Part shown: positions 1 through 64,000 of the stretch, one piece after another
Layout: every line of letters begins with the position of its first letter
Position numbering within the stretch: the first letter of the stretch is position 1
Assembly: GCA_027488815.1 (NCBI GenBank)
Contig: JAIYAX010000005.1
Location: 62,001 to 126,000, forward strand
Length of the DNA: 64,000 nucleotides
Source of the DNA: Cytophagaceae bacterium
GTDB lineage: Bacteria; Bacteroidota; Bacteroidia; Cytophagales; JAIYAX01
Direction: 5' to 3'
The notes under the pieces: generated by a model
The model's input: the letters and a program-made list of their open reading frames with translations, nothing else
The model's database searches: none
What the model was told of the DNA's origin: nothing
Program-made: the position numbers and the translations under genes

Positions 1-294
1 AACATCGTTGGCCTTCCTGATGGCCTCATCGATGCCACGGAGCTGGGTATTTTCCCTAACCCTGCCAATGAGAAGCTGACGCTTCGATTTAGCGAGCCTA
101 TCCAAAAGCCTATGCACTACACCCTCGTCGATCTGATGGGTAAAACCATGCTCGAAGGCGTGCTGCAAGCGGATACGCAGGAGACTGAGCTCAGGACAGA
201 GGAGCTCAAATCGGGTATGTACATCTTCCGACTGTACTCACCTGATAGCCCTGAGCAGGAGCTAATCACAAAGAAGATTATTATTCAGCATTAA
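1..294 (+). CDS. 3' end of a secreted protein with T9SS type A sorting domain
   Basis: The reading frame is open from base 1 to the TAA at 292-294, so only the last 97 codons are present and the start lies upstream of the window. The translation contains IFPNPANEKLTL, then a beta-rich stretch (TLVDLMGKTMLEG) and ends GMYIFRLYS...KKIIIQH. That is the usual layout of the type IX secretion C-terminal sorting domain (Por_Secre_tail), which is recognised by the T9SS at the outer membrane and normally cleaved on export. The ORF-track start at 112 is an internal Met and is not the gene start. The function of the passenger domain cannot be known from this piece. Two hairpins and a terminator follow directly. 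Confidence 0.85.
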   Translation, partial: NIVGLPDGLIDATELGIFPNPANEKLTLRFSEPIQKPMHYTLVDLMGKTMLEGVLQADTQETELRTEELKSGMYIFRLYSPDSPEQELITKKIIIQH

Positions 295-298
295 AGTG

Positions 299-360
299 CT
301 GTCGGGTGGGAACACCCGACAGACTTCAGGTTCTGTCAGGTGGGAACACCTGACAGAACC
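299..360. repeat. Pair of palindromic GGAA-loop hairpin repeats
   Basis: Two perfect hairpins lie side by side. The first (299-322) has a 10-bp stem CTGTCGGGTG closed by the loop GGAA. The second (329-360) has a 14-bp stem ending CTGTCAGGTG with the same loop. The cores differ by one base pair (GGG versus AGG). A paired arrangement with one shared core is typical of REP/BIME-like interspersed palindromes. No other copy was seen in this window. They could also act as an RNA stabiliser or protein-binding site at the 3' end of the upstream gene. Confidence 0.7.
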
Positions 361-367
361 AAAGCAT

Positions 368-396
368 AAAAAAACCCCGATTTCCCGGGGTTTTTT
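368..396. terminator. Bidirectional intrinsic terminator
   Basis: AAAAAACCCC (369-378) pairs with GGGGTTTTTT (387-396) around an 8-base loop. The T-run on one side and the A-run on the other make it work in both directions. It can end the T9SS cargo gene on the plus strand and the hmgA/S41 operon, which finishes at 483, on the minus strand. Confidence 0.85.
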
Positions 397-482
397 CGTT
401 TGCTTTTATGGGCCACAGCTGGTGATATGATCCGGCCATTGATACGCTTCAGCTACCTAAAGGTTACCCAACTGACTAAAAT

Positions 483-1643
483 TTATTTTAACCAGCTTTT
501 TGGATAGCTCTCGTCCACAAACTCAAGAGCTTGCGATGTCAGATAGAGAGGCTTGAAGGTGTCAATCATCACAGCCAGCTCATTGGTCTCCTTTGCACCG
601 ATGCTGGCCTCTACCGTGCCGGGGTGCGGGCCATGAGGCAGGCCACCGGGGTGTAGCGTAAAGGAAGCCCTGTCGATGCCTCTCCTGCTCATAAAGTTGC
701 CTTCCACATAGTAGAGCACCTCATCCGAGTCGATGTTGCTGTGGTTGTAAGGAGCAGGGATAGCAAGCGGATGGTAGTCAAACAGCCGGGGCACAAAAGA
801 ACAGATCACAAAATTGTGCGCCTGGAACGTCTGATGCACAGGTGGCGGAAGGTGTATCCTGCCGGTAACCGGCTCAAAATCATGGATCGAGAAACAGTAG
901 GGATACAAAAAGCCATCCCAGCCGATCACATCAAGAGGATGGTGACCATAGTAGTAATGGTGCATATAGCCTCCCTTTTTGATCTTCAGCAGAAACCTGC
1001 CTTTCTCATCACGGGTGATGAGCTCTGAGGGCGGCCTGATGTCACGTTCACAATAGGGGGCATGCTCCAGCAATTGTCCCAACTGGTTGCGGTAATGCTT
1101 CACCGTCTCCACCGGGCTGAAGGACTCGATGATGAGCAGTCGGGTATCAGCCTGGTCAAAGTGAAGCTGATAGATGGTGGTGCGTGGGATCAACACATAG
1201 TCTCCCTGCCTGAAATGCAATCTCCCAAACTGGGAGTCCAGATACCCGCTCCCATCATGCACAAAGAGCACCTCATCTGCTTCACCATTTTTATAGAAGT
1301 AATCCATGTCAGTAGAAGACGGATTACAGATGCTAAGCGTCACATCCTGATTGGCGAGCAGCGTTTTTCTTGATTCCAGAAAGTCAACACCGGTACGCTT
1401 TGCCTTGGAGGTCTGTAGGTGGGTTTGCAGCAAAGCCCGATCTTTCAACAGCTCAAATCCATAGGGAAGCGGCTCACCTACCTCTGTGACTTGTGTCGGC
1501 GGCACGATATGGTACAGGTTTGAGTAGATACCTGAAAAGCCATGGGAACTTACCAACTCTTCTGCATAGAGGCTTCCATCGGGTTGCCTGAATTGGATGT
1601 GTCTTTTGGGAGGGATTTGCCCCAACCGGTGGTAGTATGACAT
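483..1643 (-). CDS. hmgA: Homogentisate 1,2-dioxygenase
   Basis: A cupin-type Fe(II) dioxygenase that opens the ring of homogentisate to maleylacetoacetate in tyrosine/phenylalanine catabolism; cytosolic. Seen: the N-terminal MSYYHRLGQIPPKRH stretch typical of the short bacterial form, and the C-terminal metal region with H301 in PYNHSNIDSDE, acidic D307/E308, and H337 in GLPHGPHPG. These correspond to the His-Glu-His iron ligands known from the human enzyme. At 386 aa it is shorter than the roughly 440-aa eukaryotic type. The start is an ATG. It lies only 3 nt downstream of the S41 protease gene, so the two are probably cotranscribed, though no functional link is evident. No other gene of the homogentisate pathway is seen in the window. 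Confidence 0.92.
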   Translation of the reverse strand: MSYYHRLGQIPPKRHIQFRQPDGSLYAEELVSSHGFSGIYSNLYHIVPPTQVTEVGEPLPYGFELLKDRALLQTHLQTSKAKRTGVDFLESRKTLLANQDVTLSICNPSSTDMDYFYKNGEADEVLFVHDGSGYLDSQFGRLHFRQGDYVLIPRTTIYQLHFDQADTRLLIIESFSPVETVKHYRNQLGQLLEHAPYCERDIRPPSELITRDEKGRFLLKIKKGGYMHHYYYGHHPLDVIGWDGFLYPYCFSIHDFEPVTGRIHLPPPVHQTFQAHNFVICSFVPRLFDYHPLAIPAPYNHSNIDSDEVLYYVEGNFMSRRGIDRASFTLHPGGLPHGPHPGTVEASIGAKETNELAVMIDTFKPLYLTSQALEFVDESYPKSWLK

Positions 1644-1646
1644 CGT

Positions 1647-3320
1647 TTAGTTGTTTGTCTGATTAGCGATATTCTCTGCTTTGTCAAAAAGCCTCATGGC
1701 CTGAATAAACTCATCATCAGCCTGATGTAAAACCGGGAAGAACCCTTCGTTTTTAAAAGCTGACCTTCCGATGAATGCTTTGGCCACATTGCGGATCAGT
1801 TTGTCAGACTTGGCCAATTGACTATCGTCCACTTTCACCCCGTTTGTTTTTGCCAGGGCCATGATTTCTGTCATCATTGGCTTTGTGATTTCGAAAGATT
1901 TTATGAACTCTTCCACCTTCATTTTTGCAAAACGCTTTTTCTCGGCGTTGTAGTAATTCAGCGCATATTCTCTGAACACATTGCTCACGATCATCTCTCC
2001 ATACAATTGGGTATAGTCGGTCGTGTCTCTAGGTATAAAATAATCAGGCATAATGCCACCACCACCATACACTGTTCTTCCCTTTAGCGTTTTATACTTG
2101 AGGTTTTCGTCAAAATGTATGCTGTCGGAATGGAAAAATTCCCCTTGCTTATACCTGTTCATCAGGTCCATTTCGTAGCTCTCATCGCCTCCTCCGACAT
2201 AGGGTTTCTGTATGGATCTGCCGCTTGGGGTATAGTACCTGGATATGGTCAACCTCAATTCTGATTTGTCACTCAGGGCAAAAGGATATTGAACCAAGCC
2301 CTTGCCAAACGTACGCCTTCCAACGATCAAGCCACGGTCATTGTCCTGAACGGCACCTGACACAATCTCAGAAGCTGAAGCCGAGCCTTCGTCTACCATA
2401 ATGATCAGGCCACCTTTTTCAAAATTACCCGGCCTAAGGGCCCTCACCTCTGAGTTGTACTGCCTTTGCTTTCCTTTGGTATACACGATCAGTTCATTGC
2501 CACCCAAAAACTCATCGGCAATATTTGTGGCCCGGTCCATGTAACCGCCCGGGTTGCCACGTAAATCCAAAACCAGGCGCTTCATTCCTTTTTTCTTAAG
2601 GGTGCTGAGGGCATTCACAAATTCATCATAAGTGGTAGCGGCAAATCGGCTGATTTTAATGTAGCCTGTCTGGTTGTCCACCATGTAGCTGACATCCACA
2701 GAGTAATTGGGTATTTTATCCCGGGTAATGGTATAGTCGATCAGATCAGAAGACTTTCCTCTCATGATGCTAACCTCAACCCTGGTTCCTTTAGGCCCAC
2801 GAAGCAGATCAAATACATCTCTGTTTTGAATCTTGGCTTCGTTTTCCACTCCCTTTTCGTCTTTGCGTTTATAGGTTCCTGCCACATTTTTGCCGTCTAC
2901 TTTGATGATTTTATCACCTGCTTGCAAACCCACTGACTCTGAAGGGCCACCACTGATGGGAGAAACCACATAGATGGTGTCTTTTATGATGTTGAATTCA
3001 ATACCTATTCCTTCAAAATTGCCCTCCAACTGAGATTGAACAATCGTTAGATCTTTGGGTGGAATATAGGAGGAGTGAGGGTCAAGCTCACTTAGCATCT
3101 CAGCAATGGCATTTTCCACGATCTTCTCGGTATCTACGGTGTCCACATAGTCCCGGTCAATGATGGTCAGAATATCTCTGAATTTCTGAGAGATCTGGTA
3201 CACGTCTTTGCTTGGACCAGGGCTAAAAACAGTTGCCCCAATCAGGATGCCTGAGGCTAATGCGATAGAGAGCAACAGAGGTAAGCGTATGGAGAAATTG
3301 GAATTCTTATAATCAGCCAC
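1647..3320 (-). CDS. C-terminal processing peptidase, S41 family (CtpA/Prc-like)
   Basis: A periplasmic serine protease that trims or degrades substrates from their C-termini. Domains in order: an N-terminal membrane anchor or uncleaved signal (about 12-30), an N-terminal helical region, a PDZ domain (about 95-190, with GGPSESVGLQAGD), and the S41 core with the catalytic pair S315 in GSASASEI and K340 in RTFGKGLVQ. Their 25-residue spacing matches E. coli Prc. About 200 residues follow. The start is GTG; an in-frame stop lies two codons upstream, so no longer form is possible. A -7-like element (TATCTTTG) lies about 26 nt upstream. hmgA follows after 3 nt. Confidence 0.9.
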   Translation of the reverse strand: MADYKNSNFSIRLPLLLSIALASGILIGATVFSPGPSKDVYQISQKFRDILTIIDRDYVDTVDTEKIVENAIAEMLSELDPHSSYIPPKDLTIVQSQLEGNFEGIGIEFNIIKDTIYVVSPISGGPSESVGLQAGDKIIKVDGKNVAGTYKRKDEKGVENEAKIQNRDVFDLLRGPKGTRVEVSIMRGKSSDLIDYTITRDKIPNYSVDVSYMVDNQTGYIKISRFAATTYDEFVNALSTLKKKGMKRLVLDLRGNPGGYMDRATNIADEFLGGNELIVYTKGKQRQYNSEVRALRPGNFEKGGLIIMVDEGSASASEIVSGAVQDNDRGLIVGRRTFGKGLVQYPFALSDKSELRLTISRYYTPSGRSIQKPYVGGGDESYEMDLMNRYKQGEFFHSDSIHFDENLKYKTLKGRTVYGGGGIMPDYFIPRDTTDYTQLYGEMIVSNVFREYALNYYNAEKKRFAKMKVEEFIKSFEITKPMMTEIMALAKTNGVKVDDSQLAKSDKLIRNVAKAFIGRSAFKNEGFFPVLHQADDEFIQAMRLFDKAENIANQTNN

Positions 3321-3345
3321 GATGGATCAAATTGAGATGTAGAAA

Positions 3346-3353
3346 CAAAGATA
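3346..3353 (-). promoter_or_regulatory. Candidate -7 element for the S41 protease operon
   Basis: On the minus strand the bases read TATCTTTG, an exact match to the Bacteroidota -7 consensus TAnnTTTG, about 26 nt before the GTG start. No clear -33 TTG is seen at the right distance. Confidence 0.4.
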
Positions 3354-3436
3354 AAGAAATAAAGTGCCAGAGGCAGGTTCGAATTAAGCAAGCAATCCCC
3401 TGATCCAAAGTCATTTTTATTCGAGTGGCTTTTTTT

Positions 3437-3444
3437 TAGTTTTG
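3437..3444 (+). promoter_or_regulatory. Candidate -7 element abutting the hemerythrin gene start
   Basis: TAGTTTTG matches TAnnTTTG exactly. It ends only 6 nt before the ATG at 3451. Transcription would start at or next to the start codon, giving a leaderless message. No -33 TTG is visible, so this stays tentative. Confidence 0.33.
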
Positions 3445-3450
3445 TGGGAA

Positions 3451-4200
3451 ATGATAAGCACCTCCCAGCCGATACGAGTTCTTCTGCAAGATCAGCCTGT
3501 TCTTGGAGAGATTCTTTTTGACTTTGGGGTACGGTTTCACCTCCATCAGGACGATACCTTGACTCAATTGATGGAAAGGTATCGCATAGAGGAGCATATT
3601 TTTATGGCAACAGTTGAGCTTGCCTTTGAAAGCCGTTTGCTTGACATGAGCTATCTGGCCCAGTTGCCTACTCATCTTTTACTCGCCTATCTGGATTACA
3701 ATCACCGTCAGTTTATCAAACACCGTCTACCTTACTTTGCAGAGCTGATACAAGCGGCAGGAACAAGCCATCCTGACTATAAAGTGGTCATTGAAGATCT
3801 TAAAATGGCTTTCCCTCTTTTCCGAGAGGATTTCATCAGGCACGTTTACAAAGAAGAAGATGAGCTTTTTGCTTTTGTAAGGCAAATGCTGGTTTTCCTG
3901 GAAGACCCACGCCGTTACGGATCCATGCTCAAACGACTGAGCACTTCTTCTTTGCATCGCATGGCCCTTCATCATGCAGAAGATGACGATGATATGGCCG
4001 GAATACGCAGCCTCACCAAAGAATACTTCTTAGATCCTGAAGCTCCGCTTACGTTAGTGCTGTTGTACGATGGGCTACAGAAGTTTGAAAAAGAGCTGGC
4101 TCACCATGCCCAGGTGGAAAATGAACTGTTATTCCCCAAGGCACTTGAGTTGGAGTACAAAGTCAATGGCTTCATCCACAGGCATTCAGTCTTGAATTAA
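3451..4200 (+). CDS. Hemerythrin HHE domain protein
   Basis: A helical di-iron protein of about 249 aa. His/Glu residues sit where a hemerythrin four-helix bundle needs them: NHRQFIKH, then HVYKEEDELF, HHAEDDDD, and near the C-terminus HHAQVENELLFPKALELE. The N-terminal part (FDFGVRFHLHQDDTLTQLMERYRI) resembles the short ScdA/DUF542-like head of YtfE/RIC proteins, which repair iron-sulfur clusters after nitric-oxide stress, but the usual Cys of that head is absent. The track starts at a TTG (3442); the ATG three codons later at 3451 is preferred because the TTG lies inside a candidate -7 element. The stop overlaps the ruvX start (TAATG), so this heads a five-gene run. An exact role is not certain. 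Confidence 0.75.
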   Translation: MISTSQPIRVLLQDQPVLGEILFDFGVRFHLHQDDTLTQLMERYRIEEHIFMATVELAFESRLLDMSYLAQLPTHLLLAYLDYNHRQFIKHRLPYFAELIQAAGTSHPDYKVVIEDLKMAFPLFREDFIRHVYKEEDELFAFVRQMLVFLEDPRRYGSMLKRLSTSSLHRMALHHAEDDDDMAGIRSLTKEYFLDPEAPLTLVLLYDGLQKFEKELAHHAQVENELLFPKALELEYKVNGFIHRHSVLN

Positions 4201-4616
4201 TGGCCAGGGTACTGGCGATTGATTACGGTCTCAAAAGGGTTGGCATTGCGGTAACGGATCCTCTCAGAATGATTGCTCAGCCCTTGCTCACCGTATCGGC
4301 GCATCAATTGATGCAGTTTTTGACAGATTACATGAGCAAGGAGGAAGTAAGCGATATCGTTCTTGGTATGCCGGTTGACTTGTTCAATCAGCCAACGCAC
4401 ACCACCCAGCCGGCCCGTCGATTGCATGAGCAACTGAAAAGCAAATTCCCACAGATCAATATTCACCTTATTGACGAGCGTTTTACCACCGTGATGGCGA
4501 AAAAGTCAATGCTTGAAGCCGGCGCAGGTAAAAAACAAAGAAGTGATAAGAAAATCATGGATAAAGTGAGTGCAGCTATTATTTTGCAAGACTTTTTAGC
4601 CCGAAATCCTACATGA
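4200..4616 (+). CDS. ruvX: Putative Holliday junction resolvase RuvX/YqgF
   Basis: A 138-aa RNase H-fold nuclease. YqgF proteins act in pre-16S rRNA 5'-end maturation and have been proposed as Holliday junction resolvases. Seen: MARVLAIDYGLKRVGIAVTD with the first acidic residue of the active site, the strand LGMPVDL, the motif LIDERFTT, and a C-terminal KKIMDKVSAAIILQDFL helix. All match the family, and the length is normal. The ATG overlaps the hemerythrin stop by one base (TAATG) and the stop overlaps the def start (ATGA), so translation is likely coupled. Confidence 0.93.
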   Translation: MARVLAIDYGLKRVGIAVTDPLRMIAQPLLTVSAHQLMQFLTDYMSKEEVSDIVLGMPVDLFNQPTHTTQPARRLHEQLKSKFPQINIHLIDERFTTVMAKKSMLEAGAGKKQRSDKKIMDKVSAAIILQDFLARNPT

Positions 4617-5167
4617 TCCGCCCGATAGTTGCTTACGGAGACCCGCTTTTAAAGAAAAAGTCAGTTGATATCGTGGAGAACTTCCCTCAGCTCAGTGTAC
4701 TTATCGACGATATGTTTGAAACCATGTATGCAGCCAGTGGAGTAGGGCTTGCTGCACCTCAGATTGGGCTGAACGTCAGGCTTTTTGTGGTTGACGGTGC
4801 CCCAATTGACGATGAAGATCTTAAGGATTTCAAAAAGGTGTTTATCAATCCTACCATTGTTCATGAAGAAGGAAAGGAATGGGCTTATGAAGAAGGCTGC
4901 CTGAGCATACCCGGCATACGTGAAGATGTCTACCGCAGTGAAAAGCTGACCATTCAGTATGTGGATGAAAATTGGATTGAGCATACCGAACATTTTGAAG
5001 GGATCAGAGCCAGAATCATCCAGCATGAGTACGATCATATCGAGGGCATCTTATTTACTGACCACTTATCAGGCTTTAAAAGAAGGCTACTCAAAGGAAA
5101 GATGCAGAACATCAGCAAAGGCAAGGTAGATGTATCGTACCGCATGAAATTTCCTGCAAAAGTCTAA
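4613..5167 (+). CDS. def: Peptide deformylase
   Basis: Removes the formyl group from the N-terminal Met of new proteins. All three signature motifs are present: GVGLAAPQIG (43-52), EEGCLSIPG with the metal-ligand C96, and QHEYDHIEG with H138, catalytic E139 and H142. At 184 aa it is of normal length. It overlaps ruvX by 4 nt (ATGA) and its stop overlaps the next start (TAATG). Confidence 0.97.
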   Translation: MIRPIVAYGDPLLKKKSVDIVENFPQLSVLIDDMFETMYAASGVGLAAPQIGLNVRLFVVDGAPIDDEDLKDFKKVFINPTIVHEEGKEWAYEEGCLSIPGIREDVYRSEKLTIQYVDENWIEHTEHFEGIRARIIQHEYDHIEGILFTDHLSGFKRRLLKGKMQNISKGKVDVSYRMKFPAKV

Positions 5168-6315
5168 TGCCATTTACGTTTCAATCAAGACTTCCGGCAA
5201 CGGGTACCAGCATATTCAGTACCATGTCGGCTTTGGCCAAAGCGCACCAGGCCATTAATCTGGGACAAGGCTTTCCGGAGTTTGACCCCCCAAAAGCGTT
5301 GATTGACTCTATTCATGAATATTTAAAAAAAGGCCTCAATCAGTATGCCCCTTCGATAGGCTTGCTCTCCCTGAGGGAGGCCATCGCCTCAAAGCTGGAA
5401 GTCTTTAACAAGACACGTTTTGATCCTGAACAGGAAATCACCGTAACCTCCGGAGCCACTGAGGCTTTGTTTGATGCCATCCTGGCTTTTTGTAAGCAAG
5501 GTGATGAAGTACTGATCATAGAGCCAGCTTATGACAGCTACACTCCCGCTGTTCTTATTGCAGGAGCCAGGCCAGTCTACTACCGACTCCCCGAGCCTGA
5601 TTTTCACTTTGATGCGTGGGAATTCAGAAAACTGATTTCTCCTAAAACAAAGGCTATTCTGTTAAACAATCCCATGAACCCATGTGGGAAAGTATGGACA
5701 AAATCAGATCTGGATCAAATTGAGCAAATCGTTTTGGAGCATAACCTGCTGCTAATTTGTGACGAGGTTTATGAACATATTTATTTCGAGCAGGCCTTTA
5801 ACAGCATGCTTACTTACCCCCGATTGAAGGGGCATGTCATCTCAGTTTCATCATTTGGTAAGACCTTTAACAACACCGGCTGGAAGCTAGGCTATGCAGT
5901 GGCTGAAGCTGCATTGATGGCAGAGTTCAGGAAAGTGCACCAGTTTGTAACCTTTTCCAGTTTTACCGCAGCTCAGGCAGCTCTTGCAGATCAATTGGCT
6001 GACCATAGCTGGTATGATGCCCTGAGGAGCATGTATTTGAGCAAGAGAAACGTACTTATAGAAGCATTTCGTACGCATGACAGGGAGCTTAAGCCCAGTG
6101 AAGGCACTTATTTCCAATTGTTAGGTATGCCCTCAAATGCATTAGGAGACCTTGAATTTGCAGAGAAACTGGTCAAAGAGGCGGGAGTGGCGGTGATCCC
6201 ACTTTCTCCTTTCTACCACGATGCTTATGACCCAAAACTGCTTCGCCTGTGCTTTGCGAAGAGTGATGATACGCTGAAAGAAGGAGCCAGAAGACTATGT
6301 CAGACCTTAGGATAA
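5167..6315 (+). CDS. Methionine/glutamine-type aminotransferase, class I/II PLP
   Basis: A fold-type I PLP transaminase of 382 aa. Seen: NLGQGFPEFDPP near the N-terminus, NNPMNPCGK, D199 in LICDEVYEH, and the PLP-binding lysine K232 in SSFGKTFNNTGWKLGY. These are typical of the YbdL/kynurenine-glutamine transaminase K subgroup, which prefers methionine, glutamine or aromatic amino acids. It overlaps the following omega-amidase gene by 19 nt. In known glutamine transaminase-omega-amidase pairs, the transaminase converts the methionine-salvage keto acid to methionine using glutamine, and the amidase removes the resulting alpha-ketoglutaramate. That makes the assignment stronger here, but the exact substrate is inferred. 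Confidence 0.88.
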   Translation: MPFTFQSRLPATGTSIFSTMSALAKAHQAINLGQGFPEFDPPKALIDSIHEYLKKGLNQYAPSIGLLSLREAIASKLEVFNKTRFDPEQEITVTSGATEALFDAILAFCKQGDEVLIIEPAYDSYTPAVLIAGARPVYYRLPEPDFHFDAWEFRKLISPKTKAILLNNPMNPCGKVWTKSDLDQIEQIVLEHNLLLICDEVYEHIYFEQAFNSMLTYPRLKGHVISVSSFGKTFNNTGWKLGYAVAEAALMAEFRKVHQFVTFSSFTAAQAALADQLADHSWYDALRSMYLSKRNVLIEAFRTHDRELKPSEGTYFQLLGMPSNALGDLEFAEKLVKEAGVAVIPLSPFYHDAYDPKLLRLCFAKSDDTLKEGARRLCQTLG

Positions 6316-7076
6316 CACTTGTACAGACTGATATTCACTGGTGTGAGCCTGAAGCCAACCGGTCGATGCAGGAGGAGAAAATTTGGTCATTAAGGGATCA
6401 GACAGATTTGATTGTATTGCCTGAGATGTTCACAACCGGGTTTTCCATGAAGGCCAAAGAATTTGCAGAGCATGAGAACGGGATTAGCGGCAAGTGGATG
6501 AAAAGAATGGCCTCGCATACTGGCGCACTTTTGGTCGGCAGTATCATGTGTGCTGATGGTGGTAAATTCTTCAACCGTATGCTAATGGCCTTCCCGGATG
6601 GGCGGTTTGAGCACTATGACAAACGACATTTGTTTAGTCCGGCAGATGAGCATAAAACCTATACTGCAGGCAGAGAGAGAAACATAATTGACTATAAAGG
6701 ATGGAGAATTTTCCCTCAGATTTGCTATGATCTCCGCTTTCCTGTTTTTAGCCGGAACGACCTTGGCTATGACTTATTACTTTACGTCGCTAACTGGCCT
6801 GAGGCAAGGATTTACGCCTGGCAAACTTTATTGAAGGCCAGGGCAATCGAAAACCAATGCTATTCTGTTGGGGTCAATCGGGTAGGAACCGATGGCAATC
6901 AATGGAAATTTCCGGGTAGTTCCATGATCTGCGATTTTCTTGGTCAGGTCATTTCACAAGGCTCAGATGCAGAGCAAATAATCAGCAGCACGATACAACT
7001 AGAGCCTTTAAAAGACTTCCGAAGTAAGTTTAACTTTCTATCCGACAGGGATCATTTTGAGTTAAAAGACCTTTAG
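6297..7076 (+). CDS. Omega-amidase / nitrilase-family amidohydrolase (YafV/Nit2-like)
   Basis: A carbon-nitrogen hydrolase of 259 aa with the complete catalytic triad: E43 in VLPEMFTTGF, K109 in HYDKRHLFS and C143 in PQICYDLRFP. Omega-amidases hydrolyse alpha-ketoglutaramate (or alpha-ketosuccinamate) to the keto acid and ammonia. The ATG at 6297 lies inside the end of the aminotransferase gene (19-nt overlap), which fits a cotranslated transaminase/amidase pair. The 3' end overlaps the convergent small gene at 7062-7433 by 15 nt. Confidence 0.88.
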   Translation: MSDLRITLVQTDIHWCEPEANRSMQEEKIWSLRDQTDLIVLPEMFTTGFSMKAKEFAEHENGISGKWMKRMASHTGALLVGSIMCADGGKFFNRMLMAFPDGRFEHYDKRHLFSPADEHKTYTAGRERNIIDYKGWRIFPQICYDLRFPVFSRNDLGYDLLLYVANWPEARIYAWQTLLKARAIENQCYSVGVNRVGTDGNQWKFPGSSMICDFLGQVISQGSDAEQIISSTIQLEPLKDFRSKFNFLSDRDHFELKDL

Positions 7077-7433
7077 GACCTGCTCAGAAATCAGGCTTTC
7101 CTCCACATGTTTTATCTGAAGTTTGTGGACAAAAAATTCCTGAATAGGGGTTTCAGGGTCTGCAAAAAAAAAGAGTTCATTTTCAGTTGTATTCAGTTTC
7201 TCAAGCAATCTGATTAATGGAGCGGATAATGATCCTTTTCCTCTGATGTAAATGCAAATCGGTTGTAGTGCATCCATCATTTTTTCTGCAGCCATGTATA
7301 GCTCCGGCTCAGAGCCTGAATCCAAATCAAGCATCGGGAATTGATGTCCTTTACTTCTTAATTCATTGAAGACCTCAGGCTCCCAATAGGTCGATATACT
7401 ATCTGTATTGAAGTATAAAAAACCTTGTATCAA
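7062..7433 (-). CDS. Small protein of unknown function
   Basis: A 123-aa soluble protein with no recognised motif. It is acidic with alternating helix and strand; stretches such as LQPICIYIRGKG and ENELFFFADPE look like core beta strands of a small alpha/beta domain. No signal peptide or membrane segment is seen. The start is a TTG that overlaps the stop of the upstream FG-GAP gene (TTGA), so it is probably translated by coupling to it. The 3' end overlaps the convergent omega-amidase gene by 15 nt. The tight packing argues it is real, but its function is unknown. Confidence 0.6.
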   Translation of the reverse strand: MIQGFLYFNTDSISTYWEPEVFNELRSKGHQFPMLDLDSGSEPELYMAAEKMMDALQPICIYIRGKGSLSAPLIRLLEKLNTTENELFFFADPETPIQEFFVHKLQIKHVEESLISEQVLKVF

Positions 7434-9688
7434 GGCCTGATGATCAGCCTTTTGTGTATGGTTTTTTGAGACTGATCAGAAGTAAATCTCATGATGTACA
7501 AACCGGGACTTAACTCACTGCTGATGGCAGTTTCCTGATGGGCATTGACCCACTTTTCTGCACCGATGGCTTTACCTTCCGCTGTAAATGCTTTTAACCA
7601 ACCACTTTCGTTGGTCTTAAAACTAAATTGACCGGAGGAAGGATTTGGCCATAGTTCGAACTGGGGTTCTGACTTACTAAGCTGATTTACAGGTGTTCCC
7701 AATACTCCATTGGTGTTTTCCAAATAATGCAACCCACCTGTGAAAGTACCCACGATCATGTCCCTGGCACCATCACCATTCAAGTCTCCTATGGCTATTG
7801 AATTAAAGTTACCATTGCTCATAGGATTGGTGAGACCCGAGAGATTGTTGAAAAGCTGAACTTCATAGCGGGGGAGCGAGTCAAGCAGGTTTTGCTTCAC
7901 GTGGTCAATGACATAAACGACCCCTCTCGCTGTGGCATACACCAAATCCTGTAGGCTGTCATTGTTGATATCGGTCACAAAAGGTGCGATACCCCTGTCG
8001 AATGCAGCTATATCAAGCCCCATAAAAGTAGAGGTAACTTGAGAAAACACCCCATTGTTGTTGCGGATATAAACCAACCTGCCTGTCGCTTTACCGATCA
8101 GGAGATCAAGGTCTCCATCGTTATCCATATCATGGAAATGATGCAAGTCTCCAACCGCATATGGAACGTTTAGGATTTGATTGTTGGTAATACTAAACAG
8201 AAAGGGTACCTGATTGCTGGTTGCTGTATTGGGGTAGAGCGTTACCTGACCTTGTCCCAGGCTGCTGTTTAAGGAAGTCACAATCAAGTCTCTTTTGCCA
8301 TCATTGTTGAAATCAACGAAGATGGGGGTAAGGCTGGTTCGATTAAGGCTGCTTAGTCCCAAATAATCAGGGTCTGTTAAGGAAAAGCTTGGATTTGTGG
8401 AACTCCCCACATTGGTAAAAAGGCTAAGGCTGGCTCGGTAGTTTCCGGCACTGATGAGCCTTCCGTCATTTCCTACCAACAAGTCAAGATCACCATCACG
8501 ATCGATGTCTTCAAGTACCGGGCGTGCAAATTGACCCAAGTCAACCATGCCCTCTTGTAAAAAGTTGGATTTATTGAATTGTAAGGTGGTTCCATTGCCT
8601 GGGTTCACGTTTTTGTAAAGCCAGGAAGAAAACTGAAAGTTGACTTGATTGGCCTCATCGTTTGAAGTATTGGGTGCCACAAGCATATCCGTTTTGCCAT
8701 CAAAATCCAGATCTTCAAAAAAGGCAGCGGGGTATCTGGGCAAAATAGCAGGTAATGTATTCGGTGGGAAGGCGGTAGGAGGCGGTGCTACGACTGCATT
8801 CGCAAGAGTTCCAATGTTTTGCATGTAATACAATTCATTGCAACTGATATCACCCATGAAGAGGTCTTTATCCCCATCGCCATCGTAGTCATAAAGGCTT
8901 ACGGTTGAGCCGGCATGCAGAGGCGAAGAGCCTTTCGCCCCACTTAAAGGCCCCGTAGGGGCTGGTTTTAAAGGGCAGCTGTAGTTAAAAGTGAAGGTAA
9001 AACAAGTGTTTCCTTCGAAGAAGTCTCCCCAACAGGCATCTGCTCGTACCATCCTCATGGTATCAGGGTGCAAGTTGAGTTCTGTGCGCAGGTTTTTATA
9101 CCATTCTAGTGTGCCACCGGCGAAGAAGTCGAAAACCAATACATCTAAGTCATTGTCATTGTCAATATCGACTAAACCGGGCAGGTCTTGAGGATTAAAA
9201 GGAATGTTGAAGATGAGCCCTTGAAAATCATACTCCAATGGATCAAATGCCAGTTGAAAACTAGGAAATTGCCCTGGGGTGGTCTTGTTTTTATAAATTG
9301 CAATACCATAGATGGTGTAGGTGAAAATGTCTTTCCTGCCATCACCGTTAAAATCAGCTACAGACATCCAAAAAGTGACGGGGGGCAAGAAGGCTTCGTA
9401 TTCAGGCGTATATTTCCATGACCATACGCCGCCGTTTTGCACAGCCAGGTAAGTTTGAATTTTGTGTACTCCTGTACGATCAAAGACAAGCAGGTCTTCC
9501 ACTGTGTCGTTATTCAATCGCATTTTGTAAAACTGAGGGCTGTTTAAACCACCTGCCCATGCATTCGGCAGTTGCTGGTTATTTATGGATAAAGGTATAT
9601 TCGTCCGGTGTTTGAAAAACACCTGTTGACCTTGTGTCCCATAAAAGGGCAATGACAAGACTAAAAGCAGTAGATAGAACCTATTCAT
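7430..9688 (-). CDS. Secreted FG-GAP/VCBS repeat protein with T9SS type A sorting domain
   Basis: 752 aa. A signal peptide (MNRFYLLLLVLSLPFYGTQG) is followed by many FG-GAP/VCBS-type calcium-loop repeats of the form D-x-D/N-x-D-G-x-x-D-L, for example DFNNDGKRDLIV, DMDNDGDLDLLIG and DIDRDGDLDLLVG. Such repeats fold as a beta-propeller. The C-terminus (FELWPNPSSGQFSF... ending KRLIIRP) is a T9SS sorting domain, so the protein is probably exported to the surface or medium. Binding partner unknown. It diverges from murF with only 13 bases between the two start codons, so its promoter must overlap murF coding sequence. Its stop is fused to the TTG start of the next gene. Confidence 0.88.
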   Translation of the reverse strand: MNRFYLLLLVLSLPFYGTQGQQVFFKHRTNIPLSINNQQLPNAWAGGLNSPQFYKMRLNNDTVEDLLVFDRTGVHKIQTYLAVQNGGVWSWKYTPEYEAFLPPVTFWMSVADFNGDGRKDIFTYTIYGIAIYKNKTTPGQFPSFQLAFDPLEYDFQGLIFNIPFNPQDLPGLVDIDNDNDLDVLVFDFFAGGTLEWYKNLRTELNLHPDTMRMVRADACWGDFFEGNTCFTFTFNYSCPLKPAPTGPLSGAKGSSPLHAGSTVSLYDYDGDGDKDLFMGDISCNELYYMQNIGTLANAVVAPPPTAFPPNTLPAILPRYPAAFFEDLDFDGKTDMLVAPNTSNDEANQVNFQFSSWLYKNVNPGNGTTLQFNKSNFLQEGMVDLGQFARPVLEDIDRDGDLDLLVGNDGRLISAGNYRASLSLFTNVGSSTNPSFSLTDPDYLGLSSLNRTSLTPIFVDFNNDGKRDLIVTSLNSSLGQGQVTLYPNTATSNQVPFLFSITNNQILNVPYAVGDLHHFHDMDNDGDLDLLIGKATGRLVYIRNNNGVFSQVTSTFMGLDIAAFDRGIAPFVTDINNDSLQDLVYATARGVVYVIDHVKQNLLDSLPRYEVQLFNNLSGLTNPMSNGNFNSIAIGDLNGDGARDMIVGTFTGGLHYLENTNGVLGTPVNQLSKSEPQFELWPNPSSGQFSFKTNESGWLKAFTAEGKAIGAEKWVNAHQETAISSELSPGLYIMRFTSDQSQKTIHKRLIIRP

Positions 9689-9701
9689 AGACGATCATTA
9701 A

Positions 9702-11042
9702 ATGCGAGACACCAATTTAAAACAGATTTCCGAAAAAACAATTAAAAGCCTGTATGATTTTTATGTAAAAAGTTCAGGGATTACCACAGACACCCGATCG
9801 GTTTTGCCGGGGCAGTTGTTTTTTGCTTTGAAAGGGGAGCGGTTTGACGGAAATGAGTTTGCCCGGCGGGCACTTGAAAATGGTGCCACACTTGCTGTAG
9901 TTGATCGTTCAGATCTTCCTGATGAGTTTCCGTTCTTCAAAGTGCCTGATGTGTTGCTGGCATTGCAAAAGCTGGCATCGTATCACCGAAGCAGGTTTAA
10001 TGTCCCTGTTCTGGCCATAGGCGGCTCCAACGGCAAAACAACCACTAAAGAGCTCGTAGCTGCCGTTCTTTCCTCGCATTACAACACATTCAGTACTCCC
10101 GGAAATCTTAATAACCACATAGGGGTTCCTTTGAGCCTTTTGAAAGTCGGTTCCGGTTGTGAGATGATGGTACTGGAACTTGGCGCAAACCATCCATGCG
10201 AAATCGCTGACTTATGTGAAATCTGCCGACCTACCCATGGGTATATCACCAATGTGGGCCAGGATCATTTGGAGGGATTTGGCAGCGTTGAAGGGGTGCT
10301 GCATGCCAATGCCGAGTTGTATGATTTTTTAGAAAGGAACAATGGGCATGTTTTTCTGAACAGCTATCAACAAGAGCTCAGTCAATTCGGATCCAAGGTA
10401 AGCTCAAAGTCGAGCTTCCCTGAAAATCATGACGATTACCGGATCATCAGTAAATCAACCGCTACAGGCAATATCATTGAAGTAGAAGGCATGGGAACCA
10501 TTAGCTCCGTTTTGCCAGGCAGGCATAACTTTGAAAACATCGCTGCTGCAGTTGCAATAGGTCAGTTTTTCCATGTGCCTTTTGAAAAGATCAAAAGCTC
10601 GATCGAATCCTATGTCCCCAAAAACAACCGTTCTCAAATAGAACATATCCAAAATGCCACGCTTATCCTCGATGCCTACAATGCAAACCCATCATCCATG
10701 AAGGCAGCAATTGAGGCTGCGAAAGCATATGCCGGCAGCAGGAACTGGGTAGTCGTATTGGGAGATATGTTTGAAATGGGGGCATTTGCAAAACAGGTTC
10801 ATTTGGAAGTTCTGGAAACACTGGCAAAAAGCGGTGTAAACAAGGCTTGTTTAGTGGGTGAGCATTTTTTTGAACACCAGTCCCATTTCCCTCATTTTCA
10901 TTTTTTCAAAACCACAGCTGAAGTTGAACTAGCCGTTTTGACCAAGGACCAGGCAGGTTCTGTCTTTTTGATCAAAGGCTCCAGGGGCATGCGTCTCGAA
11001 GTGATTGGCGAACAACTGAAAGAGGCTTTAAAAGCCACATGA
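9702..11042 (+). CDS. murF: UDP-N-acetylmuramoyl-tripeptide--D-alanyl-D-alanine ligase
   Basis: Adds D-Ala-D-Ala to the UDP-MurNAc-tripeptide in the last cytoplasmic step of peptidoglycan precursor synthesis. Seen: the N-terminal substrate domain with ITTDTRSVLPGQLFFALKG, the ATP loop GGSNGKTTTKE (K112), the central motif TPGNLNNHIGVPLSLL, ELGANHPCEI, and the C-terminal Mur-ligase domain with LILDAYNANPSSM and VLGDMFEMG. Its 446 aa are normal. It stands apart from any mur cluster here. The start codon lies 13 bases from the start of the divergent FG-GAP gene, leaving very little room for a promoter; a slightly later start cannot be excluded. Confidence 0.95.
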   Translation: MRDTNLKQISEKTIKSLYDFYVKSSGITTDTRSVLPGQLFFALKGERFDGNEFARRALENGATLAVVDRSDLPDEFPFFKVPDVLLALQKLASYHRSRFNVPVLAIGGSNGKTTTKELVAAVLSSHYNTFSTPGNLNNHIGVPLSLLKVGSGCEMMVLELGANHPCEIADLCEICRPTHGYITNVGQDHLEGFGSVEGVLHANAELYDFLERNNGHVFLNSYQQELSQFGSKVSSKSSFPENHDDYRIISKSTATGNIIEVEGMGTISSVLPGRHNFENIAAAVAIGQFFHVPFEKIKSSIESYVPKNNRSQIEHIQNATLILDAYNANPSSMKAAIEAAKAYAGSRNWVVVLGDMFEMGAFAKQVHLEVLETLAKSGVNKACLVGEHFFEHQSHFPHFHFFKTTAEVELAVLTKDQAGSVFLIKGSRGMRLEVIGEQLKEALKAT

Positions 11043-11117
11043 AAAGCATCTGTTCGGTGGTGGTTAAGTTGGTATGAAATAATAGTTGGAAGTTTATCAA
11101 CAATCAGATTACTTCAT

Positions 11118-11125
11118 TAACTTTG
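11118..11125 (+). promoter_or_regulatory. Candidate -7 element upstream of giant fibre gene 1
   Basis: TAACTTTG matches TAnnTTTG exactly and lies 35 nt before the ATG at 11161. No convincing -33 TTG lies 17-23 bases upstream. A second, weaker copy (AACCTTTG) is at 11136-11143. Confidence 0.38.
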
Positions 11126-11160
11126 TTAAATACTAAACCTTTGTTAACCAGCCAAATCCG

Positions 11161-14100
11161 ATGTGTTTTTTTGACCAAATCTGCAAAAGATATAAGCTCT
11201 TGGTTTTGCAGGGGCTATTTAGCTTACTAATTACCCCTCTGTACGCCCAGCAATCGGTGGGCATAGGCACAAACACCCCAAACCCAAATGCAGTCCTTCA
11301 ACTGGTAAGCCCGGGGCAAAACCAGGGATTTTTACTTCCTAAGTTAACGACAGGGCAAATAACCTCACTGGGTTTAACACTCGTAGCTGCAGACAAGGGC
11401 TTGCAGGTATATGACTCGCTTTTGCAACAAATCAGGTATTGGGATGGAAGTAGCTGGCTTACATTGAGTACATCTGCAGCTTCAGGAACTGTTTCCTCAG
11501 TAGGTTTAAGCTTGCCTGCCATTTTCAACGTCTCCGGCTCACCGGTGACGACTTCGGGTGTACTATCAGCTACGTTTCAAAATCAGGCACAAAACACGGT
11601 TTTTGCAGGGCCTACAGTAGGTTCAGCTTCTCCAACATTTAGGACATTGGTGGCAGGTGATATCCCTTCTTTACCTGCAACGATCATAACTTCAGGAACA
11701 CTCCCAATAGCAAGAGGTGGAACTAATGGAACAGCTGCTCCATCTTCCGGAGCTGTGGCCTATGGCACAGGTACTGCTTATGCATTTACATCGGCTGGTA
11801 TCAACGGTCAATTACTACAATCCACAGGCGCAGGGGCACCCATTTGGATAAATCCACCCGCTACCCTCACGGCAAGCAATGGCCTCACCAGAACTGTGAA
11901 TGACATAGCTCTGGGCGGGACGCTTAGCGGAGCAACCAACATAAACAGGGCAGGATTTAACCTGGTGGTTAGTGGGGCTGGTGATTTCAGTGTGCGTCCG
12001 GGAGGAGCCGGCTCCGAACGATTGTTTGTAAATGGGACCACCGGAAACGTGGGCATTGGTACCGTCACACCACTTTCGCCACTTCAAGTGGGGACCAAAC
12101 TCAGCATCTTCACTGACCCGAGCACTTCTCAAGAAGTTATTGCCAACAACGTTTACAATGACGGAACCGACTTTAGGTATGTCACCACCAACTCGTCCAG
12201 CGCCCTTACACTTGGTAGCGAGCGTGTAGGACTCTTTACATTCCCCATTGGCACAGCAGGAAACATCCTTGCAGGCACTCCAAGCATGCGCCTCAATCTT
12301 ACCACTCTTGGACTAGGTATTCAGGTAGATAACCCGCAGGAAATTTTACATATCAACGGTCCAGCTTTACTGAACCCTATAACTGCTCCGGGCACTACAA
12401 CAGGCAGGCTATACAATGTGGGTGGTAACTTGTTTTGGAACGGTACCAATATTTCAGCTGGTAGCAGTGGCGCAAATCTCACATTGAGCAACCTGACTAA
12501 CCCCACGGCTTTCAATCAAGACTTGCGCTTTGACAACAGTGCTGACCGTTTCATTGGCTTTCCGGCTGGCTTTAGCCCTTTACAAGGCCGCAGTTTGGCT
12601 ATTTCTGGAGAAGCTACCTCAGGAGCTGTTTTGGCGGGTGGAAATGTCAGCATATCCGGTGGATTTTCCAGCACAGGGGTTGGCGGTAGTGCAGGTATAA
12701 CTGGGGGTTCATCAAGCACGTTTGCAGGAGGTAATGTGGGCATTTCCGCAGGAGATGGTGGTGCACAGGGAGGAAGTACATTTATACGGGGAGGCAATTC
12801 ATCCGGTGGCACGGGTGGAAATATTTTTATGACACCTGGTGATGGTTTTTCGACCAACGGTAACTTATACTTGGCCTCAGAGTTTGGCCTTGGCCTGGTT
12901 GGGCGAGTCGGAATAGGTTTGAATGGCACCACTGAATCCCCTACTGCCTTATTGGACATCACATCCAATACCAGCGCTAGGGCTGCCCTTCGATTACGCA
13001 ATGGAGTACCACCTACTACACCCAATCAAGGCGATATCTACGCCGATGGCAACAGCGTCTTTTATCGAAATTCAACCAGTTGGGTCGATTTGGGTGGTTC
13101 TTCTAGTGGTTGGAGTTTAACAGGGAATGCAGGAACGACCGCAACAGATTTTATCGGTACTACCGATCTACAAGATTTCAGGATTAGAACCAATAACCTG
13201 GAGCGCATGATTTTGGCTGCCAACGGAAACATCGGCATTGGGGCAACCGTACCTCGAAGCCGCTTACAAATTGGCAGCCGTATGGGATTGGTCGCTGCTT
13301 CCGTGGATGATTTCAATGCACTCACCCGCAATATCTATATCGATAACGCTGATGATCCTTTCTATCTGAACAACGGCCCTGCCAATGTCTTGTTCATGGA
13401 TGACAACTTTATTGAGTTGGCCATTCATCCTACAGGAGTTGCCAATGCTGCCGTTTCAAGCCCAACGAGAAATCTGGTTGTTGGACTGAATGGAATAGGA
13501 TTAAACACCAACAATCCGATTTATCCGGCGCACTTAGTAGCTGGATCAATAGGCTATGGCTTTGTGCATGAAGGGGGAGGAGTAAGAGTAGGTACCTATG
13601 TCAATGCTGCAGGGGGCTGGCTGGGTACACAATCCAATCATGATTTGCGACTTTTCACAAATGATAATACGGGAAATTTGATCATTCAGGCCTCCACGGG
13701 TAATGTGGGTATCGGCACCACCGCACCACCGGAGCCCCTTTCGGTAATTGGGCAAATTGGCTGGGGTACCCCAAATGCCGGAACCAACAGGCTGCAATCC
13801 GATCAGGGTGGATCAATAGAATTGGGTGGCAATAACTTTACGGCTAACCCGCTCGTAGGTGCAGGCCCATACATCGATTTTCATTTCGGTAACGGGATTG
13901 CCGAAGATTTTAACTTTAGGCTCATTAATTCCGGCAACCGAATTCTAGATTTTGTTGATAATACAAATGTCAGCATGTTAAGAATAAACAATGGAAACAT
14001 AGGCCTTGGTGTATTAGCACCAGTTTCCAGACTTGATATTGCCGGCGATGTTCATTTAGCTGACATAGTAAACCCACCAGCACCCACTACTAATAAACTC

Positions 14101-16491
14101 TACAACAATGGGGGTAACTTGTTTTGGAACGGTACCAATATTTCAGGAGCAGGATTTAGTACTTTAAATAGTATTCCAAAAGGTAATGGACTAGGATTAG
14201 TACCGTCTTCAATTACTGATAATGGATCTGAAGTTGCCATTACAAGTAGTTCTGCTGGTTCAGACATTCTTAGGGTTGTAAATACAGCTTCATCCGCAAA
14301 TGTCAACATTCAAGGTACCGCAGCAGGAGGTAGTTTGATTCGGCTTTCTGCTGGCTTGCAGCAGACCTTTGTTTGGAGTGGCAGCGGTAACCTATTTATG
14401 GATGCCAATGCAGGTACTCTCCACTTACAAACTTCGGGAACAGACCGACTTTTTATCAATAATGCAGGTAATATTGGTATAGGCACTTCTTCACCGGCAG
14501 CCAGATTTCATCTTTCTGGGGCGATTGCCAACAACTTACAAGCGCATTTTACCCAAGGTGTGACAGACGGGGGGTTTAAACTGACCGCTTCCAACGGAGT
14601 GGCTGGAGGAGTAGGAACAAAGCAAGCTGATTTTGGTATGTTTTATTCAGGTTCAGGCTATGGATCTAGCTTTTCATTTTATAGAGGAGTTGGAGCTTTA
14701 GATGGCTCTATTGGAATAAATACAAATGGAGCAGAGAGGATGCGAATCGACAATGCAGGTAATGTAGGTATTGGTAATCCTTTCCCTTCCGCTCCTTTAC
14801 ACTTTGCCAATACAGTTGCTAATAGAAAGATAGTTCTTTGGGAAGCAGCAAATAACGAACATCAATATTTTGGATTCGGAATAAATCCAAATACACTTAG
14901 ATTTCAATTGCCGGCGACATCTGAAAGATTTGGGTTTTTTGTAAGTACCTCCTCCACTTCTAGCAATGAAATAATGCGAATCGATGGAAATGGGAATGTG
15001 GGAATTGGTACTACAGTTTCACCTAGTTACAGACTTCATGTTCAGCGAGCAGCCGGAGCAAGCATCGTGGCAGATATGTACAATAGCGATGGCAGCCAAT
15101 GGACGCAATACAATACGAATGCGGCACCTGGCTGGAGTCCAATGATATCTACTGGAGATCATTCGATACTTTACAGCAACGGCAGCCCAGAAACAGGTGC
15201 TCTATTTATAGGGCAATGGTCTGCTTCTGGAAGAGGGATCAGGATTGACGCCATTGGCAGGGTGGGAATTGGCACAGGTGGCCCTACAGAAAATTTAACT
15301 GTGCAGAATGGGATGAACATTGATGCAGCTGACGCAAATGCTGGCTCGATAAGCAATAGTATTAAATTCGGTTCAGCCTCCGGCGAAGCCATTGGGAGCA
15401 GACGAACTCCTGGCACAAACCAATTTGGAATAGATTTTTACACTAGTTCAGCAAGTCGTATGAGTATTACCAATGGGGGTAACGTAGGTATTGGTACAAC
15501 AAATCCGCTTGGAAGGCTTCATATCGCCAACGCCGATTACAACCTTTCACCTGTTCATGTAAGTTCCTCACTAGGCACAGCTGGAGCCACCATACGTTTC
15601 ACCAATCCCGATTTTGGAGCACGTACGTATAATTTGATTGGTTCCACAGGCAGCCTTTCAAACATGGGGGCAGGTTACTTTGGTATTTACGATGACAACG
15701 CTATTGCATATCGGTTTACTATCGGCCCTGCTGGCAATACGGGGATTGGTGTTGATGTGGCGCAATCAAGATTGCATGTTCAGGAATCAATTTCTGCTGG
15801 AGGACAATATGTAGGTCGCTTCATTAACTCTTTTACAGGCTCTGCTGATGGTGTTGCACTTTTAGCGCAAACAACGAATACCTCTACCAATTGGGGTATT
15901 GGCCTTGAAGCACGTGGCAATTACATAGGAGCATATGCATGGGGAAGTACAGGAGGGTTTACTGCATTAAGAGCTAATGCAAATGGTGCTACAAATGCAG
16001 CTTATTTTGATGGAAACGTGCAGGTGATCGGAGCACTTTCTAAAAGTTCAGGTACTTTCAAGATCGACCATCCCTCTGACCCGTCCAACAAATACCTTGT
16101 GCACAGCTTTGTAGAAAGTCCGGACATGATGAATATCTACAACGGCAATATTACAACAGATGCAAATGGAGAAGCAGTGGTTCAGCTCCCTGATTATTTT
16201 AATGTGCTCAACAAAGACTTCCGCTACCAACTTACTGTGATCGGTACCTTTGCTCAGGCAATAGTATTTGAAGAGATCCATGAGCAGGCCAATTCATTCA
16301 AAGTAAAAACCAGCGAGCCTCAGGTAAAAGTAAGCTGGCAAGTAACCGGAGTTCGCAAAGACCCATTTGCGAATGCCAACCGGGTAGTGGATGTGGTAGA
16401 AAAGCCGGCTCAAGAAAAAGGTACTTATCTGCACCCAGAGCTCTATGGCATGCCAGCCCATCTGAGACCGGGTAACAAAGAAAAGAAATGA
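11161..16491 (+). CDS. Giant secreted fibre-like protein 1 (VGIGTTTP repeats, non-S74 C-terminus)
   Basis: 1776 aa. An N-terminal signal (KLLVLQGLFSLLITPLYAQ) is followed by the module QQSVGIGTNTPNP...GFLLPKLTT shared with the other two giants. The body is a chain of about 13 units ending in GNVGIGTT.P-like turns, usually preceded by ERMRI, mixed with Gly-rich tracts (about 480-560) and the linker GDIPSLPATIITSGTLPIARGGTNGT that resembles phage tail-fibre linkers. Such repeats are known from phage-tail-like and trimeric fibre proteins and probably form a long beta-rich stalk. The C-terminus (VVQLPDYFNVLNKDFRYQLT... VSWQVTGVRKDPFANANR) is not an S74 chaperone, unlike giants 2 and 3. There is no T9SS domain, so how it reaches the surface is unclear. 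Function unproven; adhesin or sheath protein is likely. Confidence 0.85.
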   Translation: MCFFDQICKRYKLLVLQGLFSLLITPLYAQQSVGIGTNTPNPNAVLQLVSPGQNQGFLLPKLTTGQITSLGLTLVAADKGLQVYDSLLQQIRYWDGSSWLTLSTSAASGTVSSVGLSLPAIFNVSGSPVTTSGVLSATFQNQAQNTVFAGPTVGSASPTFRTLVAGDIPSLPATIITSGTLPIARGGTNGTAAPSSGAVAYGTGTAYAFTSAGINGQLLQSTGAGAPIWINPPATLTASNGLTRTVNDIALGGTLSGATNINRAGFNLVVSGAGDFSVRPGGAGSERLFVNGTTGNVGIGTVTPLSPLQVGTKLSIFTDPSTSQEVIANNVYNDGTDFRYVTTNSSSALTLGSERVGLFTFPIGTAGNILAGTPSMRLNLTTLGLGIQVDNPQEILHINGPALLNPITAPGTTTGRLYNVGGNLFWNGTNISAGSSGANLTLSNLTNPTAFNQDLRFDNSADRFIGFPAGFSPLQGRSLAISGEATSGAVLAGGNVSISGGFSSTGVGGSAGITGGSSSTFAGGNVGISAGDGGAQGGSTFIRGGNSSGGTGGNIFMTPGDGFSTNGNLYLASEFGLGLVGRVGIGLNGTTESPTALLDITSNTSARAALRLRNGVPPTTPNQGDIYADGNSVFYRNSTSWVDLGGSSSGWSLTGNAGTTATDFIGTTDLQDFRIRTNNLERMILAANGNIGIGATVPRSRLQIGSRMGLVAASVDDFNALTRNIYIDNADDPFYLNNGPANVLFMDDNFIELAIHPTGVANAAVSSPTRNLVVGLNGIGLNTNNPIYPAHLVAGSIGYGFVHEGGGVRVGTYVNAAGGWLGTQSNHDLRLFTNDNTGNLIIQASTGNVGIGTTAPPEPLSVIGQIGWGTPNAGTNRLQSDQGGSIELGGNNFTANPLVGAGPYIDFHFGNGIAEDFNFRLINSGNRILDFVDNTNVSMLRINNGNIGLGVLAPVSRLDIAGDVHLADIVNPPAPTTNKLYNNGGNLFWNGTNISGAGFSTLNSIPKGNGLGLVPSSITDNGSEVAITSSSAGSDILRVVNTASSANVNIQGTAAGGSLIRLSAGLQQTFVWSGSGNLFMDANAGTLHLQTSGTDRLFINNAGNIGIGTSSPAARFHLSGAIANNLQAHFTQGVTDGGFKLTASNGVAGGVGTKQADFGMFYSGSGYGSSFSFYRGVGALDGSIGINTNGAERMRIDNAGNVGIGNPFPSAPLHFANTVANRKIVLWEAANNEHQYFGFGINPNTLRFQLPATSERFGFFVSTSSTSSNEIMRIDGNGNVGIGTTVSPSYRLHVQRAAGASIVADMYNSDGSQWTQYNTNAAPGWSPMISTGDHSILYSNGSPETGALFIGQWSASGRGIRIDAIGRVGIGTGGPTENLTVQNGMNIDAADANAGSISNSIKFGSASGEAIGSRRTPGTNQFGIDFYTSSASRMSITNGGNVGIGTTNPLGRLHIANADYNLSPVHVSSSLGTAGATIRFTNPDFGARTYNLIGSTGSLSNMGAGYFGIYDDNAIAYRFTIGPAGNTGIGVDVAQSRLHVQESISAGGQYVGRFINSFTGSADGVALLAQTTNTSTNWGIGLEARGNYIGAYAWGSTGGFTALRANANGATNAAYFDGNVQVIGALSKSSGTFKIDHPSDPSNKYLVHSFVESPDMMNIYNGNITTDANGEAVVQLPDYFNVLNKDFRYQLTVIGTFAQAIVFEEIHEQANSFKVKTSEPQVKVSWQVTGVRKDPFANANRVVDVVEKPAQEKGTYLHPELYGMPAHLRPGNKEKK
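11248..11469 (+). repeat. Shared mature N-terminal module, copy 1
   Basis: Encodes QQSVGIGTNTPNP to YWDGSSWLTLS. The first 35 residues are nearly identical in all three giant genes, yet many synonymous codon positions differ. It resembles the short VGIGT...GFLLP.LT...YD....YW.G..W head found in many Bacteroidota fibre proteins. Confidence 0.8.
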
Positions 16492-16506
16492 TGCTTTAGA
16501 GGGCTT

Positions 16507-16531
16507 TACTCTGGGTTCCTGATCCAGAGTA
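16507..16531. other. Hairpin after giant fibre gene 1
   Basis: TACTCTGG (16507-16514) pairs with CCAGAGTA (16524-16531) around a 9-base loop, 15 nt after the stop. No T-run follows, so it is a poor intrinsic terminator; it may mark or protect the 3' end of the transcript. The rest of the 185-base gap before giant gene 2 shows nothing distinctive. Confidence 0.4.
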
Positions 16532-16676
16532 TGTATAATTGAATAACTTTGATCCCCCTGATCACGTACAAGGTACAGTCCTTTTTGTTTCTAATTATTG
16601 GATGTTCCGACTTACTTTTTTGAGTTGGGAGTATAAATGAACAACTGAAATTTCAAGTTACTTTAACCAACCCATT

Positions 16677-19600
16677 ATGAAGCTACTACTACGTACTTCA
16701 CTAGTCTTTATTCCTGTTTTGCTGAACGTTTGTGCGGTGTATGCCCAGCAATCTGTTGGCATAGGCACAAATACTCCAAACCCCAGAGCGGTACTACAGT
16801 TGGTCAGCCCTGGGCAAAATCAAGGCTTTTTACTTCCCAAACTGACCACAGCCCAGATCACCAGCCTTGGAAGTTCGCTGGGGGCAGGTGATATAGGCTT
16901 ACAGGTTTATGACTCACTTCTTCAACAAATAAGGTATTGGAATGGCACTGCCTGGCTTACCGTAAGCACTGCAACATCAATGGGTACAGTCACTAGTGTG
17001 GGGCTATCCTTGCCTTCCATTTTCACGGTTTCAGGTTCGCCAGTTACAACTTCGGGTACGCTTACAGGTACGCTGGTAGCTCAGGGTCAAAACACTGTTT
17101 TTGCAGGACCTACAACGGGTACATCTACTCCAACGTTTAGAGCATTAGTGGCAGGAGACATTCCTTCTTTACCCGCAACAATTATTACTTCAGGGACACT
17201 CCCAATTGCAATAGGTGGAACAAACGGAACAGCTGCACCAACGGCAGGAGCCCTCGCATACGGAACAGGATCCGCCTACGCATTTACCGCTGCAGGCACA
17301 ACAGGTCAGGTTTTGCAAAGCAATGGAGTAGGCGCTCCCACCTGGGCATCTCCGAATAGCTTTGGATGGGGGTTGACAGGAAATGCAGGTATTAATCCCG
17401 CTACGAATTTCTTAGGCACAACAGATGCACAGCCCTTGCGCTTTGCCACCGGTGTTGGAGGAGTAGAAAGAATGAGAATTACCCCAACAGGGAACATAGG
17501 AATTGGAACTACAACACCTGCTACAGAGCTTCATGTGACTGGAAATGCAGCCGTGATAAGAATTGAAGGGGTAGATCATGCTTATCTGGAGTACTTTAAC
17601 GATGGCCCAGCAACCCGAACCGGGTGGATCGGTTATGGAGATCCTGCAGCAACAGCATTAAACCTAAGTAATGAAATTGGGGATGTCGCTTTTTCCTCTG
17701 GAGTAGGTACAGCCTTTGAGCGAATGCGGATTACCAATACCGGCGAAGTAGGTATTGGAACAATCAGTCCTACTGAAAGACTACAGGTCGCTGGGAATAT
17801 TCGTTTCTCCGGCGCACTCATGCCAAACAACCTTGCAGGTACTTCAGGCCAAATACTTACCTCACAGGGAACTGGTGTTGCACCTGTTTGGAGTAATCTT
17901 TCCGCATTAGCTTGGAGCTTGACAGGCAATGCTGGCACCAATCCATTGACAAATTATATCGGAACATCAGATGCCCAGCCCTTAAGAATTAACACCAATG
18001 GTGCTGAGCGTATGCGTGTTTCTGCTGCGGGTGTAGTGGGGATAAACAACACTAATCCGGTTGCCGGTAGTTTTAACCCCGCTATGCGCCTGGATGTTAG
18101 TGGTGCAATTCGAACCGCAAGGGATGGTGTAAATGGGGAAGAAGGGGGTGAATTTGCACTCGGAGAACCAAGCCTGGCCCCAGGAGGAGGTACAGGCAAC
18201 TGGATCATGGATGCTTATTTTGCAGGTGGAGTAAACAAAGTGAGATTGTTCAATACACGTACAGGTAACAATCATTTGAATATCACAGATAACGGAACTC
18301 CTTTTGTGGGTATTGGAAATTTTGGATTTGCAGAGGCTGCACTTGCCACTTTAGACGTAAAAGGTAATGTGAGAATAGTAGATGGCACACAGGCTGCGGG
18401 TCGTGTGCTTACCTCAGATGCCGGAGGGTATGCCACCTGGCAAACACTCCCTGCTGTAAATTCCTGGTCATTATCAGGTAATACTGGCACCGTTGATGGC
18501 ACCAATTTTCTCGGTACAACAGACAATATCGCCTTCACCATCCGCACCAACAATATCCGATCAGCAAGGCTGGAACCTGCGCTTAACGGAAACAGCTTTT
18601 TTGGCTTTGAAGCCGGGCTAAACGTTCCAAATGCCTCCACTTCAACGGCCATGGGATATCAGGCTTTGCGAGCAGCTACAGTTGGGTCTCAAAATACAGC
18701 TATAGGATACAGAGCGATGAACGTTACCAATAATGCGATCCAAAACGTGGCGGTGGGGATGAATGCCATGTTATTGAACACTGCCGGTAGCCAAAACACC
18801 GCCTTGGGTTATGGGGCAATGAGCGCCAATACTGATGGATTAAGGAACGTGGCTGTTGGAATGAGTGCACTTAACGCAAATACTACAGGCGATGACAACG
18901 TATCAGTAGGTTATCAAAGTTTGTTAAGTAATTCGTTAGGAAACTTCAACGTAGGCATTGGTTCTCAGGCTTTGCTAAATACCACAGCTGACAACAACGT
19001 AGCAATAGGTATAGGAGCAGGAGCATTCAATACTTCCGGTACAAATAATACCTTTCTAGGTCGCTCGGCCAATGCCACAGTAAATAACCTGACCAATGCG
19101 ACAGCAGTTGGTGCGAATGCTACCGTTTCCCAATCAAACACTATCATATTAGGTAACAATGCCAATGTGGGTATCGGAACCTCCACACCAGCCCGTCGAC
19201 TACATGTTCAGCAGACTGGAAGCTCAGGAGGGTTGGTGCTGGAAGCTCCATCTAACTCCGCAGCACTTCTTGACCTTTTAACCTTGGGTAACGGTTCGTC
19301 TCCTGTAAATAATCCAGCTACCAGAGGCTGGCAATGGATCGCCTATGGGAATACATTTGGCTTATTGGCTTTGCAGAATGATATGGCATTGTTTAGCTAC
19401 AATGGAACAGGAGGCACCAATGTAATGCACTTTGATGCTGCTGGTAATGTGGGACTAGGAACAACCGCACCTTTTGAACGTCTGCATGTGGGGGCCAATA
19501 TTTTCTTACAGAACGATCTAAACCTGGCGGAGGATAATGATCATACTATTAAGGTAGCAAACAGGACAACGCCTTCTGCCAACGGGTCAAACTTAGTCCT

Positions 19601-22541
19601 GAATGCATCCAATGCCGGATCTGGCGGGCTCGGAGTAAGTGGGGGTTCAATTACTTTACAAGCAGGCGATGCCTGGAACAATGGAGGAGCAGGATCAGGA
19701 GGAGCAGTCAATATCATAAGTGGGGGAAATTTCAATACAAGCGACAATCCCGGCTTTATCACGATGAGTACCAGAACAGGCACGGTGACGACCGAACGCA
19801 TGCGAATTCTGGCAAGCGGAAATGTGGGGATTGGTACAACTGCCCCCACAGCACAACTACATACCACAGGAGGAGTCAGATTTCAGGCTTTCACCGGTCC
19901 CGGAGTATTAACGGTTGATGCTTCAGGAAATGTAAGCTCGGTTTCTGGTGGTACAGTTGTTGGTTCGGGACAGATCAACAGGGTTGCTTATTGGAACACC
20001 GCATCTACCTTAAGTTCATCAACACAGTTTTATTGGGACAATGCGAACGAATTTTTGGGTGTTGGATGGTCTGCTCCTGAGCATCCACTTCATCTTCACA
20101 GAGCAGCAGGGGCTGACGTACTTTCAAAATATACAAATACCAACACATTTGTAGGCGCAGGAAACGGCTTTGAAGTAGGTATTTTGGCGGCAGGCGATGC
20201 CATTTTTAGAAACATGGAACCTACCAGCATGCAGTTTTCAACGAGTAATATCGAAAGGATGCGGATCTCTGCTGCTGGAAATGTGGGCATTGGAACAACA
20301 ACTCCAGATGCATCTTCATTAGTAGACGTTGTCTCAACACTTGCCAACACGATTATTTCAACAAACAATCATATTGGGGCTAGTAATAAAACCGGTTTTA
20401 TTACTACAGTCAGTGGAACTGGAACTGGTGCAAAGACTGGACTTCAATCTATTGTAAGCGGTACAGTAGGCTCTGCTGCTCAAGTCCTTGGATTTAGCAA
20501 TAACATAAATCCACAAGGAACCGGTACAACATTTGGGATTAATAATACTATTGCAAATTTGGGCACCGGAATTCGATATGGTGTATTCAATAATATATCC
20601 TCCTCAGCAACAAATACATCCATTATTTATGGAACCTTTAACAGCTTAGGAAGTGGAGGCCCAGGTGGAGTTATTGGGGACTACAGCACCATTAGCTCTG
20701 TTGCCACTACCACCGGGGAGCTTTATGGATCCAGATACGACATTACGCCAAATGGTACCGGTTTGGTAATGGGAAGCAGAACCACCCTATTTGCAGGAAC
20801 AGGCACCGGTCAGCGATATGGGTATTACAGCTCCATTGGAACAGCAGCAGGAAATGCATCGGCTATTTATGGACTTCATTCATTTATCAATCCAGCAGGT
20901 ACAGGTACCGTTTATAGCACTTACAATGTAGTACAAGCTGCCGGTACTGGACCTAGGTATGGCAATTATGCTCTTGTAGAGGCTGGTGCAAGCAATACAT
21001 CACCTATTTTTGGTCTTAATAATGATGTTATACCAAATGGATCAGGAAATGCTTTTGGGGCCTCAAATATTATCTCTTCGTTTGGAACTGGTGAGAGGTA
21101 CGGTACATATAACAGTGTATCAGCATCAAATTTGAATACATCAGCTATTTATGGTTTGCACTCATTAACTAATCATTCGGGCTCGGGTACGGTTTATGGA
21201 TCGTACATTGATGCCAATAAGGCAGCTGCTCAGCCTGGAACGGTATATGGTCAGTATGTGATATCTGACAATGATGGAACAGGGGACTCCTACCTAATGT
21301 TTGCTAATTCCATTGGAGCCACAACAGGAATTGAATATGGGTTATATGTTATCGGTGAAGACAGGAACTATTTTAGTAACAACGTGGGTATTGGCACAAC
21401 CATCCCAAATGCCCCGCTTCAGTTCTCCAATGCTTTGGTGAATAGAAAAGTTGTACTTTGGGAAGGGGCAAACAATGACCACCAATACTATGGATTTGGT
21501 GTAAATGGGGCTACTTTAAGGTATCAGGTGGACGCTACTGCTGCTAACCATGTTTTTTATGCAGGTACATCAGCAACTACCAGTGAAGAACTTATGCGGA
21601 TCACCGGCACAGGAAGGGTGGGTATTGGTACTAACGCTCCCAATAGCTTGATTGATGTTGTTGGAACTGCTACTGATCCTCAAACCATTGTCAATATGAC
21701 TTCGGCAAATACCTGGGGAACGGCACTAAACATTGGCAATTCTACCTCATCAACTGCTTACCAATTGGTAACAGCAGGTAGTGCACATCCAAGCCTTCCC
21801 TCAGGTTCATTTGCGTTAAGTTCATTAAGTTCAGGCAACTTAATCACCGTTGATGGAAGCACAGGTGACATGGCCATTGGCGCTTTGTCAGTGACAACAA
21901 ATAAGATTGGAATAGGTATCGCCCCAACAGGATCATCAAAAGTATACGTAAGAAATACAGATAACAGTTTCTCTGACGGAATGTGGTTAGCCAATAACAG
22001 AACTTCAGCCGGTACTGTATGGGGACTTTACAACACCACATCTAACTCCTCAACGGGCACTTTGTATGGTATTTTTACCAGTGTATCAGGAGGTACCGCT
22101 GCAAACAGATGGTCATTTTATGGCAATGATAAAGCTTTTATTACTGCGGGTACTTGGGGAACTTCTGATCAGAATTTGAAAGAGAACATTTCCGAGATAA
22201 AAAATGCGATCTCAATTGTTCAGCAAATCCCTTCTTATTCTTACTCATATAAAAAGGATGATTTATATAAAAGCTTCAATTTCCCAGAAGGAATTCAATA
22301 CGGATTTATGGCCCAAGATCTTGAAAAGGTGTTGCCAACCTATGTAAATGATAGTGAGCATTTTGTCCCAGAGGATCTTGAAAAGAAGAGAAAAGGGCTT
22401 ATTAGTGAACCGAGAAGCGTTCGTATCAAATCAGTAAACTACCAAGGCATTATCCCCATCCTCACCCAGGCCATCAAAGAGCAACAGGAACAAATTGAAC
22501 TCCTGAGGGAGCAAGTAGAAGAGCTCTTGAAAAAGCCCTAA
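16677..22541 (+). CDS. Giant secreted fibre-like protein 2 with S74 intramolecular chaperone
   Basis: 1954 aa. Signal peptide (LLLRTSLVFIPVLLNVCAVYAQ), shared N-terminal module, tail-fibre-like linker (TIITSGTLPIAIGGTNGT), about 13 VGIGT-type turns, a YadA-like head region (about 653-836), a Gly-rich segment, a run of YG-rich repeats (about 1272-1542), the NRKVVLWEGANNDHQYYGFGV module, and a C-terminal peptidase S74 domain. In S74 domains a Ser-Lys pair cuts just before the Ser after helping the fibre trimerise; here S1830 and K1835 in TSDQNLKENI fit, followed by YGFMAQDLEKVLP and a C-terminal coiled coil. No T9SS tail or beta-barrel anchor is seen. Probably a trimeric surface fibre or adhesin. 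It converges with the TMTC-like gene, with stops 4 bases apart. Confidence 0.88.
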   Translation: MKLLLRTSLVFIPVLLNVCAVYAQQSVGIGTNTPNPRAVLQLVSPGQNQGFLLPKLTTAQITSLGSSLGAGDIGLQVYDSLLQQIRYWNGTAWLTVSTATSMGTVTSVGLSLPSIFTVSGSPVTTSGTLTGTLVAQGQNTVFAGPTTGTSTPTFRALVAGDIPSLPATIITSGTLPIAIGGTNGTAAPTAGALAYGTGSAYAFTAAGTTGQVLQSNGVGAPTWASPNSFGWGLTGNAGINPATNFLGTTDAQPLRFATGVGGVERMRITPTGNIGIGTTTPATELHVTGNAAVIRIEGVDHAYLEYFNDGPATRTGWIGYGDPAATALNLSNEIGDVAFSSGVGTAFERMRITNTGEVGIGTISPTERLQVAGNIRFSGALMPNNLAGTSGQILTSQGTGVAPVWSNLSALAWSLTGNAGTNPLTNYIGTSDAQPLRINTNGAERMRVSAAGVVGINNTNPVAGSFNPAMRLDVSGAIRTARDGVNGEEGGEFALGEPSLAPGGGTGNWIMDAYFAGGVNKVRLFNTRTGNNHLNITDNGTPFVGIGNFGFAEAALATLDVKGNVRIVDGTQAAGRVLTSDAGGYATWQTLPAVNSWSLSGNTGTVDGTNFLGTTDNIAFTIRTNNIRSARLEPALNGNSFFGFEAGLNVPNASTSTAMGYQALRAATVGSQNTAIGYRAMNVTNNAIQNVAVGMNAMLLNTAGSQNTALGYGAMSANTDGLRNVAVGMSALNANTTGDDNVSVGYQSLLSNSLGNFNVGIGSQALLNTTADNNVAIGIGAGAFNTSGTNNTFLGRSANATVNNLTNATAVGANATVSQSNTIILGNNANVGIGTSTPARRLHVQQTGSSGGLVLEAPSNSAALLDLLTLGNGSSPVNNPATRGWQWIAYGNTFGLLALQNDMALFSYNGTGGTNVMHFDAAGNVGLGTTAPFERLHVGANIFLQNDLNLAEDNDHTIKVANRTTPSANGSNLVLNASNAGSGGLGVSGGSITLQAGDAWNNGGAGSGGAVNIISGGNFNTSDNPGFITMSTRTGTVTTERMRILASGNVGIGTTAPTAQLHTTGGVRFQAFTGPGVLTVDASGNVSSVSGGTVVGSGQINRVAYWNTASTLSSSTQFYWDNANEFLGVGWSAPEHPLHLHRAAGADVLSKYTNTNTFVGAGNGFEVGILAAGDAIFRNMEPTSMQFSTSNIERMRISAAGNVGIGTTTPDASSLVDVVSTLANTIISTNNHIGASNKTGFITTVSGTGTGAKTGLQSIVSGTVGSAAQVLGFSNNINPQGTGTTFGINNTIANLGTGIRYGVFNNISSSATNTSIIYGTFNSLGSGGPGGVIGDYSTISSVATTTGELYGSRYDITPNGTGLVMGSRTTLFAGTGTGQRYGYYSSIGTAAGNASAIYGLHSFINPAGTGTVYSTYNVVQAAGTGPRYGNYALVEAGASNTSPIFGLNNDVIPNGSGNAFGASNIISSFGTGERYGTYNSVSASNLNTSAIYGLHSLTNHSGSGTVYGSYIDANKAAAQPGTVYGQYVISDNDGTGDSYLMFANSIGATTGIEYGLYVIGEDRNYFSNNVGIGTTIPNAPLQFSNALVNRKVVLWEGANNDHQYYGFGVNGATLRYQVDATAANHVFYAGTSATTSEELMRITGTGRVGIGTNAPNSLIDVVGTATDPQTIVNMTSANTWGTALNIGNSTSSTAYQLVTAGSAHPSLPSGSFALSSLSSGNLITVDGSTGDMAIGALSVTTNKIGIGIAPTGSSKVYVRNTDNSFSDGMWLANNRTSAGTVWGLYNTTSNSSTGTLYGIFTSVSGGTAANRWSFYGNDKAFITAGTWGTSDQNLKENISEIKNAISIVQQIPSYSYSYKKDDLYKSFNFPEGIQYGFMAQDLEKVLPTYVNDSEHFVPEDLEKKRKGLISEPRSVRIKSVNYQGIIPILTQAIKEQQEQIELLREQVEELLKKP
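16746..16967 (+). repeat. Shared mature N-terminal module, copy 2
   Basis: Encodes QQSVGIGTNTPNPRAV to YWNGTAWLTVS, the counterpart of 11248-11469. The protein is almost the same but codon choice differs at many sites. Confidence 0.8.
18633..19185 (+). repeat. YadA-like head repeats in giant 2
   Basis: About 180 residues of 14-28-residue units such as STAMGYQAL, NTAIGYRAM, NVAVGMNAM, NTALGYGAM and NVGIGSQAL. This pattern is that of the left-handed beta-roll head of trimeric autotransporters (YadA head/Hep_Hag). A nearly identical copy at protein level lies at 31648-32190 in giant 3. Confidence 0.75.
20490..21302 (+). repeat. Three-part 47-residue super-repeat in giant 2
   Basis: 271 residues that divide into 17 short units of 15-18 aa, nearly all beginning with G and ending Y or F. 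Units follow a three-step cycle: one with a (P/A).GTGT.(F/Y) core, one ending GTG.RY, and one ending NTS.IY. The full cycle is about 47 aa and occurs about six times; the second cycle lacks its middle unit. The regular glycine and aromatic positions suggest a beta-helix or triple-stranded fibre segment. Confidence 0.75.
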
Positions 22542-22545
22542 CCCA

Positions 22546-24195
22546 TCAGGGTGCCATCAGGGCCTTGATCCTTGTAAGGTTATCCAGATACATTTGGTTG
22601 TTCGGGTCCAAATTAGTTGCCTCCGTAAAGTCACGATAGGCACTTAGGGTATCGGAGCTCATGATGTTGCAAACTCCACGGTTGTTCCAGGCTTCGGCAA
22701 GCTGGGGGTCCAGTTTTAATGCGGCAGAATAATCTTGAATGGCTTGCTTCCAAATCCCCTGCTTCTTGTACGAGTTACCCCGGTTATAAAAGTTCACCGG
22801 ACTTTCCTGAAGCCTGATGAGTTCATCATAGAGTTTTAAGGCATCCTGATCTTTGCCCAATGCATCCGCCTGTATGGCCAATGCACTTAACACCTTGGGA
22901 TCACCCGGCTGTAAAGCATAGGCAGATTTATAGTCCAGAAAGGCTTTTTCGACCTCCTTTACTTTTTCATAAGCCTCCGCTCGCTTCATGTATCCGAAAT
23001 AGAGCTCAGGATATTGCTTTAAGACATTGCTCCAGATCAACACATCACTTTTCCAGGTTTTCAGGTGTTGCGTATTGATGCTGAAAAAAACGATTGACGA
23101 AATGCCCAGAACGAGAACTGTGATGATTTTGAATGACCTAGAACGGCTGATCAGCACATGGAAAGGAATACAAAGCAACGGAAACAGGCCAAGGTAAAAA
23201 TACCTTTCAGCTACCATAGGATACCCGGCAGGGTAAATTCGGATGGTTGGCCCAAGCAAGATGACAGAGGTCAAAAGGCAAAAGAATACTGTTCGTTCTT
23301 TTTTGAAGGTATAGACCATTAGAATGGCCAAAGCAATCAAAAACACAGGGGAGGTTATATAGTACCACGGCACTGTCTGTCCGGGTAATGGGTAGGCATG
23401 ATAAGCCGAAAATCCCCAGGGGAGCACTGTTTTTTGAAAGTAAAACTGTAGGGTATAAGCTCCTAGCGACAAGTACTCATACCAATGATATCCCGTGTCC
23501 GGCATTTTTCTCAGATCGAGCTGTGCTGCACCATAAATGGCCACAATCCCCGTGGCTATGGCTACAAGAAAAAAGGGCATTAAAGGGAGTACATCTGCAA
23601 TCTTTAACCCTTTCTTCTCAAACCAAATGAACGCCAGCATCACTACCGGAAAGGTCATCGCAGTAGGTTTGCTTAAGGAAGAAAGTACGATGAAAAGAAG
23701 CGACAGGAAGTATCCTTTTCTTGAGTTTTTCTGAATAAACGCTGTGTAAGCGATCGCCGCCAGCAAGTAAAAAAGACTAAAAAGCAGATCTTTTCTTGAT
23801 GAAATCCATACGACAGGCTCGATATGAATGGGGTGAATGCTGAACAAAAGGGCAACTGAAAATGCAAGCCATTCGGACTTAAACCATTGCTTCAAAAGAA
23901 AGCCCAATAAGAGTGCGTTAAGGACATGAAGAATCAATTGGGTCAAATGAAAGTATTTGGCTTTCAGGCCAAAAAAATGCATCTCAAGAATGTAGGAAAG
24001 GGAAACGATGGGGGTATAAAGCCCTACAGTAAAGCTGTCCCAAATGCCCCTAACATCTTTTTGAAGGATTTCAGGGTTTTCAGTGACATATAAATTGTCG
24101 TCCCAGTTGGTAAATCCCAGTTTGAGGACACCTGCGAAATTCAGGCTTACCATCAGGATGATAATTCCCGCCCAAAGAATATTCTTTTTATACAT
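22546..24195 (-). CDS. Polytopic GT-C-like membrane protein with C-terminal TPRs (TMTC-like)
   Basis: 549 aa. About ten hydrophobic segments fill residues 8-370, followed by four TPR units (about 385-545, e.g. AWNNRGVCNIMSSDTLSAYRDF). The first loop has GFTNWDDNLYVTENPEI and then YTPIVSLSYILEMHFFGLKAKYFHLTQ. These match the acidic loop and YRPL.SLSY...G....HL.N pattern of TMTC/PMT-like GT-C proteins, which transfer mannose from a polyprenyl phosphate sugar to Ser/Thr. A glycosyltransferase role is therefore inferred; many bacterial homologues have no known substrate. The start lies inside the upstream UbiA-family gene (8-nt overlap), so the two form an operon. It sits between giant fibre genes, which makes protein O-glycosylation a testable idea. 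Confidence 0.7.
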   Translation of the reverse strand: MYKKNILWAGIIILMVSLNFAGVLKLGFTNWDDNLYVTENPEILQKDVRGIWDSFTVGLYTPIVSLSYILEMHFFGLKAKYFHLTQLILHVLNALLLGFLLKQWFKSEWLAFSVALLFSIHPIHIEPVVWISSRKDLLFSLFYLLAAIAYTAFIQKNSRKGYFLSLLFIVLSSLSKPTAMTFPVVMLAFIWFEKKGLKIADVLPLMPFFLVAIATGIVAIYGAAQLDLRKMPDTGYHWYEYLSLGAYTLQFYFQKTVLPWGFSAYHAYPLPGQTVPWYYITSPVFLIALAILMVYTFKKERTVFFCLLTSVILLGPTIRIYPAGYPMVAERYFYLGLFPLLCIPFHVLISRSRSFKIITVLVLGISSIVFFSINTQHLKTWKSDVLIWSNVLKQYPELYFGYMKRAEAYEKVKEVEKAFLDYKSAYALQPGDPKVLSALAIQADALGKDQDALKLYDELIRLQESPVNFYNRGNSYKKQGIWKQAIQDYSAALKLDPQLAEAWNNRGVCNIMSSDTLSAYRDFTEATNLDPNNQMYLDNLTRIKALMAP

Positions 24196-25066
24196 CTGCT
24201 TTACCTGAATGAATGACCAGACCCACGATCAAAATTAACAGACAGACCAATGCATAATGAAACAAGTACAATTTGCGATAGGTAAAGATGTTTGCTCTCA
24301 TAAACTGGTTAAAGGCAGGGTGAATGATGAGATGCATAAAGCTAGGAATGATCAACATCAAATGCACTCCGGGTTGTGTTAAAAAAGGGATTACTACCAA
24401 GGTGAATAGCGCTCCCATTTGCAGCAAAAAGCTTAACCAGAGTGCACGATCAGCACCCACTTTGCAGGCTGTAGTATGTTCCCCATTTCGTTTATCCGCT
24501 TCGTAATCTACATATTCATGAATCATGTGGCCGGAAGCGACCATGAGGCCAAAATAAATCGAAAGTAAACCTGCTGTCATGGTGAGTTCTTTTTGATACA
24601 CCGAATAACCCAGAAAGTAATGAGCAACCTGAGTGATGAAGGCCAGACTTAGTCCGCCCCAGGGAATGCCTTTCAAGCCTTTGGGTATGCTATAGGCAAT
24701 CCATAAGGCAAGCACCAAATGGGCAATCAGCAGGGTATTGAAAGGAAGGAAGAAAAGCAAAACGTAACCACATGCCATAAATCCCAAGGCAAAATGAAGG
24801 TATTGAGAGCGGCTAAGCTTCAGAGTAGGTTGAAGGCGAGGATTGATTTGATCTGATTCAAAACCCCAGTAACTGTTAAGGCCGTAAATAGCCGTAGCAA
24901 AAAAGAAACTGGAAAGCGCAAGCAGAAATACCGATAAACGAAACACAGTACCTTCTTCAATCATGGGGATCATGCATCCAATCAAGACAAAAGCAAGTTT
25001 GGGGATCACTTCCCTGACTCTGAAGCTCAGTAAAACGTTTTTAAACTTGTCAATCGTTTTGGGCAC
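24188..25066 (-). CDS. UbiA-family prenyltransferase-like membrane protein
   Basis: 292 aa with about eight membrane segments. UbiA enzymes move a prenyl chain using two Asp-rich loops that hold Mg-diphosphate. The second loop is intact here (D187 and D191 in DYEADKRNG). The first is altered: N64-S65-Y-W-G68-F-E-S-D72 instead of NDxxDxxxD, so two of its usual acids are missing. It may act on a different substrate or be weakly active. The start is a GTG. It overlaps the TMTC-like gene by 8 nt and is divergent from the 2OG oxygenase gene. A link to a polyprenyl carrier for the neighbouring GT-C protein is a guess. Confidence 0.78.
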   Translation of the reverse strand: MPKTIDKFKNVLLSFRVREVIPKLAFVLIGCMIPMIEEGTVFRLSVFLLALSSFFFATAIYGLNSYWGFESDQINPRLQPTLKLSRSQYLHFALGFMACGYVLLFFLPFNTLLIAHLVLALWIAYSIPKGLKGIPWGGLSLAFITQVAHYFLGYSVYQKELTMTAGLLSIYFGLMVASGHMIHEYVDYEADKRNGEHTTACKVGADRALWLSFLLQMGALFTLVVIPFLTQPGVHLMLIIPSFMHLIIHPAFNQFMRANIFTYRKLYLFHYALVCLLILIVGLVIHSGKADV

Positions 25067-25103
25067 CTTTGGTTTTTACATGTAAAATTGAATTAAAAAC
25101 TCA

Positions 25104-25904
25104 TTGGAGGAAACTGTCCTTGATATTGCCAGATTGAATACACACTCGGTTGCCGAAGGTGTTTGGATGATCGATGAGATCATTTCTCAAGAACTGGGGG
25201 CCAATCTGTACCGGCAAGCCATGGAGCTGAAGTCAGGTTGGGTAGATTACCGGCATTTTATGGAGAGGAAATCTGCCTTTCAGAGCTGGGAGGAATTGCC
25301 GCCCGCCTGGCAGCAGGTGCTGTCTGAATTAAGCAGCAATGAGTTTATCGATTTCCTGAGTCAACTTTCTGGAATTGATCATCTGGTATTTGATCCTCAG
25401 TTAATCGGATCAGGAATTCACCGCATGGGTAGGGGAGATTATTTAGCCGTCCACCGAGATTTTACTCATCATCCATCAAAGAAATTGCAGAGACGATTAA
25501 ACCTGATCATTCACTTAAGTCCGGTATGGAAAGAGGATTGGCAAGGTCATACACAATTTTATGATGAAGCTGATCAGCCTCCTTCATTGAATCTTCGTCC
25601 TTCCTTTTGTCAAGCCCTTGTCTTTAAAAACGATGCATTTAAATACCACGGAGTTCCCGACTGTATTGATTGTCCAGAAGGAGTTCACCGGCTTACCTTA
25701 AGCACATTTTACTACGCTCCTGAGCCAGTGAAGACCCGAAAGAAATACACGTATTACCCACCCTTTCAATTTTCAGGGATGAAAATGCGCTCTTTGGCTT
25801 TTGCAGAAAACTTAATGATCACTATTTACAGCTTTGTAACAGCAAAGAACAGGGCTCGGCTAGACAAAATGGTCGGGTCTGTTATGAAAAAGTTGTTTAG
25901 TTAA
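25104..25904 (+). CDS. 2-oxoglutarate/Fe(II)-dependent oxygenase (prolyl 4-hydroxylase-like fold)
   Basis: 266 aa. The double-stranded beta-helix signature is complete: H117 and D119 in YLAVHRDF, H182 in KYHGVP, and the 2OG-binding R196 in GVHRLTLSTFYY. In the P4Hc-like family the enzyme hydroxylates an amino-acid side chain or small molecule. The residue after the distal His is G, as is common in this group. The track start is a TTG at 25104; an ATG at 25170 (22 codons in) is an alternative, but the intervening residues look like coding sequence. It ends 100 nt before giant gene 3 on the same strand, so the fibre could be a substrate; that is inference from position only. Confidence 0.8.
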   Translation: MEETVLDIARLNTHSVAEGVWMIDEIISQELGANLYRQAMELKSGWVDYRHFMERKSAFQSWEELPPAWQQVLSELSSNEFIDFLSQLSGIDHLVFDPQLIGSGIHRMGRGDYLAVHRDFTHHPSKKLQRRLNLIIHLSPVWKEDWQGHTQFYDEADQPPSLNLRPSFCQALVFKNDAFKYHGVPDCIDCPEGVHRLTLSTFYYAPEPVKTRKKYTYYPPFQFSGMKMRSLAFAENLMITIYSFVTAKNRARLDKMVGSVMKKLFS

Positions 25905-26004
25905 AGGAGCTATTTGCCTCAACATTATATGTTTTCCGGTTACACATTTGATTTTAAATTATTAAACATAAGCGTTATTTTTACACGCCTTTGACTAACC
26001 AGCA

Positions 26005-29000
26005 ATGAACAATTTTAGACTACACCTGTCCCTCATAGCTATCACGATCCTGCTTCCCGTCTTCAGCAATGCTCAGCAATCAGTCGGTATCGGTACGAAT
26101 TCGCCCAATCCAAGAGCTGTACTTCAACTGGTAAGCCCAGGTCAGAATCAGGGCTTTCTCTTGCCTAAGCTTACCACTACTGAAATTAATACAATGCCAG
26201 TGATAGCTTCTGATAGAGGATTGATGGTGTATGATAGCTTGACCAATGAGATTAAATATTGGAGCGGCACCTTGTGGATTAGCATGGGTTCAGGAGGGGC
26301 AACTAGCCTAAATTCCTTGTCGGATGTGACACTTACAGCACCTGCAATTGGTAGTTACCTTCGATATAATGGGGTTGATTGGGTCAATTCCTCCACTATT
26401 TTCCCGATAAATGAAACAGTTGCAGCAGCAGGCACGCAGTTTCAATTAAATCAGACAGGTCCTGGGACGACCTTCAGGCTAACCAATTCAAGCCCGCTCT
26501 CAACCGATTTTGTCATGAGTGTAGAGGCATTCGGAGATGCGATTGCTGGCTACTTCGTCAAGAATAATCCGGCTTCCACAAATCAGGCAATTTACTCCCA
26601 TACTCTTGGTACCGGACCGGCATTGGTAAGTTTTGGATTAGGTAACAATTCAACGGCAGCCAGATTTGCAAATACAAGTATTTCTAGTAATCAACCTTCT
26701 GTGATTATCGAAAATGCCGGAACAGGCTTAGGCTTAAACGTAGCCTCAGGTGGAGTTCGTGTAAATCGATTTGGAGGCGGAGGCAACAAAATGATTGTGA
26801 CCAACAACACAGGGGTTTTGGATACTGCAGCACTGCCCACCTCTCAGTGGATCACAAATGGGTCAAATATTTTTTATAACAGCGGGAATGTAGGAATTGG
26901 TACCATCACACCTACCGAGAGGTTACATGTCGTGGGAAATAGTCGAGTAACAGGTATCAGTTATTCAAGGAGCGTTGAAGTATTTGATACGTTAAATCAA
27001 GCTTCTTTTTTCAGGACCAATTCTACTGTACAGGCGCAGAATTATATTGAATTCAGTACGGGCAGATACAATGGAAACAACAATCGTACGGATTCAAGAT
27101 GGCAACTAGGTTTAAGCCAATTAGCTACACCGAGTGACAACGATTTTTTTGGTATAGGCCGAAACAACATTGGGTATGATTTTGTAGTCAACCGTGCTGG
27201 TTTTGTTGGTATTGGCGCAGAAACCCCTACAGAAAGACTAGACGTTGTAGGTAATTTAAAATTCTCAGGAGCCATAATGCCTAACAACCAGCCGGGCTCC
27301 TCCGGTCAGGTATTGACTTCTTCAGGTCCCGGCTTACCTCCAACCTGGACTTCCGCAGGAGGCTCAGGTACCGTTACAAGCGTGGGTCTCACTCTGTCCG
27401 GAATTTTTTCAGTCTCAGGTTCCCCGGTTATTGGCAGTGGTACACTGACTGGCTCTCTTATCAATCAGGCACAAAACACTGTCTTTGCAGGGCCTACATC
27501 AGGATCAAACACACCTAGCTTCAGGGCATTGGTGGCAGGTGATATCCCTTCTTTACCTGCAACGATCATTACTTCAGGAACAATCCCTATAGTAAGAGGT
27601 GGAACCAATGGAACCGCCGCACCAACTGCAGGGGCTGTAGCGTATGGAACTGGCACTGCCTATGCATTCACCGCTGCAGGCTCTTCAGGTCAGGTATTGC
27701 AAAGCAATGGAGCTGGAGCACCAACCTGGGTTAACCCTCCTGCTTCATCAGGATGGTTACTTTCTGGTAACACAGGCACTACACCTGCCACTCAATTTAT
27801 TGGAACGACAGACCTACAGGACTTACGTTTCCGAACAGATAATGCCGAGCGTATGGCTATCACTTCAATTGGAAACGTAGGAATTGGAGTTGTAAATCCT
27901 ACTTCCCGACTTCAAGTTCTAGCATCTGGAGGGCTGAATCCCGATGCAAATGGACTTTATGTAAACAACCCGATTAATTCCCCCGGTGAAGATGCAATAC
28001 TTACAACACGTGTAGCAGGTTCTAGTGCCGGTAACCCTTTTGTATCCTTTGACATCGCAGGAGAGGCCGGTTATTCCTTGGGGATTGACAATGCCGACAC
28101 GAATAAATTTAAACTAAGCGCCACATGGAATAGTCTTGCCGCCAGTCCTTTGATAACTGTTCAGCAAAATGGTTTCACAGGGTTCGGCACCTCCAACCCA
28201 ATAGATCGATTACATGTTGCCGGTAGAGTGCGAATTGTGCAAGGCCAATATGGTTTAATTCATACAGACGGCATTACAGAAATGGGAACCTTTGTAGATG
28301 CATCCGCAGGTTGGTTTGGAACCAACACCAATCACCCCTTGTGGTTTTACACAAATAATCAACCTTTTCCAGGTTTGATGGTCAGCGTTTCAAACAATGT
28401 AGGAATTGGTACCGTCAACCCTACTGAGAGATTGGAAGTTTTAGGCAACATCCGGTTCACTGGGGCACTTATGCCAAACGGACTGGCCGGAAATACTGGT
28501 GAAGTGCTCACCTCTGCTGGGCCGGGCTTGCCACCAACATGGACCGCAGTCGGAGGCTCGGGAACAGTCACTTCAATCGGTACAGGAACAGGACTAACTG
28601 GCGGGCCGATCACAACTACAGGAACCATCTCATTGGCCAATTCCGGAGTTACAATAGGCACTTATGGAACGGCATCAGCAGTGGGAACATTCACGGTAGA
28701 CGCCACAGGTAGGCTAACCTCAGCTTCTTCTACTCCAATAGCTATTAGTGCTGGCCAGATCACTTCGGGAACACTTCCTATAAATAGAGGAGGTACAAAT
28801 TCAACTGTAGCTCCGGTTGATGGAGGACTAGCATACGGTATTGGAGGGGCCTATGCATTTAACGCTGCAGGTACACCCGGCCAAGTTTTGCAAAGCAATG
28901 GTACAGGTGCACCTACGTGGGTTACTTTACCTTCTTTTTTAACAACAAGCTTAAACAATGGAAGTGTATTAGTTGGAAATGCCAGCAATGTTGCTACTCA

Positions 29001-32000
29001 AGTTCCGACTGGTAACTTAACGACTACTACCAGTGGATTATCAGTTACCGGAGGTGCCGGTGCAGTTATAGGAACGGGTGCGACAATTAATATACAAAAT
29101 GCCAACGGTACACAGCCGGGTTTACTCACTGCTGCTGATTGGACAACATTTAACAACAAACAAAATGCTTTTACACCGGCTAACTTATTGATAAGAGGAA
29201 ATTCCGGCGGTACAGCCTTGGTATCATCACAAGTTTTTGATGATGGTGTCAACGTTGGAGTAGGTACTACATCGCCAGCTTACAAAATGCAAGTTTCCGG
29301 CTCTCTTGCAGCAGTTGGATCAGCTCCTGCTCCTATTGTTAATGATGCCGGAACAGGTACAACCAATGTTTGTAACCCACAGACAGCAGGACAAGGATTT
29401 ACAGCAACCCAATCAAGAAATATTACAAGCATCGAGATAGATCTGTTCGGTGGTTTTTCAGTGGGTAATGTCACCCTTGAAATTTACAATGGCCTGACCA
29501 ATACGGGGGTACCAGCGTATTCTCAAGTATTTAATATAGCTGCAGTTCCTGCACAGGGCTTTTTTGCATTTCCATTAAGTACACCTTTCCCAGTAACCAA
29601 CGGAAGCACTTATGCCTTTAAAATAATTCCTTCCGGTTGCTTTTCGTTTTACAATTCAACCTCAAACCCTTATACCGGCGGGGACAGGTTCTTTAACAGT
29701 GTTGTATCAACAGGTTGGGATTTGGATTTCAGGATTAATTACCAAGCCTCAGGAGTGATTGCAAATAGCACTGGCAATGGTGAGTTAAGTTTTAGCGGGG
29801 CTTTGATTTCTAATGGGAATTCAGGCATTTCAGGCCAGGTACTCACCTCTCAGGGTTCAGGCTCAGCACCTATTTGGACCGCAGTCGGTGGCTTGGGAAC
29901 AGTCACTTCAATTGGTACAGGAACAGGACTAACAGGCGGGCCAATCACGACTACTGGTACTATATCTTTGGCCAATTCAGGTGTTACAGCAGGCTCCTAT
30001 GGTACGGCATCAGCAGTAGGAACATTCATAGTTGATGCCACCGGCCGACTGACCTCTGTAGCCAATCAGGCTATAGCCATCAATGCCTCGCAAGTGACTA
30101 CAGGTACTTTTGGCATCACTCAGGGCGGGACCAATAGTACAGCCACACCTATTGCAGGGGCCATCGCTTATGGGACAGGAACTGCTTACTCTTTTACCAC
30201 GGCAGGTACTATGGGACAGCTATTACAAAGCAATGGGGCAGGTGTTCCTACCTGGGTAAATCCCCCAACATTTGCCGGCTGGGGACTGACTGGTAATACA
30301 GGAACAGTTGCAGGTACAAATTTTATTGGTACAACAGATGCTCAGGATTTACGGATACGAACCAATAACATAGAACGCCTGGCAATTACCTCTGCTGGCA
30401 ATGTAGGTATAGGTATCACAAACCCATCAGCCCGATTACAGGTCCTGGCTTCGGGCGGGACAAATCCTGATGCAAACGGAATACTTGTAGCAAACACTAA
30501 TAACTCAGTAGGTCAGGATGCCATTATCACAGCTCGTGTTGCAGGCACAAATGCCGGTGATCCATATATTTCCTTTGACATAGCTGGAGAAGCCGGGTAC
30601 TCTTTAGGTATTGATAATTCTGATAATAACAGTTTTAAACTAGGTGGCTTTTGGAACGGTGTTGACGGAAATACACTCCTCACCATTCAGTCTGGTGGAA
30701 ATATGGGAATTGGTACAACAACTCCAAGCCAAAGACTAGATGTGGCAGGTAATATCCGCTTCTCCGGTGCCTTAATGCCAAACAACATAGCAGGTACAGC
30801 AGGACAAGTTTTGTCCTCCAATGGCGCAGGAGTTGCTCCTACCTGGGCATCTCCAAATAGCTTCGGATGGGGGTTGACTGGAAATGCAGGCATCAATCCC
30901 GCAATCAATTATTTGGGAACCAGTGATGGACAACCTTTAGTAATGAGAACTTCCGGTACAGAACGTATGCGCATACTTTCTGGGGGTAATGTGGGGATTG
31001 GAACTGCAACTCCTGCTTCCACTTTTAGCGTAGTGGGCAGGGGACAATTTGGAGATAATAGTTTGACAATCCCTGATGCGAATGACGATTTATATCTTGA
31101 AAAAAATTCATTTTATACGCAGATTCATTTAACAAACACAGATTTAGCCAATCCGGATATCAGCGGATTTATTTCTCAAAACAGAACAGGTGCAGCAAAT
31201 GGGATGGGCAATACTACACCCGGTTTTAATATATGGACTTCATCGAACCATCCAATACAGTTTGGTACCAATAGTTTAAACCGCATGACCATTTCAAGCG
31301 CCGGGAACATCGGAATTGGAAACGTAGCTCCAACTGAACGCTTGGATGTGACCGGCAATGTTCGTTTTTCAGGAGCATTGATGCCAAACAATATAGCAGG
31401 AACAGCGGGACAAGTTTTGTCCTCCAATGGCGCTGGACTCACTCCAACATGGACCAATCCGAGTTCTTTTGGATGGAGTTTATTAGGAAACGGAGGCACA
31501 GTTGACGGCACAAACTATATCGGAACTTCAGACAACGTTCCTTTTACCATCCGCACCAATAATATCCGATCTGCCAGATTGGAACCTTCCTTGAATGGAA
31601 ACAGCTTTTTTGGTTTTGAAGCAGGTTTGAACGTGCCAAACACTTCCACTTCTACTGCCATGGGGTATCAGGCACTTCGAGCAGCAACAGTAGGTAGTCA
31701 AAATACTGCAATTGGGTATAGGGCGATGAACGTGACGAACAATGCTATACAAAACGTAGCCGTGGGTATGAATGCCTTATTGGTAAATACTACTGGTAGT
31801 CAAAACACAGCGGTTGGGTATGGAGTAATGAGCGCCAATACAGATGGTTTACGCAACGTGGCCATGGGAATGAGTGCTTTGAATGCAAATACTTCAGGCG
31901 ATGACAATGTGGCCATTGGATATCAAAGTTTATTAAGCAATTCCTTAGGGAACTTTAATGTGGGGATTGGTTCTCAAGCCTTGCAAAACACCACTGCAAG

Positions 32001-35000
32001 TAATAACGTAGCGATAGGGGTAGGTGCTGGTGCATTTAATACCTCCGGATCTGACAATACTTTTTTGGGAAATGGTGCCAATGCAACAGTGAATAACCTG
32101 ACCAATGCGACTGCGATTGGTACCAATGCGAGCGTTTCACAATCGAATACTTTGGTTTTAGGCAACAATGCGAGTGTTGGAATAGGTACTTCAACCCCGG
32201 TAAGTCGATTGATGGTGGAAGGTACCACCAACCGAATACAGGCATTGGTGAGCAATAGTACGATTGGTGCCTGGAATGAGATTTCCAACACAAGCACCGG
32301 GGGTCAGGTGTTTTCAATGATTTCTACCGGATCAGCCAATTCCGAAGGAGTTGGTAAATTGATATTTACCCGCAATACAAGCCTTGGTCTTACCGCAGGA
32401 ACCATTATGTCATTGGTACATGCCACTTCTCATGTAGGTATCGGATCAACCACTCCGGCCAGAAGATTACATGTAGTAGACCCTTCCACATTCGGAATGG
32501 CGATTGAAGGTACCAATACCACCGGAACAATTTTGGATCTGTTGACTTTAGGCAATGGGGCCACAGGGGTAAATAACACAGCCACCCGGGGCTGGCAGTA
32601 TTTGGCCTATGGCAATGCATTTGGCACAGCCTCTTTGCAAAATGACTTGACACTGCGCTCGTACAATGGAACAGCAGCAACCGATGTGATGCACTTTGAT
32701 GCATTAGGAAATGTTGGATTAGGCACTACAAGTCCGACAGAGCGTTTAGAAGTAAACGGTCGCATCCAACTGCCCAATCAGGCCATCACTTTGGCTGGAA
32801 ACAAGCTATATGCCAATGGAGGTAACCTTTTCTGGGGTACAACTCAGCTAAACACAGGTGGCAGCCAGTGGATCACAAACGGTGCGAATATCCACTACAG
32901 TTTAGGAAATGTAGGAATTGGAGTCGCTACACCTGCTGAACGACTGGATGTAAATGGTAATATTGTTTTGAGAGAAGGCAACAGAACCTTTTCTGTAGCA
33001 CAGCCACCGACGAATGCCACAGGAGGCAGCTTACAATTAAAAGCAGGAAATGCGGGTGCAGGAGGTTTTGCTATGGATGGTGGCTCTGTCATTATTGAAG
33101 CCGGGCATAAGTTCGATCAATCTTTTGGCACCTCACCAGGTAGTATTGTCATGAGGTCAGGCGGTAATATCGACCCTTCAAACTTTGCTGCTAACCCTAG
33201 CGGTAACTTTGTATGGGAGTCTGGTGGAGCCAGCCAAGCATTTACAGAGCGTATGCGAATGTTGGGCTCTAACGGTTTCCTTGGTATTGGTACCAATGCC
33301 CCCACCGCCCAACTACATACCACTGGCAGTGTGCGCTTTCAGGGTTTAACAGGCCCCGGACTTTTGTCCGTGGATGCAACAGGTAATGTTTCTGTTTCTG
33401 GTTCAGCTGTGGCAGGCTCAGGCCTGATCAACAGATTAACTTACTGGAACACTGGTAGTACAGTTGCAGCTGGTTCTAATTTAGCTTGGGACAATACCAA
33501 CGAGAGACTAGGTATTGGCATTTCTATTCCTGAGGCTCCCTTACATGTACACAGAGGAGCTGGGATAGAGGTGTTGTCAAAATACACCAACACCAACACC
33601 TTCATTGGTGCTGGCAATGGTTTTGAGATGGGTATACTAGCTGCCGGAGATGCGATATTTAGAAATTACGAGAACACCAGCATGCAGTTTCTGACCAATA
33701 ATACAGAGCGTATGCGTATACTTGGTAATGGCAATATAGGCCTTGGTACCGCTGCACCAGTTGAACGGTTAGAAGTAGAAGGCCGCATCCAACTACCTAA
33801 TCAATTAACTACTGCTGCAGGCAATAAATTGTATGCAAGTGGTGGCAATTTGTTCTGGGGTACAACCAATATTTCAAATGGTGTAATTAATTCAGTTCTA
33901 CTTGGCGGAAATACCGTAGCCTCGACCATGAACATCGGCAGCATCAATGCTTTTGCACTTGAGCTACAGGTCAATAGCGTGCGGGGGCTGCGCCTGGAGG
34001 TTGGTACTGTACCTAATTTGATAACTGGCTCGCCTGCTAATACGGTGACTGCCGGTGTGAATGGTGCTACTGTTATGGGCGGTGCCTTGACCACTCAACT
34101 AAACACTGCGACTGATAACTACTCCACAGTGAGTGGGGGTTTACAGAATCGTGCCGGTAATAACTCAGGTACGGTCGCAGATGCAACGGCTGCTACTGTT
34201 GGCGGAGGTTGGCAGAATATAGCAAGTGCCACACAGTCAACTGTTTCAGGTGGTTTCGGCAACAACGCCAGTGGAGATATTTCTACTATAGGTGGTGGAT
34301 TCTCCAATCTTGCATCTGGTGCACGTTCGGCTATCACAGGAGGTGAAAGCAATACCGCATCCGGTGGATTGTCTAGCATTGGGGGTGGTTTGACTAATGT
34401 GGCTAGCGGTGCTCGTAGTGCTATTCCCGGTGGAGAAGGACTTTTGGCCCGGTCCTTTGGAGAAACGGTAGTAGGGTTGTTCAGCAGCGACTATGTTCCT
34501 GTAAATGCAACTGCCTACAATGCCAATGATAGAATCTTTTCCATCGGCAATGGGACTGCTACCGCAAGCCGTAGCAATGCAATGACCGTGCTGAAGAATG
34601 GAAATGTGGGTATAGGATCAACAAATCCTACTAGTTTACTAGGTGTTTATGGGGGAATAGCTCCTACCGCTGCTTTGGATGAAGGTGTATTTATAGACAT
34701 ACAAAATACTCTCGGTGTTGCTAATCATTTGTCAGGAATACGATTCAAAGTTAACTCAATTACCACCAACGAGCGATTCAATGCAGCTCTCTTCTACCGA
34801 ATGAATGCCTCTGTAGCAGGAGAACTAAACTTTGCAATCAAGCCAAACTCGATACCAAATATCAGTGCAAATGACATTAAAATGACTATTACAGAACCGG
34901 GAAATGTGGGTATTGGTACTACTGCACCCAATGCTCCATTGCAGTTTTCAAATGGCTTGGTAAACCGGAAGATTGTACTCTTTGAAGGTGCCAATAACGA

Positions 35001-35781
35001 CCATCAGTATTATGGGTTTGGAGTAACCGCAAGTACGCTTAGATATCAGGTGGACGCAACAGCGGCTAGTCACGTTTTTTATGCTGCTACCTCTACAACT
35101 GCAAGTTCCGAATTGATGCGGATCACAGGAACCGGAAATGTTGGAATAGGTACCGCAACACCTTCCCGGAAATTATCTGTAGTGGGCGATATTGATGCCA
35201 CTGGTGGAGTATACTTTGGCTCAGTTGAATTTTTTGCTGATGGTGGTGCTTCTGAAATCATGACAAATTCTGATATTAGGCCAGAAACAAACAACGTACG
35301 TTCACTTGGAACAAGCACAAGGAGATGGACTACTGTCTTTGCAACCAATGGAAGCATCAATACTTCTGATGCCAGATTGAAAGAGAATATCACTAACCTT
35401 AATCATGGTCTCAAATCCATTTTGGAACTTAGGCCGGTGTCTTACAACTGGATAGATGATACCTTAAAACGTACAAAACTAGGCCTCATAGCGCAGGAAG
35501 CAGAAAAAGTGATTCCTGAAGTAGTGCATAGTCCTAAAAGTGCAGAAGAGTTTTATGGATTGAACTACGCTGATCTGGTTCCGGTGTTGATTAAAACAGC
35601 ACAAGAGCTTCATGCAAAAATAGAAGTGCTTGAAAAGGAAAACACACAATTGAGAAGCCAATTGAGCACAGAAGTATCGGCAATCAAGTTAAAACATGAA
35701 AACGATCTGGTTACGCTCAGAAAACAGTTAGATCATGTCATAAAAATAGTGGGAGAAGAGGCAAGAAACACGGATAAGTAG
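26005..35781 (+). CDS. Giant secreted fibre-like protein 3 with S74 intramolecular chaperone
   Basis: 3258 aa, the largest gene here. Signal peptide (LHLSLIAITILLPVFSNA), shared N-terminal module, then at least 21 VGIGT-type turns, many preceded by ERMRI or ERL. Between them are three tail-fibre-like linkers (TSGTLPINRGGTN), a block present twice about 2.5 kb apart, an inserted globular domain with the only two Cys residues seen in the protein (C1123, C1212), a YadA-like head, Gly-rich tracts, and a second head-like run (ATVGGGWQN..TVSGGFGN). The C-terminus is a classical S74 chaperone: S3121 and K3126 in TSDARLKENI, LGLIAQEAEKVIPEVV, then a long coiled coil. No T9SS signal. Probably a very long trimeric surface fibre; its ligand is unknown. 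Confidence 0.88.
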   Translation: MNNFRLHLSLIAITILLPVFSNAQQSVGIGTNSPNPRAVLQLVSPGQNQGFLLPKLTTTEINTMPVIASDRGLMVYDSLTNEIKYWSGTLWISMGSGGATSLNSLSDVTLTAPAIGSYLRYNGVDWVNSSTIFPINETVAAAGTQFQLNQTGPGTTFRLTNSSPLSTDFVMSVEAFGDAIAGYFVKNNPASTNQAIYSHTLGTGPALVSFGLGNNSTAARFANTSISSNQPSVIIENAGTGLGLNVASGGVRVNRFGGGGNKMIVTNNTGVLDTAALPTSQWITNGSNIFYNSGNVGIGTITPTERLHVVGNSRVTGISYSRSVEVFDTLNQASFFRTNSTVQAQNYIEFSTGRYNGNNNRTDSRWQLGLSQLATPSDNDFFGIGRNNIGYDFVVNRAGFVGIGAETPTERLDVVGNLKFSGAIMPNNQPGSSGQVLTSSGPGLPPTWTSAGGSGTVTSVGLTLSGIFSVSGSPVIGSGTLTGSLINQAQNTVFAGPTSGSNTPSFRALVAGDIPSLPATIITSGTIPIVRGGTNGTAAPTAGAVAYGTGTAYAFTAAGSSGQVLQSNGAGAPTWVNPPASSGWLLSGNTGTTPATQFIGTTDLQDLRFRTDNAERMAITSIGNVGIGVVNPTSRLQVLASGGLNPDANGLYVNNPINSPGEDAILTTRVAGSSAGNPFVSFDIAGEAGYSLGIDNADTNKFKLSATWNSLAASPLITVQQNGFTGFGTSNPIDRLHVAGRVRIVQGQYGLIHTDGITEMGTFVDASAGWFGTNTNHPLWFYTNNQPFPGLMVSVSNNVGIGTVNPTERLEVLGNIRFTGALMPNGLAGNTGEVLTSAGPGLPPTWTAVGGSGTVTSIGTGTGLTGGPITTTGTISLANSGVTIGTYGTASAVGTFTVDATGRLTSASSTPIAISAGQITSGTLPINRGGTNSTVAPVDGGLAYGIGGAYAFNAAGTPGQVLQSNGTGAPTWVTLPSFLTTSLNNGSVLVGNASNVATQVPTGNLTTTTSGLSVTGGAGAVIGTGATINIQNANGTQPGLLTAADWTTFNNKQNAFTPANLLIRGNSGGTALVSSQVFDDGVNVGVGTTSPAYKMQVSGSLAAVGSAPAPIVNDAGTGTTNVCNPQTAGQGFTATQSRNITSIEIDLFGGFSVGNVTLEIYNGLTNTGVPAYSQVFNIAAVPAQGFFAFPLSTPFPVTNGSTYAFKIIPSGCFSFYNSTSNPYTGGDRFFNSVVSTGWDLDFRINYQASGVIANSTGNGELSFSGALISNGNSGISGQVLTSQGSGSAPIWTAVGGLGTVTSIGTGTGLTGGPITTTGTISLANSGVTAGSYGTASAVGTFIVDATGRLTSVANQAIAINASQVTTGTFGITQGGTNSTATPIAGAIAYGTGTAYSFTTAGTMGQLLQSNGAGVPTWVNPPTFAGWGLTGNTGTVAGTNFIGTTDAQDLRIRTNNIERLAITSAGNVGIGITNPSARLQVLASGGTNPDANGILVANTNNSVGQDAIITARVAGTNAGDPYISFDIAGEAGYSLGIDNSDNNSFKLGGFWNGVDGNTLLTIQSGGNMGIGTTTPSQRLDVAGNIRFSGALMPNNIAGTAGQVLSSNGAGVAPTWASPNSFGWGLTGNAGINPAINYLGTSDGQPLVMRTSGTERMRILSGGNVGIGTATPASTFSVVGRGQFGDNSLTIPDANDDLYLEKNSFYTQIHLTNTDLANPDISGFISQNRTGAANGMGNTTPGFNIWTSSNHPIQFGTNSLNRMTISSAGNIGIGNVAPTERLDVTGNVRFSGALMPNNIAGTAGQVLSSNGAGLTPTWTNPSSFGWSLLGNGGTVDGTNYIGTSDNVPFTIRTNNIRSARLEPSLNGNSFFGFEAGLNVPNTSTSTAMGYQALRAATVGSQNTAIGYRAMNVTNNAIQNVAVGMNALLVNTTGSQNTAVGYGVMSANTDGLRNVAMGMSALNANTSGDDNVAIGYQSLLSNSLGNFNVGIGSQALQNTTASNNVAIGVGAGAFNTSGSDNTFLGNGANATVNNLTNATAIGTNASVSQSNTLVLGNNASVGIGTSTPVSRLMVEGTTNRIQALVSNSTIGAWNEISNTSTGGQVFSMISTGSANSEGVGKLIFTRNTSLGLTAGTIMSLVHATSHVGIGSTTPARRLHVVDPSTFGMAIEGTNTTGTILDLLTLGNGATGVNNTATRGWQYLAYGNAFGTASLQNDLTLRSYNGTAATDVMHFDALGNVGLGTTSPTERLEVNGRIQLPNQAITLAGNKLYANGGNLFWGTTQLNTGGSQWITNGANIHYSLGNVGIGVATPAERLDVNGNIVLREGNRTFSVAQPPTNATGGSLQLKAGNAGAGGFAMDGGSVIIEAGHKFDQSFGTSPGSIVMRSGGNIDPSNFAANPSGNFVWESGGASQAFTERMRMLGSNGFLGIGTNAPTAQLHTTGSVRFQGLTGPGLLSVDATGNVSVSGSAVAGSGLINRLTYWNTGSTVAAGSNLAWDNTNERLGIGISIPEAPLHVHRGAGIEVLSKYTNTNTFIGAGNGFEMGILAAGDAIFRNYENTSMQFLTNNTERMRILGNGNIGLGTAAPVERLEVEGRIQLPNQLTTAAGNKLYASGGNLFWGTTNISNGVINSVLLGGNTVASTMNIGSINAFALELQVNSVRGLRLEVGTVPNLITGSPANTVTAGVNGATVMGGALTTQLNTATDNYSTVSGGLQNRAGNNSGTVADATAATVGGGWQNIASATQSTVSGGFGNNASGDISTIGGGFSNLASGARSAITGGESNTASGGLSSIGGGLTNVASGARSAIPGGEGLLARSFGETVVGLFSSDYVPVNATAYNANDRIFSIGNGTATASRSNAMTVLKNGNVGIGSTNPTSLLGVYGGIAPTAALDEGVFIDIQNTLGVANHLSGIRFKVNSITTNERFNAALFYRMNASVAGELNFAIKPNSIPNISANDIKMTITEPGNVGIGTTAPNAPLQFSNGLVNRKIVLFEGANNDHQYYGFGVTASTLRYQVDATAASHVFYAATSTTASSELMRITGTGNVGIGTATPSRKLSVVGDIDATGGVYFGSVEFFADGGASEIMTNSDIRPETNNVRSLGTSTRRWTTVFATNGSINTSDARLKENITNLNHGLKSILELRPVSYNWIDDTLKRTKLGLIAQEAEKVIPEVVHSPKSAEEFYGLNYADLVPVLIKTAQELHAKIEVLEKENTQLRSQLSTEVSAIKLKHENDLVTLRKQLDHVIKIVGEEARNTDK
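26074..26289 (+). repeat. Shared mature N-terminal module, copy 3
   Basis: Encodes QQSVGIGTNSPNPRAV to YWSGTLWISMG. The first 35 residues match copies 1 and 2 almost exactly; the second half is less conserved. Confidence 0.8.
27367..28170 (+). repeat. Duplicated fibre block in giant 3, copy A
   Basis: An approximately 800-nt block running from GTVTSVG through the GGTNGT linker, GW.L.GNTGT, ER.AIT..GNVGIG and RLQVLASGG...DIAGEAGYSLGIDN. It pairs with 29896-30700 at an offset of about 2.53 kb. The later half (LQVLASGG onward) is the best conserved. Confidence 0.65.
29329..29757 (+). other. Inserted globular domain in giant 3
   Basis: Residues about 1109-1251 break the fibre pattern: no VGIGT turns, alternating beta strands (ITSIEIDLFGGFSVGNVTLEIYNG), many aromatics, and two cysteines (C1123 in NVCNPQ, C1212 in SGCFSF) that could form a disulfide. 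The layout resembles a small beta-sandwich of the carbohydrate-binding or lectin kind, but no family could be named. It could be a ligand-binding head along the fibre. Confidence 0.55.
29896..30700 (+). repeat. Duplicated fibre block in giant 3, copy B
   Basis: Counterpart of 27367-28170. Its opening GTVTSIGTGTGLTGGPITTTG is instead closest to a third stretch at about 28561, so the present order reflects more than one duplication or exchange. Confidence 0.65.
31648..32190 (+). repeat. YadA-like head repeats in giant 3
   Basis: Same unit order as 18633-19185 in giant 2 (STAMGYQAL, NTAIGYRAM, NVAVGMNAL, NTAVGYGVM, NVGIGSQAL). Protein identity is very high while codons differ widely. Confidence 0.75.
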
Positions 35782-35885
35782 GCTCCAATTGGTTTGTTCT
35801 GTAAGGGTGTTTCTACTTAGTAGAACCATATTCCTACCTGATTTTAATTGCAAAAATCTTCTCCCTACATGCTATTCATTTGGGA

Positions 35886-35951
35886 GTAGTTAAGATCGAA
35901 GCCCTTAAAAAGCAAACCGAAGAGCTAATTGCTCTTTTGAGAAAGGATTAA
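35886..35951 (+). pseudogene. Possible remnant of an S74 protein C-terminal coil
   Basis: A short open frame reads VVKIEALKKQTEELIALLRKD then TAA. It looks like the C-terminal coiled coil after an S74 domain, such as the KEQQEQIELLREQVEELLKKP end of giant 2. The upstream residues in this frame show no S74 motif and there is no plausible start. It lies 105 nt after giant 3 and just before the terminator. It may be the tail of a deleted fourth gene or an old giant-3 ending replaced by recombination. Chance similarity is possible because the stretch is short. Confidence 0.4.
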
Positions 35952-35958
35952 GAAACAG

Positions 35959-35983
35959 AAAAGCCCCGGAAAGGGGCTTTTTT
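35959..35983. terminator. Bidirectional intrinsic terminator
   Basis: AAGCCCC (35961-35967) pairs with GGGGCTT (35973-35979) around GGAAA and is followed by a T-run; an A-rich stretch on the other side gives activity on the minus strand. It ends giant gene 3 (plus) and overlaps the stop codon of the GNAT gene (minus). Confidence 0.85.
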
Positions 35984-36485
35984 AGTATAGGCTTTTGCTC
36001 ATAACGTAATCGTTCAAGACAAATTGGTAATAAGGAATATCAACTTCCTCAAGCACCTGGTACCCCATTTGAAGGTAAAACCCAAAGGCAGGGTTTTTAC
36101 GATTTACATTTAATATGAGCTCTTTCCCTTGTCGTAGTCGGCACCAATCTTCGGCTGTAGATAATAGCTTTCTTCCCAGTCCATATCCTTTGTAGTCAGG
36201 ATCAAGGTAGAGCTTGTGCAGCTTCCAGACTTTTTTGCTGACCGAGTGAACGCCAATGGATGCAAAACCTAAAAGATCACGATGGCTCTCTGCCATAATA
36301 AACAGGTGCCCATCTTTCACTTGCTGATTGAGTGCTTCCAGCCGATACATCTGTTCCAACATTAAGGCTATCTGCTCACTACTGATGATCGCAGGGTAAT
36401 GTGCCCACCAGGCTTTAGCGGCTAATTCTGAAATCAATGGAAGGTCTTGACTCAGGGCAAGCCGGAATGAGATCTCTTCAACCAT
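35982..36485 (-). CDS. GNAT family N-acetyltransferase
   Basis: 167 aa. Acetyl-CoA-dependent acetyltransferase fold: N-terminal ISFRLALSQDLPLISELA, and the acetyl-CoA loop LYLDPDYKGYGLGRKLL (motif A: R/Q-x-x-G-x-G/A), then NVNRKNPAFGFYLQMGY. The substrate cannot be predicted. It overlaps the end of the upstream beta-lactamase-like gene by 8 nt and is the last gene of a likely pruA - serine hydrolase - GNAT operon. The stop codon sits within a bidirectional terminator. Confidence 0.85.
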   Translation of the reverse strand: MVEEISFRLALSQDLPLISELAAKAWWAHYPAIISSEQIALMLEQMYRLEALNQQVKDGHLFIMAESHRDLLGFASIGVHSVSKKVWKLHKLYLDPDYKGYGLGRKLLSTAEDWCRLRQGKELILNVNRKNPAFGFYLQMGYQVLEEVDIPYYQFVLNDYVMSKSLY

Positions 36486-38361
36486 TCCAAATCATCAGAC
36501 CAAAAATACCGGTACCGATCAGCAAGCTAGAAAACAAGGCCATGATCAGACTACTGATAAACAAAAAGATAGAGTTGAAGCTAAACTCCTTCTTTATCAA
36601 TCGTTTTCCCCAGATAAAAGTGCCTAGAAAGGAAAATGCAGGAAAAGCCAAAGAGCATATAAAAATACTCAATGTGAGAGGATTAACAGATGCTGCCTCG
36701 ATCAAGTTACCAAAGGCCATTGAGATACCAAACAAAAGGCCCATAAAAGAAGCCAATGCCAACACAGGGATCATGCGCTCCCGGAATTCATGAAGGTTTA
36801 TGCCTTTCATAATTAGCATGATACACCAGATTAAGCCAAAAACAGCAAGCACCATACCTAAAAGAAATCCGGAAAAGAAAACTATTCTCCAAAAAAGTCC
36901 CCAGGGGAAACTCTCTTTTGCGAAGTAGTCATCCAATAGAAAAATCCACTCTTGTTCCTCATTCTGGACCAGATGAAGGGATGGGCAACAATTCCCAACT
37001 CGAGTAAAGGACTGACCACCGGTATAAACAAAAGGTACCGGATCGTTAAACAATTGGGAGGCATAAAGTGTGTCGGACGAATACTTAAATCTCATAGAAC
37101 TAAACATGAGCTCTGAAGCATAAAAGAGCTGGTTCCTTGGGTTAATCAATCGATAGGAGCCATTAACCTTTTCAAGTACTTTTTTCAGTTCAGTGGGTAA
37201 TTTCTGAGTTACAACTTCTTTTCTGCTGATCTCCTGGGTGATAAATGAAGATAGTAAATTGGAAAGTTTCCCTGCGGACTCCATACAGTTGATGCTTAAA
37301 GCAAACCCTGAACGGGTTTCCGGTACATAGCCATAGTAGGAGACAAAGCCGTCTATTCCCCCGTCATGGCCAAAAACCGCTTGGGGCTTGTCATAAAACC
37401 CGGGAGAAATCCCCCAGGCATATACATCATTTACCCCTTGTTTAGCTGCATAACTTGCCGATGCTTTTCTCATTTGAGAGAGGTCTTCTAAAGTGATGGA
37501 AAGTGGCTGAACGGCTCTTTGAGGTAAGTTTAAAAAGAGAAGCCATTTGCTAAAATCATCAGCTGTGGAGATGAGCCCTCCGGCACCATTCCCATAGATG
37601 GCGAAACTTTCAGCCACTTTTACCTCATTCTTGGGTCGTAAGGCATAGCCGGTCACTCTTTTAAAACCAGCTTTAGGCTCAAATCCGATAAAGAAAGAAT
37701 TGGTCATGCCAATGGGTACAAGTACTTGCTCCTTTACAAAGTCCTCATACTTTTTGCCAGATACCTTTTCAATCAGGTAACCCAGTACCGCATAGCCCGG
37801 ATTTGAATAGGAGTAGTAGCTGCCTGGTTTCCATCGGCAGCGCATGGATTTTTCATGTCGGTTAACCTGCTCCAAATGGCTAAGACCATCTTCAGCCCTC
37901 CGGTAAATGACGCTGAAGTGCATATCATCAAATCCAGCGGTATGTTCAAGCAAGTGAATTACCCGAACCGGGGCATCAGCCTCCCAGGGATTATCGATAA
38001 GCAGCTCCGGGGCGATACTTTTGACGGTAGCCTGTGGGTTGATTTTGCCTTGTTTTTCGAGAACTTTGATGGCTAGTGCGGTGAATGACTTGGTTACTGA
38101 TCCCATACGGAAATGATGCTGCCCACTTACCTTGACCTTCGCCTTAACATCAGCCATACCCAAGCCTCCGGAAAACAACAAACTATCATTTTTTACCACA
38201 CTAAGCATCATCCCGGGGATGCGCTCCTTTTTCATGATTTTCTCCAAACTGTCAATGACCCCGGTTATCGATAGTATTGATTGAGAACTGGCTATGGAGC
38301 TGACCATCAGCAATATCAGCAATAAGGTTAACCTGAAAGGGTAAGCCAATGGAGAGGTCAT
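36478..38361 (-). CDS. Serine beta-lactamase-like hydrolase with C-terminal membrane segments
   Basis: 627 aa. Signal peptide (LTLLLILLMVSSIASS), then a class C beta-lactamase/DD-peptidase-like domain: S88-x-x-K91 in MGSVTKSF, the Tyr-x-Asn motif in YSYSNPGYAV, and HxG-like FGHDGGIDGF. About 130 C-terminal residues form four hydrophobic segments, starting VFFSGFLLGMVLAVFGLIWC. This fusion is common in Bacteroidota; these proteins are usually esterases or peptidases rather than antibiotic-resistance enzymes. The active domain would lie in the periplasm. It begins 8 nt after pruA and overlaps the GNAT gene. Confidence 0.87.
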   Translation of the reverse strand: MTSPLAYPFRLTLLLILLMVSSIASSQSILSITGVIDSLEKIMKKERIPGMMLSVVKNDSLLFSGGLGMADVKAKVKVSGQHHFRMGSVTKSFTALAIKVLEKQGKINPQATVKSIAPELLIDNPWEADAPVRVIHLLEHTAGFDDMHFSVIYRRAEDGLSHLEQVNRHEKSMRCRWKPGSYYSYSNPGYAVLGYLIEKVSGKKYEDFVKEQVLVPIGMTNSFFIGFEPKAGFKRVTGYALRPKNEVKVAESFAIYGNGAGGLISTADDFSKWLLFLNLPQRAVQPLSITLEDLSQMRKASASYAAKQGVNDVYAWGISPGFYDKPQAVFGHDGGIDGFVSYYGYVPETRSGFALSINCMESAGKLSNLLSSFITQEISRKEVVTQKLPTELKKVLEKVNGSYRLINPRNQLFYASELMFSSMRFKYSSDTLYASQLFNDPVPFVYTGGQSFTRVGNCCPSLHLVQNEEQEWIFLLDDYFAKESFPWGLFWRIVFFSGFLLGMVLAVFGLIWCIMLIMKGINLHEFRERMIPVLALASFMGLLFGISMAFGNLIEAASVNPLTLSIFICSLAFPAFSFLGTFIWGKRLIKKEFSFNSIFLFISSLIMALFSSLLIGTGIFGLMIWNG

Positions 38362-38369
38362 TTGATGGA

Positions 38370-40001
38370 TCAGTCAGGTAATAAAAATGAGTATCTGTAA
38401 TCTGTTGGTGGCACAAAAGTTTCTTTAATTGCCCTGGGTGAAACCCACCTCAGCATGTTCAGAATAGAGCCCGCTTTATCGTTAGTTCCTGAGGCTCTCG
38501 CTCCCCCAAAGGGTTGCTGTCCTACCACAGCTCCAGTAGGCTTGTCATTGATGTAAAAGTTTCCTGAAGCGTTTACCAGTTTTTTAGAAGCCAGCTCTAT
38601 GGCATATCGGTCCTGGGCAAAAACAGCACCCGTCAAAGCATAAACCGAGGTTTGGTCAACAAGGCTTAAGGTGTCTTCGAAATTTTCTTCATGATACACG
38701 TACACTGTGAGCACCGGCCCAAAGATTTCCTCACACATGGTCAAAGACATGGGATCTTTGCTTTCAATCAATGTCGGAGCGATGAAGTAGCCTTTGGACT
38801 TGTCATAAGTGCCTCCGGAAACGATTTCACAAAGGGGATTGGAACGTGATTGCTCAATATAAGAAGCGATCTTATCAAATGCTTTTTCGTCGATCACAGC
38901 ATTGAAGAAATTTGAGAAATCCTCAGGCCCTCCCATTTTGACCGTTTTAAGCTCCTTGATCATCAGTTCCTTAATTTCCGGCCATAGGTTGGAAGGAATA
39001 TAAGCACGTGAGGCGGCACTGCATTTTTGCCCTTGGTATTCAAAAGCACCCCTGATCAAGGCAGTGGCCACCTGTGCGGGAATGGTGCTCTTGTGGGCAA
39101 TCACATAGTCTTTTCCACCTGTTTCACCAACGATCCTGGGATAGCTTTTGTAACGTTGTATGTTTTCACCAATGGTTTTCCAAATCCTTTGAAAAACGCC
39201 TGTGCTTCCTGTAAAGTGAATTCCGGCAAAATCAGGATGGCTGAAAATAACCTCACCAGCTATCGGACCCTCTACGTAGACCAGGTTGATTACCCCCTCA
39301 GGGAGACCGGCTTCCATAAGCAACTCCATGATGACCTGAGCTGAATAAATCTGCGTATTGGCGGGCTTCCAGACTACCGTGTTGCCCAGCATGGCAGGGG
39401 CGCATGGCAAGTTGCCAGCAATGGAAGTGAAATTGAAGGGTGTAAGTGCAAACACAAAACCCTCCAGAGGCCGATGTTCAAGTCGATTCCACATGCCAGG
39501 TCCCGATTCAGGCTGCTCATGGTAAAGCTTCTCCATAAAGGCCACATTGTACCTGAAAAAATCAATCAGTTCACATGCTGAGTCGATTTCGGCCTGAAAG
39601 GGGCTTTTAGATTGTGCCAGCATGGTAGCTGCATTCATCCTTGCCCTGTATGGTCCGGCCAAAAGCTCTGCGGCCTTTATAAAAATGGCTGCACGTTGTT
39701 CCCATGGTAAAGTGGCCCATTGCGCTTTAGCGTTTAAGGCCGCTTGAATGGCTTGCTCTACTTCTGTTTTACCCCCTTCATGGTAGTAACCTAGCGTATG
39801 CTGATGGTCGTGAGGAGGAGCAATTCTCTTTTTGATACCGGTGCGCACCTCTTCCCCTCCGATATACATGGGAATATCCCTGGTTTCAGAGCGGGCTTGG
39901 GCAATGGCTTGCATTAAGGCAATCCGTTCTTTACTGCCCGGTGCGTAACTCAGTATGGGTTCATTGATGGGTTTGGGAGTAGTGAAAAATCCAGTAGACA
40001 T
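38370..40001 (-). CDS. pruA: L-glutamate gamma-semialdehyde dehydrogenase (1-pyrroline-5-carboxylate dehydrogenase)
   Basis: Oxidises glutamate semialdehyde to glutamate with NAD+, the second step of proline breakdown. 543 aa, the normal length for the stand-alone enzyme. Seen: NAD/active-site Glu in IVGETGGKDYVIAHKS, the catalytic Cys in GQKCSAASRAYIP, and the C-terminal QQPFGGARASGTNDKAGS. The N-terminus (PINEPILSYAPGSKER) is typical of this type and not of other ALDHs. No proline dehydrogenase (putA-type) gene is nearby. A promoter-like TTG-N22-TAACTTTG lies upstream. First gene of a probable three-gene operon. Confidence 0.94.
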   Translation of the reverse strand: MSTGFFTTPKPINEPILSYAPGSKERIALMQAIAQARSETRDIPMYIGGEEVRTGIKKRIAPPHDHQHTLGYYHEGGKTEVEQAIQAALNAKAQWATLPWEQRAAIFIKAAELLAGPYRARMNAATMLAQSKSPFQAEIDSACELIDFFRYNVAFMEKLYHEQPESGPGMWNRLEHRPLEGFVFALTPFNFTSIAGNLPCAPAMLGNTVVWKPANTQIYSAQVIMELLMEAGLPEGVINLVYVEGPIAGEVIFSHPDFAGIHFTGSTGVFQRIWKTIGENIQRYKSYPRIVGETGGKDYVIAHKSTIPAQVATALIRGAFEYQGQKCSAASRAYIPSNLWPEIKELMIKELKTVKMGGPEDFSNFFNAVIDEKAFDKIASYIEQSRSNPLCEIVSGGTYDKSKGYFIAPTLIESKDPMSLTMCEEIFGPVLTVYVYHEENFEDTLSLVDQTSVYALTGAVFAQDRYAIELASKKLVNASGNFYINDKPTGAVVGQQPFGGARASGTNDKAGSILNMLRWVSPRAIKETFVPPTDYRYSFLLPD

Positions 40002-40026
40002 GGCGCTATCGTAAGTGATGAAAACA

Positions 40027-40059
40027 CAAAGTTAAAATAAGCATATGACCACTATACAA
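40027..40059 (-). promoter_or_regulatory. Candidate promoter for pruA
   Basis: Minus strand: TTG (40059-40057), 22-base spacer, TAACTTTG (40034-40027), about 26 nt before the pruA ATG. The -7 matches exactly; the spacer is at the long end. It lies at the very 3' end of the upstream HAD gene. Confidence 0.5.
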
Positions 40060-40747
40060 TTTCGGTCAACTCTGTGAGTTTACGAATATGAAAAGTGGCC
40101 TGACAGGTATTTGATAAGGCAGCAGGAGCGAACCAGACGGTATCCAGGCTTGCAGATCTGCCTCCTGAAATATCCGTTTCGGGGTTATCACCAATCATCA
40201 GTGACTCTATAGGATTGGCATTGGCATTAAGGAGTGCAAACCGGAAGAATTGAGGATCCGGCTTCCGAAATCCGCTGCTTTCAGAGGTATGAACAGTCTC
40301 AAAGAGGTGATCAATTCCACTGCTTTTAAGTTTTGTCTTTTGGGCTTGTTCGAAGCCATTTGATATAATATGCATTTTATGACCCTGGTCTTTTAGTTTG
40401 TGTAAGACCTCAAAGGCTTCCGGGTAAAGGGCACTTTTTTGTGGGCAGTGTATTGTAAAATAGAGGGAAAGTTCGAGGATCTTTTCCTGGCTGCATTTTT
40501 CCATTAGAATTTCACTGAATCGGCCAAAACGAAGTTCCTCTTTCGTAATCTTATTCTGGTTGAACAGCTTCCAGTAGTCTGAATTGGATCGGAGAAAGTC
40601 ACTGATCAGTTGTTGCGGCTGGATATCGAAACGGTACAAATGGAGCACATCATAGGCTTCCAGAAGGGTATCGGCAGCATTTTGGTCATAGTCCCAAAGG
40701 GTATGATCAAGGTCAAAGAACAGAAATGGATAGGCCTTCCTAGTCAA
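40052..40747 (-). CDS. HAD-family phosphatase, YjjG-like noncanonical nucleotidase
   Basis: 231 aa. HAD motif I is FFDLDHTLWDYD near the N-terminus, followed by the helical cap, motif II in HIISNGF, the motif III Lys in FRKPDPQFF, and motif IV in IGDNPETDISGG. The NxDHTLWDYDxNA start is typical of the YjjG subgroup, which removes phosphate from noncanonical pyrimidine nucleotides. The start is a TTG overlapping the stop of the ferredoxin gene (TTGA); motif I begins only nine residues in, so little room exists for another start. Located between the ferredoxin gene and pruA. Confidence 0.88.
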   Translation of the reverse strand: MTRKAYPFLFFDLDHTLWDYDQNAADTLLEAYDVLHLYRFDIQPQQLISDFLRSNSDYWKLFNQNKITKEELRFGRFSEILMEKCSQEKILELSLYFTIHCPQKSALYPEAFEVLHKLKDQGHKMHIISNGFEQAQKTKLKSSGIDHLFETVHTSESSGFRKPDPQFFRFALLNANANPIESLMIGDNPETDISGGRSASLDTVWFAPAALSNTCQATFHIRKLTELTEIV

Positions 40748-41049
40748 AATTTTAGCATTAAACGCTCTACTGGCCTGTTATTGATCAAATGCTCCAGCAC
40801 AATTTCTTTGATGTCTTCTTTACTGACATGCCCATAAAAAATTGCATCAGGATAAACGACAAGGGCAGGACCAAGAGCACATACATCAAGGCAGCCTGCA
40901 CGTTGGGCTCGTATACTAGCCCGATCAGGATGATCTTTCAGTAGTTCTTTAAATTCATTGATCAACTCCATACCTCGAACACTCCCGCATGCTGCTTTAG
41001 CTTCCCGGTCATTGGTACAGACAAAAACGTGTTTTTTATATTTACTCAT
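40744..41049 (-). CDS. Thioredoxin-like (2Fe-2S) ferredoxin
   Basis: About 101 aa. Four Cys in a thioredoxin-like 2Fe-2S arrangement: HVFVCTNDREAKAACG and later RAGCLDVCALGPALVVYP. This matches the CPxCx-type ferredoxin family related to the NuoE/HoxE subunit and the cobalamin-linked small ferredoxins. Electron partner unknown. The track starts at an ATG six codons earlier (41067), but those codons contain an exact -7 element TACCTTTG, and the homologous core starts MSKYKKHVFVC, so 41049 is chosen. The stop overlaps the HAD start. Confidence 0.85.
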   Translation of the reverse strand: MSKYKKHVFVCTNDREAKAACGSVRGMELINEFKELLKDHPDRASIRAQRAGCLDVCALGPALVVYPDAIFYGHVSKEDIKEIVLEHLINNRPVERLMLKF

Positions 41050-41056
41050 GGCATTG

Positions 41057-41064
41057 CAAAGGTA
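41057..41064 (-). promoter_or_regulatory. Candidate -7 element, possibly leaderless, for the ferredoxin gene
   Basis: Minus strand TACCTTTG followed by seven bases and then ATG (41049). Initiation at the usual distance would fall at or just before the start codon. It argues against the longer ORF start at 41067. No -33 match seen. Confidence 0.42.
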
Positions 41065-41094
41065 CATTTTACTCTCGCTGGCACGGCATGGGTT

Positions 41095-41102
41095 TATATT
41101 TG
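41095..41102 (+). promoter_or_regulatory. Candidate -7 element for the CarboxypepD_reg-like gene
   Basis: TATATTTG, an exact TAnnTTTG match, 46 nt before the ATG at 41149. No clear -33 partner. Confidence 0.35.
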
Positions 41103-41148
41103 GCTGCTTATTTGTAGGTTTACATCAGCTTAGGTTGGATTCCTATTG

Positions 41149-41790
41149 ATGAAGTCATTTTTCATTCTTTTGGTTTTGTGTTTGGCAGTAGTCATGAACA
41201 CCCACGCTCAAAACAGCAGACCATTGGTTACGCTCAATGGTTTGGTGGTGAGTGGGGAAGAGCAATATGGTGTATCAGGGGCTCACGTATTTATCCCAAG
41301 AGCCGGACGAGGAACAAACACCAATCCTTACGGCTATTTCAGTATTCGCTCACTCATAGGTGACAGTGTGATGATCACTGCCGTAGGGTACAAGAGACAG
41401 TATTTTGTAGTGCCACCTGTTGAAGATGCTACCATTTCTATTGTTATCAATCTAAAGGATGATACGACCTTTTTGCCTGAGGTACAGATTTTGCCATACC
41501 CTACAGAACAGCTTTTTAAAGAGGCTTTTTTGGCACTGGAGATACAGGAGGATAAAAACATGCGAAACATGGAGAAAAACCTTAACCGCCGAACTTTGGC
41601 CAGAATGACCTACAATACAGCGGCTGACGGAAGTGAGAATTACAAGGTTTACATGCGTAATAATGCGCAGTTTCCACAAAACAGACATTTCCAACCCACT
41701 TTCTCTTTGCTCAATCCCTTTGCCTGGGCGCAGTTTATTCAGTCAGTAAAAAGGGGTGATTTGAAAAGAAAAGAATGGATGGATGATTGA
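41149..41790 (+). CDS. Secreted protein with CarboxypepD_reg-like domain
   Basis: 213 aa. Signal peptide (MKSFFILLVLCLAVVMNTHAQ), then a beta-sandwich of the carboxypeptidase regulatory-like kind (VTLNGLVVSGEEQYGVSGAHVFIPRAG...YFSIRSLIGDSVMITAVGYK), as found at the N-terminus of TonB-dependent receptors and alone in many Bacteroidota periplasmic proteins. The last 80 residues are helical and basic. Role unknown; probably periplasmic or outer-membrane associated. The track start at 41146 is a TTG directly before the ATG used here. Followed by the antiporter gene, which has its own promoter candidate. Confidence 0.8.
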   Translation: MKSFFILLVLCLAVVMNTHAQNSRPLVTLNGLVVSGEEQYGVSGAHVFIPRAGRGTNTNPYGYFSIRSLIGDSVMITAVGYKRQYFVVPPVEDATISIVINLKDDTTFLPEVQILPYPTEQLFKEAFLALEIQEDKNMRNMEKNLNRRTLARMTYNTAADGSENYKVYMRNNAQFPQNRHFQPTFSLLNPFAWAQFIQSVKRGDLKRKEWMDD

Positions 41791-41815
41791 TATGGAATGG
41801 AATAACATAAATTTG
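41787..41815 (+). promoter_or_regulatory. Promoter candidate for the antiporter gene
   Basis: TTG (41787-41789), 18-base spacer and TAAATTTG (41808-41815), fitting the Bacteroidota TTG / TAnnTTTG pattern. It lies at the stop of the preceding gene and about 70 nt before the ATG at 41885. Confidence 0.55.
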
Positions 41816-41884
41816 TCCCGGATCATTGACTTTTTAAAAAAAACGATCAAAATTTCCCGCTATAAACTAACCCTCTAAGCCCTT

Positions 41885-42922
41885 ATGACAGCGTTGCTCT
41901 CGCACCCCCTCGTCGCTTTGGCGATTGTTTTGCTTTCTATTTTCATTTTAATCAAAAGTGCCGATTATCTGGTAGAAGGAGCAAGTTCAGTGGCAAAAGT
42001 GTATGGATTGTCTGATATCTTTATCGGATTGACCATTGTTGCTTTTGGTACTTCATTTCCTGAAATGTTCATCACCATTTTTGCCAGTGTATTTAGCCTG
42101 ATGGACGCAGAAACCTATGTGAAGATGCCCAATCTGGCTATAGGTACCATCATAGGAAGCAATATCTTCAATACCATGTTTGTGCTGGGTATCGCAGGGT
42201 TTATCCATTCCTTGAATTGCAAGAAGCCAACGGTGTGGAGAGAAATCCCAATGTCATTAGGTATCACACTGCTTTTCTTTGTTTTGGTGAATGATACCAT
42301 GTTTTTTGGCTCTGAGACTGGCGACTCCCTCTCCAGAATTGACTCCATTATCATGCTTATAGGCTTTGTTGCCTTTTTTTACTTTATCATCAAAAGCTCA
42401 GCTTCAGAGGATAACAGCCATCTGGCATTCCCTGGTATACAAGTAGTGAGTGCCGGTAAAGCATGGACCTATATTATCGTAAGTGTTTTGGGTTTGACCA
42501 TCGGTACCATTTTGATCCTTTCGAATATTCATACTCTGGCAAAATCAGCCAATATTAGTTATGAGTTTTTAGGACTTACCCTTCTGGCATTTGGTACTTC
42601 ACTTCCTGAGTTGAGTACTGCCGCTGTGGCTTCTTTCCGTCGTAAAGCGGATTTTGCAATGGCTAGTGTGGTAGGTTCAAACATTTTCAATTTACTATTC
42701 ATCTTACCGATTGGTGGCCTCGTTAACCCAATGCCATTTGACCCTAAATTGGATTTCGATCTGTATTGCCTCATGGGTGGAACAGCACTGCTCTTCATCG
42801 CCATGTTTACAGGTAAAAAGAAGAAGCTTGATCAGTGGGAAGCATTTATTCTCTTAGCTGCCTTCTTTGTGTACCTGATTTACATCATTTTCAGAGACAC
42901 AACACCTGGGGTAAACAGTTGA
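41885..42922 (+). CDS. Calcium/sodium antiporter (CaCA family, YrbG-like)
   Basis: 345 aa, about ten membrane helices. The two inverted alpha repeats carry the ion-binding motifs: first VAFGTSFPEMFIT with IGSNIFNTMFVLG, second LAFGTSLPELSTA with VGSNIFNLLFILP. It exchanges Na+ (or K+) for Ca2+ across the inner membrane. The C-terminus overlaps the TTG start of the following lipoprotein gene (TTGA). A terminator hairpin follows within 20 nt of the stop. Confidence 0.93.
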   Translation: MTALLSHPLVALAIVLLSIFILIKSADYLVEGASSVAKVYGLSDIFIGLTIVAFGTSFPEMFITIFASVFSLMDAETYVKMPNLAIGTIIGSNIFNTMFVLGIAGFIHSLNCKKPTVWREIPMSLGITLLFFVLVNDTMFFGSETGDSLSRIDSIIMLIGFVAFFYFIIKSSASEDNSHLAFPGIQVVSAGKAWTYIIVSVLGLTIGTILILSNIHTLAKSANISYEFLGLTLLAFGTSLPELSTAAVASFRRKADFAMASVVGSNIFNLLFILPIGGLVNPMPFDPKLDFDLYCLMGGTALLFIAMFTGKKKKLDQWEAFILLAAFFVYLIYIIFRDTTPGVNS

Positions 42923-43284
42923 TCAAGATTAACGTCATTCAAAAAGCAGGGCTGGTTCCTGCTTTTTTTTTGCTACTTACATCAACGGCTTGTGTGCAGG
43001 ACCGTGCTGAAAGCTTGGTTCAAGAAAAGCTTAATGAGCTTAAAAAAGAGTCCGCTCTGCTTGAGGATAGGTTTGTGAAGTGGAAAGCAACTCAATGTCC
43101 AGACATGCAACCATCCACCTGCCAATTAGTTGACTCATTGCTGATTGAGCTGAAAGACTTTAATCAGGCAATGGCAAATTTCTCTGTTAATGGACAAAAC
43201 CAGGATGTCTTGGACATAGGCCTAGCTGATCTGGAGTACCGAATCGGATTAATCAGTAGGGAAGCAGTATTGCTTAAGCCTTAG
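42919..43284 (+). CDS. Small lipoprotein of unknown function
   Basis: About 121 aa. From a TTG at 42919, which overlaps the antiporter stop, the frame reads a basic start, a hydrophobic core (GLVPAFFLLLTSTAC) and a lipobox STAC, followed by a charged helical domain with two more Cys (ATQCPDMQPSTCQL). It is probably a membrane-anchored lipoprotein. The longer ORF start at 42835 lies inside the antiporter gene and has no signal, so it is rejected. The signal-peptide codons contain a terminator hairpin and a run of nine T, which could limit or switch expression. Function not recognised. Confidence 0.6.
   Translation: MIKINVIQKAGLVPAFFLLLTSTACVQDRAESLVQEKLNELKKESALLEDRFVKWKATQCPDMQPSTCQLVDSLLIELKDFNQAMANFSVNGQNQDVLDIGLADLEYRIGLISREAVLLKP
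42942..42971 (+). terminator. Intrinsic terminator inside the lipoprotein signal codons
   Basis: AAAAGCAGG (42942-42950) pairs with CCTGCTTTT (42958-42966) around GCTGGTT, and nine T in a row (42963-42971) complete it. By sequence it is a strong terminator for the antiporter gene, 19 nt after its stop, but it also lies within codons 8-18 of the lipoprotein ORF. Confidence 0.75.
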
Positions 43285-43287
43285 TGA

Positions 43288-45171
43288 TCAGTTCTCTAGT
43301 CTGACTTGTTGGATTCTAGCATCACTTGATTTACCGACTTCCTGTATCGGTAAATAGAAGCGGAATACTGAGCCTTTGAATCTGATAGAGTCAACGTTCA
43401 ACTCACCTCCCAGTATTTCAATAAATTCTTTACAAAGCAACAAGCCTAAGCCGGTGCCTTTCTCCTGCATAGTGCCTATTTTACTGAAATGGGTATCTTG
43501 TCTGAAGAGAAGTTGCAGTTCCTCAGGAAGCATCCCCAGACCTTTGTCAGCGACTTCGAAGTAGATTCTTTCATCTTTTTTATAAGCATTCAGCCTCACC
43601 TCTCCGTGTTTCTCACTGAATTTAACGGCATTTGATAAAAGGTTCCTGATGATCAAGTCGAGCATGTTTTGATCGGTGTTGATAAACATATCCGGATCCG
43701 CATTTACGTTCACCAATAGCTCTTTTTGCTGTATGATATCTTTAAACAAAGCGATGTTTCGATAGGTGACTTCTGCAATATTTACCCTGGCAGGCTTAGG
43801 CTCAATGATGTTCATCTGACTTCTTGACCACTCTAGCAAGTTGGTCAACAAAGTATTCAGATTACTCACCGAAGCAAGCATATCGTGTGCAAATTTCTTG
43901 ATCTCATCTCTTGTAAAGCTGTCCTGATGTTTAACTAGCATTTGCAAAAAGGCACTGAGGTTTCCGATAGGACCCCGGAGATCGTGTGCGATGATGGAGA
44001 AAAACTTGTCTTTGATTTTATTGGTCTCTACAAGCGACACTTCTGAAACTTTAAGCTTATCGTTGATCAATTGTAACTCTTCAAATTGTGCGTTGAGGTT
44101 GGATCGACTTTCCTCAAGGTCATCAATCAGTCCCTGAAGTTCATAGAGCATGGCGTTGAAACTCTCTTGTAAATAGAGAATCTCTTTTATGCGGGTTTCA
44201 ATGTTAATCTGAGGAGGTAGTTGCTGAACCGACTCGATTTTTCTGGGCAGGTTGTTGGCAATTTTTTTGATAGGCCTTGAAATGACCTGTGTCAGCCAAT
44301 AGGCCATACCGACGCTGCCAATCAGAAAGATGACAACAGCAAACACCCAAAGGTATCGGAGGTTTCTCAGGGTAAGTGAGCCATAATTCTCAGCATTTTC
44401 AACAATGACCTCAGAGGTGCCTTCGAGTAAGGTGGCAAGACTTCGAAGCTCAGCCCAAAGACCTTCATCTATGCTATTTCCAATGATTTGGTCGATCTTC
44501 ACCATTTCTGCAAAAGTGGCTCTATATCGATCCAGTGCCAGTTTCACACTGTCTATAGAGGCTGGCATTTGATCCAGATTATCCTTGAGCTTTATAGAAT
44601 TGAGGTTGAACTTGTCGATGTAGGCCTGCTCCCTCCTGAGCATATAGTCTTTTTCATTTCTTCTTAGTTGCAGCAGCAATATCTTGTTTTCACCGGTAAG
44701 CCTCTCTTCACAATAATGAGCTGAAGTCCTCATTTTACCTTCCAAGCCCTCGTCCTTGTAACCTCTCTCACGCATACTTTTAACCATACGGCTCATGCCA
44801 TATTCATAAGCAAGCAATAAACTGTCAAGCTTTCTGATTTCACGTGTGACACCAAATTCCTTAACAATAGGATTGGTGGCTAAACTTAGGGTTATGCTAT
44901 CTAACTCATTGAACTGAGACTTTCTGGTTTGAAAGTACTCTAGGCCTTCACTGATATAGAAATCCTCGTCTCTCGAAGAGTAAAGCAAAAAGTCTTTATC
45001 TTTTAAAATCAGCATCTGAATGTTCTTATTCAAAAGCTCAATATGACTTTTTTGAGTTCTTATCGTGTCGCCCTTGTCGAGCAGAAAGAAAGACAGAATC
45101 AAAAACAGGACAAAGAGCAATGCCACACTCATGAAAGAAATCATGAGCTGCTTGCGTAGACTTATGGCCAA
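43288..45171 (-). CDS. Membrane sensor histidine kinase
   Basis: 627 aa. Two membrane segments (about 8-30 and 267-290) enclose a helical periplasmic sensor of about 235 residues. A HAMP-like linker (SRPIKKIANNL) and coiled coil follow. HisKA has H in FFSIIAHDLRGPIGNL; HATPase_c has NLLSNAVKFSEK, ADKGLGML and KGTGLGLLLCKEF. The start is a TTG at 45171; an ATG nine codons later is possible, but the longer form keeps the basic residues before the first membrane helix. No response regulator is adjacent, so it is an orphan kinase. Signal unknown. Confidence 0.9.
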   Translation of the reverse strand: MAISLRKQLMISFMSVALLFVLFLILSFFLLDKGDTIRTQKSHIELLNKNIQMLILKDKDFLLYSSRDEDFYISEGLEYFQTRKSQFNELDSITLSLATNPIVKEFGVTREIRKLDSLLLAYEYGMSRMVKSMRERGYKDEGLEGKMRTSAHYCEERLTGENKILLLQLRRNEKDYMLRREQAYIDKFNLNSIKLKDNLDQMPASIDSVKLALDRYRATFAEMVKIDQIIGNSIDEGLWAELRSLATLLEGTSEVIVENAENYGSLTLRNLRYLWVFAVVIFLIGSVGMAYWLTQVISRPIKKIANNLPRKIESVQQLPPQINIETRIKEILYLQESFNAMLYELQGLIDDLEESRSNLNAQFEELQLINDKLKVSEVSLVETNKIKDKFFSIIAHDLRGPIGNLSAFLQMLVKHQDSFTRDEIKKFAHDMLASVSNLNTLLTNLLEWSRSQMNIIEPKPARVNIAEVTYRNIALFKDIIQQKELLVNVNADPDMFINTDQNMLDLIIRNLLSNAVKFSEKHGEVRLNAYKKDERIYFEVADKGLGMLPEELQLLFRQDTHFSKIGTMQEKGTGLGLLLCKEFIEILGGELNVDSIRFKGSVFRFYLPIQEVGKSSDARIQQVRLEN

Positions 45172-45209
45172 AGTGTTATAGTTTCGTTACTCAATGAGTG
45201 TTGTAGGAA

Positions 45210-45217
45210 CAAAGTTA
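45210..45217 (-). promoter_or_regulatory. Candidate -7 element for the membrane kinase gene
   Basis: Minus strand TAACTTTG, an exact match, about 38 nt before the TTG start at 45171. No -33 TTG at the expected distance. Confidence 0.37.
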
Positions 45218-45291
45218 ATTCACTAATTCCTCAGATTGAGGTTATATTATTGTGAAGTTTCGTTAACTTTTGCCTCATACTGCCAACATTT

Positions 45292-45711
45292 ATGCCACAT
45301 TCAATTTCAAGAGTTTTCATTACTTTGTCCGTAATCATGCTTGGGTGTTCTCTTCAAAGCGCATATGCTCAAATCACTGCAACGGTAATAAATGCAAATC
45401 CACAGGAAGTAGAGAAGTTATGGAAAGCAAAAGGAGGGTTGTTGTTGGATGTGAGGACGGCTCAGGAGTGGGAAGAAGATGGCTTTATCAAAGGAGCAGT
45501 AAGAGTTGATGCCTATTCTAAAGACCTCAGCGAACAAGTAAGTCGGAAAGCGGTTGATAAAAAGAAACCAATTTTTATTTATTGCGCTGCGGGTGGCCGA
45601 AGTGCCAGAGTAGCGCAAAGGTTAACGCAAGAAGGGTATACTCAGGTATACAACATGAAGGGAGGTATTTATCAATGGATGGCGGATGGCCTTCCTGTAC
45701 AAACCAAGTAA
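45292..45711 (+). CDS. Secreted single-domain rhodanese
   Basis: 139 aa. Signal peptide (RVFITLSVIMLGCSLQSAYAQ), then one rhodanese domain with LLLDVRTAQEWEEDGFIKGAVRVD and the active-site loop YCAAGGRSARVA containing the catalytic Cys, ending with the usual MKGGIYQWMADGLPV. It probably handles sulfane sulfur in the periplasm. The six-residue active loop is of the small-substrate type. It is divergent from the membrane kinase gene, 120 nt apart. Confidence 0.9.
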   Translation: MPHSISRVFITLSVIMLGCSLQSAYAQITATVINANPQEVEKLWKAKGGLLLDVRTAQEWEEDGFIKGAVRVDAYSKDLSEQVSRKAVDKKKPIFIYCAAGGRSARVAQRLTQEGYTQVYNMKGGIYQWMADGLPVQTK

Positions 45712-45742
45712 TATCCTGAACTGAAGGTAAGCTATGAACCCT

Positions 45743-45750
45743 TATATTTG
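45743..45750 (+). promoter_or_regulatory. Candidate -7 element for the 479-aa gene
   Basis: TATATTTG, exact TAnnTTTG, 33 nt before the ATG at 45784. No -33 match seen. Confidence 0.37.
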
Positions 45751-45783
45751 ATTGCCAAGTAAAACCTAAACCTGTCCACTAAA

Positions 45784-47223
45784 ATGGCCAAGCTGAAGAA
45801 TATCATTAAGCAGTTGTCTGACACTGACTATCAAAAGATACATGACTCTCTGATAGAGCATAACGCCGATAAATCAGCCCAATTGCTTAAGTCCATGCGT
45901 GAAAAGCAGATGTCTGATGCTAAAATCATGGAGGAATTGGATGTAAATACCAATGCTTATTATACCCTCAGGTCAAGACTCAATCAGAAGATAGAAGAGT
46001 ATCTGCTCCAACAAATGGAGAACCCCAGAACGGATCTTTTGAAAAAAGTAGCCAATATCAATGAAATCGTTTTTACTAAAAAGAGCGCTATAGCCGCAGC
46101 CACACTCAAAAAGCTGGAGAAGGAGCTTCTCGATTATGATCTGGCGAATGAGCTTACCATCGTTTACAAGAACCTTAAGAAATTAAACCTCAATTCACCT
46201 GACTATTTCAGCTATTCGCAGCTATACAACAGGCATGTAGCCTATATGCTAGCTGTGGATAAGGCAGAGGATATACTTGCTGAATTCTTTAAAAAATATG
46301 GCAACTATTTTCTGACTGAAAATGCAGGGGATAAAATTGCTCTTTCCATCCTGAAGGATGAGATTACCAATATTAGCCAATTGTATAAGTCACATAGGCT
46401 TTATGTATATCAGAGCTGCCTTCATATCTTCCATAGGTTGTTTGTGGATGCCGATGACTCCCAACAGGAAGATGAAGAGCCTATCGAGGATATACTTAAT
46501 AATGTGCAGCGAATTTTTGAACAATACTACCTGGATAGCATTTACTACCACTTGAAGTTGGTGTTTGAGTTTTTGAAACTGGAGTATTACAGTTATTACA
46601 AGGTTTACCGCAAAGCAGAGCGCTATTATGAAGAGATGAACAACGAGGCTTCAACTGTATTAACCAATTTTGCTCAGTTTACTTTTCCTGCACAGTTTTT
46701 AATCACCAAATTGCAACGAAGTCTTCGTATGAGCACTCAGCAAGAATTGTATGAGGAAAATATCGAGCTATTTGAAGATTTTGAATCAAGTACTCTTGAC
46801 GCCCCAAGACACATCATTTATGTGCTTTACAGAGCCGTAAGTTGTTACTATGCTTCTAAGTATGACGAAGCTGCCCGTTGGATCAACATCTTACTTAATG
46901 AAATGAGCTTGAAAAAATATCCTCAGGCCTTCATCGAGATCAAGTCAATCCTTGCATTGCAATATTGTTTGCTCAATGATTTCGATTTGTTTAACCAACA
47001 CATCAACAGTATCCAAAGGCAGGTAAGGTTGATGGGCAAAGATTCCTGCGATCACATCATTGTATTTACCAAGATCCTGAAAACTTCACTAAGCGAAAGT
47101 AGTCGTACAAAAGGTGCCAAGATCAAGCAATTGGTGGAACGATACAATGGCATAAAAAAACCTGCCTTTTCAGTAGGCAGGTTCATCAAACTGGATGAGG
47201 ATTTTGTAAGCAGGCTTAGTTAA
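45784..47223 (+). CDS. Helical protein of unknown function
   Basis: 479 aa, no signal peptide or membrane segment. Almost entirely helical and rich in Lys, Glu, Tyr and Leu, with pairs of antiparallel helices (HIIYVLYRAVSCYYASKYDEAARWINILLNEM) that look like degenerate TPR units. The N-terminus (MREKQMSDAKIMEELDVNTNAYYTLRSRLNQKIEEYL) could be a short helix-turn-helix region. It may be a scaffold or regulatory protein. It converges with a lone receiver-domain gene, with the two stops overlapping by 4 nt. The 3' coding end contains a terminator for that gene. Function not recognised. Confidence 0.75.
   Translation: MAKLKNIIKQLSDTDYQKIHDSLIEHNADKSAQLLKSMREKQMSDAKIMEELDVNTNAYYTLRSRLNQKIEEYLLQQMENPRTDLLKKVANINEIVFTKKSAIAAATLKKLEKELLDYDLANELTIVYKNLKKLNLNSPDYFSYSQLYNRHVAYMLAVDKAEDILAEFFKKYGNYFLTENAGDKIALSILKDEITNISQLYKSHRLYVYQSCLHIFHRLFVDADDSQQEDEEPIEDILNNVQRIFEQYYLDSIYYHLKLVFEFLKLEYYSYYKVYRKAERYYEEMNNEASTVLTNFAQFTFPAQFLITKLQRSLRMSTQQELYEENIELFEDFESSTLDAPRHIIYVLYRAVSCYYASKYDEAARWINILLNEMSLKKYPQAFIEIKSILALQYCLLNDFDLFNQHINSIQRQVRLMGKDSCDHIIVFTKILKTSLSESSRTKGAKIKQLVERYNGIKKPAFSVGRFIKLDEDFVSRLS
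47154..47183 (-). terminator. Terminator for the receiver gene, inside the opposing CDS
   Basis: Read on the minus strand: AACCTGCC, a 9-base loop, GGCAGGTT, then a T-run. The stem covers 47159-47183 and ends about 37 nt after the stop of the receiver gene. It lies wholly within the last codons of the 479-aa gene (KKPAFSVGRF). Confidence 0.72.
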
Positions 47224-47633
47224 GCCTTTTTAAGATTTTCCAGATTATCAGAAGTAAGAGGCTTATTTAGATACAGCTGTACGTAAGGGTATTTTTTTGC
47301 CCGGTTTACATCCTGAGGATTGATGGAGGAGGTGAGCATCACAATACGACAGTGTTTTTTAGTCTTTTCGGTCAGTTTTTCAAACTCTTCCAAAAACTGA
47401 AAACCATCCATCAGAGGCATATCGATATCTAAAAAGATCATATCGGGGAGCATGGTGCTGTCTTTCACTTTCTCAACATTCCGTAAAAACTCTATAGCAC
47501 TTTTGGCCCCTGTGTGTGAAAAGATGTGCTTACTAAGCGACGCAGATTCAATCATTTTTTGATTGATGAGATTATCAATCTCATTGTCATCAATTAGCAT
47601 GACAGAGTTGTATTTGAATTGATCAGTTGCCAT
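47220..47633 (-). CDS. Single-domain response regulator
   Basis: 137 aa, a CheY-like receiver only. Acidic pocket LIDDNEIDN, the phospho-accepting D69 in FLDIDMPLMDG, Thr/Ser in MLTSSIN and the conserved Lys in LNKPL. There is no output domain. No kinase is adjacent; the closest are the membrane kinase at 43288 and those beyond 54594. It overlaps the 479-aa gene stop and has its terminator within it. Confidence 0.92.
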   Translation of the reverse strand: MATDQFKYNSVMLIDDNEIDNLINQKMIESASLSKHIFSHTGAKSAIEFLRNVEKVKDSTMLPDMIFLDIDMPLMDGFQFLEEFEKLTEKTKKHCRIVMLTSSINPQDVNRAKKYPYVQLYLNKPLTSDNLENLKKA

Positions 47634-47665
47634 GTGCCTGTATTGTTTCGATAAACTGTTGATTG

Positions 47666-49237
47666 TTAAATTTCAAATTGAATGCCTTGAGCTAGAGGTA
47701 GTTCAAGACTATAATTGATGGTATTGGTTTGTCTTCTCATATAGCTTTTCCAAGCATCTGATCCGCTTTCTCTACCTCCTCCGGTTTCTTTTTCTCCCCC
47801 GAAAGCGCCACCTATTTCTGCGCCAGAGGTTCCAATGTTCACATTTGCAATACCGCAATCAGATCCTGAAGCGGCTAAAAACCGCTCTGCTTCTAAAAGA
47901 TGATTGGTGAAGATGGAAGAAGAAAGACCTTGCTTGACATCGTTTTGAATGGCAATAGCTTCCGTAACCTCTCCTTTGTACGGGATAAGGTAGAGAATAG
48001 GAGCAAAGGTTTCTTCTTGTACCATATGGTAGTGGTTTTGAGCCTCAATGATGGCCGGCACCACATAATTACCATTGGTGAATGGCTCACCTTCCAATAC
48101 TGTGCCACCAAAGAGGAGTTTGCCTCCCTCCAGTAAAACAGAACTGATTGCATTTTTAAACAATTCAACGGCATCTTTATCGATAAGTGGTCCGACTAGC
48201 GTACTCTTATCCATTGGGTTGCCGATAGGAATATGGTCATAAACGGCTAAAAGACTCTTTTTCACATCTTCGTAGATATCCTCATGTACGATCAGTCTTC
48301 GTGTGGTGGTGCATCGTTGCCCTGTGGTTCCTACGGCTCCAAATACAACCGCTCGCAAAGCAAGATCGATATTGGCATTAGGTGTTATGATGATGGCGTT
48401 ATTTCCGCCTAGTTCCAGTAAAGCTCTTCCCAGTCTTGCTCCTACAGCAGCTCCCACTTTTTTACCCATTCGTGTAGAGCCTGTTGCTGAAACAAGTGGA
48501 ATTCTTGTGTCGGCGGCCATCAGGGCACCAACACTTCCATCTCCGATGATCAAATTGAATATTCCCTCAGGAAGGCTGTTCTTTTTCAAAACTTCAGCTA
48601 CAATCTGCTGACAAGCGATGGCTGTAAGAGGAGTTTTTTCTGATGGCTTCCAAATGCAAACATCACCACAAACAGCAGCCAGCATAGCGTTCCATGACCA
48701 AACGGCCACCGGAAAATTGAAAGCGGAGATGATGGCAACCGGTCCGATAGGATGCCATTGTTCATACATCCTGTGCTCCGGGCGCTCCGAATGCATGGTC
48801 AAACCATGCAATTGTCTGGAAAGACCAACTGCAAAATCGCAAATATCAATCATCTCCTGCACTTCACCCTGGCCCTCCTGATAGATCTTGCCCATTTCAA
48901 AGGTTACTAACCTTGAAAGGTTTTCCTTGTTCTCTCTTAACTTATTGCCAATTTGTCTTACAATCTCTCCCCTTTTTGGAGCTGGCACTTTGCTCCAGAC
49001 CTTAAAAGCTTCAATGGCTTTAGCTACTACAAGGTTATAGTCTTCCTCATTGGCCAGATAAACTGAGGCCATTTTAGTACCATCAATAGGGGAATTAATG
49101 GTTTTTATTTCCCGTCCTTCATTTACTTTATTCCATTGCTGACCAGTGCTGTAGCTGGGATTAATTTGCGCAACATTTAAAGTACGCAAAACATCTGTAA
49201 GCAGGTCATTTTTAAAGATTTTTGGAAGGGTGCTCAT
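47666..49237 (-). CDS. Aldehyde dehydrogenase, ALDH7/antiquitin type
   Basis: 523 aa. The C-terminal GGEKETGGGRESGSDAWK and INYSLELPLAQGI match the ALDH7 (antiquitin) group, whose members oxidise alpha-aminoadipate semialdehyde (piperideine-6-carboxylate) in lysine breakdown. Catalytic Cys in GTTGQRCTTTRRL, the general-base Glu in ALLELGGNNAI, and NAD-binding FNFPVAVWSWN are present. It stands alone; no lysine-catabolic partner is seen in the window. Substrate inferred from subgroup. A -7 element lies just upstream. Confidence 0.9.
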   Translation of the reverse strand: MSTLPKIFKNDLLTDVLRTLNVAQINPSYSTGQQWNKVNEGREIKTINSPIDGTKMASVYLANEEDYNLVVAKAIEAFKVWSKVPAPKRGEIVRQIGNKLRENKENLSRLVTFEMGKIYQEGQGEVQEMIDICDFAVGLSRQLHGLTMHSERPEHRMYEQWHPIGPVAIISAFNFPVAVWSWNAMLAAVCGDVCIWKPSEKTPLTAIACQQIVAEVLKKNSLPEGIFNLIIGDGSVGALMAADTRIPLVSATGSTRMGKKVGAAVGARLGRALLELGGNNAIIITPNANIDLALRAVVFGAVGTTGQRCTTTRRLIVHEDIYEDVKKSLLAVYDHIPIGNPMDKSTLVGPLIDKDAVELFKNAISSVLLEGGKLLFGGTVLEGEPFTNGNYVVPAIIEAQNHYHMVQEETFAPILYLIPYKGEVTEAIAIQNDVKQGLSSSIFTNHLLEAERFLAASGSDCGIANVNIGTSGAEIGGAFGGEKETGGGRESGSDAWKSYMRRQTNTINYSLELPLAQGIQFEI

Positions 49238-49256
49238 GTACGGAGAGGATAGTTGA

Positions 49257-49264
49257 CAAAGGTA
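49257..49264 (-). promoter_or_regulatory. Candidate -7 element for the ALDH7 gene
   Basis: Minus strand TACCTTTG, exact match, about 20 nt before the ATG at 49237. No -33 TTG; a nine-base T run precedes it. Confidence 0.4.
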
Positions 49265-49332
49265 AAAAAAAACCTAAAGGCCACAGATTGAATTCAATGA
49301 TGGTGATAAAAGATGCAAGGCATAAAACAAAG

Positions 49333-49354
49333 AAAGGAGACCCAGATCTCCTTT
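49333..49354 (-). terminator. Probable terminator of the HtrA gene
   Basis: Minus strand AAAGGAGA, loop TCTGGG, TCTCCTTT then CTTTG. It starts 26 nt after the HtrA stop. The T-run is interrupted, so strength is moderate. Confidence 0.6.
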
Positions 49355-49379
49355 TTGATTAGTCATATTGGACGAAAAC

Positions 49380-50876
49380 TTACCAGCCCAGGGCGTAGTA
49401 GGCTTTTTCTCCGTTAGGATACAGCCCTTCGATCAGTAAGCCTCCTGTCTTATTAGAAAGTATACTTTCAAGGTCAGAGGGCTTGTTTATTTTACGTTTG
49501 TCTACGGAAGTGATGATAAAACCTTCCTTGATGTTGGTATCATCCTTAATTTTTCCAGATAGTATTTTACTGATTTTTACTCCTGAGTCGATTTTCATCG
49601 CTTTTTTCTCAATCTCACTCAGTTCCATCAGCTCTACTCCCAATGCTTTGTTAAGAACAACTGGTTGTTTCTTGGATGGAGCAGTTTCTCCTCTTATGTT
49701 TTTAAGGGTTGCGCTGAGGGTTTTTTCTTTGCCATTTCTGATTACCGTCACGCTGATCTTATCACCGGGGCGATTTCTTGCCACCAACTCCTGAAGTTCA
49801 GAAGTGGAAGCAATGGATTTATCTCCAAGTTTCACTATCACATCACCTTCAGCGATGCCGGCGGCCTCAGCGGCACCGCCTTCATTTACCTTGGCTACAT
49901 ACACTCCCTCGGTCACTTTCAGTCCTTTCTCTTCGGCCATTTTGCCGTCGACATCCTGAATTTGTATGCCAAGTAATGCCCTTTGAACCTCACCGTATTT
50001 GAGTAAGTCTTCCACTACTTTTTGTGCCAGGCTGATGGGCACAGCAAAAGAGTAGCCCTGATAGCTTCCATTGCGGGTGGCTATGGCAGTATTGATGCCA
50101 ATCAATTCCCCATTCAAATTGACCAGTGCTCCTCCTGAGTTGCCGGGGTTTACTGCAGCATCCGTTTGGATAAATGCCTCAATCGCCAGTTGGTTTTCCT
50201 GTGACCTGAGTATATCAATGTTTCTTGCTTTGGCACTTACAATACCGGCTGTCACAGTGGATGTAAGGTCGAAAGGGTTACCAATGGCGAGTACCCATTC
50301 ACCCACCCTGAGTTTATCACTGTCACCAAATTTGACAAATGGTAATCCTTTGGCCTCTATTTTTAGAAGGGCCAGATCAGTTGTAGGGTCTGTTCCTATT
50401 ACTTTAGCTTCAAGGATTCGTTTATCATCCAATACCACTTCAAGTGTTGATGCCTCCTTGATCACGTGGTAATTGGTGACCACATAGCCGTCTTCACTCA
50501 AAATAACACCTGAACCGGAAGAAAAAACAGGCCCCTGATTTGGGAACTGATGAAAACCATTTGGCGCTTCACCAAAGAACTCACGCATGATATCCTCTTG
50601 TGATCGGCCTGAAGCAGTGCTGCGGCTGTTCATCGTGGTTTTGATATGCACCACTGCGGGAGTAACCAGTTCAGCAGCTCTGATGAAATTGAGACCTTCC
50701 GGCACTATGATGTCAGTTTTATCATAGCTTGAAAGTTTTACGTTATTGTTTTGCTGAAAGCTTTGGGTGCCTTCTGATTTGTTTGAATGGGTGTAGAGCA
50801 GCACTCCAGCTACCAATAGGGCACTGAGCATAGCAGAAAGCATTATGCCCAGGAAAAATTGACGTGTACTGATCAT
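49380..50876 (-). CDS. DegP/HtrA-family periplasmic serine protease
   Basis: 498 aa. N-terminal membrane anchor (about 7-28), then a trypsin-like domain with the full triad H137 (VTNYHVIKEAS), D167 (TTDLALLKI) and S247 (NPGNSGGALVNLNG), followed by two PDZ domains (about 285-370 and 395-498). HtrA proteases degrade or refold damaged envelope proteins. Length and layout are usual. The gene is single, with about 200 nt upstream before tRNA-Asn and a terminator downstream. Confidence 0.95.
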   Translation of the reverse strand: MISTRQFFLGIMLSAMLSALLVAGVLLYTHSNKSEGTQSFQQNNNVKLSSYDKTDIIVPEGLNFIRAAELVTPAVVHIKTTMNSRSTASGRSQEDIMREFFGEAPNGFHQFPNQGPVFSSGSGVILSEDGYVVTNYHVIKEASTLEVVLDDKRILEAKVIGTDPTTDLALLKIEAKGLPFVKFGDSDKLRVGEWVLAIGNPFDLTSTVTAGIVSAKARNIDILRSQENQLAIEAFIQTDAAVNPGNSGGALVNLNGELIGINTAIATRNGSYQGYSFAVPISLAQKVVEDLLKYGEVQRALLGIQIQDVDGKMAEEKGLKVTEGVYVAKVNEGGAAEAAGIAEGDVIVKLGDKSIASTSELQELVARNRPGDKISVTVIRNGKEKTLSATLKNIRGETAPSKKQPVVLNKALGVELMELSEIEKKAMKIDSGVKISKILSGKIKDDTNIKEGFIITSVDKRKINKPSDLESILSNKTGGLLIEGLYPNGEKAYYALGW

Positions 50877-51038
50877 CTCGACTTAGTTTTTCATTAATGA
50901 ACCTCCTTTTATGGACAAGTTTTTTGCCAATTCAGTTCAGCAGGTCGTTTTGTCAGCGAGATTTTGATGAAAGGTAGGTGGTGGTATTGAATGGGGAATA
51001 ATCACTTTCAAATTATTTGAAGGCAGTTCAAAAAAAGG

Positions 51039-51070
51039 TTTGTAATGAATTTTGAGCATTTCTATATTTG
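51039..51070 (+). promoter_or_regulatory. Promoter of tRNA-Asn, near-consensus
   Basis: TTTG (51039-51042), a 20-base spacer and TATATTTG (51063-51070). It matches the Bacteroidota primary-sigma consensus TTTG-N19-21-TAnnTTTG at every specified base, and is 10 nt before the mature tRNA 5' end. The best promoter match in the window. Confidence 0.72.
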
Positions 51071-51080
51071 CAGCCCAAAT

Positions 51081-51154
51081 TCCTCCTTAGCTCAGTTGGT
51101 TAGAGCACATGACTGTTAATCATGGGGTCCCTGGTTCAAGCCCAGGAGGGGGAG
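51081..51154 (+). tRNA. tRNA-Asn (anticodon GTT)
   Basis: 74 nt folding into a full cloverleaf. Acceptor stem TCCTCCT/AGGGGGA (one G-U), D arm with AGCTCAGTTGGTTAGAGC, anticodon stem CATGA/TCATG with loop CTGTTAA (anticodon GTT at 51115-51117), T arm CCTGG-TTCAAGC-CCAGG, discriminator G. The 3' CCA is not encoded. It is a single transcription unit with its own promoter and terminator. Confidence 0.96.
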
Positions 51155-51155
51155 C

Positions 51156-51185
51156 AAAAAGCCCTGAGAGATCAGGGCTTTTTTT
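51156..51185 (+). terminator. Intrinsic terminator after tRNA-Asn
   Basis: AAAAAGCCCTGA (51156-51167) pairs with TCAGGGCTTTTT (51172-51183) around GAGA, with T continuing to 51185. It starts two bases after the tRNA. The following 260 bases up to the next gene are AT-rich and show nothing definite. Confidence 0.88.
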
Positions 51186-51448
51186 CCATTCAAGCAGGTA
51201 GCCTAAATACTTCAGATAGTTGGATCTGCACCTTGTTTTTGTTAAGTCCCAGTCCTTATCTAAAGTTTGGGATAGTAGGGATAGTTGACTAAGTGATTAC
51301 GAACATACTAGTTAACTATAAAACGAATCGCTCTTTTCTAGTTTACATTTTAGTAGTTAGCTCCCAAGAAAGCAGAGGCCAAACATAGAAAATATTCGAC
51401 GCAAGATCAATACAGCGTAAATTTTTGCTAATCGTGTTTGAGGAAATA

Positions 51449-52774
51449 CTAAGAAGAAATTGCCATATCCTTTTTCAACTTCACATACTCCAGCATCATG
51501 AGCAAGCCACAAGTATAAAGTGGTAAAAAGGGGATTTTGTAACGTACCAGCGTACCAAAATTGAAAGAATTCAGCCCCACAGCCACAGCAAACAATAATG
51601 TAAAGCTAAAGCAAAACAGTAGAAATGGCCGGCCCAAAGCCAGTACAAAAAACTGCCAGGGACCCACTCTAATCAGGCAATAAAGCAACAATAATAAGAG
51701 AAACAAGCTTTCAAGGGCGGAGATAAGCATGATGGGGTTTCTTACTTCCCAAACATAAGGCCTGAAAAGGGATACCACCAATGCTGATGGGGCTAGTGAG
51801 AGCATACTACTTAATGAGCCATCCAATTCCCCTAAATAATAGGCACTTCCACCCTCAAGCACGCTTTGACTGTAGAGGTACTCCGCATTTATTTTGGTCA
51901 GCTGACCTATTTTTTCAAGGTCATACTTCCTATGGCCACTTGTGATTTGAGAGCCCACATAGGCAGAAAGCACTCCTAAACCTATAAATGCTGGCTTTAG
52001 CAACCATCGAAGCACTTTGTTTCTGATCATTCGGTTATTTTCCAAAATAATCCAAAATAAAGCTGGTGGTAAAAATGATAGTAAGATGTAGACCCTTACC
52101 TGGAATAACAGCCATACAGAGAGCAATATGGCAAGGCTGGCGCCGATGATGTTTCGCTTTTCAACAAATAGAAAATAAAACCCATAGATCAACCAACCAA
52201 GAGCGCCTATTCCCAGGGTGTCTTTCATCAGGCCGGAGCCCCAGAAAAATACTGAAGGCACAAAAAAAACGGCAATGGCCATCGTTTTTTCGGTCCCCGG
52301 AAACAGCCTTACAAATGAAGTGTACATCGCCCAAAGCCCCGAAAAAGAAATTACTGCAAACAGTACCGCAATCGAACTGTAGGTATTGAAGCAAATCAGT
52401 CCCAACAGAGCAGACATTCGCACGACAAACATCTCTGAAGGAGCGTTCCACCAATACAAATAGGGCAGGAGTGGGGCGATATGCTCATCAACCGGCTGAT
52501 GGATGAAATAGAGTTTGAAAAAGGATAGAGGTGCTCGGAAGAACAGATCGTACAACAAAGTCCCTTGCTGATAATAATTGAACGTATCACCTCCTCCATA
52601 ATAAAACTGATAAATGATGCCAAGCGAAAGAGCTCCGCCGACTTTGATCAACAGCCCGGGAATAAAATAAACCGAACTTTCTTCTGTGCTTACCCGCTTT
52701 TTGACCAGTACTGCCAGAGAATAAACCAAAAGTAGCAGTATTGGGGTGACCAATAAATCAGCAAATCCCATCAT
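51449..52774 (-). CDS. Polytopic membrane protein of unknown function
   Basis: 441 aa with about ten to twelve hydrophobic segments and no signal peptide. The first periplasmic loop has GGGDTFNYYQQGTLLYD, and later VFFWGSGLMKDTLG. The pattern of an acidic first loop and long hydrophobic bundle recalls GT-C glycosyltransferases or polysaccharide polymerases (Wzy/EpsG type), but no signature is decisive. Two Met codons lie in tandem at the start. It is divergent from the Lrp-family regulator gene, which might control it. Confidence 0.75.
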   Translation of the reverse strand: MMGFADLLVTPILLLLVYSLAVLVKKRVSTEESSVYFIPGLLIKVGGALSLGIIYQFYYGGGDTFNYYQQGTLLYDLFFRAPLSFFKLYFIHQPVDEHIAPLLPYLYWWNAPSEMFVVRMSALLGLICFNTYSSIAVLFAVISFSGLWAMYTSFVRLFPGTEKTMAIAVFFVPSVFFWGSGLMKDTLGIGALGWLIYGFYFLFVEKRNIIGASLAILLSVWLLFQVRVYILLSFLPPALFWIILENNRMIRNKVLRWLLKPAFIGLGVLSAYVGSQITSGHRKYDLEKIGQLTKINAEYLYSQSVLEGGSAYYLGELDGSLSSMLSLAPSALVVSLFRPYVWEVRNPIMLISALESLFLLLLLLYCLIRVGPWQFFVLALGRPFLLFCFSFTLLFAVAVGLNSFNFGTLVRYKIPFLPLYTCGLLMMLEYVKLKKDMAISS

Positions 52775-52863
52775 GAATGCTTAATCACCAAATAATATTT
52801 TGGAAATACACCTTTAAAAGTAAATATTTGTTTATGAATTAAAACATCTCTTTTCATCATACC

Positions 52864-53340
52864 ATGGCAAGCATAAAACTAGACCCTACCGACAAGAAAA
52901 TTCTGAAAATACTTCAGGAGGATGCGAAAATAACCAATGCTCAACTCTCGAAAGAGATTGGCCTATCACCTGCACCGACACTTGAGCGGGTAAAGAAACT
53001 GGAAACCTCCGGGATCATCAAAAGTTATCATGCTAAACTTGACAATGATAAAATAGGACTCGGGGTAACGACTTATATCACTGTGCACCTTGACAGCCAT
53101 AAGAAAAACGATCTCTTTGGCTTTGTGGAGTCGATCAAATCTATAGATGAGATCATCGAGTGCCATCATGTGACTGGAAACGGTGATTTCTTGCTCAAGG
53201 TCGTAGCCAAAGATATCAGCAGCTATCAGAAGTTTATTTTGGAAAAGCTGAGCAGCCTCGATGGAGTAGCCAATACACAAACTATGGTGGTGCTGGCGAC
53301 TTACAAAGAGAGTCATTCTATTCCTCTACCACAGGTTTAA
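52864..53340 (+). CDS. Lrp/AsnC family transcriptional regulator
   Basis: 158 aa. N-terminal winged helix (LDPTDKKILKILQEDAKITNAQLSKEIGLS...LERVKKLETSGIIKSYHAKLD), then the RAM ligand-sensing domain (DEIIECHHVTGNGDFLLKVVAKDISSYQKFILEKLSSLDGV) with the typical G-x-GDF/Y ligand loop. These regulate amino-acid metabolism, usually as octamers. The ligand is unknown. The gene is divergent from the membrane protein gene (89-nt gap) and its last 23 nt overlap the convergent TPR gene. Confidence 0.93.
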   Translation: MASIKLDPTDKKILKILQEDAKITNAQLSKEIGLSPAPTLERVKKLETSGIIKSYHAKLDNDKIGLGVTTYITVHLDSHKKNDLFGFVESIKSIDEIIECHHVTGNGDFLLKVVAKDISSYQKFILEKLSSLDGVANTQTMVVLATYKESHSIPLPQV

Positions 53341-54544
53341 GTTTCTTAAGCTTTTTGCGTTTGTTGTTTTTGAAGAAGTCTTTGGCATCTTCGTAAACGG
53401 GGCTTTCTTTTTCTTTGCTGTCGATGATTTTCTGGTAGCAGATCATGGCTTGAAAAAGATTACCTTCCTCTTCATACAGTTTTCCCAGATAGCTTAAGGC
53501 ATACAAGTAATAACCTGCTTTAGTGGACTTGGACTGCTCAGAAAACAGAACCGTTTGCTTGTAATAGCTTTTGGATAGTTGGTTGTTTCTATATAGGTTT
53601 TTTTGAATGAAACCCAGGAAAAAGCTGGCGTATCTGCCGCTCACCGCCTCATAGCCCATATAGCCTGAATCCAGCTTTCGCAATATTTCAGTAGAGACAC
53701 GCTCGCAGTCATACAGGCGACCCTCCGTAAATAGCATTCGGGCAAAATACCTTTGGAAATAGGCATTATCCGTATAGGTTTTAGCAAGATAGGATGAAAT
53801 TTCTAAGGCCTCGGCTGGTTTTTTTTCGTCAGAGGCCAATATCTTCATCAAGAAAATCTGGGCCTCAGTACGGGTGTAGAAGGCATTTTGAGCCACTTCT
53901 CTAAGTTGCTTCAACCCCAGAGCTTTGTCACCTTTGGGGAAAAAAGCCACCACAGGCCTTAGCATCACATAGTTTTCAGGCACCCAAACGGAATAGTAAT
54001 TATAGAGTGCCTCTCCGAAAAGAAACTCAGGACTTAGGGCATGATTACCCCGGCTGTCATTCATGTATTTTACTGAAAGTCTGCCCGCAAATGTCGCTTT
54101 CCTCCAGTTTTTTCGATCCGAATAAAGCCTTCCTTTAAAACCATAAGCAGCCGCAAGGAAAAACAAGGCTTCATGATTCTTTTCATTTTTTGACAAGAGC
54201 TCCTCTGAAAAATAGATTGATGTATCGAGGTAGGATATAAAGCGGTCATCAAACTCTTCTATTTCAGGATTGGGTACGATCTTCCACCATTCGCTGAGCG
54301 CCAGTAAAAAGTACGGTAGCGGGTGACGGGGAAACTGTTGCCTGAGCCATCTGAATTGACGCTCAGCCCTGGGGAATTTAAAATTGTACAGATCGTTCAC
54401 CGCCTGTGTAGCATCGAGCTGTACCTGCATATCGGTGAGGATATACTTTAGCGTATCAGTAGGAGTAGCTGACTGTGCAGTAGCCTCATGGCTAAAGTTT
54501 ATACACAGACAGAGCAGAACTAACGCAAAAGTCTTTTTATTCAA
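53318..54544 (-). CDS. Secreted TPR-rich protein of unknown function
   Basis: 408 aa. Signal peptide (KKTFALVLLCLCINFSHEATAQ), then helix pairs of TPR type from about 45 to 385 (FPRAERQFRWLRQQFPRHP, KNHEALFFLAAAYGFKGRL, YYLYALSYLGKLYEEEGNLFQAMICYQKI), and a very basic tail (NNKRKKLKKLKP). Probably a periplasmic or outer-membrane scaffold. The start is a TTG at 54544; no in-frame ATG lies closer upstream. Its 3' end overlaps the Lrp gene end by 23 nt. Confidence 0.8.
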   Translation of the reverse strand: MNKKTFALVLLCLCINFSHEATAQSATPTDTLKYILTDMQVQLDATQAVNDLYNFKFPRAERQFRWLRQQFPRHPLPYFLLALSEWWKIVPNPEIEEFDDRFISYLDTSIYFSEELLSKNEKNHEALFFLAAAYGFKGRLYSDRKNWRKATFAGRLSVKYMNDSRGNHALSPEFLFGEALYNYYSVWVPENYVMLRPVVAFFPKGDKALGLKQLREVAQNAFYTRTEAQIFLMKILASDEKKPAEALEISSYLAKTYTDNAYFQRYFARMLFTEGRLYDCERVSTEILRKLDSGYMGYEAVSGRYASFFLGFIQKNLYRNNQLSKSYYKQTVLFSEQSKSTKAGYYLYALSYLGKLYEEEGNLFQAMICYQKIIDSKEKESPVYEDAKDFFKNNKRKKLKKLKPVVEE

Positions 54545-54564
54545 GGCCAGAATTTGCTAACTCC

Positions 54565-54572
54565 CAAAAATA
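54565..54572 (-). promoter_or_regulatory. Candidate -7 element for the TPR gene
   Basis: Minus strand TATTTTTG, exact TAnnTTTG, about 20 nt before the TTG start. The best TTG upstream is only 13 bases away, so the -33 is not convincing. Confidence 0.3.
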
Positions 54573-54593
54573 GGACAGTTTTTTACAACGTAG

Positions 54594-55232
54594 CTAAACA
54601 TCCAGTATTGCCAATTGCTGTGCTTTGATCAGCAGTTCTATGGAGTTACTCACTTTTAGTTTTTTGAAAAGATTACTGCGGTGACTCTCAACAGTACGGT
54701 AAGAAATGTGGAGGATGTCAGCAATCTGATGCGAAGTATGACCCTTGCTGATCAGCCTGATGATCTCCACTTCTCTGCTGGTGACTTTGTAGGGTTGGTT
54801 TTCCTGGTTGTAGCTTTGGGCATAGGCTCTGGCTAATTGCCTGGACAGCGAGGAAGAAATGTAAACCTCTCCTGCCATCACATGCTCCAAAGCAGATAAA
54901 AGCTCTTTGCCTCCTTCACTTTTTAGAACAAAACCTTTGGCATTGAGCTCTAGGCAGCGCTTGAGGTAGGTAGGGTCATCGTGCATGCTGAGGACCAGAA
55001 TTCGGGTATCCGTCTTGTGTCTGGTAAAGTGCTTGAGTAAGTCGATGCCACTTTCATCGCCAAGGCTAATGTCCAGCAAGGCAAGGTCAGGCTTTGATTT
55101 TTCGATCAGTTGGATGGCAGCCGCTAGGTTAGAAGCCTCTCCACATACCTCAAGATCGGATTGCTGGGCAAGAAAAAGCTTAATCCCTTCCCTAAAAATC
55201 TCATGGTCATCAATCAGCACTATCTTTTTCAT
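54594..55232 (-). CDS. NarL/FixJ-type response regulator
   Basis: 212 aa. Receiver domain (KKIVLIDDHEIFREG, phospho-Asp in LALLDISLGDESG, Lys in LNAKGFVLKSEGG region) and a LuxR-type HTH (VTSREVEIIRLISKGHTSHQIADILHISYRTVESHRSNLFKKL). The ATG at 55232 is chosen over the earlier track start because it yields MKKIVLIDD and lies one base after the stop of the upstream kinase. Most likely the DNA-binding partner of the adjacent HisKA_3 kinase. Confidence 0.94.
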   Translation of the reverse strand: MKKIVLIDDHEIFREGIKLFLAQQSDLEVCGEASNLAAAIQLIEKSKPDLALLDISLGDESGIDLLKHFTRHKTDTRILVLSMHDDPTYLKRCLELNAKGFVLKSEGGKELLSALEHVMAGEVYISSSLSRQLARAYAQSYNQENQPYKVTSREVEIIRLISKGHTSHQIADILHISYRTVESHRSNLFKKLKVSNSIELLIKAQQLAILDV

Positions 55233-55233
55233 T

Positions 55234-56238
55234 TCAATCGATAGGTATTTCAATACTCAGGTAAGTGCCTTTGCCTGGCTCACTCTCCAGTAAATAAGTG
55301 CCAAGAAGTACTTCTACCCGGTCTTTGATGTTTCTGATCCCGTTACCAGGGCTGTTCAGGGTTGGATCAAATCCTTTCCCATTATCTTCAATCGAAAGAC
55401 TGATCATGTTGCCTCTCGAGTATAACTGCAAGGCTATCATGCTGGCTTGAGCATGTTTTAGAATATTCTGAAAACTCTCCTGAACAATTCGGTAAATGGC
55501 GGTTTTCTGGGCTTGATTAATTCTAAGCGGTTGGGGGTCAATTTGTAAATCATAGCTTATCCCGGGACGTGAGCATTCCTCTGCAAGTGATATGATGCAT
55601 GATTTTAGATCAAAGTCCTGAAGCCGGAGGGGGATGAGGTTGCTGATGATGCTCCTCATGTCCTTGATGGCTTTTTCAGTGAGCTCGATTAGATTGGCTT
55701 TGATGGCTTTTTGGTCATCGTAAGCGACACTTGACTCAAGGGTGAAGCGTATGCTGTTCAGGATCTGGCCCAATCCATCATGAAGTTCCCTGCTGATTCT
55801 GGCTCTCTCCATTTCCTGCCCTTCGATCAGATGTTTGAGGCGGTCACGGACCAGTTCTTTATCCAGAGAGAATTTGTAAAGTGCCAGATCTACACGATTC
55901 AAAAGGTCATGTTCCTCAAAGGGCTTGATGATGTAGGCAAAAGGTCCTGTTCTTTTGGCCATTTCCATGGTAGCTGTATCGGAAAGGGCCGTGAGGTAAA
56001 TGATGGGTAAATCACAAATGGCAAGTATTTTTTTTGTTGCATCAATTCCATTCATAGGCCCATCCAGCATGATATCCATTAATACCAGATCCGGAGTTTC
56101 TTTTTCACAGAAAGCAACTGCATCTTCACCTGAGGAAAAAGTGCCTACTACCTCATAGCCGGCACGCTCCAACACCGATTTGATGAAGGTTGAAACGATG
56201 GCCATGTCTTCCACGACAAGGATTTTTGATTTTTTCAT
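55234..56238 (-). CDS. Receiver-HisKA_3 hybrid kinase
   Basis: 334 aa from the ATG at 56238; the track's first codon is a TTG one codon earlier. Receiver first (KILVVEDMAIVSTF, phospho-Asp in LVLMDIML, Lys in IIKPFEEHD), then HisKA_3 with phospho-accepting His in ISRELHDGLGQILNSIR, then HATPase_c (SIEDNGKGFDP, NGIRNIKDRVEV). No membrane or sensor domain, so it takes input by phosphotransfer, presumably from the PAS kinase whose stop overlaps its start by one base (TGATG). It would pass signals to the NarL regulator next to it. Confidence 0.92.
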   Translation of the reverse strand: MKKSKILVVEDMAIVSTFIKSVLERAGYEVVGTFSSGEDAVAFCEKETPDLVLMDIMLDGPMNGIDATKKILAICDLPIIYLTALSDTATMEMAKRTGPFAYIIKPFEEHDLLNRVDLALYKFSLDKELVRDRLKHLIEGQEMERARISRELHDGLGQILNSIRFTLESSVAYDDQKAIKANLIELTEKAIKDMRSIISNLIPLRLQDFDLKSCIISLAEECSRPGISYDLQIDPQPLRINQAQKTAIYRIVQESFQNILKHAQASMIALQLYSRGNMISLSIEDNGKGFDPTLNSPGNGIRNIKDRVEVLLGTYLLESEPGKGTYLSIEIPID

Positions 56239-59200
56239 CAATAGTCAATTTGAATGTAGGCACCATTGTCGTTTGCTACGGTTAGTTTTCCTTTAAGGTG
56301 ACTAACCAGTATTTCTACCAACTGAAATCCAAGTTTACCTGCCAGTTGCTCTGTGTTTAAATCCGGGAAACCCAAACCATGGTCTCTTACCGTGAGTTTG
56401 CGCTTTTCATCAGAGGATTCATATGTCACTTCTATAGGCTTTTTAGGTCCGGAAACCTGGCCATACTTAAGGGCATTGGTCAGTAACTCATGAAGTATAA
56501 GCCCAAGATTAACCGCCATATCCATTGTAATCTGTTCCTCCTGAATGCTCAAATGTATCTGAGCATGTCCATCCTTTCCGGAGTGCATCATCGTAAGTTC
56601 ATCAACAATGCTTTGAAAATAGCTTTTGATGGAGACCTTTTCAAGAGGGTTTTTCTGAATAAGTTTTTCATGAAGCAGTGCAATTGACCTTAATCGTCTG
56701 CTGATGTCTGTAAGGATGCCTTTGACCTGAGGATTCTCAATTCCTTGAGTACGAAGAAAGATAACGCCAAGTATCACCTGAAGGTTGTTTTTAACCCGAT
56801 GATGCAGCTCTTTTATCAACAAATCCTTTTCCAGCAAAAGTTGCTTTAGCTCACTCTCTTTGGCTTTAAGTTCTTCGATGGATTGTACCTGAAGGCTGAT
56901 GTCTGTGCTTGAGCCTAGAAAACCCATAAACTGACCCATTTCGTTAAAACGGGGTACTACATGATCAAAAAGCCATCTGAATTCATGACCAACTTTGCAT
57001 CGGTAGCTCATGGTAAACTCTTCCTGTTTTTTAAACTGCTCTTCCACCCAGGGAAGAAATTCATCAAGGTCATCCGGGTGAAGTAGCTTTTCCCATGAAG
57101 TGTTGATGATTGACTCGAGCTCTCTTCCTGTGTTTTTAAGCCAGGCCTTGTTGTAATAAACAGGTTTGTCTTGCTCATCGCTCATCCAGATCCCTACCGG
57201 AGCAATATCAGCCAGGGTTCTGAATCGTTGCTCACTTTCTCTAAGGGCAAGTTCTGCTTGTTTCCGGTAAGCGATATCTTTGATATTGAGTGCGGCACCT
57301 ATGATCTTTTGATCAGAGTCATAAGCCGGATTGATTGATATTCTATACCAATGGTGAATGCCATCCGCTGAGCGCACATTTAGCTCATCAATGAGGCTTT
57401 CTCCTCTTAAACTTTGCTCAATTTGCTGTAGGTATATTTCCTTTTCAAATTCAGGCAGGTGATCCCTGAGGTCTTCTCCAAAAGCAGGGCTTGTGCCTGA
57501 CCACCATTGAAAGAATGAGATACCCCTTTGATTGATGGCTTCTATCCTGTACCTCCGATTTACGAGCAAAGAAGCATCGGGGCTGGACTCAAAAAATGCC
57601 CTTAGTTTGTTTTCATATCCATCAATTTGAAGATGAACGAGTTTTTCCTCATTCACGTCCATTGTAAACCCCAGAACAAATGGCTTATCATCTTCCTGAT
57701 TTCTAATGACTTTAATGATCGTTCTAAGCCATTTGAAATATCCCTCTTTGTGCAGAGACCGATACTCAATCAATGTGGTTTGCTCTGATTCGATACAGTC
57801 AGTTACCTTTGTTTTTACTTGATCCAGATCATCGGGGTGAATGTGCCGAAAGGCACCATGTGTTATAATCCATTCTGAAGGTGTGTAGCCTGTAATATGT
57901 TCAATAACCGGGCTCAGAAAAGTTGGAACAAGTGTATTGTAATCTGATTTGAAGACTGCAATAGGAAGGTTATCAACTAAATTCTGATAAAGATTTTGAG
58001 CCTTTATAAGCTCTTTCTCAGCATTTAATCGTCGGGTAATATCTCTTCCCATGGCCTGAATAGCAGATGGATTGCCATTGGAGTCTTTTATGCAGTTAAA
58101 TTCCCATTCTGTGTGTAGAAATTCCCCATGTTTATTGGGTTTGCGAATGATAACTTGTACAATTTTATCAGGGTTAGTCAGGCACTTGATAGCTGCTTCC
58201 ATACAAATTGAAATGTCTTCATGATGTACGGTTTCAGTAAATGTCATTCCAATCAACTCTGCCTCAGAAAATCCGAAAACCTCACAAAACAGCCTGTTGA
58301 CATACGTGTATTTACCATCCAAATCTGTTCGGATCAGGTAGGAGGTACTCGACTCTAAAAGCGATTGAACGTATTGTAGATTTTGGGCCAGATCAGCCTC
58401 TTTCTTTTTGAATGTTATGCGGTCTTTGAGATGAATAATCAACCCATCGTCAGATCCCTGTCCACTATTCACAGGGTAGTAGCTCGATTCGATAACTACC
58501 TGCTCTCCTTTGAGATCTGTATAACTGCCTTGGAATTCAACGAAGTTACCTTCCTGAGTATCGCTTTTTGAATCAGAAATGGATGTCCTTTGATCAGGAA
58601 AAACATATTGAGCCATATCTTGTCCTACCCTTAGTTGCTCAAGGCTAAAACGTTGGTACAACTCATTTGCCTCTTGGTTAAAAAGTTTTATCCTAAAGTT
58701 TCGATCAACTAATATAAGCCCGTCATTTGTACTTTGAAACAAGACCAAAAGCTGGCTCCATAGCATTCTCATTTCTGCATTTACGCCATCAAGCCTATTG
58801 CTTAGCTGGCCTTCAGAACGTTTCTTTTCGGTAATATCAGTCTGATAGGCAAAAAAGTAGTTCAGCTGGCCCTCCTCATCATGAACAGGCTCCACTTGAA
58901 GCAACAGCCAATACGCTTCTCCTTTTTTACTGTAGTTGAGTATCTCTACCTGAAAACCATGTCCCTGCTCCAATCTTGAGTGCATATACTCCACCACATT
59001 TGGGTCGGTGTCCTTACCCTGAAGAAAACTTCCCGGCTTTTTACCTATCACTTCACGGAATGAATAGCCGGTCATTTGCTCAAATCCTTTGTTTACCCAA
59101 ATGATGTGTCCTCTTCTATCAGTCAGTATATTGATGCTGGTTTGAAACTGCTCAACAATCGTCGAGATTTTCCTCTTGATGCTTTGAGTGGGGTCTAGTA

Positions 59201-59531
59201 TTTTAAGAATCAGAACTTTTCGGCCTTCAAAGCCAAACTCTGAAAAGCTGGTTTTGCATGCAGCCTCCGGAGCAATTAAGGGCACCAATATTCCGCTATA
59301 ATCGTTTTCAAACGCTTGAAAGACAAAGTAATTCCCAAACTTTTGTCCTACAATTTCTTCTCCCAGAAAAGAAAACAAAGACCTGCACACTAAATTTTGA
59401 TAGATTATTACATCTGATTGCGGGTCAAATAGCAGGTAGGCTTCTGATGAGCTACCCACCAAAAGCTCAAATGCTTCTGGATTTAGTGCAGAACTTGACC
59501 GAGTAGAGGTGTCGATTTGTAAAAAGCTCAT
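56238..59531 (-). CDS. Multi-PAS sensor histidine kinase, HisKA_2 type
   Basis: 1097 aa, no membrane segments, so cytosolic. About seven PAS domains fill residues 10-860; the second has GYSFREVIGKKPGSFLQGKDTDP, with no LOV cysteine. Then HisKA_2 with the phospho-His in LIKELHHRVKNNLQVIL and HATPase_c (NLGLILHELLTNALKYG, DHGLGFPD). Known PAS chains sense redox, light or small ligands; none is predictable here. First gene of a three-gene phosphorelay with the two downstream genes; separated by 134 nt from cheB, so it may have its own promoter. Confidence 0.92.
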   Translation of the reverse strand: MSFLQIDTSTRSSSALNPEAFELLVGSSSEAYLLFDPQSDVIIYQNLVCRSLFSFLGEEIVGQKFGNYFVFQAFENDYSGILVPLIAPEAACKTSFSEFGFEGRKVLILKILDPTQSIKRKISTIVEQFQTSINILTDRRGHIIWVNKGFEQMTGYSFREVIGKKPGSFLQGKDTDPNVVEYMHSRLEQGHGFQVEILNYSKKGEAYWLLLQVEPVHDEEGQLNYFFAYQTDITEKKRSEGQLSNRLDGVNAEMRMLWSQLLVLFQSTNDGLILVDRNFRIKLFNQEANELYQRFSLEQLRVGQDMAQYVFPDQRTSISDSKSDTQEGNFVEFQGSYTDLKGEQVVIESSYYPVNSGQGSDDGLIIHLKDRITFKKKEADLAQNLQYVQSLLESSTSYLIRTDLDGKYTYVNRLFCEVFGFSEAELIGMTFTETVHHEDISICMEAAIKCLTNPDKIVQVIIRKPNKHGEFLHTEWEFNCIKDSNGNPSAIQAMGRDITRRLNAEKELIKAQNLYQNLVDNLPIAVFKSDYNTLVPTFLSPVIEHITGYTPSEWIITHGAFRHIHPDDLDQVKTKVTDCIESEQTTLIEYRSLHKEGYFKWLRTIIKVIRNQEDDKPFVLGFTMDVNEEKLVHLQIDGYENKLRAFFESSPDASLLVNRRYRIEAINQRGISFFQWWSGTSPAFGEDLRDHLPEFEKEIYLQQIEQSLRGESLIDELNVRSADGIHHWYRISINPAYDSDQKIIGAALNIKDIAYRKQAELALRESEQRFRTLADIAPVGIWMSDEQDKPVYYNKAWLKNTGRELESIINTSWEKLLHPDDLDEFLPWVEEQFKKQEEFTMSYRCKVGHEFRWLFDHVVPRFNEMGQFMGFLGSSTDISLQVQSIEELKAKESELKQLLLEKDLLIKELHHRVKNNLQVILGVIFLRTQGIENPQVKGILTDISRRLRSIALLHEKLIQKNPLEKVSIKSYFQSIVDELTMMHSGKDGHAQIHLSIQEEQITMDMAVNLGLILHELLTNALKYGQVSGPKKPIEVTYESSDEKRKLTVRDHGLGFPDLNTEQLAGKLGFQLVEILVSHLKGKLTVANDNGAYIQIDY

Positions 59532-59665
59532 AAAGCAACGACCCTAAATTCTGCATTTAATATGTCAAAACAATAACATATTTAAGAATCTACTTACTCG
59601 ATGCTATTTGCATAATTTTAATAAATTCTTTAAGTAATTGATTTGAAACGCCGATATACAACAAG

Positions 59666-60730
59666 TCAGGCCATCTGGTACCTGAGAGAGCTTAAGGCAT
59701 TATGCGCTAGTTGCTCCAGAGGCAATATTTTCTCTACAGCATTTAGTTTGACCGCTTCTTTGGGCATCCCATATACCACGCAAGATTTTTCATCCTGGGC
59801 AAGGGTAGGTGATCCGGCTTCGTGCATTGCCAGCAACCCTTTAGCACCATCGGCACCCATTCCGGTCATGATCACACCTGCTGCATTTTTACCGGCAAAT
59901 TGAGCGACTGAGTAAAAGAGTACATCTACTGAGGGTCGATGTCTGTTTACAGGTTCTTGTTGATGCAGCTCTACATAATACCTTGTGCCACTTCTTCTCA
60001 GTTCCATATGTTTGTTTCCGGGAGCAATCAGTGCCCTGCCTCGAAGCACAGCATCCCCGGAGCTTGCTTCTTTCACTTCGATTTTACAAAGCTGGTTGAG
60101 TCGCTCCGCAAAAGAGCGGGTGAAAACCTCTGGCATGTGCTGCACGATGACGATACCCGGGCAATCCACCGGCATTTGCTCCAGAAACACACGTATGGCC
60201 TCGGTACCGCCCGTTGAGGCTCCTAAGGCAATTATTTTGCTGCTGGTCTGCGCCGGGAAGGCTTTTTTTACAGATGCTGAAGTTGTATAACTCACCTGAT
60301 CGGCCAGAGATTTTCTTTTTACAATGGCTTTGGACGCTGCTTTGATGACTTGAATAATATGCTGGTCCTGATCGATGAAATTATCAACGCTAATGGCATT
60401 TTTTTTCAGAACCTCTACTGCCCCATATTCCAGTGCTCTAAGGGTAGACTCTGCTCCCAGGTCTGTAAGGCTACTGATGACCACCACAGGGATCGGGTGT
60501 TGCGACATGATTTTTTTTAAGAAAGTAAGCCCATCCATCCGAGGCATTTCCAGATCAAGGGTGATGACATCCGGTATTTCGTCTTTGATTTTTTGTGCCG
60601 CAATAAATGGGTCTGCCGCTGTGGCCATCACTTCTATGCTTGAGTCAGCAGAGAGAATTTTACTCAAAGCCTGCCTTACCAGTGCGGAGTCATCAACGAT
60701 GAGCACTCTGATTTTCTTGATCAATGACAT
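59666..60730 (-). CDS. cheB: Chemotaxis response regulator protein-glutamate methylesterase
   Basis: 354 aa. Receiver domain with D59 in [11 protein letters not shown], linker, then the methylesterase domain with the triad S172 ([10 protein letters not shown]), H198 ([10 protein letters not shown]) and D294 ([11 protein letters not shown]). Removes methyl groups from receptor glutamates, and can deamidate glutamines. Starts 12 nt after cheD. Together with cheR and cheD it forms the receptor-adaptation set. Confidence 0.97.
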
Positions 60731-60742
60731 ATATAGGTTGGC

Positions 60743-61207
60743 TTAAACATATTTGAGCATCACCAGATTTTCATGAGTCACAAACTTGATGTTGCGACCA
60801 CGGCTGCCTCCTGTGTCACTTTTGAGGATTTTTATTTTACGCTCGGCCAGAAAGTCAAAAGCTACTTCTGTATTCCGTTTGCCGATTTCATACACATTGC
60901 TGTCTGACAACTGATGTGCACCGCCAAATACTTTTGCAACCAATTGAGAAGGGTCGGACCCTAAAGAGATCATTTTGTCGATCAACTTAGGGATTGCTAT
61001 GTTGCCATATTTTGGAGTTGCCAGACCCTGGTCGTTCCAGTAAGGAAGCATGTAGTGGTTGATGCCTCCTATTTGCAGTCTCGCATCAAAAAGGCATACT
61101 GCTATGCAGGAGCCAAGGACCGTTTGTACTATAGTTGGCTTTGCCACAGCAAAAAGAGTTGAAGGAAACAAGAAATGGGTTGAAAGAGCTACCTCAGGCT
61201 GTTCCAT
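60743..61207 (-). CDS. cheD: Chemoreceptor glutamine deamidase CheD
   Basis: 154 aa. Catalytic Cys C34 in TVLGSCIAVCLFD and H51 in GGINHYMLP, with the 17-residue spacing known from Thermotoga CheD. The motif FGGAHQL and SDTGGSRGRNIKF complete the family pattern. Deamidates receptor glutamines and, in some bacteria, binds CheC. No cheC is seen in the window. Starts 3 nt after the kinase-like gene. Confidence 0.95.
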   Translation of the reverse strand: MEQPEVALSTHFLFPSTLFAVAKPTIVQTVLGSCIAVCLFDARLQIGGINHYMLPYWNDQGLATPKYGNIAIPKLIDKMISLGSDPSQLVAKVFGGAHQLSDSNVYEIGKRNTEVAFDFLAERKIKILKSDTGGSRGRNIKFVTHENLVMLKYV

Positions 61208-61210
61208 GGC

Positions 61211-62074
61211 TTAAAAGAGCTCTTCCTCGCCAAAGATCACCTCTTTCGATTCTGCCGTTTGTTCTTTTTGATGCTCCATTGATGGGATCGCTAGATAGAA
61301 GGTACTCCCTCTGCCTTTTGAGCTTTCCAGTCGCAAGCTTCCACCGATCACATCAACATACTCTTTCACTACTGACAATCCCAAGCCATTGCCTCTGTGT
61401 AACTTATTGGGTCCGAAATCCAACTGCCGAAACCTTTCGAAAATGGTCAGTTGGTCTTCATCGCTTATTCCGTTTCCATCGTCTTTGATCGTGATATAAA
61501 ATTCATTTTCAAGCATTTGACCCTTGATGGAAATGGTCGACCCAATAGGACTAAATTCTATAGCATTTCCGATCAGGTTGATCAGAATTCCAAACAATAG
61601 TGCTGCATCGGTGCAATAAAACTGTGGTGTTTCAGGATCAAGCTCTACCTGAAGGTTCAACTTCTTTTTTGAAACCTTGAACTGGAAATCATTGAGCAGG
61701 TTAATGACAAGCTTGTTCAGATTTACCTTACCTGGCTTTGGACTCAACAGACCGGCCTCAATTTTGGCTGCGGCAAAAATATTTCGCATCTGATAGTCCA
61801 GATCAAAAGCTTCTTCAAAGACCAGATTTGCCTGTTTGTGTACCAATTCAGCATTATCATAGGCAGCATGCATGATGCTTTTTGATAACCCCAGAATACT
61901 GGTCAGCGGATTATTGATCTCATTAAGAATATTGCTCAAAAAATGAGAGCGTTGTTGCTCTGCATGAAGCACTTTGGTACTGAGCCTTTCAATCTCTTTC
62001 AACAGCACTTGCTCCATTTCCGTTTTCTTTTGAAGCTGATTTTCAAGTTCGATTAGTTCAATGGGTCTTTCCAT
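61211..62074 (-). CDS. Kinase-like protein lacking the phospho-accepting histidine
   Basis: 287 aa from the ATG at 62074 (the track start is a TTG three codons earlier). A coiled coil (LIELENQLQKKTEMEQ), a HisKA-like dimer helix and a normal HATPase_c with N (LIGNAIEFSP), G1 (IKDDGNGIS), F (IFERFRQLD) and G2 (HRGNGLGLSVV) boxes. The H box reads SNILNEINNPLTSILG where SHELRTPL is expected, so the His is replaced by Asn (N51). It may bind ATP but cannot autophosphorylate in the usual way. It lies between cheR and cheD, overlapping cheR by 17 nt. Could be a regulator or scaffold. Confidence 0.85.
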   Translation of the reverse strand: MERPIELIELENQLQKKTEMEQVLLKEIERLSTKVLHAEQQRSHFLSNILNEINNPLTSILGLSKSIMHAAYDNAELVHKQANLVFEEAFDLDYQMRNIFAAAKIEAGLLSPKPGKVNLNKLVINLLNDFQFKVSKKKLNLQVELDPETPQFYCTDAALLFGILINLIGNAIEFSPIGSTISIKGQMLENEFYITIKDDGNGISDEDQLTIFERFRQLDFGPNKLHRGNGLGLSVVKEYVDVIGGSLRLESSKGRGSTFYLAIPSMEHQKEQTAESKEVIFGEEELF

Positions 62075-62912
62075 CGTTTTCAAATGTTTGTTGGATTTTT
62101 TGAAAGGTGGCAGGCATAATCTGCCTGACCGGTAAGTTCATGTGAAAAAGCGACTCAGAATGGCCGATGAGTAGATATCCTCCAGGTTTAAGCCTTTTTA
62201 AAAGGCGGGATACGACTTTTTCCTGAGTAGGCTTATCAAAGTAGATGAGCACATTCCGGCAGAAGATGATGTCAAAAGTTTTATTTGACGGGAGTTCATC
62301 GCTGATCAGGTTAAATCTTTGGAATTCAACTTTTTGCCGAATCTCGGGCACAAATCTGATCAAATCTCTTGCCGGGTCTTTGCTTTTAAGTAGGTATTTG
62401 TGGCACAAAGCGCTTGGAATGTCATGCTCCTTAGACTTGGGATAAACGGCATTTTTGGCTGACTGAAGCACTCTGGTTGAAATATCGGTTGCCAGTATTT
62501 TGTACTCATACATTCCGAGACGCTGCATGGCTTCCTGAAGCACCATAGCGATGGTATATGGCTCTTCGCCGGTTGAGCAGGCTGAGCACCATATCTGAAT
62601 GGATTTATTGCCTTTTTGCTGCACTTGTTCAGGCAATGCTACCCGGTTCATAAAATCGAAGTGTGCGGGCTCTCTGAAGAAATCAGTTTTATTGGTCGAT
62701 ACCACATCGATCATATGAACAAACTCTTCTGTTCCGGCTGCGCTGCTGAGCAACTTTCGGTATTCATCAAAAGAGTTTAAGCCCAATGAAGTTAATCGCT
62801 TTTGCAGCCTCCCCTCCAGAAGGTTTTTCTTGGGCAAAGTAAGGTGTATACCGGCGTACCGGTATACCTCCTCACTTAACTTATGGAAATCCCTGTCACT
62901 TAGTCGGATCAC
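62058..62912 (-). CDS. cheR: Chemotaxis protein methyltransferase CheR
   Basis: 284 aa. N-terminal helical domain (FHKLSEEVYRYAGIHLTLPKKNLLEGRLQKRL), then the SAM-binding domain with IWCSACSTGEEPYTIAM, and FDIIFCRNVLIYFD and LKPGGYLLIGHSES. Methylates glutamates on chemoreceptors. The start is GTG at 62912, 15 nt after the MCP stop. Its stop overlaps the start of the kinase-like gene. Confidence 0.97.
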   Translation of the reverse strand: MIRLSDRDFHKLSEEVYRYAGIHLTLPKKNLLEGRLQKRLTSLGLNSFDEYRKLLSSAAGTEEFVHMIDVVSTNKTDFFREPAHFDFMNRVALPEQVQQKGNKSIQIWCSACSTGEEPYTIAMVLQEAMQRLGMYEYKILATDISTRVLQSAKNAVYPKSKEHDIPSALCHKYLLKSKDPARDLIRFVPEIRQKVEFQRFNLISDELPSNKTFDIIFCRNVLIYFDKPTQEKVVSRLLKRLKPGGYLLIGHSESLFHMNLPVRQIMPATFQKIQQTFENDGKTH

Positions 62913-62927
62913 TTTTGTAGTCAGTTT

Positions 62928-64000
62928 TTAATACTTTACAAAATCGTGATCAGAAGCATCACCATTCAATTCAAGCACTACTCCATTGCTCTTGCTTAGC
63001 TTTTGTCCGGCTTTGCCATTGCTTGATGGGTAGCTGCTACGAATTGAAGTGTTGGGCTTTGAAAGATAAGAAGGGCGATTTGACTGGTTAGCCCTTATAG
63101 AATTGTCAATTTTGAAAAACCCAATGATAGAGCGAAGATTTTCAGCCTGGCTGGATAACTCTTCAGCACTTGCAGCCATTTCTTCGGCACCTGCAGCGTT
63201 TTGCTGTATAACCTGATTGAATTGCTGTATGGCATTGTTAACCTGATTGGCTCCGCTATTCTGTTCCATGCTGCTGGCACTTATCTCTTGCACCAATCTG
63301 GCTGTGTTTTGAATGTTTGGCGTGATTTGCTCCAGTAGCCTTCCGGATTTGTCGGCGATGGAAACACTTGAGGTAGAAAGTTCATTGATCTCCGAAGCAG
63401 CTGACTGACTGCGCTCAGCGAGCTTACGTACTTCTGCCGCCACGACTGCAAAACCTTTCCCATGGTCTCCTGCACGGGCAGCTTCTACTGCTGCGTTCAA
63501 GGCCAATAGGTTGGTCTGCCTTGCAATTTCTCCTATGATCGAGATCTTATCTGCTATTTTCTTCATACTGTCAACGGTCTTCACAACAGCCTCTGAACCT
63601 TCCTTCATGTCTTCGGCGGCCTTGAGGGCTATTTTTTCAGTCTGTTGGGCATTGTCGGTATTTTGTTGAATGTTGGACACCATCTCTTCCATACTGGAGG
63701 AAATCTCTTCAGCTGAAGCAGCCTGCTCCTGAGAGCCTTGAGACATACTTTGTGAAGTAGAGCTCATTTGCACACTGGCGGCTGAAATGTTATCGGCACT
63801 TCCGGCAACTGATGAGATCACCTCTTTGAGTCGACCCACCATGTCTTTGAAAATGACCAGTAGTTCACCGATCTCGTCCTTAGAAGTATTTTCAATCTGA
63901 ATGGTGAGATTTCCCTGAGCCACTTCGTTCACGATGCTCTTAGCCTGATTGATCGATTTCACAATAGATAAAATGATCCAAGTGGTGATTGCAATGGATA
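62928..64000 (-). CDS. Methyl-accepting chemotaxis protein, 5' end cut by window
   Basis: The frame stays open beyond the track start (63962, a GTG) to the window end, and those codons read as a membrane helix ([13 protein letters not shown]), so the true start is outside. Then HAMP ([29 protein letters not shown]) and the coiled-coil signalling domain with hairpin tip [42 protein letters not shown]. Possible methylation sites lie at SSMEEM and SAEELS. There is no C-terminal CheR-docking pentapeptide; it ends SDHDFVKY. Heads the che gene run; the sensing domain is unseen. Confidence 0.95.

Follow-up and report, generated by a model that had tools for sequence, protein, structure and literature searches.

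Giant fibre 2, a predicted protein of 1954 aa encoded in the window (the whole stretch of 64,000 nucleotides analysed here, from a Cytophagaceae bacterium), carries an array of 20 short Tyr-Gly units that follow one another in a three-step A-B-C order, with unit lengths cycling 15-15-17 and a period of 47 residues. The protein is probably a three-stranded surface fibre, and we consider it fairly likely that the array forms the shaft or spacer of a trimeric surface fibre with one unit per layer or strand, its A-B-C order arising from expansion of a three-unit block. Nothing here points to a new kind of system; most likely, the array is an extension of a fibre type already known. The parts of the protein are as follows.

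16677-22541, forward strand: giant fibre 2, 1954 aa, from its open reading frame and translation
20346-20393, forward strand: N-cap preceding the array, NTIISTNNHIGASNKT, which aligns to the LYIDNRYTGASNK-type starts of homologous domains
20394-21338, forward strand: whole array of 20 units from automatic segmentation, enclosing the originally reported stretch 20490-21302
20394-20438, forward strand: leading B unit
20439-20489, forward strand: leading C unit
20490-20630, forward strand: first complete A-B-C cycle, 47 aa
20631-20726, forward strand: cycle of A then C, B missing
20727-21152, forward strand: three complete A-B-C cycles in succession
21153-21248, forward strand: second B-less cycle, A followed by the C-like 17-aa unit GSYIDANKAAAQPGTVY
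21249-21338, forward strand: final two 15-aa units, A and B-like
21339-21407, forward strand: C-cap GLYVIGEDRNYFSNNVGIGTTIP, from alignment, which served as a search pattern
22164-22346, forward strand: Peptidase_S74 intramolecular chaperone, residues 1830-1890 (Pfam E = 2.6e-13)

Positions 20490-21302 form an uninterrupted reading frame of 271 aa, and cutting at the Tyr/Phe-Gly junctions divides this stretch into 17 units of 15-18 aa, as the original prediction had counted; coding on the other strand was rejected, the frame read there being full of stops. Residue autocorrelation reaches its maximum at lag 47 (z = 10.4 against 200 shuffles), with weaker signals at the single-unit lags 15 and 17 and the two-unit lag 32. 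For units 1-15, similarity within a phase exceeds that between phases by 14.9 (null SD 2.2, permutation P = 1e-4) when the skip is placed as in the original prediction, with the same test giving no signal at period 2, 4 or 5. The phase signal persists in a length-neutral version of the test (P = 5e-5 over all units, 0.003-0.005 for A versus B alone), so that the A-B-C cycle is not only an effect of length. The 47-residue super-repeat proposed previously is real. The array starts two units earlier than had been proposed, however, and ends at 21338, so that it comprises 20 units, each of 15-17 aa, arranged as BC ABC A-C ABC ABC ABC A-C AB. One unit had been thought missing, from the second cycle; a skip there does fit best (after unit 3 or 4, a model with no skip being much worse at 5.0 versus 14.9), but B is absent twice rather than once, because the former unit 16 is C-like, with 17 aa, and the former 18-aa unit 17 really comprises an A unit of 15 aa and the first residues of another unit.

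A units carry Pro at position 7 in four of seven cases and mostly V (V/A/T-like) at position 13, a position occupied by R/K in 5/6 B units and by I/V/L in C units, which are without the GTG turn and longer by two residues. Same-phase units are ~43% identical in DNA, and TRF found no tandem array in the DNA of the array, so that the repeat is one of protein level only and must be old; a recent amplification of the DNA was rejected on the same two observations.

Searches of the tblastn type were positive for the array in four out of 59 relatives and, within a phylum sample of 297 genomes, in six, and an eleven-domain profile found it in nine of 195 genomes of the order and nine of 396 of the phylum, the genome of the window being included in each count. 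The best conserved stretch of the domain family, as judged by alignment, is the C-cap. The 15-15-17 rhythm is shared by five genomes from the order of the window, Cytophagales, the window counted (G000, G008, G027, G043, and G449), and also by a Flavobacteriales MAG (L034), with the domains of G027, G043, G008, G449, and L034 following B-C-A after the N-cap, in lengths of 15-17-15-15-17-15 with few exceptions. Unit classes trained on the window alone were correct for 56 of 71 homologous units, where one third is expected, although the binomial P of 5e-15 assumes more independence than these related domains have. Two Flavobacteria-like genomes related at class level (G341 and G212) carry long plain arrays of 15-aa units, in which period 3 gives no signal (P = 0.84 and 0.92, respectively). 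As this comparison of ordered and plain relatives shows, the three-step order belongs to a subfamily and is superimposed on an older repeat of single units.

Further fibre proteins show the array, or units related to it, in other settings. L027, a fibre-like open frame of 3867 aa in G008, has the same A-then-C arrangement as the second B-less cycle of the window; exact-looking collagen-like GPTGAAGANGIDGNT... repeats precede its fibre modules, and its C-terminal array closely resembles, in sequence, the last part of the array in the window. Three array domains are found in L025, an open reading frame of 2110 aa on contig C163 of G027, whose C-terminus resembles another kind of end domain, with no S74 domain detectable in this L025/L032 homologue. 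The related fibres L035 and L036 contain many near-identical DTDNQTLSLSGTNLSIAGGNTIDISS units.

The repeat had been recognised as no named family, and its unnamed status holds in the libraries searched, because nothing in Pfam, NCBIfam, PHROGs, the PDB, or the phage and plasmid records matches across it. Pfam, NCBIfam, and PHROGs profiles run over the array and ten aligned homologues gave no meaningful E-value, with lone chance-level matches on single homologues (E = 0.07-0.09). No sequence match to the heads of YadA, UspA1, or BpaC was found in Pfam or the PDB for P0001, P0002, and ten homologues, none to the adenovirus-type shaft family in Pfam for the array or its homologues, and none to an autotransporter anchor in the Pfam scan. 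The one PDB profile match, to 4kh8 (E = 0.011, best stretch 0.15), was judged to be due to chance, there being no recognisable repeat, leaving no credible sequence match in the PDB. None of the phage and plasmid records carries the array, and no description of this Tyr-Gly A-B-C repeat was found in the literature. Viral contigs hold short C-cap modules only, and no arrays, which suggests that phages and Bacteroidota have exchanged the cap module. Two IMG/VR loci (L038:6133-6411 and L039) encode predicted viral fibre proteins in which two to four Tyr-Gly units accompany the C-cap GED.NYFSG.(V/I)GIG.T.P, the short Tyr-Gly/C-cap module of L039 directly preceding an S74-looking domain.

The identity of the protein as a fibre, assumed in the original prediction, is supported by its C-terminal S74 chaperone, which scores 50.5 bits against a curated cut-off of 22. 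The domain starts with SDQNLK, in which Ser1830 and Lys1835 have the catalytic spacing of five residues, comparable with the pairs S911/K916 of endoNF and S587/K592 of MYRF (PMC8326128). In solved cases the S74 domain adopts a trimeric fold and is then released, and a triple beta-helix typically precedes it (PMC4690869, PMC8326128). With both the domain and the catalytic spacing present in its sequence, giant fibre 2 can be classed as a putative S74 fibre protein. An N-terminal signal peptide, MKLLLRTSLVFIPVLLNVCAVYAQ, was called by eye, and VGIGT-type fibre modules flank the array. Of five S74 places in the genome, the array occurs in giant fibre 2 only.

The ten neighbouring proteins scanned comprise enzymes, a prenyltransferase, a TPR protein, and an FG-GAP protein with a type IX sorting tail, with no phage or injection-machine genes among them. 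A phage, plasmid, or contractile-injection setting was rejected, as there are no phage or plasmid matches and the neighbours scanned are ordinary chromosomal genes of housekeeping type. Two paralogues, at 11161-16491 (1776 aa) and 26005-35781 (3258 aa), are also giant, and have in common with giant fibre 2 the N-terminal module QQSVGIGTNTPNPxAVLQLVSPGQNQGFLLPKLTT. The 3258-aa paralogue has an S74 end in which the S....K spacing is unchanged (SDARLK), and it also matches End_tail_spike weakly; the 1776-aa paralogue has no S74 match and a different C-terminus. A second repeat block, of QNTAIGYRAM / RNVAVGMSAL type, occupies residues ~640-800 of giant fibre 2; the QNTAIGYRAM-type block resembles autotransporter-head repeats by eye, has a near copy in the 3258-aa paralogue, and is Pfam-negative. 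The gene immediately upstream of that for the 3258-aa fibre (25104-25904) encodes a 2OG-Fe(II) oxygenase.

AlphaFold2 was applied to two domains with shallow alignments (11 and 10 rows), and both models are of low confidence, with a pLDDT of 58.7 for the window domain and 54.2 for the L032 domain. Each model has one strand of about 9 residues (8-10) per unit, which begins in the final two or three residues of one unit, passes Tyr-Gly, and ends at position 6 of the following unit. Joins of ~6 residues connect the strands, with the GTG segment as a loop. The monomer prediction called for originally thus gives regular strands, but at a confidence (pLDDT 54-59) so low that the outcome comes close to no regular fold. 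Foldseek returned nothing significant (E of at least 0.43 in the PDB and at least 0.15 among viral structures), with UspA1 appearing at E = 7.8 only. The recognised PDB matches are mostly parallel beta-solenoids, none of them significant, and the best viral match bears a PIP5K-like name (E = 0.15, prob 0.41), which presumably reflects MORN-type repeats. With both structure predictions of low confidence, the fold and even the trimer of giant fibre 2 are inferred, as are its self-cleavage, surface location, and layer geometry.

In the reading we favour, the array would act as a rigid spacer or shaft segment in a secreted trimeric cell-surface fibre, with three chains folding together from the C-terminal S74 chaperone, which would then cleave itself off the fibre. 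Each 15-aa unit would provide one beta-strand or layer of the rod, with layers stacked upon one another by the conserved Tyr-Gly and by a hydrophobic residue located five positions further on, and with the turn formed by the GTG (or NTS) segment. The A-B-C order would be a second-level repeat, in which a three-unit block of 15+15+17 aa, its third unit having a turn longer by two residues, has been multiplied; this would lengthen the rod without any turn of a three-sided helix, and single layers could drop out. The S74 domain with its Ser and Lys spacing, the chromosomal neighbours, the rhythm in relatives, the success of the window-trained unit classes on them, and the plain arrays without period 3 speak for such a shaft, as do the single strand per unit in both AlphaFold2 models and the 15-residue layers of UspA1. 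Against it stand the low-confidence models, the absence of a significant Foldseek match and of a sequence match to YadA, UspA1, or BpaC, the modelled 9-residue strands, which exceed expectation for a roll of 14-15 residues, and the L025/L032 homologue without a detectable S74 domain.

The original prediction had instead suggested that one 47-aa cycle forms a turn of a three-sided beta-helix, or the three strands of one rung; each phase would then face a side of its own. Whilst the 47-residue period is strong, ordered, and conserved across genera, and position 13 is phase-specific (V/A/T-like in A, K/R in B, I/V/L in C), a B unit is missing at two places in the window and at one in L027, the same caps enclose 6, 7, 8, 10, or 20 units across domains, numbers not tied to multiples of three, and relatives share the basic unit without period 3. 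Furthermore, the low-confidence AlphaFold2 models place one strand in each unit, and a beta-helix turn of 47 aa, at 15 aa to each side, would be unusually wide, leaving the three-sided turn unsupported and, in our judgement, very unlikely. A triple beta-helix or triple beta-spiral of intertwined chains, with a strand and a turn per 15-aa unit, is unlikely. The 15-residue repeats with a Gly-rich turn recall the trimeric spiral of the adenovirus shaft (PMC7248032), a triple beta-helix is the element typical of the position before S74, as in the endosialidase stalk (PMC4690869, PMC8326128), and poor monomer models are expected of an intertwined trimer; however, there is no Pfam shaft match and no pointer from the PDB fold search, and the three-unit rhythm would be structurally meaningless there too.

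The strands and joins common to both models, together with the PIP5K-like best viral fold match, would also suit a self-contained antiparallel beta-meander, in which one strand per unit builds a long single sheet independently of a trimer. Given the low confidence of those models, the predominance of parallel beta-solenoids among the recognised, if non-significant, PDB fold matches, and the obligate trimers formed by S74 proteins in solved cases, we regard a meander as very unlikely. It is likewise doubtful that the 15-aa Tyr-Gly unit represents an undescribed trimeric beta-fibre fold, whose A, B, and C layers would alternate strictly for stability or to create a periodic binding surface, with small hydrophobic residues in A, Arg/Lys in B, and Ile with a longer turn in C.

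Under the favoured shaft reading, the array would join BpaC as the second example of a fibre in which a block of three layers has been multiplied, and would offer a modular rod for structural work. The repeat domain, unnamed in public libraries, is now defined by its caps, unit lengths, and phase-specific residues, and is shared by surface fibres from two or more Bacteroidota orders, which may aid the annotation of giant 'tail fiber domain-containing' proteins. To our knowledge, the function of such proteins in free-living bacteria is largely unstudied.

As in the S74 fibres of phages and MYRF, giant fibre 2 has a C-terminal S74 domain, with Ser and Lys five residues apart, downstream of a repetitive beta-rich fibre. 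Unlike these, its gene is bacterial and chromosomal and encodes a putative signal peptide, and its array matches no catalogued stalk and no phage or plasmid record. The heads of BpaC, YadA, and UspA1, left-handed parallel beta-rolls of trimeric autotransporters, resemble the array in strong positional conservation, and their short layers of 14-15 residues may have a counterpart in its 15-aa units, modelled with one strand each at a pLDDT of 54-59. UspA1 has layers of 15 residues, loop insertions are tolerated between layers (PMC9543794), and BpaC has gained a three-layer super-repeat by expansion, as is proposed here for the A-B-C block of the window. In contrast to these heads, the window array has no sequence match or Pfam autotransporter anchor, its unit lengths run 15-15-17, and its fold is a predicted one. 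The triple beta-spiral of the adenovirus fibre shaft similarly consists of 15-residue repeats, variable in number, in a trimeric shaft, whereas the window array has a three-step second-level order, a Tyr-Gly/GTG pattern, and no Pfam match. Because the sequence comparisons were negative, the array is classed as neither a YadA-type head nor an adenovirus-type shaft, although it may work like one or the other. Clear sequence relatedness is found with the plain arrays of the Flavobacteria-like S74 proteins L014 and L015, which differ in having nearly all units of exactly 15 aa and no three-step order, but are built from the same basic unit, YGxYNxI...GTGxxYG.
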